IMG/VR virus record: IMGVR_UViG_3300018426_000070
Coordinates: 1 to 36,543 of that record
Strand: one strand, 5' to 3'
DNA length: 36,543 nucleotides
DNA from: a virus
The notes under the pieces are model-generated. The model was not told where the DNA came from. It saw nothing but the letters and a program-made list of their open reading frames with translations, and did no database searches. Within the stretch, counting starts at the first letter, position 1; the number at the start of each line of letters is the position of its first letter. This document shows, in pieces, positions 1 to 36,543 of this stretch. The position numbers and the translations under genes were made by a program.

Positions 1-444
1 ATGTTTAAACATATCGTGACTCATACCTAGCAAGCTATTGATAGTCTCTTGGGTCTTGCGGCTGTCACCTTGAGATTCATCAATTAGTTCTTGCTCTTCA
101 TTATTGATAAAGAATTTCAAAACATTGGGAGAGCGTCCGCGCTCAATTCTGTAGTCTTGTCCATCTTTCTCAAAATGTAGGGTGACCAACATCCCTTTAG
201 AATTAGTCTTATTAATAAGATTGTTCCGTTTGATGTTGGTCAATGCTTGGCCATACAGTGCATACGATAATGCATTGATTATTGTAGTTTTGCCTGTACC
301 GTTACGTGATCCAGAATCATCACCTCCTTGATCTAAGTTTTCACCAAGCACGAGTGTTAGTTGTTGTTTGTTAAAATCAACAGCTTGGGTTTGATTACCC
401 ACACTCATAAAATTCTTTACTGTTAAATCTTTTATTTTTAGCAT
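1..444 (-). CDS. 46: gp46-like recombination endonuclease subunit, SMC/Rad50-type ATPase (partial, N-terminal 148 residues)
   Basis: The reverse strand reads MLKIKDLTVKNFMSVG from an ATG at 444 and stays open to the window edge, so the C-terminal part is missing. The segment has the SMC/Rad50 N-terminal lobe: a short beta-strand start, a P-loop ending RNGTGKTT near residues 46-53, then INALSYALYGQALT and the ERGRSPNV strand seen in T4 gp46. The P-loop is preceded by an acidic glycine-rich insertion (GENLDQGGDDSG) absent from T4, and Ser replaces the first P-loop Gly; I recall this variant from marine T4-like phages. With gp47 it forms the SbcCD/Mre11-Rad50-like nuclease that resects DNA ends for recombination-dependent replication. 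The ATG follows the gp47 stop codon directly, with no good ribosome binding site of its own, so translation is probably coupled to gp47. Confidence 0.93.
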   Translation of the reverse strand, partial: MLKIKDLTVKNFMSVGNQTQAVDFNKQQLTLVLGENLDQGGDDSGSRNGTGKTTIINALSYALYGQALTNIKRNNLINKTNSKGMLVTLHFEKDGQDYRIERGRSPNVLKFFINNEEQELIDESQGDSRKTQETINSLLGMSHDMFKH

Positions 445-1455
445 TTATAACTCGTTGTATATGTCTAGTAACATTTTTTTATTAAATTGTTCACTTTCAA
501 TAGCTTCAATTTCTTTTGAAACAATTTGATCAACACTTTCAAACTTAGTAATATCTAAGTTTGTACTAATTTCTTCCATTTGTTTTTCAGGAATTAGTGT
601 TATTTCTCTACATCCATAATTGTTTACATAAGTTTCTTTAATAAAACTTGCTTCTTCGTAGCTAATTGGAACGTCAATAGTAACACGCAGATACATATTA
701 GCTTTGATAACATCTGATTGTGGGTCTAGAAGTTTGCTTAATGTAGTTGTTCTGTATTTTGGACAATCTTCCCAGTCAATGTACACAGGCTCTTCGTTGT
801 TTTCTCTATCAAGCACCATCATTCCGCGTTTGTCATCCCATGCATCTGCATAGTTGTGCGGAAATGCATTACCTAGATAATGTATTTTTCCTTGTCGTTG
901 ACGTTTATGAAAATGTCCGCTAAACACATACTCTTGATTTACAAAGTGTTCTGCTTTCAAATCACCATGATCTGGCATTTGCACCATAGCATTCATATAA
1001 AAATGAGGTAATTCAAAATGACCAAACATATATTTGGCTTTACATTTTTGTATTTTTTGCCACTCATCTCCAACTAACCAAGGAACAAGTGCTACATCTT
1101 CAATTTCAGTAAAATTTTCTACTACTGTAATACCTGGAATATGCCTTGCAAACTCTGTTGAACTTACATCACGTTTGTCTTTGTAGTACAAATCGTGATT
1201 GCCAACAAACATATAAAAATTTTCAAATGCTTGTCCAAGTTTTTCTAAACAACGTATAGTAGCATCCATAGTTGTAAGATTAAGACTATTCCTGTTGTGG
1301 TGCCAATCACCACAAAATATACCAGTTTCACAACCGTGCTCTTTTGCACGTTCTATGTACCAGTCTATAAATCTTTCACAATCATCGTTGTGAACCTTAC
1401 TATTGCCTTTAAGGCCAAAATGGATATCTGTAAAGACAGCCGCTTTCTTAAACAT
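445..1455 (-). CDS. 47: gp47-like recombination endonuclease subunit (Mre11/SbcD-type metallophosphatase)
   Basis: A protein of 336 residues, close to T4 gp47 (339). The calcineurin-like phosphoesterase motifs occur in order: FTDIHFG (residues 8-14, metal-binding Asp and His), CGDWHHNR (about 48-55), VGNHDLYY (about 84-91), GHFEL (about 145-149) and SGHFHKRQ (about 179-186). These are the two-metal active-site residues of Mre11/SbcD nucleases. It partners gp46 to process double-strand ends in phage recombination and replication. The start at 1455 has an AGAGGA ribosome binding site at 1462-1467 on the minus strand. The gene lies between gp55 (59-base gap) and gp46 (abutting), the order seen in T4. 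The residue numbers are approximate; the family call is secure. Confidence 0.95.
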   Translation of the reverse strand: MFKKAAVFTDIHFGLKGNSKVHNDDCERFIDWYIERAKEHGCETGIFCGDWHHNRNSLNLTTMDATIRCLEKLGQAFENFYMFVGNHDLYYKDKRDVSSTEFARHIPGITVVENFTEIEDVALVPWLVGDEWQKIQKCKAKYMFGHFELPHFYMNAMVQMPDHGDLKAEHFVNQEYVFSGHFHKRQRQGKIHYLGNAFPHNYADAWDDKRGMMVLDRENNEEPVYIDWEDCPKYRTTTLSKLLDPQSDVIKANMYLRVTIDVPISYEEASFIKETYVNNYGCREITLIPEKQMEEISTNLDITKFESVDQIVSKEIEAIESEQFNKKMLLDIYNEL

Positions 1456-1481
1456 TTAATATCCTCTTAATATTTTTTACT

Positions 1482-1510
1482 AGCTTACACTAAAAATTGT
1501 ATAAAGTCAA
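1482..1510 (-). promoter_or_regulatory. Possible sigma-70-type promoter upstream of gp47-gp46
   Basis: The gp55-gp47 gap contains TTGACT (1505-1510, minus strand) in the same TTGACTTT context as the strong promoter before gp55. A weak -10 candidate TAAGCT (1482-1487) lies 17 bases downstream. Only the -35 half is convincing. It could give gp47-gp46 an extra start besides read-through from gp55. Confidence 0.35.
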
Positions 1511-1514
1511 GAGG

Positions 1515-2345
1515 TTATTTTGCCTCTGCCGCTTCTTTTTCGCGTCTAACACTTGCTTCCCATTCGCCTTGATGCTGTCTAGTATAACTTGGGTTCATAT
1601 CATTCATTTCAAGGATGTCGTCTCTAATGTTCTGATTACGTTTTTCAAGGTTGATAACACGTACAAATGAGTTTGTGACTGCCGCTGTGTAGTAAGCAAA
1701 CGGGTTGTTACTTTTAGATTCGTCAAACTGCAATCCAATCTGTGCTAATTGCAGTATTGCTTGTCCTCGCATTTCATCATTGTAAGTATATCCTCTTACA
1801 TTACCTCTTGTAGCATAACGATCACACAATTTCATCCACATCATAGCAAGTTTATTTGTTGCTTGGCCGTGCGTAAGTGAAAAATGGCCATTTTCCATGC
1901 CTCCTTGCCAATGGCTTTTTCCAACTACTATTAATTCATTGTCGTCATTGAATTTGTAGTGCTGGAAAGGCGGAAAATTTAATTTTACTTTTGTATCTGC
2001 TACAGTTTTTGGATTTTTCTTACGTCCTGGCTCTTCAGGAATATGTTCGTAAGTCATAATTCTAAAAATTAATTCATTTTTGTCAATTTTTTTGTAATCT
2101 ATAGCACAATCTGCTTGTTTTACTTTTTTACCCTGAGCTTTTGCTTGTTCAAACGCTTGTGTGCTTAATTTTTTTGCTTTATTTCTTTTTGCTTCTGCAA
2201 TAGTTCTTATGTTTATTTTAGACACGTCTGGTAAAATAATATCAAAATATCCATATTCTGGATCTGTATAACTATTAAACGTATTTTTTGATTTATGTAT
2301 TTCTGCTAATATGTCTTTATTGTTTAAGTAATTTGTTTTTCTCAT
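1515..2345 (-). CDS. 55: gp55-like RNA polymerase sigma factor for late transcription
   Basis: A protein of 276 residues. The C-terminal half (about 160-250) has a divergent sigma-70 region 2: DEMRGQAILQLAQIGLQFD, then NPFAYYTAAVTNSFVRVINLEKR, matching the gp55 family helices that bind the RNA polymerase beta-prime coiled coil and the late promoter. It is longer than T4 gp55 (185) because of a lysine-rich N-terminal extension of unclear role. gp55 replaces the host sigma factor at late promoters, so it should read the ATAAATA-like elements seen before several plus-strand genes here. The start at 2345 has an AGAGGA ribosome binding site just upstream. It is expressed divergently from the structural genes and comes first in a gp55-gp47-gp46 unit. 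The call rests on both sequence motifs and T4 synteny. Confidence 0.9.
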   Translation of the reverse strand: MRKTNYLNNKDILAEIHKSKNTFNSYTDPEYGYFDIILPDVSKINIRTIAEAKRNKAKKLSTQAFEQAKAQGKKVKQADCAIDYKKIDKNELIFRIMTYEHIPEEPGRKKNPKTVADTKVKLNFPPFQHYKFNDDNELIVVGKSHWQGGMENGHFSLTHGQATNKLAMMWMKLCDRYATRGNVRGYTYNDEMRGQAILQLAQIGLQFDESKSNNPFAYYTAAVTNSFVRVINLEKRNQNIRDDILEMNDMNPSYTRQHQGEWEASVRREKEAAEAK

Positions 2346-2370
2346 ATTCCTCTTTCCGTTTTATAGCCTT

Positions 2371-2399
2371 ATTATAATATACGTACATTAAAAAGTCAA
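2371..2399 (-). promoter_or_regulatory. Near-consensus sigma-70-type (early/middle) promoter for gp55-gp47-gp46
   Basis: On the minus strand TTGACT (2394-2399) is followed after exactly 17 bases by TATAAT (2371-2376). This matches the bacterial vegetative consensus at 11 of 12 positions. It lies about 25-50 bases upstream of the gp55 start. Host sigma-70 polymerase would therefore make the late sigma factor before late genes fire. Confidence 0.85.
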
Positions 2400-2406
2400 C
2401 TAAATA
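2400..2406 (+). promoter_or_regulatory. Late-promoter-like element CTAAATA upstream of gp48-like gene
   Basis: CTAAATA lies immediately next to the -35 box of the divergent gp55 promoter. By analogy with the T4 late element TATAAATA, transcription would begin near 2412, leaving a short leader with AGGAG at 2415-2419 and the ATG at 2430. The spacing fits a functional late promoter, although the element is only seven bases long. Confidence 0.65.
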
Positions 2407-2429
2407 ATACTACTAGGAGTAAAATAATT

Positions 2430-3287
2430 ATGCCAACATTTAAAGACGCAGATCCTAACAAGCCTGGTGTACAAATAGCTAGAGATGCACGTGGTGTTTT
2501 GCAGGGTGCAATTTCAGAAAAAGCAAATAAAGTTGCTAAATTTACTGGCGAAGCCGCTGGATACATGAGATCTGTACGCAGTAGGAATTTACCTGCTAAT
2601 GGTGTGCCTGAAGAACGTACTACAACAACTGCATTGGTTATAGATGATGCTGGCGACAACGATTGGCGTGTAAGTTTATCTGTACCTCCAGTATTACAAG
2701 AACTTAACAGTGAATTATTAAAACCTCTCGGAACAGACGGAACTGGTAACAGAATGATATTTCCTTTTACTCCTTCGATAATATTTTCACACTCTGCAAG
2801 CTACAACTCAATGCAACCTGTACATACTAATTATCCTTTTTTTAATTATCAAACATCATCTGTGGATGCAATTACAATTAGTGGTGACTTTTTTATTGAA
2901 AACAACACAGATGCAAAATATTGGGTAGCCGCAGTTACATTCTTAAGAACATTGACTAAAATGTTTTATGGAGACAATGGAGCTAACACAGGAAATCCGC
3001 CACCTATTACAAAACTTAATGGTTATGGTGAATATGTGTTTAAAAATGTACCATGTGTAGTAACAGGTTTTAATATTGATATGCCGCAAGATGTTGATTA
3101 TCTAAAAACAGATATTGAGGGAGAAACAGATACTCCAGGAAATCAAACAAAACCAGGAACCTGGGTACCTTCACAAAGTTTAATTGCTGTTACTGTACAA
3201 CCAATTTACAGTAGAACACATATAGAAAAATTTACACTACAAGATTTTGTAAGTGGAAAATTAATTAGTAATAATGGAATGATATAA
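2430..3287 (+). CDS. 48: Probable baseplate tail-tube cap protein (gp48-like)
   Basis: A protein of 285 residues and the first gene of the rightward structural run. The N-terminus is lysine/alanine-rich (about 1-60). The core (about 75-225) contains the conserved-looking segment FSHSASYNSMQPVHTNYPFF, then SSVDAITISGDFFIENNTDAKYW and YGEYVFKNVPCVVTGFNIDMP. I associate this pattern with the tail-tube cap/tail-tube initiator family of marine T4-like phages. Such proteins sit between the hub and the tail tube and start tube polymerisation. Position supports it: gp53 follows with a one-base TAATG overlap, then the hub. A gp54-type or related tube-adaptor identity is the main alternative. Start: ATG at 2430 with AGGAG 11 bases upstream. 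Confidence 0.68.
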   Translation: MPTFKDADPNKPGVQIARDARGVLQGAISEKANKVAKFTGEAAGYMRSVRSRNLPANGVPEERTTTTALVIDDAGDNDWRVSLSVPPVLQELNSELLKPLGTDGTGNRMIFPFTPSIIFSHSASYNSMQPVHTNYPFFNYQTSSVDAITISGDFFIENNTDAKYWVAAVTFLRTLTKMFYGDNGANTGNPPPITKLNGYGEYVFKNVPCVVTGFNIDMPQDVDYLKTDIEGETDTPGNQTKPGTWVPSQSLIAVTVQPIYSRTHIEKFTLQDFVSGKLISNNGMI

Positions 3288-3592
3288 TGCCTGCAAGTTA
3301 TAGTGCTTCAAGTCCTTGGAAAAATACACCTAAAGTAGGAAATGACTATCTAGGAGTTTTTTCGATTAGACCAGTGCCTGCTGAAGCAGATGATGTACTT
3401 TATGAAATAGAAACTCAATACACACACCGTCCAGATTTATTAGCTTATGATTTATATGGCACTACAAAATTATGGTGGGTATTTGCACAAAGAAATATGG
3501 ATACAATTAAAGATCCTGTTTTTGATATAGAAGCAGGAACAAAAATATATTTGCCAAAAGGGCCGGCTTTGAAAACAATGTTAGGAATTTAA
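3287..3592 (+). CDS. 53: gp53-like baseplate wedge subunit
   Basis: A protein of 101 residues, about half the length of T4 gp53 (196). The segment YDLYGTTKLWWVFAQRNMD followed by IKDPVFDIEAGTKIYLP is the hallmark of the gp53/LysM-like wedge family, where the small domain meets the other wedge proteins. The ATG overlaps the preceding stop codon (TAATG), so translation is likely coupled. The hub gene begins one base after its stop. In T4 gp53 helps join wedges around the hub, and the same role is inferred here. Confidence 0.82.
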   Translation: MPASYSASSPWKNTPKVGNDYLGVFSIRPVPAEADDVLYEIETQYTHRPDLLAYDLYGTTKLWWVFAQRNMDTIKDPVFDIEAGTKIYLPKGPALKTMLGI

Positions 3593-3593
3593 A

Positions 3594-6500
3594 ATGGCAT
3601 TCCGAAACATCCTAAATGGAGTAAACAAAAAACTTAACGATTTAGCAAACTTTGTACCAGAGTTTGAAAATAATTTTCGTAATAAACTTTTTAGTGCTAC
3701 ACAAAATGTAAAAACTCAGTTAGAAGGTTTACAAGGCGAAGCACAAGGAGCATTAGGGTTAGTTACAAATAAGTCTCCTTTTGCTACACAAAATCCAACA
3801 CAGTTTAAAAGTAATTTATCTCCAAAACCAGGACCCATTGGACATTCGGTACGTGCTGGAGAACTGGTACCTGGAGTAACTCCTCCACCTTGGCCAAATG
3901 AATTAGAAGATTATTCAAGTATGAACGCTATTCTTGGTTTGCATATACTTACTCAAGATGAAATAAACAAACCAGAACTTTATAGAACTACAAAACCCAA
4001 ATGGTCTATTATACAAAATGGTGGCGGTGCTAAACGCACAGGTAAAGAATCAAGAACTAGAGTAGAACAAGCAATGGGTGCAAGTGTTGAATTCTTTATG
4101 GATAATCTTAACATACAGTCCATAGTTATGATGGGTTCTAGGAATAGAAATTCTAATGCAACAAAAATTGAATTTGAAGTTTACGAACCTTACAGTATGG
4201 GACTTTTTTATCAAGCACTTTTAGTTGCCGCAAAGTCAGCAGGTTTTGGTCATTACATACAAGCGCCTTTTTTGTTAACAATTGATTTTAAAGGTTATGA
4301 CGTTGATGGTAACGTAATGGACGTTCCTTATGGTAGAAGGTTACTTCCTATAAAATTAATCAATAGTCAGTTTGTAACAAACGAAGGTGGATCAACCTAC
4401 AAAGTAGAAGCTATAGCATGGAATGAGCAGGCACTACACGATTCAGTGACACAAATAAAAACAGATGTAGCATTACGTGGCAGAACAATTAGAGAAATGT
4501 TACAAACAGGTGCACAGAGCTTAACTGAAATAAACAACAAAAGATTAAAAGAGTTAAAAGAAAAAAATCAAGTAGCCGCTCCGGATCAATATGTTATATT
4601 GTTTCCAGGAGAATCTGAACCAAAAAGCATTTATGATGCATATGGTGCTGGAGGAGAATTTGATACAGGCACAGCTACAGCGCAACCGGGCTATGACGAA
4701 TTTGGTGTAAGCAGTCCAGCAGACACTAATAGACCAACTACTGATGCATATCTATCAGAATACTATCAAAGTTTAGTAGGTACAGATGCCGGTTCAGAAG
4801 AAGTGCCAGGAACCTTCGCAGAATTTTATAACGGTTTAGCAAATAGAACTACTGATAGTAGTTTGTTAGAAACAATGTTTAAGAAATATGCGGCAAGTGA
4901 TTACAGCAATAATAAAATTGGAAGTAAATGGATTATTGACGATCCTCTTGCAGGAGGAACTCAACCAATGAATTCGCAAGGTTTAGCAGACCAAGAAAGT
5001 TTATCACAAAGGTATCCTATTTTTAACCGAACTAGTAGAAATTTACAACTTTCAGATGATATAAGAGTATTTTCATTTAAGGCAGGTACTAGAATACAAG
5101 AAATTATTGAAGAAGTTTTAATTAGTAGCCAATACGGAAGGGCTCTTGCACGCCAACTAAATGATCTTCCAGAAGATGGCATGGTAGATTGGTATGACAT
5201 ACAGACAGATACATACGTCATCAAAGACGAAGAAGAATTGCAAAGAGGTGGTCAATATCCGTCTTTGTATGTTTATCGTGTTGTTCCAAAAAAATACGGT
5301 CACGAACATTTTGCGGCAGTAAGTGAACCTACACAAGGAGTAGCAGAAAGAAAAGTACAAGCCGCAAAAGAATACAACTATGTTTATACAGGAAAAAATA
5401 AATCAGTCCTTGATTTTAATATAGAATACAATTACGCATTTTTGGCACCTTTTACAGCTGACAGAGGATCAGGCTCAGCCGCAGATAGAGTAGGTGCGGC
5501 AGAAGGGCAAGCCGCAAGACACCCTCATCCTGGCTTTAGATCAGGAGGTGACGGAGCAGGCACTACCACACCTATAGAAGGACAAGCATCAGCTGTTGAA
5601 ACTGTTAATAACGCTTCAGGAAATGATCACAGTAGCGGAATTGCAGATCCTCAAATACAAGTTGCTAGAGCTTTTAACGATAGATTAATTTTTTCTAATG
5701 TAGACATGATTAGGGTAGACATGCGTATTGTAGGTGATCCTTTTTGGTTATCTGATAACGGTGTAGGTAACTATCATGCTAGAGATACTGCTTACACAGC
5801 AATGACAGCTGACGGGCAAGTGAATACAGGAAGAAGTGAAGTTTATTGTAATGTATTATTTAGGACACCTGTAGATACAGATCCAACTTCGGGCAAAATG
5901 ATCTTTCCAGAAGATTTAATAATTGTTGATACGTTTAGTGGTTTATATAGAGTGATTCAAATACAGCATAAATTTGAAGAAGGTGTATTTACACAAGAAT
6001 TGCAAATGATTAGAATGCGTAATCAAGAAGAATCTGGACCAAGCCAAAATGTAGGAGCTCTAGTTCCTATTACTAATCCAGCAGAAAGTGTAAATGAGAT
6101 TACAGCAGAATTTGCAAAACGATTGACAGCTACAAATTCTAGAGTAGGTGATACAGCTAATAGATTAGACTGGATGGTAGAAGCAGAAAACATTTTACCA
6201 GGATTTAATAACCTTAGAAGTGTCATTACAAAAACAAGAGATATAATAGGCAGTGATGCGTTTGCGGCATTTGGTCAAGTTGCAAGTGCATTTGAAACAT
6301 TCCAAAATGGTATAAACATAAAAGATCTAGCACAGATAGGTACAGACTTCAATGCACTTACAGCCGCTTCTCAAGACTTACTAGGTCTTACACAGCTAAA
6401 TTTAAATGGAGGCGATGTTTTAGGAAACATTGGATCAAGTGTTGGAAGTAACTTACAAAATAGTTTAGGACAAAATCTTTCTAGTCTTAACGATGCTGTT

Positions 6501-6827
6501 ACTACAATCAATCCAAGTGCATACACAGATAGTATTATGAGTTCAGAACAATTATTAAATAGAGATACATTAGGAGTAAGTCCTTTGCTAAGAGGAGGTC
6601 TACCTAATGGTCCTGTAAGTACAGAACAAGCAATTAATATTGCTAATCAAAATATTCCAGTACAAATTCCAACAGCTATAGAACAATCGGCTAGTGAAGC
6701 GGCTTCACAACTTCAGCGTCTTAATGAAGGAAATATTGATGCTCCGGCAGTAAATTTACCAAGAGCAGATCTTGGTGGAAATGTTCGCTACAATAAAAGA
6801 ACTGGTAGATGGGAAGGTGGATTTTAA
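3594..6827 (+). CDS. Large baseplate hub-like structural protein (gp27-like C-terminal region)
   Basis: A protein of 1077 residues encoded directly before gp5. Residues about 1-75 look helical. Residues about 100-310 form a first ordered domain (LGLHILTQDEINKPELYR, MGASVEFFMDNLNIQSIVMMG). A middle, Gly/Ser/Asp-rich part is likely loops, and residues about 680-810 resemble the hub/late-control-D type fold: VDMIRVDMRIVGDPFWLS and LIIVDTFSGLYRVIQIQH, then FEEGVFTQELQMIRMR. Such proteins form the trimeric hub that carries the gp5 spike and connects to the tube. T4 gp27 is only 391 residues, so this is a much expanded version. The last 250 residues are low-complexity Asn/Gln/Leu-rich. The gene ends in a TAATG overlap with gp5, which supports stoichiometric co-production. 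No separate gp27 gene is visible in the window. Confidence 0.72.
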   Translation: MAFRNILNGVNKKLNDLANFVPEFENNFRNKLFSATQNVKTQLEGLQGEAQGALGLVTNKSPFATQNPTQFKSNLSPKPGPIGHSVRAGELVPGVTPPPWPNELEDYSSMNAILGLHILTQDEINKPELYRTTKPKWSIIQNGGGAKRTGKESRTRVEQAMGASVEFFMDNLNIQSIVMMGSRNRNSNATKIEFEVYEPYSMGLFYQALLVAAKSAGFGHYIQAPFLLTIDFKGYDVDGNVMDVPYGRRLLPIKLINSQFVTNEGGSTYKVEAIAWNEQALHDSVTQIKTDVALRGRTIREMLQTGAQSLTEINNKRLKELKEKNQVAAPDQYVILFPGESEPKSIYDAYGAGGEFDTGTATAQPGYDEFGVSSPADTNRPTTDAYLSEYYQSLVGTDAGSEEVPGTFAEFYNGLANRTTDSSLLETMFKKYAASDYSNNKIGSKWIIDDPLAGGTQPMNSQGLADQESLSQRYPIFNRTSRNLQLSDDIRVFSFKAGTRIQEIIEEVLISSQYGRALARQLNDLPEDGMVDWYDIQTDTYVIKDEEELQRGGQYPSLYVYRVVPKKYGHEHFAAVSEPTQGVAERKVQAAKEYNYVYTGKNKSVLDFNIEYNYAFLAPFTADRGSGSAADRVGAAEGQAARHPHPGFRSGGDGAGTTTPIEGQASAVETVNNASGNDHSSGIADPQIQVARAFNDRLIFSNVDMIRVDMRIVGDPFWLSDNGVGNYHARDTAYTAMTADGQVNTGRSEVYCNVLFRTPVDTDPTSGKMIFPEDLIIVDTFSGLYRVIQIQHKFEEGVFTQELQMIRMRNQEESGPSQNVGALVPITNPAESVNEITAEFAKRLTATNSRVGDTANRLDWMVEAENILPGFNNLRSVITKTRDIIGSDAFAAFGQVASAFETFQNGINIKDLAQIGTDFNALTAASQDLLGLTQLNLNGGDVLGNIGSSVGSNLQNSLGQNLSSLNDAVTTINPSAYTDSIMSSEQLLNRDTLGVSPLLRGGLPNGPVSTEQAINIANQNIPVQIPTAIEQSASEAASQLQRLNEGNIDAPAVNLPRADLGGNVRYNKRTGRWEGGF

Positions 6828-9430
6828 TGGCAGGAATGAGTAGAACACAAGGAAGATCAGTAAGGCCTACACAACCTCTAAGTCCAGGTCCGTTTGAAGC
6901 TATTGTAATTAACAATCTTGATACAAAATACATGGGTACACTACAGGTTGAATTGCTAAAACAGTCTGCTTCGGGTAACCAACCAGAAAGATCAGGACAA
7001 ATATTTGAAGCAAGTTATTTGAGTCCCTTTTACAATGTAACACCAGTTTCTCAATCATCAAGAAATGAAGGTTATAGACACACACAACAAAGTTCAGGAT
7101 TTTGGGCAGTGCCACCTGATGTTGGTACAAGAGTTCTTGTAATTTTTGCAGAAGGAAATACAAGCAAGTGTTATTGGATAGGATGTATCCAAGACGAATT
7201 TATGAATTTTATGGTACCCGGAAATTCTTCAACAGCAAATTTGCGAGACTTTCCGAAAAAAGCACCAGCCGCAGAATTTAATAAATTTATTCATCAAACT
7301 CCATCAGATCCTACAACAGTGCAAAAATCTGTTCATTTAGATTTGGCAAAAAGTCTTATACAAAGTGGTTTAATTGAAGACGAAGTAAGGGGAATCACAA
7401 CATCAAGTGCTAGAAGAGATATTCCGAGTGCAGTATTTGGATGGAGTACACCAGGACCTTTAGATAAAAGAGAAGGTGCTCCAAAAGCTGAAATTGGACA
7501 CGAAGGTACTAAAGTAAGCATGTTCAAAAGTAGATTAGGCGGTTCTAGTTTTGTAATGGACGACGGTGATGATAAATTTTTACGTATAGGTAAACCTTGG
7601 GAAACACCTATGCAATATATAAATTTAGAGGCTAGAGAAGATGGCGGCGATCCTACACTTCCTCACAATGAGCATGTCCGATTAAGAACACGTACAGGAC
7701 ACCAAATTGTGTTGCACAATACTGAAGATTTAATTTACATTAGTAACAGTAGAGGAACAGCGTGGATTGAACTTACAAGTAACGGAAAAATTGATATTTA
7801 CAGTAGAGATAGTATTAGTGTAAGATCTCAAGAAGATATTAATTTTACGGCAGATAAAGATGTTAACATTACAGCTGGTCAAACATTTAATCTTGTAGCA
7901 GATAAAATTAAAACAAGCACTATTAACAGCACCAATATGGTAAGCGGTACACAGTTTAGTGTAAATGCAAGTGCTGATATAAGTATGCAAACCAACACTA
8001 ATATGATACTATATGCGACTAACGAAGGTAGTATTGTTGCAGGTGCAAAACAAAGTGTTATATCTGGAGAAAATTTAGCTCTTGGTAGTGCAACAGGTGT
8101 AGGTATAGAAGGTTGTGGATATGTAAACATTACTACTGATGGAGATTACAATTTAAAAGCATTAGGAAATATTAAAGTATTAGCAGAAGCCGAGATTTCG
8201 CAAAAAAGTGCATTAGCAACGAAAATAGAAGCAGGGAATATTTTTCATGTTAAGAGTGTAGGCACTATGACACTACGATCTGATGCTACACAAAATTTAC
8301 ATGCTGGTGCAAACATGGTAATATATGCTGACGGAAACGATATTGATATTCAAGGATCAACTCCTCCAGCGCCGCAAGCACCTGCAGAAGCAGTTATTCC
8401 ACCTGCTCCAAATATTGTAGATCCTACTCCTCCTGAATTAGCAAGAGAAACAAGTAGACGTCCTTCACAAGAACCTTGGTTTGAACATGAACATTTAGAT
8501 CCAGTAAAATATAGTTCAGATAATATACGTGCAGGAAACTCACAACCTGAAACTTATCCTCCTAGCACTCCAGATACATTTGCTAGAGGACCTGGAGGAA
8601 CAGTTGTACTTTCAGGATCTCAACCAAATAGTTACAATACCTCAGGAACAGCACCGGAAGGAAGTGCAAGATTTGATCCTGTAGGAGCGGCAAATATTCC
8701 ACCTGATCCAGAACCTGTAAAAGTAAGTAAACAAGAGTTATCTCGTGTATTTGCACAAGCTCTTTATGCAGAAGGATTTACAGAAGAACAAGTTTACTCT
8801 GCTATTGCTTGTGCTGAAACTGAATCCGGATTAGAATTGAAAACTGAAGGCGGATATGGCGGAACAAGCAACGATAGAATACGTAGTATTTTTAGCAGTA
8901 CACGACAACTTAGTGATTCTGCACTAACAGAACTTAAAGCTGATAAAGCACAATTTTTTGAATATGTTTACGGTAATCAACATAGACTTGGACGTAACAT
9001 GGGCAATACAACAGCAGGTGATGGTGCTAAATTTATCGGAAGAGGACTTATACAGCTAACAGGTAAAGGCAATCACGAACGTTATGGTAAACTTGCTGGA
9101 CTTACAAAAGAAGAGTTAGTGTCAGATTATAATCCATTCGGTGTAGAAATTGTAGATGATCCTACGTTGATGCTTACAGATGTAGCAAAGAGTGTTGCTG
9201 TTACTGCCGCATACCTTAAAGAAAGATATAGAGATTTTGGTAGAGGTGTTTTAGGAAACTTTAGAATGGCCATTGCTGGTACAGAAGGCGGATTTAATCT
9301 TGGCTATCCAAAAGATCAAGGTTACTATCAAGCTAAGTTTTTGTCTAATGGTAGATATGATCCTGATTGGGTAAGAAGTCCAATATTAGTAGCAAGTATA
9401 GATCCAAATTTGAATAGTGGAGTAAGTTAA
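6827..9430 (+). CDS. 5: gp5-like baseplate spike with C-terminal GH19-type lysozyme domain
   Basis: A protein of 867 residues starting at 6827 within the TAATG overlap; an in-frame ATG at 6809 lies inside the hub gene and is unlikely. Residues about 20-160 are the gp5/VgrG-type OB-fold (GPFEAIVINNLDTKYMGTLQ; GFWAVPPDVGTRVLVIFAEGN). Residues about 283-510 are a run of short beta repeats typical of the trimeric needle (VNITAGQTFNLVADK, AGANMVIYADGNDIDIQG). A Pro-rich linker follows (about 511-545). Residues about 633-867 are GH19-like: AETES with candidate catalytic Glu664, VYGNQHRLGRN, then GRGLIQLTGKGNHERYG near 738. The needle punctures the outer membrane and the enzyme locally cuts peptidoglycan glycan strands. 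T4 gp5 instead has a T4-type lysozyme between the OB-fold and the needle. Confidence 0.9.
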   Translation: MAGMSRTQGRSVRPTQPLSPGPFEAIVINNLDTKYMGTLQVELLKQSASGNQPERSGQIFEASYLSPFYNVTPVSQSSRNEGYRHTQQSSGFWAVPPDVGTRVLVIFAEGNTSKCYWIGCIQDEFMNFMVPGNSSTANLRDFPKKAPAAEFNKFIHQTPSDPTTVQKSVHLDLAKSLIQSGLIEDEVRGITTSSARRDIPSAVFGWSTPGPLDKREGAPKAEIGHEGTKVSMFKSRLGGSSFVMDDGDDKFLRIGKPWETPMQYINLEAREDGGDPTLPHNEHVRLRTRTGHQIVLHNTEDLIYISNSRGTAWIELTSNGKIDIYSRDSISVRSQEDINFTADKDVNITAGQTFNLVADKIKTSTINSTNMVSGTQFSVNASADISMQTNTNMILYATNEGSIVAGAKQSVISGENLALGSATGVGIEGCGYVNITTDGDYNLKALGNIKVLAEAEISQKSALATKIEAGNIFHVKSVGTMTLRSDATQNLHAGANMVIYADGNDIDIQGSTPPAPQAPAEAVIPPAPNIVDPTPPELARETSRRPSQEPWFEHEHLDPVKYSSDNIRAGNSQPETYPPSTPDTFARGPGGTVVLSGSQPNSYNTSGTAPEGSARFDPVGAANIPPDPEPVKVSKQELSRVFAQALYAEGFTEEQVYSAIACAETESGLELKTEGGYGGTSNDRIRSIFSSTRQLSDSALTELKADKAQFFEYVYGNQHRLGRNMGNTTAGDGAKFIGRGLIQLTGKGNHERYGKLAGLTKEELVSDYNPFGVEIVDDPTLMLTDVAKSVAVTAAYLKERYRDFGRGVLGNFRMAIAGTEGGFNLGYPKDQGYYQAKFLSNGRYDPDWVRSPILVASIDPNLNSGVS

Positions 9431-9431
9431 A

Positions 9432-10193
9432 ATGTGTCAAGTGTATATTCCTTTTAGCCCGGTAGTAAATCCTGCACAAATACAGGATAATGCCGCCTGG
9501 AACGATTTACTAGAAGCAAACAGATATGATTACCTTGATTTAGAAGGAGATTATCCTAGCACAGGTCCTGGTAGTAGAGCTTACACAGGAAGCAACAGTA
9601 CAAATTTACCTCCGCTTGATCCTAATATTACTCCAGGACCATTACCATCTGGACCAGGTTATGAAAGATTAGATGCACTTTTAAAAAATGTTCTCACTCA
9701 AGACTGGAAAGAAAGAGGAAATCCAGGCAATCCTAGGATATTAGAATGTTACAAAGTTTGTGGAAATGCGTACACACAAGATAGTAGTGCTATGACATAC
9801 GCATGGTGTGCGGCTTTTGTAAGTTGGGCTTTGTATACTGCACAAATACCAGTCAATCCTACAATGTCAAGTCAAGCATGGTACAACTGGGGTAGCGAAG
9901 TTGATTGGAGAGACACAGGAAAAATACGTAAATGGGACGTTGTAATATTCAAATCAAAAACACGTAGCGGAGGACACATAGGATTTATTCAAGAAATTAC
10001 AAGCAATGGTGTAATAAAAGTTTTAGGTGGAAACCAAGGCAATGATGCAAAAGTATCAAATTATAGATTTAACAGCAACAGTCAATATGTGAGAAGTGTA
10101 AAAAGAAACTGGAGTTTACCTGCCGAAGCAGATGTTCCAATTGATGGATCAACAGCAGTAACAACTACAGGATCAGAGGATACAACAGTATAA
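9432..10193 (+). CDS. Virion-associated peptidoglycan hydrolase, TIGR02594/CHAP-like cysteine peptidase
   Basis: A protein of 253 residues. Residues 1-75 are Pro/Gly/Asn-rich and probably flexible. The catalytic part (about 78-230) has WCAAFVSWAL with Cys126 as nucleophile, SQAWYNWG, WDVVIFKSKTRSGGHIGF with His182, and LGGNQGNDAKVSNY with Asn201. This Cys-His-Asn arrangement matches the NlpC/P60-CHAP-related TIGR02594 family, which hydrolyses peptide cross-links or the amide bond in murein. It starts one base after the gp5 stop and overlaps the PAAR gene by TAATG, so it is probably built into or delivered by the spike complex. It has no signal peptide and no holin neighbour, which argues against a classical endolysin, though dual use cannot be excluded. 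Confidence 0.82.
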   Translation: MCQVYIPFSPVVNPAQIQDNAAWNDLLEANRYDYLDLEGDYPSTGPGSRAYTGSNSTNLPPLDPNITPGPLPSGPGYERLDALLKNVLTQDWKERGNPGNPRILECYKVCGNAYTQDSSAMTYAWCAAFVSWALYTAQIPVNPTMSSQAWYNWGSEVDWRDTGKIRKWDVVIFKSKTRSGGHIGFIQEITSNGVIKVLGGNQGNDAKVSNYRFNSNSQYVRSVKRNWSLPAEADVPIDGSTAVTTTGSEDTTV

Positions 10194-10495
10194 TGCCAGA
10201 AGTAGCAAGACAAGGAGATACAGTAAGCACAGGACATAGTTGTACAGGTACTACAACACTTGATGCACCTAGTCAAACATTTGTAAAAATACAAGGAGAA
10301 CTTGTGTGTAGAAAAGGCGACTTGACAGTATCTCATCCTGCACCACCTAATCCACCTTGCCCAGACCACACTGCGGCTATAGCAGGAAGTAGTTCAGTTG
10401 TAAAGATCGTGGGTGCATATGTAGCAAGGAAAAACGATGCATGTGATAATGACAAAATAACAAGCGGCGCAAGTTTTGTAAACATAGGACAATAA
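10193..10495 (+). CDS. PAAR-domain spike-tip protein (gp5.4-like)
   Basis: A protein of 100 residues. It starts MPEVARQGDTVSTGHSCTG, the classic PAAR opening, and continues with FVKIQGELVCRKGDLTVSH, PPCPDHTAAIAGSSSVVKI and ARKNDACDNDKITSGASFVNIG. Histidines and cysteines (GHSC, VSHP, PPCPDH) are candidates for metal binding at the point. PAAR proteins cap the beta-helical needle and sharpen it for membrane piercing. Location after gp5 and the hydrolase fits. The ATG overlaps the hydrolase stop (TAATG), and its own stop lies inside an ATAAATA element just before gp25. Confidence 0.9.
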   Translation: MPEVARQGDTVSTGHSCTGTTTLDAPSQTFVKIQGELVCRKGDLTVSHPAPPNPPCPDHTAAIAGSSSVVKIVGAYVARKNDACDNDKITSGASFVNIGQ

Positions 10496-10498
10496 ATA
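10492..10498 (+). promoter_or_regulatory. ATAAATA element overlapping the PAAR stop codon (doubtful promoter for gp25)
   Basis: ATAAATA contains the PAAR stop codon and ends four bases before the gp25 ATG. With T4 late-promoter geometry the transcript would begin at about 10504, inside the gp25 start codon, so it cannot give a normal leader. It may be a chance match or may serve only distal genes. Confidence 0.25.
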
Positions 10499-10502
10499 CA
10501 GT

Positions 10503-10949
10503 ATGAGCACTATAGAAAAAAATTTATACAAAAGAATTGCTGTTAATAGTAACACAAATAGGCCAAAACCTGTTGTGTCTAGCAAAGCATATAGAGGGCT
10601 TTCAACAGTAAATCCTGCACAAAAAAGTACTACACTTTATGATCTTGCTCTAATCAAACAGGACTTGATTAACCATTTTCATATACGTCAAGGTGAAAAA
10701 TTAGAAAATCCTGAATTTGGTACTATTATATGGGACGCTTTGTACGAACCATTTACAGATGATTTAAAAAAAGCTATTGCAGAGAATGTAACAAATATAG
10801 TAAATTATGACCCTAGATTACAGGTCAATGGCATATCAGTATCAACATATGAGAGTGGAATACAAATTGAAGTTGATCTAACATATTTGCCCTACAATAT
10901 TTCCGAAAAAATGCGTCTAGATTTTGACGAAAACAACGGACTTATCTAA
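10503..10949 (+). CDS. 25: gp25-like baseplate wedge subunit
   Basis: A protein of 148 residues (T4 gp25 is 132). The GPW/gp25 fold is recognisable from LYDLALIKQDLINHFHIRQG, then NPEFGTIIWDALYEPFTDD, IVNYDPRLQVNGISVSTYE and IQIEVDLTYLPYNISEKMRLDF. gp25-type proteins start sheath polymerisation at the baseplate and are found in contractile injection systems generally. It follows the PAAR gene by 7 bases and precedes gp6, the usual wedge partner. AGGA at 10486-10489 is a possible ribosome binding site, somewhat far from the ATG. The first 45 residues are basic and probably extended. Confidence 0.92.
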   Translation: MSTIEKNLYKRIAVNSNTNRPKPVVSSKAYRGLSTVNPAQKSTTLYDLALIKQDLINHFHIRQGEKLENPEFGTIIWDALYEPFTDDLKKAIAENVTNIVNYDPRLQVNGISVSTYESGIQIEVDLTYLPYNISEKMRLDFDENNGLI

Positions 10950-10979
10950 CAAAATAATATACGCACTTTACAATCTCAA

Positions 10980-10986
10980 ATAAATA
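10980..10986 (+). promoter_or_regulatory. Late-promoter-like element ATAAATA upstream of gp6
   Basis: ATAAATA followed by C lies in the 61-base gap between gp25 and gp6. The predicted start near 10992 leaves a leader of about 19 bases with a purine-rich AAGGA before the ATG at 11011. No hairpin terminator is visible in the gap. Confidence 0.65.
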
Positions 10987-11010
10987 CAATAGTTAACTAA
11001 GGAATGTAAT

Positions 11011-14000
11011 ATGTCATCAACAGACAGACAAAATCGATTATTGGTTGCCGAAGATTGGAAACGCATATATCAAAGTTTTAAGAACGCAGATTTTCAAAGT
11101 TATGACTTTGACAATTTACGCAGAACAATGATAAACTACCTCAGACAAAATTATCCTGAGGATTTTAATGATTATATTGAAAGTTCAGAATACCTAGCAC
11201 TAATTGATCTAATTGCATTCCTAGGACAAAATATAAGTTTCCGTGTTGATTTAAATGCTAGAGAAAACTTCCTTGAATTAGCAGAACGTCGCGAAAGCGT
11301 ACTACGTCTAGCAAGACTATTGTCTTATAATCCTAAAAGAAATCAATCAGCGACTGGCATGTTAAAAATTGATAGTATTAATACAAGTGAAGATGTACTA
11401 GACAGTAATAATTTTAACCTTGCAGGACAAAGAATTAATTGGAATGATCCAAGTAATCCTGATTGGTATGAACAATTTATTAAAGTAATGAATGCTTGTT
11501 TGGGAGGACAAAATCAATTTGGCAAACCATTAAAAATTGAAACAGTAGCAAGCATACCGCACTATCAATATAGATTTAATGCTCTAAACACAGATAGACC
11601 TATCTATACATACAGTTCTACAGTGCAAGGACAAACACTACCATTTGAAGTTGTTAGTAGTGATTTAGAATCTGGTACAGTGTCTGAAGAACTTCCTATT
11701 GTTGGTAACAGTCTAGCATGTTTGTACAAAGATGACAATCAAGGACCAGCAAGTACTAATACAGGATTCTTCTTACAGTTTAAACAAGGAACACTCGACG
11801 AAGGAGAGTTTGCAGTAACAAATCCAACTACAAATCAAATTATTGATATTGATGCAATCAACATTAACGATAAAGATGTTTGGTTGTTTGAGCTAGACGA
11901 TACAGGACAAGAAGTTGCAGAATGGACTAAAGTAGATGCAGTTGAAGGTAACAATGTCATTTATAATAGTATTAATAAAAATATAAGAAATTTATTTGCT
12001 GTCAAAACAAGAATTCAAGATAGGATTAGTTTAGTTTTTAGTGATGGTGTTTTTGGAAATCTGCCAAAAGGAAGATTTAAAGCTGTTTATAGAACAGGCG
12101 CAAATCAAAGATACACAATTAAACCTGAAGAAATGCAAAACATAAGGATTTTAATTCCCTATCTAAGCAAAACAGGTATACCTGAAACGTTAACAATTAC
12201 TGCAAGTTTAAATAATACAGTATCTAATGCTAGTGTAAGTGAAACAAATGCAAGTATAAAAGCAAATGCACCTGCAACATTTTATACACAAAATAGAATG
12301 ATAACAGCAGAAGATTATAATGTTGCACCATTAGGTATAAGCCAAGAAATAGTAAAAGTAAAAAGTGTTAACAGAAATGCTAGTGGAATAAGTAGATATT
12401 TTGATCTAAAAGATACAACAGGAAAATACAGTAGCACAAACTTGTATGCAAACGACGGTGTTATCTATAAGCAAACAAAAGATCTAAGAACAAGTTTTGA
12501 TTTTATTACACAAACTGATATCGAGAGTGCAATAACTAATGTAATTGAACCTATTATAAGAGATAGAAAAATACAAAATTATTATCTTGCAAACTTTACA
12601 AAAATTTTAACGTCTGATTTAGACGCTTCATGGGTATCAAGCACAGCAGATACAAACAGAACAACAGGTTATTTTACACAACAACCAGAAGCAAGTAACC
12701 CAAATGCGTTTGCATATCCTGTTAATACATTTACTGCAAACAATTTAAGATTTGTAGAACCGGGAACACTCTTAAAATTTGTTGCACCGCAAGGCTATCA
12801 TTTTATGACTAATAAGAAAAACATTTTGATGGCAGGTCAAAGCAATCATCCTGGTGCAGTGGATTATCTTTGGACAAAAGTTATTAGTGTATCAGGTAAT
12901 GGAACAATTATAGCAGACAACGGATTAGGACCGATTGTTTTAAATGATATTATTCCTACTGATGCAATCCTTCAAGAAGTTAAACCTAAGTTAGCAAACG
13001 TAATTATTGATGCAGTTAAAACACAAATTATTGACCAAGCGTTTGCAACCAACACATTTGGTTTAAGATATGATGTAGAAACAAGAACTTGGCGATTAAT
13101 TACAAATCAAAATATAGATACTGTTTCTTCGTTTAGCACAGGTAAATCAGGTGATACAAGCAATCAAAATCTAGATGCAAGTTGGTTACTATATTTTAAA
13201 ACTGATGGTGAAAAATATGATATCACTTATCGTACATTAACGTATGTTTTTGAAAGTGATAAAGAAATAAAATTCTTTTATGATAGCACCAACAAAACAT
13301 ATGATAATTTGACAGGAAAAATTATTAAAGATAAAGTTGAAGTTTTAGAAATCAATCCAAAACCGGATACTACAAGCCCACTTACAAGAAGTTATGATTT
13401 TGAAGTGGTTAAAGAATATAGAGATGCAGAAGGTTATATTGATACTAAAAAAATAGAAATTGGATTTTTTGATGTAGACGATGACGGTGTTGTGGATAAT
13501 CCTGAAGGATTTGTAGACATTGTTGCAGAAACTGTTAATCCTGCAGAAAAATATATATTTGTTAAAAAATACATCACTACAGACCAAGTTGAGGATTTCA
13601 AATTTGTAGACGCTACAGAAGAAGGCATTAATATTGTTGCTTCTACAAGTGCTATAGGTGCATATAGTCAATACAATGCTGGACAACTATTTTTTGATAG
13701 ATCAACTTCATTATTTTACAAACTAGACAATGCCAAGAAAAATTTAAACATTATTGAAGATTATAGAGGTTACATTGGTAGAGATAAACTTAAATTCCGT
13801 TACCTACACAGTGCTGATTACAATCAAAGAATTGATCCTGCGGCTTCGAATATTATTGACACATATTTGCTAACAAGAAGTTATGATACTTTTTATAGAC
13901 AATGGTTAGCAGGAGATATAGCACAAAAACCAATTCCTGCAAGTGCGGATCAATTGTTCCAAAGCTATGGTACAGAATTAGATAAGATAAAAAGTATAAG

Positions 14001-14535
14001 TGATGAAGTAATTTATCATCCTGTAAAATATAAACCTTTATTTGGATCGAAAGCTGAGACAAGTTTGCAAGCAACATTTAAAATAGTAAAGAATCCTGAT
14101 ACAGTTGTAAATGACAATGAAATAAAATCAAGAGTAATTAGTGCCATTAACACATTCTTTAATTTAGATAATTGGGAATTTGGAGAAAGTTTTTACTTTA
14201 CTGAATTGAGTACATTTATTATGAATGAACTTACTCCAGACGTTGTTAGTATTGTAATTGTACCAAATGCAAGCGATCAGTCATTTGGTAGTTTGTTTGA
14301 AATAAAATCAGAAGCTGATGAAATTTTTGTAAACAGTGCAACAGTTAATAATGTAGAAATTATAGATGCAGTTACAGCAGGCAGACTAAAAGCAACAGGT
14401 AACGTAGTAACCGCAAGTCAAGAAACTGCAAACACTGGAGTTCAAAGTTCATCTTCAGGTAGTGTTATATCATCCGGCTCAACAGGAGGCGGCTTAGATA
14501 CAAATAGTAATTCCGGTGGAGGTTATGGTTACTAA
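11011..14535 (+). CDS. 6: gp6-like baseplate wedge subunit, expanded
   Basis: A protein of 1174 residues, much longer than T4 gp6 (660). The N-terminus is diagnostic: LRQNYPEDFNDYIESSEYLA, LIDLIAFLGQNISFRVDLNA, RENFLELAERRESVLRLARL, LSYNPKRNQSATG (about 47-120), as in the gp6/BaseplateJ family. A core near residues 300-480 includes FSDGVFGNLPKGRFKAVYR and TAEDYNVAPL, typical of gpJ-like domains. The C-terminal region (about 1030-1110) has VISAINTFFNLDNWEFGESF and ELTPDVVSIVIVP, also gp6-like. Extra length falls mainly between about 560 and 1000, and the end is a Ser/Gly-rich tail. gp6 dimers form the wedge ring that rearranges when the sheath contracts. The next gene overlaps by TAATG. Confidence 0.9.
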   Translation: MSSTDRQNRLLVAEDWKRIYQSFKNADFQSYDFDNLRRTMINYLRQNYPEDFNDYIESSEYLALIDLIAFLGQNISFRVDLNARENFLELAERRESVLRLARLLSYNPKRNQSATGMLKIDSINTSEDVLDSNNFNLAGQRINWNDPSNPDWYEQFIKVMNACLGGQNQFGKPLKIETVASIPHYQYRFNALNTDRPIYTYSSTVQGQTLPFEVVSSDLESGTVSEELPIVGNSLACLYKDDNQGPASTNTGFFLQFKQGTLDEGEFAVTNPTTNQIIDIDAININDKDVWLFELDDTGQEVAEWTKVDAVEGNNVIYNSINKNIRNLFAVKTRIQDRISLVFSDGVFGNLPKGRFKAVYRTGANQRYTIKPEEMQNIRILIPYLSKTGIPETLTITASLNNTVSNASVSETNASIKANAPATFYTQNRMITAEDYNVAPLGISQEIVKVKSVNRNASGISRYFDLKDTTGKYSSTNLYANDGVIYKQTKDLRTSFDFITQTDIESAITNVIEPIIRDRKIQNYYLANFTKILTSDLDASWVSSTADTNRTTGYFTQQPEASNPNAFAYPVNTFTANNLRFVEPGTLLKFVAPQGYHFMTNKKNILMAGQSNHPGAVDYLWTKVISVSGNGTIIADNGLGPIVLNDIIPTDAILQEVKPKLANVIIDAVKTQIIDQAFATNTFGLRYDVETRTWRLITNQNIDTVSSFSTGKSGDTSNQNLDASWLLYFKTDGEKYDITYRTLTYVFESDKEIKFFYDSTNKTYDNLTGKIIKDKVEVLEINPKPDTTSPLTRSYDFEVVKEYRDAEGYIDTKKIEIGFFDVDDDGVVDNPEGFVDIVAETVNPAEKYIFVKKYITTDQVEDFKFVDATEEGINIVASTSAIGAYSQYNAGQLFFDRSTSLFYKLDNAKKNLNIIEDYRGYIGRDKLKFRYLHSADYNQRIDPAASNIIDTYLLTRSYDTFYRQWLAGDIAQKPIPASADQLFQSYGTELDKIKSISDEVIYHPVKYKPLFGSKAETSLQATFKIVKNPDTVVNDNEIKSRVISAINTFFNLDNWEFGESFYFTELSTFIMNELTPDVVSIVIVPNASDQSFGSLFEIKSEADEIFVNSATVNNVEIIDAVTAGRLKATGNVVTASQETANTGVQSSSSGSVISSGSTGGGLDTNSNSGGGYGY

Positions 14536-17500
14536 TGGCATACGATAACAAGCAAAATGAAAGCCCGTTACCAGCTGGCGGCAAAAGAGGAAGAAAAACA
14601 AAAGACTTTCTTCCTAAGTATTTTCGTACTCCAAAAAATGAAAAGTTTTTAGATGGAACTTTAGATCAAATTACTCAACCGGGTGTTGCAGTAAAGTTAA
14701 ATGGTTATTACGGCAGACGTGATGCAAAAGCGTTTCGTGTTGCAGACAATTATGTAGAAGATATTAACTCTGACAGAGAAACATATCAATTAGAACCTGT
14801 AGTTGTAAATAAAGATTTATTAGACAATGTAAATTATTACAAAGATTATAATGATTATATTAACCAGTTAAGAAATTTTGGTAGTGATGTTACTAACCAT
14901 AGTAAACTTAATCAAGCAGAATATTATTCTTGGAATCCTAATGTAGATTGGGATAAACTTGTAAACTTTAGAGAATACTTTTGGCTACCAAACGGTCCAG
15001 CATCTGTACAAGTTGTAGGACAAAGCACAGAAATAGAAACTACTTTTTTAGTTAACAGTGTTCAAAATGATATTAGTCCTGCATTTGTTTTTAATAGTAA
15101 TTTAGAACAAAATGCAACTATTGAATTATTCAGAGGACAAACTTATAATTTTCAGGTAAGCACTCCTGAAATGAAATTCAGTATTAGAACAGAAAGAAAC
15201 TTAGATGATGAATTTATCTATGAAGATAATTCTTTAATTAATAATAATATAGAAGAAGGAACAATTACTTTTACTGTTCCTAACGATGCACCTAATAGAT
15301 TATATTATGTAGATAGTAACAATATCAATGCAGGCGGCATAATTAGAATATCTGATGCAGACGAAGCAACAGCAATAGATGTAGAAGCAGAAATATTAGG
15401 TAAAAAAACTTATAAAACTGCAAAAGGTTTTAATTTACAAAACGGAATGAAAATTAATTTTGCAGGAGATGTAACACCTGCAAAATTTGCGTTAGGTGAA
15501 TATATTGTAGAAGGTGTTGGTAGTTCAATTAAATTAATAAACGAGCAAGATTTAGTAATTAATCTTGCGTATGCTGACGATGTTCCTATACCGTTTGATG
15601 GACAAAGTTTTGATAGACTGCCTTATGGTAATGCGGCTAGTTACAGTGCTAATAAAGATTATATTGTAATTAACAGGGCATCTCCTGACAGGAACGCTTG
15701 GTCACGTAACAACAAATGGTTCCATCGTAGTGTTATCGAAAAAGCCGCAGAATTAAATGGTAATATAGTTGATATTGACCAATCACAAAGAGCTAAAAGA
15801 CCTATTATAGAATTCGAAGCTGGTATAAAATTAAATAATTTTGGAACACAATCGAAAGCATACGATATTGATATTATTGACACACAAAGTAAAGATGTGT
15901 TTAGTGACATTGAAGGCGGTGTAGGATATAATATTGACGGAGTAGATTTAACTGACGGCATGCGTGTATTGTTTGTTGCAGATACTGATATCCGTGTTAA
16001 TAATAAAATATATCTTGTTAAGTTTATCACACATAATAGAACAGTGCCACAAATTGCTCTTATAGAAGACACTAATGCAAATCCACAAAATAATGATGTA
16101 GTTCTAATTAAAAAAGGAACTGAAAACGGAGGAAAACATTGGTGGTATAATGGAACAAAGTGGATTAAAGGACAGGAAAAAACAAAATTAAATCAACAAC
16201 CGCATTTTGATTTATTTGACGAAAACGGTGTAAGTTTTAGTGATACATCTGTATATTCCACAACAACATTTGAAGGAACTAAATTATTTTCTTATGCTGT
16301 TGGTACAGGCACCGATGACGTCGAACTAGGGTTTCCTTTAGTTTACAGAGCATTAGAAAACGTAGGAGATATTACGTTTAATTTTGATCTAGTTACAAAC
16401 TCTTTTACATACCAAGAAAATAATAATGTAGTAAGCAAAAAAACAAAAGAAGGATTTTTGCGTAAGTATTCAGATATTAGTACGTTTGAATATAAAAATG
16501 GTTGGACAAAAGGTAAAAATGACCTAAGGCAAAAAGTTGTTGCACAATATAATATCGTAGATACTGCACAAGCATTTGAGATAGATGTTTATGATAAAAG
16601 CGGTCTTTTAACAGACTTAGATATTTCTGTATTAGTAGACAACAAGTATAGATATGACTGGAGTTTGTCAAAACAAAATGAAAAAGCTATTGTAACTTTC
16701 GACACACCTATTGAAGGCGAAGCAAAAGTTATTATTAAAACTCATAGTGCTACATCTAAAAATCAAAACGGACATTACGAATTTCCGTTTGGACTAGAAA
16801 GAAATAGTGCAAATAAAGATTTATCAACATTTACTTTAGGCGAAATTAACGATCATGTTTTTGGCATGATAGAAGACTTAAAAGATTTTAAAGGAGAGTT
16901 TCCCGGTAACAGTAACTTAGGTGACTTAGGAGATGTTAACCAATTTGGTAAAAAATTCTTACAACATGCAGGCCCTGCTGTATTACCTTTTTACCATATT
17001 ACAACACAAGGCGGCAACATAGTAAAAGCTATAGACTTTGCTAGAAAAGAATATAGAACATTTAAAAGATCTTTTATACAAATTGCTGACACATTAGGTT
17101 ATGAAGGACCTGTTAGACAACATGTTGATAGAATACTAAAGGAAGCATTCAAAACAAAAACTACTAATGATCCTTTTTATTTTAGTGACATGATTCCTTA
17201 CCAAGGTTATAAAAGATTAGAGTTTACAGTATACGATGAAGAAAATAACTTTTTTAGTTTAAGTGAAGTATTTGATTTATCAAAAATGTCAAATAAATCT
17301 GTACTAATTTATAAAAACGGACAACAATTAGCTTATGATATAGATTACACATTTAACAATGACGGATTTGCTGTAATAACTGCACCTAAAATAGAAGGTG
17401 ACAAAATAGAAATTTTTGAGTATGAAAGTACAGACGGAAGTTTTGTACCACCTACTCCTACAAAACTAGGTTTATATCCTAAGTTTTTGCCTAGAATAGA

Positions 17501-20500
17501 AATTGATAATTCATATAGAACACCTACAACAGTAATTATTGGACATGACGGAAGTAAAACAGTAGGATATAATGATTTTAGAGACAATTTATTATTAGAA
17601 TTAGAAAGAAGAATCTATAATAACTGTAAAGTAAATTATGATACAACAAAGTTAGACATAAATGACTTTGTACCGTCAAAAGACAGAGATACAAAGTTTA
17701 CAAAAAAACAAATAGACAATATTTTGTTAAAAGACTTTGTAAAATGGTCAGAAAGTCTAGGCGGAGTAGATTATACTACAAATAATAGTTTCTTAGAGAC
17801 AGACAGCTTTACTTACAACTACTCAGACATGACAGGCCCTGGCAAAATAAGAATTGACGGGTTCTGGAGAAATGTATATAAAGAAGCATACGACACTGAC
17901 ACACCTCATACTACACCTTGGGAAATGCTAGGGTTTAGTATTAAACCTAAATGGTGGGAGAAAAAGTATGGTCCTGCTCCGTATACTTCTGATAACTTAA
18001 TACTATGGGAAGATTTAGAAGCAGGAAAAATTGCAGAACCAGGTAAACCTGTAATATACAATGAAAAATATGTTAGACAAGATCTTTCAAAACATATTCC
18101 TGTTGATGTAGATGGTAATCTAATAAGTCCACTAGCCAGCGGATATGCAAAAGACTATGTACAGTCTTATGCAAGAAAAGGATTTAAGTTTGGTGATCAA
18201 AGCCCTGCAGAAACTGCTTGGAGAAGAAGTGGAGAATATCCTTTTAGTATTGTAAAAGCATGGTTATTATCACAACCTTCTAAAGTAATGGGACTAGGTT
18301 GGGATATTTCAGCTGTAAAAAGAAACCTTGCAGGACAATGGGTTTACAGAAATACAAATAAACCAGTTGCAATAGAAAACTTAGAATTTAGTAATTTGTA
18401 TGGCGATGTAACAAGAGTTTATACAAGCGGTTTTGTAGATTATGTTGTAAATTATGTTTTGAAAAATAGTGAAATTACAAATAATCAATATGAAGCAGAA
18501 TTAAAAGGATTGAAGTTACAGCTAGGAATTAAACTAGGCGCATTTACAGATAAGAATAAATTGAGATTTATTTTAGACAGCAGAACTCCGTTTAATAAAG
18601 GTAACGTATTTTTACCTTTTGAAAATTATACAGTTGCATTAAACAGAAGTTCGCCTACTAGTATTGTATCTTATAGCGGCGTAATAATAGAAAAACAATC
18701 ATATGGATATGTTATTAGAGGATATAACAAATTAGATCCTTTATTTTACTATACACCTGCAAAACAAAGAGTAGATGACCCTAACATAAATGTTGGAGGA
18801 GTAAGTGAAAGTTTTGTAGAATGGGATACTGATAAAAAATATACTATTGACAGTTATGTTAGATATGAAAATACTTTTTATAAAGTAGTTGAAGAACATA
18901 CAAGCACAACTGTTTTTGATCCAAGCAAATATACCAAAATTCCTACAATACCAACAAGAGGCGGAGTAACTGCTCAATTTAGAACTGCCTTTGATACAGA
19001 TGTAGAAACTCTTCCTTATGGTCATGTTTTTAATACTACACAAGAAGTTGTTGATTTTCTTTTAGGTTACGGAAACTATTTAGAAACACAAGGATTCACT
19101 TTTGATTATTACAACCAAGAATCTCAAACTGTAGAAGATTGGAAATTAAGCACTAAAGAATTTATGTATTGGACCACTCAGGGATGGGCACCGGGTACTG
19201 TTTTAACACTAAGTCCTAGTGCTAATCAAATTACCTTTAAAAAAGAATACAATGTAGTTGATGATCTTCAAAACAAATTTTATGAAAATAAAATGCAAAA
19301 TGCAGGTGGTGAACAACTTAAAGGAGAATTTACAAGATTAGCAAGATCTGGTAATGACTTCAATATAACATTAGTAAACACCGCAGACGGAGTGTACTTT
19401 GTTGAACTACCTTTAGTTCAAATAGAACATGTGGCACTTTTAGATAATACAAGTGTGTTCGGTGATGTAATTTATGATCCTGTGACAGGATATAGGCAAG
19501 AAAGAATTAGAGTTTTAGGTTATGTAAGCGATGGCTGGGATGGAAGTTTAAATATTCCAGGATTCGTATACGATAAAGCTGAAGTATCAGATTGGGAACA
19601 ATACAAAGATTATGCTATTGGCGACACAGTGCTTTATAAAGAATTTTATTATACTGCAAAAAATACAGTGCCTGGTACTGAAAAATTTGTTGCTAATAAA
19701 TGGAATAAATTAGATTCTAAACCTACTCCTAAATTACTTACAAACTTTGATTATAGAGTTAATCAGTTTACAGATTTTTATGAATTAGAAAGTGATAATT
19801 TCGATGTAGAGCAACAAAAACTTGCTCAACATTTAACTGGCTACCAAAAAAGACAGTATTTAGAAAACATAATAAATGATGATGTAAGCCAGTTTAAATT
19901 CTACCAAGGATTTATACAAGACAAAGGTACACGTAATAGTATTGATAAACTATTTGATAGTTTGGCTAGTGCAAACAAAGAAAGTGTAGATTTTAACGAA
20001 GAATGGGCAATCAAAACAGGTAGTTATGGTGCTACAGATAATTATGATGAAATTGAATGGCAACTAGACGAAAATCAATTTAAAGTTGAGCCGCAAACAA
20101 TTGAACTAGTAGATAATGTTCCAGTAGGAAAAACTGATCTTGTTTACAGAATACCAAACTATGATGTATTTTTAAAACCAACAGGATATGACACAAACAA
20201 ATTACCTACAAAATACAACGATGATTTTTTTGTAAAAACAGTAGGATATGTAACAGGACAAGATGTCAACCGTGCAGTTACCACTAAAGACGGTATATTA
20301 GATTTTAACATTACTGATATAGACAAACATGCTTATATCTGGGTAGCCACTAACAACCAAACATGGGATGTTTTACAACATACAGAAAGCTCACTGAGAA
20401 TAGTTGGCTTTAACAATAATAATAGTGTCATAACAATTACTTTAAATGAAACAGTCAGAGATATAAGCGTAGGTGATATATTTGGTATTACAAATATGAA

Positions 20501-23500
20501 TACCACTACCTATACAAATATGGATGGTTTTTATAAAGCAACAAAAGTTTATAATAATATAATTGAGTTTACAACTACCAAAGATGATTATAGTAATTAT
20601 GATGATGCAAATCCTCAAGGAACAATATCATTTTTTACAAGTCAGCGAGAAGCAGATTTACAAAGTGCAAATGACAATGTAACATCAAGTTTAAAGCAAA
20701 ATGAAATAATTTGGGTAGACAATGATGACAATAATAAGTGGACTGTACTAAAAAATAATAAAGTTTATAACGAGCACCAAAAAATATTAAGTTCTATAGA
20801 ACTTGATAGTTCCTTCCACGGCTTTGGGCACAGTATAAGCGTCAATCAATCTAATACAGTTATGGCAGTTGGTATTCCATACAAAGGTAATGGACAAGTC
20901 CATATTTACAAACGTGCAAGCGACAGCACAAATTTTGTACTAGATCAAATTTTAGATGCACCTATTAGCGTAATAGGAAATACTAGTGTTGCACCACAAT
21001 TTGGAGAAAGTGTTGCAGTAAGTCCAGATGGATTGTATGTTGTAGTAGGTTCACCAAAAGCATCAAGTGTTTATTCTTTTTATCAAGGAGAGTTTAATCC
21101 TTCAAGAGCTTATAATAAAAGACAAATTGTAAAATACGGACCAAACTTATTTGAAGCAATTCAGGCAATTGATCCTAGCACCAGTGCTATTGAATTTTCT
21201 AGTTTTGATAGTTTTGTAAACATTGTGTCTCAATCTGATAGTAGTTTAGTTAATTTACTACAAGCGGGTGATTACAAATTAAACAATCAGCAAACAAGCC
21301 ATGTACTTGTAAGAGCACCATATACAGCTTATAATGCTTCAGCTGTTGGAGATACATTAGTTCTTAATTGGAATAACTTTAGCTATGTTCATCCTGAAGG
21401 ATACAATGTTGATGTACAACCTTTTAATGGAGAATTTCCAGCTATCACAGACGGTGTAATAAGTGATCAGCACACCATACAAAAGAAAGTTGATAACGTC
21501 TTAGTAGTACAAAACTACGTTAACTTACCGTCAGTTGGTGAAACTATATCAAGTGCAGTTGCAAGTGGTGAAATAGTTCATGTTGCAAATAATATTGAAA
21601 CATTAACAATTTATGTTTCAAATGTAAATGGTACTTTTGAACAATCTGGTACTTTGTTTGTAGGCAATTTACGCATAGGAGACTTTAGTGAAGACTTCCA
21701 AGATAATACAAATGTCCTTGGTGGTTATTGGTGGATAGATACACCAACATATACTACAAGTAACGATAGTTCAAACGTGTTTACAGATCCGGGTCATGGA
21801 TTAGTGTATGTTGATATATTGACTGCCGCAAGTGGAAGAACAACACCTAACTTTTATTACAACATTACACCTACAGAAGTTACAGCTCAAAACAATCAAA
21901 CACAACTACTTTTGCCAGTTACTTTAAATGAACAAGCATCATTTATGGAAACACTTACATACGAAGGAGATCCAAACAACAACTTTGCAGTTTATCCATC
22001 TCCTCTATGGACTGTAAGAGGACCAGCTACATTTACATCTACACTAAGCAATGGTGATAAATTTTATATGGATGTAGATGTAATTAATACTGATTTCACT
22101 GATACAGCAATTGACAGAACATTAATTAACAAAGAGCATACAGTAAGTGATTTATGGGATGGTTATATTGATTTTGAATTCACACAGTTCCAAAATGTTG
22201 GCGGACAACAGTTACCATTTGAATTAGTAATAGGCGATACAGTTAGAGACAGTGTTACAGGTGCTGAAGCAGAAGTTGCGTTTTACAAACGACAATTTAA
22301 CGATGTAAGAATCTATGTTAAAAATGTCACAGGTACATGGAGTGTTGGTGATAATTTTGGAACAACTGCAAACATACTTCGAATTAGGGCAAACGCAAGA
22401 CCTATAGGTGAAATTAAGCAAGTAAGCATTGCTGGTTCGTTGGTTGGTAAAATTATTGTTATAGAAGAGGACAGTAATTTTGCAAACGTTGCTCAATCTC
22501 AACTTACTAATTTTGAATACTTCTTCTATGATGTAGACACATTACAGGGTATTCCAAGGGATCCAAATATTCCTTCCTCAAATAATAACGACTGGAATCT
22601 TGTAAACAACCTAATTGTTAAAGACGGTCCTGGTACAACAGTGAGTGGCTTAACAGAAGAAGGTATGTTTACTGTATATGATATAAGTAACACCGGACAG
22701 TACCAAGTTTATAATAGTTATACTGTGCCAGAAAGACAAAACTACAAGAGACTGGGCGATGAAATTAGTTTTTCAAAAGATGGTGGAATTTATAGAATTT
22801 CAGTAGCAAGCAATGGTAACAATACTTCCAATAATGCAGGTAGTATACATTTTATTAAACATGGCACTGATACAGATGCAAATACTTTTGATTTTAATTT
22901 AGATATTAATCCTTTATTTAGAGGAGAGTTTGATTCACAAACATTCTATAAACAAAATGAAATTGTAGAATATTTAGGAAAACCATATCAAGCTCTTAGA
23001 AACATTGCAAGCGGAAGTGCATTTATACAAGCTGATTGGACAGCATTAGATATTGGAATTAGTCATGTTGGATATATTCCAAATACTCCTTTAAATGCAT
23101 TTGTAGGTGAAGAAACATTCGATCCAGAATTTGGAATTAGAGATTTTGCTAAGAGTTTTGATCAGACGCCGGATGGTTCTGTAATGATTGTAAGTTCTCG
23201 CATACAAGGAAACGATAGTACAGGAGAACGTGTAGTAAATGTTTATAGACAATTACCAGGAGGACAATATATACTTTCTCAAAGTATAGAAGCACCATAT
23301 GTAGATTTATCTACAGGCAATTTAAGCGGCTTTGGTGATGCTGTAAGTATTTCTACAGACGGTGAAATGATTGCTATATCAGAAACTTTTAATGATAATA
23401 TTAAAAGAGATCAAGGTGTAGTATATGTTTACACATTACAAAATCAACAGTTTGTTTTAAACCAAACGTTAAAATCACCTAACAATGAACAAACAGAACA

Positions 23501-26500
23501 TTTTGGTGCATATATTAACTTTGACGGTAATCAGCTTGCAGTAACATCATTAAATGGTGATATTGAAATACCTAATACTTTTGACAATGATACTACAACT
23601 TTTGATGATGGGTTTACAAAATTTAAGAAAGCATCTAATATTGACGCTGGCGTAATTTTTATGTACGAAAGAATAAACAAAAGTTTAATTTATTCTGAAC
23701 AGTTTATATTTGATGATCCTAACGCAATACAATTTGGTAAAAATCTGCTTGTAAAACAAAATCATGTTTATACTGCTATTCCAGAAATGACAGATTTAGC
23801 AACTTATCAAGGTATTATTGTAGACTTTAGAAAACCAATAGGAAGCAAAGCATGGAACACACATAGATCACCAATTGATCAAATTGATATTCCAAATATT
23901 AAAAACTTATTCCTTTACAATACTGAAACTAATACTCTAGTACAATCACTAGACTTTATTGATCCTGTACAAGGAAAAATTGCAGGTCCTGCAGAACAAG
24001 AAATAAGTTACAAAACATATTATGATCCTGCAACTTATAGCATAGGAGATGATACGGTTGTAGTTGATGAACAAAATAGTTGGGGTGCAGATCATGTAGG
24101 ACAACTATGGTGGGATATAGGTGCAGTTAAATATTATAACTATTATCAAAATGATATACAATATCAAACAAATTATTGGGGCAAACCATTCCCTAATGGT
24201 ATAGTAAATGTTTATGAATGGGTAATGACTGATTTATTACCTGCAGAATGGAATGAGATTGCTGATACTAATGATGGTTTAGACAGGGGCATAAGTGGAA
24301 TTAGTAGATATGGTGACGAAGTTTACAGCACAAGACTAGTATGGGATAGTGTCGCAGGTAGAAGTAAACCTAAATATTTTTATTGGGTAGCAAACAAAAA
24401 GGTATTACCTAGTGTAGAAAATAGAAAATTAACTGCATTTGCCGTCCGCCAATTAATTAATGATCCAGCAGGACAAGGTTATGCTTTTGCGGCACTACAG
24501 AGTAAAGATAGAATGGCTCTGTTTAATGTAAAACCTCTACTGTCAGGAAACAATGTTGCATTGAATTTAAGTTATTACACTTTAGATAATCAAGAACAGA
24601 ATAGACATTTAGAGTACCAAATCTTAACAGACGGAATTGGCTCTAGTAGACCAAATAGAGATATTGAATTAAAATGGTTTGATAGTCTAATAGGTTATGA
24701 TAGAAAAGATAGACAAGTCCCAGATCCAAGATTAAGTGCAAAAGCAAAATATGGTATTAATAACAAACCAAGACAAAGTATGTTTGTTAATAGAACTGAA
24801 GCTCTTAAAGAAGTAATTGAAAGAGCTAACGGTGTTTTAATTAAAAATATTATTGTAGACGAGTTTGACATTAGTAGACTTAGAGAAAGTGATCCACAAC
24901 CTAATATTACATCAAGAAGATATGACCTAGCAATTGACACATTCCAAGATTTACCTTTTGTAGGTGTAGCAAAGCGTATCACAGCTGAGTTAACACCTAC
25001 AATTATAGACGGTAGAATTGTGTCTGTAGCTATTACTAATCCTGGTAGAGGTTATATTGATCCTAGTTACACAGAAACATCAACATCAAGATTAGGACCA
25101 ACCGTTACTGTAAATGGTATAGGTACAGATGCTATAATAGAAACAACAATTGACGAGGTCGGTAAAATTACTAGTGTTAATATTGTAGATCCAGGCGAAG
25201 GTTACGATTCTGCTACTACACTTACAGTAAGAAACTTTACTGTTCTAGTTGTAAATGACGATACAGTTTCTAATAAATGGAGTTTATACAATTACAATGG
25301 ATCTAAATGGAATAGAACAGTAGCGCAGAGGTTTGATACAAATCTATTTTGGGAATACAAAGATTGGTACGAAGATGGGTTCAACGCATTTACTGAAATT
25401 AAAGATCTTATAGACTACAGCTATCAGTTAGATGGCTTACAAAACAATGTAGGTGATATTGTAAAAATTAGTAGTGTTGGCACAGGCGGTTGGTTGTTGT
25501 TAGAAAAGATAGACGATCAACAAAATGTAGATTACACAGTAAATTATGCAGTAGTTGGTAAACAAAATGCAACAATACAATTTAAGTCAGGATTGTATGA
25601 TGTTGAAAATAATTTAACTGGATTTGATAGTAACACTTTTGATACTAATTTTTATGACAATCAGCCTGTTACTGAAACACGTATTATACTTGAAGTTTTG
25701 AGAGACAATTTGTTTGTTGACAATCTGAATGACGAATACAACAAGTTATTTGTAGCAAGCCTAAGATATGCATTTAAAGAACAACCTAATATAGATTGGG
25801 CATTCAAAACTAGCTTTATTCAAGCAGTACACAATGTTGGCGATTTAAGCCAAAGAATTACATTTAAAAATGATAGCATTGAAAGTTACCAAGATTATAT
25901 CAACGAAGTAAAACCATACAAAACTAAAGTTAGACAGTATGTAAGTTCTTATGAAAAGGTAGAACCTACAAATACTACAATTTCTGATTTTGATTTACCT
26001 CCGAGATATGATTACATTAAACAAAAAATTATTCCTACAAATACAAAAATTAATAACAATGTAATAACTAATCTACCTGATAGTATTGATCAGTATCCTG
26101 ACAAATGGTGGAAAGATAATGTAGGCTATGAAATTAAAGAAATAACAATAGGTAAAACTGGAAATTTATATGTATTACCTCCTAAAGTTACTATTGAAGG
26201 AGGCGGCGGATCAGGTGCCACTGCAAAAGCATACCTAAGTAATAGCAAGTTGAGCAAAATTGAAATATTAACTCCTGGTAGCGGTTATACAAGTATACCT
26301 GACGTAGTATTAAACGGTTCAGTATCTGATGGCGGCGAGTTTGGTTCAGCAAGTGCAGTTCTTGGCAATGGTAAAGTAAGAGCAATGCATGTAATTACTA
26401 AATTTGACAGAGTTAGCGGAACTCCTTACATACTAGAAGTTAAAAAATCAGAAACATTTACAGGAACAGCAGTTACTAGTGTGTTTAATTTAAAATGGCC

Positions 26501-29387
26501 TATGAATTTAAATGGTGCTAAAGTTAAAGTTTATCTAAATGGAGTAGAATCACTAAGAAGCGAATATACTTTTGAAAATTATATAGATAAAACAAAAACA
26601 TATACAAGAGAAAAGGGAAGAATTATATTTACTGATGCGCCTAAGTTAGGCACAGTCGTAAAAGTAGATTATGAACTATCACCTAATTTATTAACAGCCC
26701 AAGATAGAATTGAAATGTACTATGCACCTACCTCAGGCATGCTTGGCAAGGACATTACACAGTTAATGGAAGGTGTTGATTTTGGTGGTGTCGAAGTTAA
26801 GAGCTTCGATTTTAAAGGTAGCGGTGGCTTTGAAGTAGACGGTTATGGAACAGTACCATATGATATTTACGATAATACATATGAAGATATCATAGTTCAG
26901 CTAGATGGATCAACAGTAGAATTTAGTTGGGATAATCCTTTAGAAAATGGTGTTGTATATAATGTATACAAAAATAATGTACGAATTGATGATCCTAATT
27001 ACCTACATGATAGTTCCAGAGGTGCAAATCCAAATGCTATAATGCGTAGTATTACAGGAGACGGTCAGCAAACAACACTTAATTTAGATGATCTTGTAAT
27101 ACCAAGCACAAATGGTGATGTGTTCATTTTAAGAAAAGTTACAAGTGATGGTAGCTTTAAGCCAGATAGTGCAAGTTACGACACGCAACTATCAGGAGGA
27201 GCATTATCATATAATAATGCAAAAGGTATAGATGCGGCAGAAATAATTGTAGACGGAGATAATTTTATTACTCCTATGACAACTACAGGACCTGAAGAAC
27301 TAGTTCCGGGTAGAATTGCAGATACTGTAGATATTCAAGTTTATCATAGACCAGATGATGGTGCAAGCGAAATAATTAGTAAGTTTTGGACTACTGATGG
27401 AGTCAACGGAACATTTGATCTAGGTCAGCATCCTAATAGTATAGATGCTGTGTGGGTCAAATTAGATAATGCTACAATTAAAAAAGTAGATTATACTATT
27501 GATTGGGTAAATGATACATTAACGTTTGACACTATACCTACAGCTGGTAAAGTTCTTAACATTGTTACTATGGGTAACAGTGGAGAGAAAATTCTCGACA
27601 TTGATAAATTTGTAGCAGACGGAAGCACTAATACTTTTGTTACAAATGCAATTTGGACAGATAATGCCACACACTTTGCAAATATAAATGGTGTAGAAAT
27701 ATCAAGTCAGCTTTATAAAACAGATGATGGATTAATTGGTATAGAATTTAATGTTGCACCTCAGATAGGACAAGTAGTAGACTACGGTATTTTCTACGGA
27801 AGTAATAAGTCATATAGTTCTACAACTACTCATACTTTTGTTGGTGACGGTAGTACAACAGTATTTGATATACAAACAGATTCTATTGGTGGATTACCTA
27901 CTCAACATAACACAATAGTAAGTGTTAATGATGTTATACTTCAAGCAGGATATAATATAGAAATGTTAATCGAAGCAAACGAAAGAGAATACTTCATAGA
28001 AGATTGGCAATACTATTCTAACAGCGTGAAAACAAGTGAAGTTGAAGTATATCTAAACGATGAATTATTACGCAAAGCAATTGATTATAGATGGAATAGT
28101 ACAGCAAACAGTATTACACTTACACAAGGAATAGGAGTAGTTGGAGACAAACTAGAAATATTCCTAATGGCAGATGGTGAATATGCATTTGGATATGTAG
28201 GTACAGATGAAACAAGCACACAAAGATTTATATCAACTAGAGACAAAGTTTACTTTGACACAGCACCTGTACTAGGATCAACAGTTGAAGTGCAAATGTT
28301 TAGTAATCATGATATTCAAAACTTAACTAGAACAAAATATGATTTCTTAACAAGAAAAACTCTTGTTGGAGGTACACAAGCATTCGCAGACTATGTAAGC
28401 CTTGCAAATGGCATTATAAAATTAAGAAAAGAAGCGTCTCATGCACAAGATGTTTGGGTTTTCTTAAATGGTGATAGATTAGTAGCAAATGTTGATTACA
28501 GAACTACAGATGATCCATATTATATTAAAATATTAAAAAATATCAGTGCAAATGATACTATAGAATATATTGAATGGAGTCAGGAAAAATTAACAGTCAA
28601 GTTTGGATTTAGAGAATTTAAAGATATATTGAATCGCGTTCACTACAAACGCATTGATGATAATACTAAGTACAAACTAGCAAGTGATTTAAATTGGTTT
28701 GATACAAAAATAGATCTTGTTGATGCAACAGGTTTGAATGCTCCTAGTAAAGCAAGCAAAATACCTGGTGTAGTGTTTATAAATGGTGAAAGAATAGAAT
28801 ATTTTGTGAAACAGGGTAATAGTTTACGTCAAATACGTAGAGGTACACTAGGTACTGGTGTTAATACACTTTTAACTACAGGAACAGAAGTTATTGAACA
28901 AGGACCAAGCGAAAATATCCCCTACAGAGATGAAACAATTACTCAAATTTTCACAGCAGATGGCGTTGCAAGCACATATGAATTAGATTTTGATGCTTCA
29001 GCTATTGCAACACAGTACAAACAAGATTCGGGATCTACTAAAACTGTAGCTGAAATTACAGCAGATTTATTTGAAGTTTTTGTAGCAGGACGTAGATTAC
29101 GTAAAAGTGCTATTAGTGTTTACCAAACTGATACAAAAGATGCCCAAGGTAATTTTGTAACAAGATTTGTAGATCAAGATAGCCCAGAAGGAGATATAAC
29201 AGCAAATGCAGAGTTTACACTTAACGGTAATACAATACAACTTGCAGAAACTCCAACTGATGGACAAAAAATAGTGGTTATTAGACGTATTGGTAAAACT
29301 TGGACAAATTTAGGCGAGAGTTTAGCAGATGCAGACAATGACATAGCAAACTTTATTCGTGCTAGAACGACGGAGTTGCCAAATTAA
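14535..29387 (+). CDS. Giant 4950-residue virion structural protein, probable baseplate/peripheral fibre component
   Basis: One uninterrupted frame of 14,853 bases, coupled to gp6 by TAATG with GGAGG at 14518-14522. The N-terminus (LPKYFRTPKNEKFLDGTLDQ, then YYSWNPNVDWDKLVNFREYF) resembles large structural proteins next to gp6 in marine T4-like phages. Visible parts: CBM5/12-like modules near residues 1428, 1686, 2186 and 2798; seven FG-GAP-like beta-propeller repeats near 2095, 2155, 2740, 2871, 2933, 2990 and 3066; PGxGY motifs near 3493, 3544 and 3905; a YINEVKPYKTKVRQYVSSYE segment near 3777; and many DGSTxxF beta repeats from about 3970 to the end. The last residues (GESLADADNDIANFIRART) look like a phage fibre C-terminus. 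It sits where T4 has genes 7-12 and may replace several of them, but no direct match to gp7, gp8 or gp10 could be made by eye. Confidence 0.85.
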   Translation: MAYDNKQNESPLPAGGKRGRKTKDFLPKYFRTPKNEKFLDGTLDQITQPGVAVKLNGYYGRRDAKAFRVADNYVEDINSDRETYQLEPVVVNKDLLDNVNYYKDYNDYINQLRNFGSDVTNHSKLNQAEYYSWNPNVDWDKLVNFREYFWLPNGPASVQVVGQSTEIETTFLVNSVQNDISPAFVFNSNLEQNATIELFRGQTYNFQVSTPEMKFSIRTERNLDDEFIYEDNSLINNNIEEGTITFTVPNDAPNRLYYVDSNNINAGGIIRISDADEATAIDVEAEILGKKTYKTAKGFNLQNGMKINFAGDVTPAKFALGEYIVEGVGSSIKLINEQDLVINLAYADDVPIPFDGQSFDRLPYGNAASYSANKDYIVINRASPDRNAWSRNNKWFHRSVIEKAAELNGNIVDIDQSQRAKRPIIEFEAGIKLNNFGTQSKAYDIDIIDTQSKDVFSDIEGGVGYNIDGVDLTDGMRVLFVADTDIRVNNKIYLVKFITHNRTVPQIALIEDTNANPQNNDVVLIKKGTENGGKHWWYNGTKWIKGQEKTKLNQQPHFDLFDENGVSFSDTSVYSTTTFEGTKLFSYAVGTGTDDVELGFPLVYRALENVGDITFNFDLVTNSFTYQENNNVVSKKTKEGFLRKYSDISTFEYKNGWTKGKNDLRQKVVAQYNIVDTAQAFEIDVYDKSGLLTDLDISVLVDNKYRYDWSLSKQNEKAIVTFDTPIEGEAKVIIKTHSATSKNQNGHYEFPFGLERNSANKDLSTFTLGEINDHVFGMIEDLKDFKGEFPGNSNLGDLGDVNQFGKKFLQHAGPAVLPFYHITTQGGNIVKAIDFARKEYRTFKRSFIQIADTLGYEGPVRQHVDRILKEAFKTKTTNDPFYFSDMIPYQGYKRLEFTVYDEENNFFSLSEVFDLSKMSNKSVLIYKNGQQLAYDIDYTFNNDGFAVITAPKIEGDKIEIFEYESTDGSFVPPTPTKLGLYPKFLPRIEIDNSYRTPTTVIIGHDGSKTVGYNDFRDNLLLELERRIYNNCKVNYDTTKLDINDFVPSKDRDTKFTKKQIDNILLKDFVKWSESLGGVDYTTNNSFLETDSFTYNYSDMTGPGKIRIDGFWRNVYKEAYDTDTPHTTPWEMLGFSIKPKWWEKKYGPAPYTSDNLILWEDLEAGKIAEPGKPVIYNEKYVRQDLSKHIPVDVDGNLISPLASGYAKDYVQSYARKGFKFGDQSPAETAWRRSGEYPFSIVKAWLLSQPSKVMGLGWDISAVKRNLAGQWVYRNTNKPVAIENLEFSNLYGDVTRVYTSGFVDYVVNYVLKNSEITNNQYEAELKGLKLQLGIKLGAFTDKNKLRFILDSRTPFNKGNVFLPFENYTVALNRSSPTSIVSYSGVIIEKQSYGYVIRGYNKLDPLFYYTPAKQRVDDPNINVGGVSESFVEWDTDKKYTIDSYVRYENTFYKVVEEHTSTTVFDPSKYTKIPTIPTRGGVTAQFRTAFDTDVETLPYGHVFNTTQEVVDFLLGYGNYLETQGFTFDYYNQESQTVEDWKLSTKEFMYWTTQGWAPGTVLTLSPSANQITFKKEYNVVDDLQNKFYENKMQNAGGEQLKGEFTRLARSGNDFNITLVNTADGVYFVELPLVQIEHVALLDNTSVFGDVIYDPVTGYRQERIRVLGYVSDGWDGSLNIPGFVYDKAEVSDWEQYKDYAIGDTVLYKEFYYTAKNTVPGTEKFVANKWNKLDSKPTPKLLTNFDYRVNQFTDFYELESDNFDVEQQKLAQHLTGYQKRQYLENIINDDVSQFKFYQGFIQDKGTRNSIDKLFDSLASANKESVDFNEEWAIKTGSYGATDNYDEIEWQLDENQFKVEPQTIELVDNVPVGKTDLVYRIPNYDVFLKPTGYDTNKLPTKYNDDFFVKTVGYVTGQDVNRAVTTKDGILDFNITDIDKHAYIWVATNNQTWDVLQHTESSLRIVGFNNNNSVITITLNETVRDISVGDIFGITNMNTTTYTNMDGFYKATKVYNNIIEFTTTKDDYSNYDDANPQGTISFFTSQREADLQSANDNVTSSLKQNEIIWVDNDDNNKWTVLKNNKVYNEHQKILSSIELDSSFHGFGHSISVNQSNTVMAVGIPYKGNGQVHIYKRASDSTNFVLDQILDAPISVIGNTSVAPQFGESVAVSPDGLYVVVGSPKASSVYSFYQGEFNPSRAYNKRQIVKYGPNLFEAIQAIDPSTSAIEFSSFDSFVNIVSQSDSSLVNLLQAGDYKLNNQQTSHVLVRAPYTAYNASAVGDTLVLNWNNFSYVHPEGYNVDVQPFNGEFPAITDGVISDQHTIQKKVDNVLVVQNYVNLPSVGETISSAVASGEIVHVANNIETLTIYVSNVNGTFEQSGTLFVGNLRIGDFSEDFQDNTNVLGGYWWIDTPTYTTSNDSSNVFTDPGHGLVYVDILTAASGRTTPNFYYNITPTEVTAQNNQTQLLLPVTLNEQASFMETLTYEGDPNNNFAVYPSPLWTVRGPATFTSTLSNGDKFYMDVDVINTDFTDTAIDRTLINKEHTVSDLWDGYIDFEFTQFQNVGGQQLPFELVIGDTVRDSVTGAEAEVAFYKRQFNDVRIYVKNVTGTWSVGDNFGTTANILRIRANARPIGEIKQVSIAGSLVGKIIVIEEDSNFANVAQSQLTNFEYFFYDVDTLQGIPRDPNIPSSNNNDWNLVNNLIVKDGPGTTVSGLTEEGMFTVYDISNTGQYQVYNSYTVPERQNYKRLGDEISFSKDGGIYRISVASNGNNTSNNAGSIHFIKHGTDTDANTFDFNLDINPLFRGEFDSQTFYKQNEIVEYLGKPYQALRNIASGSAFIQADWTALDIGISHVGYIPNTPLNAFVGEETFDPEFGIRDFAKSFDQTPDGSVMIVSSRIQGNDSTGERVVNVYRQLPGGQYILSQSIEAPYVDLSTGNLSGFGDAVSISTDGEMIAISETFNDNIKRDQGVVYVYTLQNQQFVLNQTLKSPNNEQTEHFGAYINFDGNQLAVTSLNGDIEIPNTFDNDTTTFDDGFTKFKKASNIDAGVIFMYERINKSLIYSEQFIFDDPNAIQFGKNLLVKQNHVYTAIPEMTDLATYQGIIVDFRKPIGSKAWNTHRSPIDQIDIPNIKNLFLYNTETNTLVQSLDFIDPVQGKIAGPAEQEISYKTYYDPATYSIGDDTVVVDEQNSWGADHVGQLWWDIGAVKYYNYYQNDIQYQTNYWGKPFPNGIVNVYEWVMTDLLPAEWNEIADTNDGLDRGISGISRYGDEVYSTRLVWDSVAGRSKPKYFYWVANKKVLPSVENRKLTAFAVRQLINDPAGQGYAFAALQSKDRMALFNVKPLLSGNNVALNLSYYTLDNQEQNRHLEYQILTDGIGSSRPNRDIELKWFDSLIGYDRKDRQVPDPRLSAKAKYGINNKPRQSMFVNRTEALKEVIERANGVLIKNIIVDEFDISRLRESDPQPNITSRRYDLAIDTFQDLPFVGVAKRITAELTPTIIDGRIVSVAITNPGRGYIDPSYTETSTSRLGPTVTVNGIGTDAIIETTIDEVGKITSVNIVDPGEGYDSATTLTVRNFTVLVVNDDTVSNKWSLYNYNGSKWNRTVAQRFDTNLFWEYKDWYEDGFNAFTEIKDLIDYSYQLDGLQNNVGDIVKISSVGTGGWLLLEKIDDQQNVDYTVNYAVVGKQNATIQFKSGLYDVENNLTGFDSNTFDTNFYDNQPVTETRIILEVLRDNLFVDNLNDEYNKLFVASLRYAFKEQPNIDWAFKTSFIQAVHNVGDLSQRITFKNDSIESYQDYINEVKPYKTKVRQYVSSYEKVEPTNTTISDFDLPPRYDYIKQKIIPTNTKINNNVITNLPDSIDQYPDKWWKDNVGYEIKEITIGKTGNLYVLPPKVTIEGGGGSGATAKAYLSNSKLSKIEILTPGSGYTSIPDVVLNGSVSDGGEFGSASAVLGNGKVRAMHVITKFDRVSGTPYILEVKKSETFTGTAVTSVFNLKWPMNLNGAKVKVYLNGVESLRSEYTFENYIDKTKTYTREKGRIIFTDAPKLGTVVKVDYELSPNLLTAQDRIEMYYAPTSGMLGKDITQLMEGVDFGGVEVKSFDFKGSGGFEVDGYGTVPYDIYDNTYEDIIVQLDGSTVEFSWDNPLENGVVYNVYKNNVRIDDPNYLHDSSRGANPNAIMRSITGDGQQTTLNLDDLVIPSTNGDVFILRKVTSDGSFKPDSASYDTQLSGGALSYNNAKGIDAAEIIVDGDNFITPMTTTGPEELVPGRIADTVDIQVYHRPDDGASEIISKFWTTDGVNGTFDLGQHPNSIDAVWVKLDNATIKKVDYTIDWVNDTLTFDTIPTAGKVLNIVTMGNSGEKILDIDKFVADGSTNTFVTNAIWTDNATHFANINGVEISSQLYKTDDGLIGIEFNVAPQIGQVVDYGIFYGSNKSYSSTTTHTFVGDGSTTVFDIQTDSIGGLPTQHNTIVSVNDVILQAGYNIEMLIEANEREYFIEDWQYYSNSVKTSEVEVYLNDELLRKAIDYRWNSTANSITLTQGIGVVGDKLEIFLMADGEYAFGYVGTDETSTQRFISTRDKVYFDTAPVLGSTVEVQMFSNHDIQNLTRTKYDFLTRKTLVGGTQAFADYVSLANGIIKLRKEASHAQDVWVFLNGDRLVANVDYRTTDDPYYIKILKNISANDTIEYIEWSQEKLTVKFGFREFKDILNRVHYKRIDDNTKYKLASDLNWFDTKIDLVDATGLNAPSKASKIPGVVFINGERIEYFVKQGNSLRQIRRGTLGTGVNTLLTTGTEVIEQGPSENIPYRDETITQIFTADGVASTYELDFDASAIATQYKQDSGSTKTVAEITADLFEVFVAGRRLRKSAISVYQTDTKDAQGNFVTRFVDQDSPEGDITANAEFTLNGNTIQLAETPTDGQKIVVIRRIGKTWTNLGESLADADNDIANFIRARTTELPN
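20817..23790 (+). other. Beta-propeller-like region in the giant protein, interrupted by a long insertion
   Basis: Seven segments fit an FG-GAP/propeller-blade pattern of FGxxxxxxxDG, a hydrophobic strand, then a (V/I)xxY strand. Examples are FGESVAVSPDGLYVVVGSP and FGDAVSISTDGEMIAISE, followed by GVVYVYTLQ. Blades 1-2 (about residues 2095-2185) are separated from blades 3-7 (about 2735-3086) by some 550 residues of unrelated beta-rich sequence. Read from motifs only; the fold is inferred. Confidence 0.55.
26450..29387 (+). repeat. Divergent protein-level repeats, DGxxTxF type, in the giant protein C-terminus
   Basis: About seven or eight degenerate copies of a roughly 60-100 residue unit: (F/I)xxDGxxTxF-hydrophobic, then a strand such as VKVYLNGVE or VEVYLNDELL, then an (I/L)xFxxxPxxGxxV strand. 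Copies begin near residues 3972, 4172, 4284, 4358, 4434, 4503 and 4806. The repeats are in protein sequence only; no nucleotide-level direct repeat is obvious. Confidence 0.6.
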
Positions 29388-29393
29388 TAAATA
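29387..29393 (+). promoter_or_regulatory. Late-promoter-like element ATAAATA after the giant gene
   Basis: ATAAATA followed by C shares its first base with the giant gene's stop codon. The predicted start near 29399 leaves about 14 bases, including AGGAAAG at 29401, before the ATG at 29413. Confidence 0.65.
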
Positions 29394-29412
29394 CAGTAGC
29401 AGGAAAGACAAC

Positions 29413-30015
29413 ATGACGGACATTAAAGACAAATCAGGAGTAGTAGTTAAAGGACACATCAAAATACATGATCCTAATACAGGTGAAGTGTATGTTGATA
29501 AGCGAAATGCTATTCATTATGAAAATATGAGTATTGCTCTTGCTGAAAGCCTTGCAAACCAAGGCCAAGGTATGATATATGAAATGAGCTTTGGTAACGG
29601 CGGCACAAGCGTTGATCCAACAGGTATTATTACATATCTTACACCAAACTCAACAGGAACTAATGCTAGTTTATATAATCAAACATTTACAAAAGTTGTA
29701 GACGATAGAAGTACAAGTAACACAGATCCAGTTAGAAATAAAATAGAAACACGTCATGTTAGCGGAACAAACTATACTGACATTGTTGTTACATGTTTAC
29801 TCGACTACGGAGAGCCACAAGGACAAGATGCTTTTGATACGTCAAACAGTAACGAAGCACTATATGTTTTTGATGAGCTAGGTTTAAAAAGTTATAATCC
29901 GTCAGGTACAGGTAGATTAATTACACATGTAATTTTTCATCCAGTACAAAAATCTTTAAACAGATTAGTACAAATAGATTATACAGTTAGAGTACAAAGT
30001 TTGTCAGGAGTGTAA
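29413..30015 (+). CDS. Conserved small virion structural protein of marine T4-like phages (function unknown)
   Basis: A protein of 200 residues. The ATG at 29413 is preferred over an in-frame one at 29359 because the latter lies within the giant gene and upstream of the late-promoter element; AGGAAAG at 29401 fits as ribosome binding site. The N-terminus (VVVKGHIKIHDPNTGEVYVD, then KRNAIHYENMSIALAESLAN) and GMIYEMSFGNGGTSVDPTG resemble proteins near tail-fibre genes in cyanophage and pelagiphage genomes, as I recall them. The rest is beta-rich without catalytic motifs. Position between the giant protein and the fibre genes suggests a baseplate or fibre adaptor; that role is inferred. Confidence 0.8.
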   Translation: MTDIKDKSGVVVKGHIKIHDPNTGEVYVDKRNAIHYENMSIALAESLANQGQGMIYEMSFGNGGTSVDPTGIITYLTPNSTGTNASLYNQTFTKVVDDRSTSNTDPVRNKIETRHVSGTNYTDIVVTCLLDYGEPQGQDAFDTSNSNEALYVFDELGLKSYNPSGTGRLITHVIFHPVQKSLNRLVQIDYTVRVQSLSGV

Positions 30016-30018
30016 TAG

Positions 30019-32055
30019 ATGCCATATACAATTAATTTCACTGACGTTACAAACAAAGGCAGTATAACTGTTGAAGATAATGATATTAACAACCAAACAA
30101 GTTTAAGTTTAGTAGGTAGAAACACAACAAGTTATGGTGTTGAATTTAATCAAAACTTTCTAAAACTTTTAGAAAATTTTGCTAACGCATCTGCTCCTGC
30201 TAATCCGGTTGAAGGACAGTTATGGTATGACACAACACCAGGCAGTGAACAATTAAAAGTTTATGATGGAACACAATGGATAGCAAGTGGTGGTTTGAAA
30301 AAAGCAAGTACAGCTCCTGAGGCATCTAACAGTTTAACAGGTGATCTTTGGGTCGATACAGACAACCAACAATTATATTTGTATACAGGTTCGGGCTGGA
30401 CATTAGTAGGTCCAGAATATGCAGGAGGTTTAAGCACAGGTGTTAGTGCAACAGTAATCCAAGGCCAAGATAATATTGATTACACAGCATTACTTGTTGA
30501 AATAAATCAATTACCTGTTGCTATTATTGCCAGTGATACATTTACACCAAAAGCACAAATTAATGGATTTAACCAAATTAATCCAGGAGTTAATTTAAGC
30601 GTTGCAGATATAACTGGTGCAGGTACACCTAAGTTTTATGGACCTGCAGAACAAGCAGAAAGCCTAATTGTAAATGGGACAAAAATTGAAGCCTCTAATT
30701 TTTTAAGAGGAGATGTAGCTAGTACTACAACAGAACAATTAAGAATTAGAACTGATGACGGTATGTTAGTTGGTAGTGGTAACCAATTGTCAATAGGTGT
30801 TGAAGGACAAGCAGGTATTATTACACACAATACTAGTGGCAGTTCATTAGACATTCGTGTAAACAATGAAGGCCAAATTAAAACTGTAATGCGTGTAGAC
30901 AGTACAACTAATATTGGTATTAACAATACAGCACCTAGTGAAGCATTAGATGTTACAGGAAAAATAAAGGTAAGTGACGCTATTACAATTGATGGCACAA
31001 CTGCAAGTACAAATTTTGGCACAGGTGCGTTAGTTGTAAAAGGTGGCACAGGTATAGCAGGCGATACAAATATTGGCGGTACTTTAAATATTATCGGTGA
31101 TACTGAAGTAAGAAATATTGTGCCAGACACAACTAATACATATACAATTGGTTCTGCAAGTAACAAATTTAGAAACATTTATGCTACAGACTTTACAGGA
31201 AATTTAATTGGTAATGTAACAGGGCAAGTAAGTGGTAGATCAGGTAGTGCTGATAAAATTTCTAGTGCAACTACATTTGCTATGAGCGGTGAAGTAAATG
31301 CACCCGCATTTACATTTGACGGACAAGTAGGCGGCAACCAAAAAACTTTTGTTACTACTGTATCTAACAGTTTTATTAGTAATAAAACATTTACGAATGC
31401 GTCAACAACTACAGATGAATTTTTATTAAACAGAACGCAAGGACAAGTTGGTCTATATAGAATTAGACAAGAAGATTTGCTGTCAAGTGTTCCTACTAAT
31501 CCACCAGGTGTAATTTTACCGTATGCAGGAACCACAGCACCTTTAAATTGGCTTATATGTGATGGTAGTGAAGTACTACAAATTGATTATCCTAAACTAT
31601 TCCAAGTAATAGGATTTAACTATTTACAAGCAAATCTAGTTAGTGATGGCGGTGTTGCTAAATTTGCATTACCTGACTTACGTGGTAGAACAATCGCAGG
31701 TCTTGATGATATGGGAGGTACAGCCGCTAATAGGATTACTGGACTTAGAGGTAGCGAACTTGGTAATACTGGCGGTACAGAAGATGTAACGCTTAGTGCA
31801 AATCAAATACCAGATCACGAACACGATTTACAAATTGGTCCAGATGGTAATAAAACACAATTTTACACTATACTAGATGCGGCAAAAGGTCCAGGAAGTC
31901 CTGCAGAATCAATTGTATTTGATGCACCTACAGGACAAAATGCTGGACAAGCGGCAACATCAAGTGGTAGTGTTGCAGGAACTACAGGTCAAGCAGTGGA
32001 TATAATGAATCCATTTATGAGTTTGAATTATATAATTTATACTGGGAATGTTTAA
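30019..32055 (+). CDS. Tail fibre protein with C-terminal phage tail-collar domain
   Basis: A protein of 678 residues. Residues 1-140 are the fibre N-terminal module shared with the next two genes (TSLSLVGRNTTSYGVEFNQN, FLKLLENFANASAP, EGQLWYDTT, TGDLWVDTDNQQLYLYTGSG). The middle is shaft-like with ALDVTGKIKVSDAITIDG and an NLIGNVTGQVSG repeat. The C-terminus (about 490-678) is a tail-collar domain: GVILPYAGTTAPLNWLICDG, YPKLFQVIGF, FALPDLRGRTIAG, PDHEHD with His600 and His602 as candidate metal ligands as in T4 gp12, and a closing NPFMSLNYIIYTG. This suggests a trimeric receptor-binding or short-tail-fibre role. It starts three bases after the previous stop and overlaps the next gene by TAATG. 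A gp12 functional equivalent is plausible but not proven. Confidence 0.85.
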   Translation: MPYTINFTDVTNKGSITVEDNDINNQTSLSLVGRNTTSYGVEFNQNFLKLLENFANASAPANPVEGQLWYDTTPGSEQLKVYDGTQWIASGGLKKASTAPEASNSLTGDLWVDTDNQQLYLYTGSGWTLVGPEYAGGLSTGVSATVIQGQDNIDYTALLVEINQLPVAIIASDTFTPKAQINGFNQINPGVNLSVADITGAGTPKFYGPAEQAESLIVNGTKIEASNFLRGDVASTTTEQLRIRTDDGMLVGSGNQLSIGVEGQAGIITHNTSGSSLDIRVNNEGQIKTVMRVDSTTNIGINNTAPSEALDVTGKIKVSDAITIDGTTASTNFGTGALVVKGGTGIAGDTNIGGTLNIIGDTEVRNIVPDTTNTYTIGSASNKFRNIYATDFTGNLIGNVTGQVSGRSGSADKISSATTFAMSGEVNAPAFTFDGQVGGNQKTFVTTVSNSFISNKTFTNASTTTDEFLLNRTQGQVGLYRIRQEDLLSSVPTNPPGVILPYAGTTAPLNWLICDGSEVLQIDYPKLFQVIGFNYLQANLVSDGGVAKFALPDLRGRTIAGLDDMGGTAANRITGLRGSELGNTGGTEDVTLSANQIPDHEHDLQIGPDGNKTQFYTILDAAKGPGSPAESIVFDAPTGQNAGQAATSSGSVAGTTGQAVDIMNPFMSLNYIIYTGNV

Positions 32056-33881
32056 TGGCTTATAAACTTAATAAAACAGATGGATCATTACTTGTTGATT
32101 TAATTGACGGTACTATTGATACAAGTAGTACTTCATTAACTTTAGTAGGGAGAAACTACACAGGTTTTGGTGAATATCTAAATGAAAACTATATAAAACT
32201 TTTAGAAAACTTTAGTAATACAAATGCTCCAAGCAATCCTATTACTGGGCAACTTTGGTGGGATACTACACAAGCAAGATTAAAAGTTTATGAAGGCCAA
32301 ACATTTAAAGCAGTTGGTGGACCTTTCGTTCAAAAAACAGAACCTAATATGGTAGCTGGTGATTTATGGATAGACAACCTTAATGATCAAATATATTTTT
32401 ATGATGGTGAAGGTACTCCAGTACTAGCAGGTCCTTTGTATACAAAAGATCAAGGGCTAACAGGATTCAAAGTAGAAACACTCAGAGATGTACAAGACAG
32501 AACAAGAACTGTAGCTAGTTTATACATAGGAAACGCTTCAACTGGAACAGAAAGAGTTGCAGTAATTAGTAACTTAGAATTTACACCTGCTGTTGGTTTT
32601 GAGATAGCTGGTATTACAGGAAATATTAAAAAAGGTATCAACATTGTATCTTCTGATTTTATATACGAAGGAACTGCTGACATTGCAAAAGCACTTCTTA
32701 CATCAAGTGGGCAAAGAGTTGTTGCAGATGATTTCCTTACAACAAGTACGAATAGTATTATATCAGGAAGTTTAACAGTATCCAACAGTGCAGGTATTAC
32801 TATTGGTCCAAATGCTAACACAGTTATTAGTCCATTAGGTGCTGACTTTGTTTATTCAAATCAATTACTAGATGAAAACGTAATATTTAGAGTTACATCA
32901 AGTGGTTCTGGTGCAGGTCAAGTTGATGCAATTTATATTGATGCACAAAATCAAAGAGTTGGCGTCTTTAAATCTAATCCAGATTATACTTTAGATGTCT
33001 CAGGCGATTTAAGAATCACAGGTAATTTACTTGTTGAAGGCACACAAGCAAGTATAGATGTTAATAATTTAAGAATTCAAGATAAACAAATAGAACTTGC
33101 AATTACAGATGATAGTACACTTGTAACTGATACTGCGGCAGATGATGCAGGTATGGTTGTAAGGGTAACAGGTAATGATAAAAAATGGACTTGGATACAA
33201 GCTACAAATTCATGGACAAGCAATGTAAATGCAAACTTAACAAGTGGAAACACATACAAAATAGATGGTAATGACGTATTAAGTGCAACAGCATTAGGTA
33301 CTGGTGTTACAAGTGCAAACGGTTTATCTAGCATTGGTACTCTCACAAGTTTAGCAGTTGACAACGTTTCCATAGACGGTAATACAATTACAACTACAGG
33401 CGGTGGCTTAAACTTAACACTAGCAGGTAATTTAGACCTAACAAATAATAATAAAATTACAGGACTAGGTGTGCCTAGTGCAGATACTGATGCGGCTTCT
33501 AAAGTTTACGTTGATGAACAAATTGCGGCGGCCGCGATATCATTCAGTATGGATGCAACAGGACTTAATGACACACAGATCGGTCTTGTTCTTGAAGATC
33601 TTGTTCCGGCATCATCAGTTGCGGCAAACGGCACAATAGCAAGAATACACTGTACATCACTTGCAGGTGCAACAGTAAGTAATATTGATATTACCGCTGT
33701 AACAACAAAATCATTCATTGCTGTAGATTCAGCTGGTGTACAGAATGAATCTGTGCTTCAAGATGTAGCTTTTGGAAGCGCAACAGGTACAGTTAGTGTA
33801 ACTATAACAAGAGCTTTAAAAGAATATGTAACAAGCAGTGGCGCTTGGACATTTAGTCAGGATCTAGTGTCAAGTGTTTAA
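32055..33881 (+). CDS. Tail fibre-like structural protein, paralogue 2 of the shared N-terminal module
   Basis: A protein of 608 residues. Residues 1-135 repeat the module of the previous fibre: TSLTLVGRNYTGFGEYLNEN, YIKLLENFSNTNAP, TGQLWWDTT, AGDLWIDNLNDQIYFYDGEG. Beyond that the sequence differs: TLDVSGDLRITGNLLVEGTQ, an RIQDKQIELAI segment, and a KITGLGVPSADTDAASKVYV hinge typical of fibres near residue 475. A run of four alanines follows, then a C-terminal domain of about 110 residues ending GAWTFSQDLVSSV. There is no collar domain and no intramolecular chaperone motif. The shared head and different tail suggest several fibre types attached to equivalent baseplate sites. The ATG overlaps the upstream stop. 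Confidence 0.82.
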   Translation: MAYKLNKTDGSLLVDLIDGTIDTSSTSLTLVGRNYTGFGEYLNENYIKLLENFSNTNAPSNPITGQLWWDTTQARLKVYEGQTFKAVGGPFVQKTEPNMVAGDLWIDNLNDQIYFYDGEGTPVLAGPLYTKDQGLTGFKVETLRDVQDRTRTVASLYIGNASTGTERVAVISNLEFTPAVGFEIAGITGNIKKGINIVSSDFIYEGTADIAKALLTSSGQRVVADDFLTTSTNSIISGSLTVSNSAGITIGPNANTVISPLGADFVYSNQLLDENVIFRVTSSGSGAGQVDAIYIDAQNQRVGVFKSNPDYTLDVSGDLRITGNLLVEGTQASIDVNNLRIQDKQIELAITDDSTLVTDTAADDAGMVVRVTGNDKKWTWIQATNSWTSNVNANLTSGNTYKIDGNDVLSATALGTGVTSANGLSSIGTLTSLAVDNVSIDGNTITTTGGGLNLTLAGNLDLTNNNKITGLGVPSADTDAASKVYVDEQIAAAAISFSMDATGLNDTQIGLVLEDLVPASSVAANGTIARIHCTSLAGATVSNIDITAVTTKSFIAVDSAGVQNESVLQDVAFGSATGTVSVTITRALKEYVTSSGAWTFSQDLVSSV

Positions 33882-33882
33882 G

Positions 33883-33889
33883 ATAAATA
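33883..33889 (+). promoter_or_regulatory. Late-promoter-like element ATAAATA before the third fibre gene
   Basis: ATAAATA begins two bases after the previous stop codon. The predicted start near 33895 leaves a leader of about 17 bases with AAAGG before the ATG at 33912. Confidence 0.6.
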
Positions 33890-33911
33890 TATTAAATGTA
33901 AAGGTTGAAAC

Positions 33912-35390
33912 ATGGCATATACGATAAACAAATATAGCGGAGCAACATTAGTAGTTGTTCAAGATGGTACAATAGACACAACAACAGATTTAACGTTTGT
34001 TGGTAAAAATTATGCTGGGTACGGTGAAATACAAAACGAAAACTTTTTGTTTTTGTTAGAAAATTTTTCCGGAACATCTCAACCACCTAAACCAGTAAGC
34101 GGACAAATATGGCACGATCAAGCCACAAATAAAATTAAATTTTATGATGGTAGTAAATTTAAAACTACAGGTGGCGCAGAAGTTGCTACTACTCAACCAA
34201 CAGGTTTAACTACTGGTGATTTTTGGTGGGATTCAGGAAACAACCAACTTTACACATATAACGGAAGTAGTTTTATTTTAGTAGGTCCGCAAGGTACAGG
34301 AACAGGTTTAACACAGATGCAATCACGTACAGTTCGTGATACGCAATCTGTCAACCACAGTATTATTGCCGCAACCATTGATGACGAAGTTATTTTTACA
34401 ATTAGCTCACAAGAATTTACTATTGATTCAACTGATCCTGCAAACGCAATTACTGGATTTGATGTAATCAAAAAAGGTACAACATTGGTAAACACCCAAG
34501 CGGCAACAAACGGTGTTACAACTACTAATCATTATTATTGGGGTACTTCAAGTAACGCATTAAAATTAAACGGAATTGATGCAAGTTCTTTTGTGCAAAC
34601 AGTTCCAGGACAACCAACAACATTTTCAACAACAGTGCGTTTTCCAGATAGCGGAATAACTATAGGTGATCAAAATGATTTACACTTATACATTGAAAAC
34701 GGTAACCAAGGTGTAGTTGCAAACGAAGTTGGTGTTAACAATGTAATAAAATTAAAAACAAGTAACGCAAACAGTACACAAATTACAAGTGCTATTGTAC
34801 AATCAACAGGAATTAATCCTGGATCTACAAGCACATATACACTTGGTTCAAGCACAGCAAAATGGAGCGATGTGTGGGCTGACAATTTAAGAGGAAATGC
34901 AACATCAGCTACTGCTATTTTATACAACAGTGCATCTTATGCTGGTGATACTAGTGCTACAGCAAATACTACTGCACTAAGAGACAATTCAGGTGATATT
35001 TTTGCAAACTTTTTCAGAGGAACTGCTATTCAAGCTCAGTATGCTGATTTAGCAGAAAAATACACAACAGACAAAGAATATCCAGTAGGTACAGTAATGG
35101 CTGTTGGAGGAGAAGCAGAAACAAGAGCGGCAAAAGTAAGTGATTTTGCTATTGGAGTTATTTCAGATAAACCTGCATATTTAATGAATGCAGAATCAGA
35201 TGGACACCCTATTGCTTTAAAAGGTCGTGTTCCTGTAAGAGTAACAGGTCCTGTATCTAAAGGACAGGCTGTTTACGCATGGCAGGATGGTGTTGCTTCT
35301 ACTATTTCAAGTAATGGATTGGTTGGAGTTGCACTAGAGTCAAGTAATGACGACGGCGAAAAGTTAATCGAGTGTGTGTTAAAAGTATAA
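33912..35390 (+). CDS. Tail fibre-like structural protein, paralogue 3 of the shared N-terminal module
   Basis: A protein of 492 residues. Residues 1-135 repeat the module again: TDLTFVGKNYAGYGEIQNEN, FLFLLENFSGTSQP, SGQIWHDQATNKIKFYDGSK, TGDFWWDSGNNQLYTYNGSS. A MQSRTVRDTQSVNHSIIAAT segment near 135-155 matches the LRDVQDRTRTVASLYI segment of paralogue 2, so these two are closer to each other. After shaft-like repeats (TLGSSTAKWSDVWADNLRGN) the C-terminal region (about 376-492) reads YADLAEKYTTDKEYPVGTVM, ALKGRVPVRVTGPVSKGQAV, then LVGVALESSNDDGEKLIECV, a compact beta domain common at the ends of marine phage fibre proteins. Specific receptor unknown. Confidence 0.83.
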   Translation: MAYTINKYSGATLVVVQDGTIDTTTDLTFVGKNYAGYGEIQNENFLFLLENFSGTSQPPKPVSGQIWHDQATNKIKFYDGSKFKTTGGAEVATTQPTGLTTGDFWWDSGNNQLYTYNGSSFILVGPQGTGTGLTQMQSRTVRDTQSVNHSIIAATIDDEVIFTISSQEFTIDSTDPANAITGFDVIKKGTTLVNTQAATNGVTTTNHYYWGTSSNALKLNGIDASSFVQTVPGQPTTFSTTVRFPDSGITIGDQNDLHLYIENGNQGVVANEVGVNNVIKLKTSNANSTQITSAIVQSTGINPGSTSTYTLGSSTAKWSDVWADNLRGNATSATAILYNSASYAGDTSATANTTALRDNSGDIFANFFRGTAIQAQYADLAEKYTTDKEYPVGTVMAVGGEAETRAAKVSDFAIGVISDKPAYLMNAESDGHPIALKGRVPVRVTGPVSKGQAVYAWQDGVASTISSNGLVGVALESSNDDGEKLIECVLKV

Positions 35391-35393
35391 ATA
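35387..35393 (+). promoter_or_regulatory. Late-promoter-like element ATAAATA containing the stop codon of the third fibre gene
   Basis: The TAA at 35388-35390 lies inside ATAAATA. The predicted start near 35399 leaves about 27 bases before the ATG at 35426, with AGGAAG as ribosome binding site. Confidence 0.6.
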
Positions 35394-35425
35394 TTTAAAA
35401 CACGCACATAATAGGAAGTGAAGTA

Positions 35426-36334
35426 ATGGCAGTAAACGACATTATAACATCTGCAAGATACAACAATGCTCAAGGTAGAGTTGCCGCAGTTTTAGGTAAC
35501 GGTTCAGGTAATGAAGGTTACGGACAAGAAGTAACAAGCCAGCAAGTATCAAGCGGTTTAAGAGTAACTGCACAAGACATTAACAATCTTTTTACAGATC
35601 TTAATAAAATTAAAATACATCAAATCGGTGCAGTGCCAAACAGCATTGCAACAGTAGCAATTGGTGACACCATTGCAGAAGATACAAGTGACGGTGATGT
35701 TTTAAAAGGGTTTGCAGACTATGAAGATTTTATTACAGTAATTGAATCACCTGCAGAAAGATTTAAATTAGCAGTTGCACAAAGTAGTGACGATAATGCC
35801 GCAAAAATTGCCGAAAGAAGAAATCAATGGAGAGCTCCAATTGATACTGAAATTACTATGACATTTGATGATGCAGATCATAGAAGGCATTTTTTTAATG
35901 CAGGCGGGTCTTTAACCATGATAAGTGCATTAAGTAACACACCAGTTTCAGGTGATAGTGTTGCTAAAAGCCAAGACTGGGCAAATATCCTTGCAACAGC
36001 AGGCACTGTCAGTATTAATTATGATACAACTAGCACTACTGGACAAGGTACACCATCTGCGATTGGAAATTATGATTTAACTACTTCATACCAAGAAATT
36101 TACAGAAGAAGTGCAACAGGCGTTTACGGAAATAATAATTATATTATCGAAGCAAAAGCACCTGATGCAAAAACTATTGCTATTAGATTTTACTACTATG
36201 ATCATAATCCTGGTGGTTACAAAATTGACGAACCAGTTCAAGGAGTTCTAAAAGCACAAGTTGGATATGTAAGAGCAAGCGGGTTGTATGTAGATGTTGC
36301 ATTGCCTGCTTTTGCAATAACTAATGCCTTATAG
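35426..36334 (+). CDS. Conserved virion structural protein, tandem paralogue 1
   Basis: A protein of 302 residues, function unknown. The N-terminus MAVNDIITSARYNNAQGRVA, then LGNGSGNEGYGQ and TAQDINNLFTDLNKI, is nearly repeated by the next gene. Near residue 150, TFDDADHRRHFFNAGG is a motif I associate with putative fibre-associated proteins of marine T4-like phages. The rest is beta-rich (SYQEIYRRSATGVYGNNNYI; IAIRFYYYDHNPGG). No enzyme motif or membrane segment is visible. It directly follows the fibre genes and has its own late-promoter-like element, which suggests a tail-periphery component made late. Confidence 0.8.
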   Translation: MAVNDIITSARYNNAQGRVAAVLGNGSGNEGYGQEVTSQQVSSGLRVTAQDINNLFTDLNKIKIHQIGAVPNSIATVAIGDTIAEDTSDGDVLKGFADYEDFITVIESPAERFKLAVAQSSDDNAAKIAERRNQWRAPIDTEITMTFDDADHRRHFFNAGGSLTMISALSNTPVSGDSVAKSQDWANILATAGTVSINYDTTSTTGQGTPSAIGNYDLTTSYQEIYRRSATGVYGNNNYIIEAKAPDAKTIAIRFYYYDHNPGGYKIDEPVQGVLKAQVGYVRASGLYVDVALPAFAITNAL

Positions 36335-36355
36335 GCAAAGTATGGAGATTAAAAT

Positions 36356-36543
36356 ATGGCAGTCGGTGATATTATCACAGCCAACAATTATAATGCAGTC
36401 CAAAATAGGGTAGAAGCTATCTTAGGAAATGGTAGCGGCACCGAAGGATATGGCGAAACTACAGCAAGTAATAATGTTGCTGTAGACGATATAATTTATG
36501 CCAATGATCTAAACGCACTATACACAGATTTTGACAAAATTTA
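36356..36543 (+). CDS. Conserved virion structural protein, tandem paralogue 2 (partial, N-terminal)
   Basis: An open frame starts at ATG 36356 with GGAG at 36344-36347 and runs off the window. About 62 residues are visible: MAVGDIITANNYNAVQNRVE, AILGNGSGTEGYGE, DDIIYANDLNALYTDFDKI. It aligns with the start of the preceding protein, so the pair arose by duplication. The 21-base gap has no ATAAATA element, so it is probably co-transcribed with its neighbour. Confidence 0.85.
   Translation, partial: MAVGDIITANNYNAVQNRVEAILGNGSGTEGYGETTASNNVAVDDIIYANDLNALYTDFDKI

Follow-up and report, generated by a model that had tools for sequence, protein, structure and literature searches.

Three adjacent open reading frames on the plus strand of the window (the 36,543-nucleotide stretch of viral DNA analysed here) probably encode paralogous fibres that sit on the rim of the baseplate in a large myovirus related to T4. 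In this explanation F1, F2 and F3 have a common anchor, repeats and stalk and carry fixed tips, that of F3 being a probably self-cleaving chaperone. The N-terminal anchor (residues 1-60) would dock each fibre on the baseplate and is followed by paired W-D repeats, the shared stalk and then the fibre's own fixed tip. With its Collar domain, F1 is likely a receptor-contacting short fibre or pin, and F2 ends in an uncharacterised domain. The stalk of F3 would be folded and trimerised by a C-terminal intramolecular chaperone like that of phi29 gp12. Self-cleavage between Ala378 and Asp379 probably removes this chaperone and leaves a mature fibre of 378 residues. The positions of all features are collected in Table 1.

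Table 1. Fibre genes, their parts and neighbouring genes in the window.
Feature	Position	Strand	Basis
gp25-type baseplate wedge	10503..10949	+	family named baseplate wedge subunit
gp6-type baseplate wedge	11011..14535	+	family match
Giant 4950-aa gene, candidate anchor holder	14535..29387	+	gene order
199-aa gene directly upstream of F1, phrog_11259	29416..30015	+	PHROG
F1, fibre gene 1, 678 aa; leads every gene set possessing F1	30019..32055	+	ORF; Collar PF07484
F1 anchor, residues 1-60	30019..30198	+	pairwise alignment, profile-profile comparison
F1 paired W-D repeats, residues 60-135	30196..30423	+	repeat pattern, profile-profile comparison
F1 proximal stalk, residues 140-300, common to F2 and F3	30436..30918	+	profile-profile comparison
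F1 tail-collar domain, residues 497-559	31507..31695	+	Pfam PF07484
F2, fibre gene 2, 608 aa	32055..33881	+	ORF
F2 anchor and W-D repeats, residues 1-135	32055..32459	+	alignment, profile-profile comparison
F2 tip, residues 490-608, uncharacterised	33522..33878	+	Pfam, PHROG, tip HMM, model, tblastn searches
F3, fibre gene 3, 492 aa	33912..35390	+	ORF
F3 anchor and W-D repeats, residues 1-135	33912..34316	+	alignment, profile-profile comparison
F3 C-terminal Peptidase_G2-like / phi29 gp12 chaperone-like domain, residues 371-492	35022..35387	+	Pfam, profile, model fold match
F3 ADLAE motif, residues 378-382; predicted cleavage 378/379	35043..35057	+	profile and structural alignment with gp12, conservation

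In pairwise alignments of residues 1-135, 66 of 125 positions are identical between F1 and F2, 57 of 127 between F1 and F3 and 62 of 125 between F2 and F3, with alignment scores of 291, 275 and 318, respectively. Shuffled controls (300 shuffles per pair) gave means of 32-33 and maxima of 53, 50 and 60 for the same pairs. Since the scores lie far above the shuffled values, the likeness is due to homology; generic fibre composition as its cause is ruled out by the shuffles together with the profiles. Profile-profile comparison of the three fibres resulted in probabilities of 99.5-99.8% for residues 1-60, 99.7-99.9% for residues 60-135 and 98.9-99.7% for residues 140-300, whereas the tips compared with each other reached 0.1-1.1%. 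Alignments and profiles thus agree with the preliminary description of three consecutive fibre genes with a common N-terminus and three different C-termini, and the homology over about 300 residues bears out their origin by duplication. The length of the shared part, put at about 130 residues in that description, has to be extended to about residue 300.

Within residues 60-130, each fibre contains two copies of a G.LW.D...LY.Y.G repeat, and the model gives a hint that this W-D repeat may be a trimerising unit. Taken by itself, the repeat part also finds matches within structural and fibre proteins of cyanophages (ACG-2014i); therefore the specific part is approximately residues 1-60. No Pfam family was matched by this anchor in a scan of F1-F3, and it is poorly modelled, with pLDDT below 50 at residues 26-50 of F3 and at residues 1-7 and 10-40 of F2. 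Residues 88-129 of F3 weakly match collagen XVIII trimerisation domains and Mtd, at Z values (3.2-4.6) too low for a claim.

The fibre genes are placed in the baseplate operon, after gp25, gp6 and the giant gene, and the best matches of the operon's gp6, among those listed, are jumbo phages. This position matches that of gp10-gp12 in T4, which follow gp25, gp6 and a gp7-type gene. The name gp25 is assigned here from gene order, and the giant gene is presumably the equivalent of T4 gp7.

The number of anchor-bearing genes at one place, which the preliminary description proposed to compare, varies among relatives from one in Atu_ph07, and likewise in RaK2, through three here and four in some sister viruses to six in a row in XacN1 (ORF232-237); PA5oct has two at one place and a separate, weaker three. 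A passage of the XacN1 paper (PMC5852040) reports no homologues of tail fibres. Among titles, abstract openings and some passages, no paper title naming such fibre arrays was found, which is a weak absence. In PA5oct, two wedge genes are followed by a gene of 11.6 kb, one of 606 bases and then gp358, gp359 and gp360; the record notes ESI-MS/MS for all of these and not for the small gp356. The product gp357, also with ESI-MS/MS noted, resembles the 199-aa gene of the window in size and place. This virion evidence comes from a distant phage. The anchor is carried by PA5oct gp358 and gp359, in matches that cover the first 80-94 positions only, and gp358 ends in the T4 Gp10_C domain (E 9.8e-24). 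The F3 domain is C-terminal in PA5oct gp359, Atu_ph07 gp176 and Campylobacter CP220 gp036, and in contig G001 it also ends two fibres (2637 and 2798 aa).

Relatives were taken as the best 80 loci per search, the F3 loci in one of them being chosen by full-length F3, so that close relatives are over-represented. Most of the close relatives sampled keep the same three genes in the same order. Labelled tips run F1-F2-F3 in 229 gene sets; in one gene set (L195) F3 is not last. Five loci among these sets belong to four named phages, and duplicates were removed by comparing protein content rather than contigs, so that one contig may count twice via loci of different extent. Crosses between the F1, F2 and F3 anchor groups and the tips of other groups were seen in none of 414 anchors with a classified tip. 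The tip HMMs had no match at the other two positions among 249 proteins; because the proteins found by these HMMs are those from which they had been built, the absence of cross-matches is the informative part of this test. In a narrow tree, the labelled modules of positions 1, 2 and 3 (77, 78 and 78) form three groups with support of 0.999, 0.978 and 0.965. The positional alignments exclude a truncated F1 (161 aa) and an F3 of 877 aa (L093). Group support in a broad tree is low for F1 (0.541) and F2 (0.646) and 0.911 for F3, and 12 of 147 F3-tipped anchors lie outside the F3 group. Unclassified tips were found on 27 anchors (six in the F3 group, three in the F2 group, one in the F1 group and 17 elsewhere), and five more were cut. 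Anchor and tip distances show rank correlations of 0.63 for F1, 0.74 for F2 and a weak 0.31 for F3.

The fourth gene of some sister viruses is located between F2 and F3. Gene 2 of L188 and gene 3 of L190 are identical at 410 of 450 positions, then at 23 of 49 and then at 42 of 184, and have unrelated tips; the control pair L190/L198 is alike through to the end. Domain swapping, claimed earlier for the three fibres, is accordingly seen at the fourth slot of the sisters but not at F1-F3 in the relatives sampled. Tentatively, one may picture an array with F1-F3 as fixed slots of a conserved machine and one variable slot, in which an F3-derived fourth gene swaps tips on a near-unchanged anchor and stalk of 450 residues. 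Changes of host range would then be limited for the most part to that slot, and a self-trimming F3 and a Collar-tipped F1 would do conserved steps. For the 122-aa ORF after the fourth gene, a by-eye guess as a tail-fibre assembly protein received no Pfam support.

The tail-collar domain ascribed to F1 in the preliminary description was recovered with PF07484 (E 1.7e-13), and a Collar domain is present in 7 of 7 F1 orthologues scanned. Full-length F1 matched 328 phage records, and among the best 30 of these the cover is residues 375-676, which is the distal part with the Collar domain and not the anchor. The link of F1 to Gp10_C consists of PA5oct gp358 and one F1 orthologue below the cut-off (L123, E 9.2e-4), which is a point against the proposed explanation. 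Neither F2 nor F3 has a Collar or Gp10_C match in Pfam, and phmmer searches of the PDB with F1 and F3 returned nothing at the limits used. The F2 tip matched no Pfam family, and tblastn against 50,697 phage records gave no match to it at E 0.01, but phrog_6002, which matches the distal stalk of F2 (residues 358-549, E 3.8e-13), extends into the tip. Compared with the PDB, the F2 model reached its best Z of 6.0 on a stalk stretch and at most 3.5 in rows beginning at the tip, which is no evidence of a new fold. CBA120 TSP3 and TSP4 appeared in the F2 and F3 structure searches with weak scores. Mean pairwise identity of tip and stalk is 0.518 and 0.523 for F1 and 0.427 and 0.471 for F2.

For F3, a tip distinct from the others is upheld, and its kind, given before as a YADLAEKY-type beta domain, is corrected to a recognisable Peptidase_G2 chaperone-like domain that is not a filed member of the family. 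The F3 of the window scores 19.2 bits against PF11962 (curated cut-off 25), and 51 of 62 F3 orthologues match Peptidase_G2 at E 0.01 or better (best 3.1e-10). The predicted model of the tip aligns with pre-mature phi29 gp12 (3suc) at a VIA-align Z of 15.4 (rmsd 2.2, 111 residues) and with the gp12 C-terminal fragment 3gqh at Z 15.1, where the first aligned pair places model residue 379 on residue 692. Asp379 thereby superposes on gp12 Asp692, adjoining the gp12 cleavage point. A profile of 30 F3 tips finds the tailspike Dpo31 (E 2.6e-4) and 3gqh (E 0.002). F3-type domains sit at the extreme C-terminus of fibre or spike proteins, and mean pairwise identity in F3 is higher in the tip (0.624) than in stalk residues 301-370 (0.454). 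Passages on phi29 state that the mature appendage was modelled to residue 691 (PMC6542822), that the gp12 chaperone domain is missing from the virion (PMC9863714) and that it is freed by auto-proteolysis (PMC4690869). The F3 tip seems closer to a folding aid that cleaves itself than to a receptor-binding head. A literature search for peptidase G2 together with tailspike and chaperone found nothing.

The terminal domain of F3 could also be a tip that is never cleaved and stays on the virion permanently or as a decoration-like cap, because a capsid-portal chain of Haloferax virus HFTV1 tops the Foldseek search (E 2.0e-4, with gp12 next at 3.4e-4) and capsid decoration-type proteins have the same fold (Z 12.2 and below). 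While this is in line with weak matches to Phage_cement (9 of 62 orthologues) and Phage_cement_2 (4 of 62), the Peptidase_G2 matches are far more numerous among the same orthologues, and VIA-align ranks the gp12 chaperone 3 Z units ahead of the following entry, at Z 12.2. At the cleavage site, all 79 distinct F3 proteins have Ala ahead of Asp379, where phi29 gp12 has Ser, and F3 lacks about 50 residues that separate, in the gp12 domain, the two halves matched in the profile alignment; against this, the D.AE motif is kept in every one of the 79 proteins. Dpo31 also has Ala before Asp, and its last domain is termed a chaperone domain in the PDB. We therefore regard an uncleaved cap as rather unlikely.

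The preliminary description saw in the three fibres a set of receptor-binding heads that are interchangeable on one baseplate socket, by duplication and domain swapping; on this reading, recombination would exchange the heads. Interchangeability of F1-F3 is unsupported, because each tip remains with its own anchor, the genes keep a fixed order and the F3 domain resembles a chaperone, being moreover better conserved than its own stalk. Even with a common anchor bearing unrelated tips, the exchange at the fourth gene of the sisters and three F2-group anchors with unclassified tips (L176, L183 and L197), the idea fails as a general rule in the sampled relatives, and we consider it improbable. It is very doubtful that F1-F3 join end to end into a single long composite fibre, as T4 gp34-gp37 do: the genes are adjacent on one strand, and the F1 stop and the F2 start overlap by one base, yet all three products begin with the same anchor, whereas composite fibres use unlike joints, and complete arrays of a single gene exist. 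Paralogous rim fibres, each with a fixed tip, remain the explanation that we prefer.

With the anchor sequence (residues 1-60), probable baseplate fibres can be recognised in many uncultivated viruses and jumbo phages, including XacN1. Our data suggest which fibre genes are constant and which are variable, so that host-range studies can target the right gene, and the predicted cleavage of F3 is simple to test.

The closest known parallel of F1-F3 is T4 gp10, gp11 and gp12, peripheral baseplate trimers that are held, in passages of PMC3004832, to derive from one primordial fold with later specialisation. Both sets are encoded by consecutive genes, F1 has a Collar domain and the first PA5oct fibre has Gp10_C. 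However, the likeness is structural in T4, whereas it is N-terminal and plain in sequence for F1-F3, and the F3 tip differs in kind. PA5oct gp358/gp359 and Atu_ph07 gp176 share the anchor of F1-F3 and likewise follow gp6 and a giant gene, and the F3 domain lies at the C-terminus of both gp359 and gp176, but there are two genes and one gene there, respectively, compared to three here. Branched tailspikes (CBA120 TSP1-4, RaK2 gp526-534, phiKp24), in which several receptor-binding proteins are joined via conserved N-terminal domains according to passages of PMC10253068 and PMC9700779, likewise comprise several fibres sharing such domains. They carry T4 gp10-like docking domains and depolymerase bodies, whereas the Pfam scan of F1-F3 found neither a gp10-like docking domain nor a depolymerase family. 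The phi29 gp12 chaperone (PF11962, Peptidase_G2) resembles the F3 domain in model fold, C-terminal position and D.AE at the cleavage site; the F3 domain is shorter, has Ala instead of Ser before Asp, scores below the Pfam cut-off, and its cleavage is a prediction.

The three fibre genes F1, F2 and F3 of the window had been described as sharing an N-terminal module of about 130 residues, followed by three different C-termini. Pairwise alignment placed the homology of residues 1-135 beyond doubt. The similarity is therefore real, and the module is common to all three proteins. Its proposed length was too short, as comparison of orthologue profiles extended the homology to residue 300 in all pairs. 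Past residue 300, stretches of the F1 stalk were found in common with F2 (82% probability) and F3 (96%) by profile comparison, and nothing was in common between F2 and F3 (0.2%). The difference of the C-termini was confirmed, with tip against tip giving profile probabilities of 0.1-1.1% and nothing in common. Judged by sequence, the specific anchor is the first 60 residues. Residues 60-130 form two W-D repeats, and this part alone also matches within cyanophage proteins.

Coordinates of the genes discussed (F1, F2 and F3 on the + strand)
Record	Feature	Position	Remarks
Window	ORF	6809-9430	873 aa; left out of the family scan, as was the giant ORF
Window	F1	30019-32055	678 aa
Window	F2	32055-33881	608 aa
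Window	F3	33912-35390	492 aa
Window	Second tandem pair, 3′ of F3: first ORF	35426-36334	no match in Pfam scan
Window	Second tandem pair, 3′ of F3: second ORF	36356-36541	cut by window end; no match in Pfam scan
XacN1 (locus L170)	Six consecutive anchor-bearing genes	14049-23105
PA5oct (locus L173)	Second, more distant triplet with anchor motif, gp316-318	3425-8923	ESI-MS/MS noted in record for all

The window, a virus record of 36,543 bases, carries a baseplate operon with a phrog_7145 wedge subunit, a hub/tail-lysozyme-like protein, a PAAR protein, a gp25-type wedge and gp6, followed by a 4950-aa ORF, a 199-aa protein (phrog_11259) and F1, F2 and F3. Among the best 15 of 68 records, the top matches of gp6 were jumbo phages, for example Phosso, SCTP-2, Atu_ph07 and PA5oct (35.8-37.0% identity). 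The N-termini of the second tandem pair are alike by eye (MAVNDIITSARYN... vs MAVGDIITANNYN...).

Scans of IMG/VR yielded 165 loci, many overlapping on the same contig, which together with the window gave 166 sources. Exactly three anchor genes were found in 130 of these, two in 31 and one in 5; none of the 166 had more than three. Of the 36 sources with fewer, two are fragments of the window, and in most of the 36 the array lies near the locus end. Full-length searches of ten long contigs (89-275 kb) gave three full-length anchors in each; contigs G001, G002 and G009 had a fourth, weak match that spanned the model incompletely. When the sample was widened by using sequences of Atu_ph07, PA5oct and a distant F2 as queries, it comprised 229 distinct gene sets (three genes in 153, two in 54, one in 14, four in 7, six in 1). 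F1-F2-F3 was complete in 92 of the 229 and near the locus end in 42 further F1-F2-F3 sets. Labelled tips followed the order F1, F2, F3 without exception; F1 was the first gene wherever present and F3 the last save in locus L195. XacN1 has been described as a phage without tail-fibre homologues (PMC5852040).

The anchors and tips of F1, F2 and F3 stay together. A narrow tree was built from 249 modules, 16 of them unlabelled; those labelled as position 1, 2 or 3 (77, 78 and 78) separated fully. Tip HMMs recovered F1 in 85/86 (a 161-aa fragment was missed), F2 in 84/84 and F3 in 79/79 proteins, without cross-hits on the other two positions. In a broad tree of 446 modules, all F1-tipped (129/129) and F2-tipped (138/138) anchors fell within their own groups, as did 135 of 147 F3-tipped ones. 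The remaining 12 (L166, L167, L186, L187 twice, L189 twice, L195, L200, L218, L222, L223) lay outside all three groups, and no anchor of one group carried the tip of another. Unclassified tips occurred on F2-group anchors in L176, L183 and L197.

Swapping does occur in sister viruses, at a fourth fibre gene whose tips are changeable. L185, L190, L191, L198 and L205/L206 carry this gene between F2 and F3, as does L197, together with an unclassified second gene; its anchor belonged to the F3 group in all six entered in the broad tree. Gene 2 of L188, a locus counted with these sister viruses, and gene 3 of L190 have 410 identities over 450 residues, falling to 23 in the next 49 and 42 in the following 184; the former ends in the F3-type domain, the latter in an unrelated tip. 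The fourth genes of L190 and L198 are similar over their full length, and that of L185 gave a Collar match below the cut-off. Small ORFs that differ between viruses lie 3′ of the fourth gene in several cases, one of which, in L205, weakly resembles a 2OG-Fe(II) oxygenase.

With regard to the tips, the Collar domain was found in F1 of the window and in 7/7 orthologues scanned. In F2, the stalk profile gave, at 386-490, a match to a tail fibre of solved structure (E 1e-4) and a PHROG match of the distal stalk extended to residue 549; residues 490-608 were without a Pfam family and without a phage match. The F3 tip matched Peptidase_G2 below the cut-off in the window and at E 0.01 or better in 51/62 orthologues. 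The AlphaFold block means of residues 381-490 were 86-94. In VIA-align, the top match of this model was the phi29 gp12 chaperone domain; in Foldseek, an HFTV1 chain was slightly ahead of phi29 gp12. The sequence profile matched Dpo31 and phi29 gp12. Mature phi29 gp12 is modelled to residue 691 (PMC6542822), and in the predicted model Asp379 of F3 superposes on residue 692. The F3-type domain is also C-terminal in Atu_ph07 gp176, PA5oct gp359 and CP220 gp036. Because it is used C-terminally on otherwise unlike fibres and is more conserved than the stalk (mean pairwise identity 0.624 against 0.454), an assembly role would fit the F3 tip better than a receptor-binding role. Two giant fibres (2637 and 2798 aa; L171 and L172) on the 275-kb contig G001 end in an F3-type chaperone-like domain, and the F3 orthologue of L093 (877 aa) keeps anchor and tip on a stalk about 385 residues longer.

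Atu_ph07 carries only one full anchor gene, which is F3-tipped. Of the five complete single-gene sets, those of L167, L186, L200 and L223 also have the F3 tip, and that of RaK2 has an unclassified tip. This suggests that the ancestor was an F3-like gene and that F1 and F2 arose as duplicates that took on new distal parts before the group radiated, the direction being deduced.

In the available portions of the literature on such arrays, no description of the anchor family, the fixed trio or the fourth variable slot was found. The kind of system is already known, since T4 gp10, gp11 and gp12 are the nearest precedent for the fibre trio (PMC3004832) and CBA120, RaK2 and phiKp24 have multi-fibre systems with common N-terminal docking domains (PMC10253068, PMC9700779).
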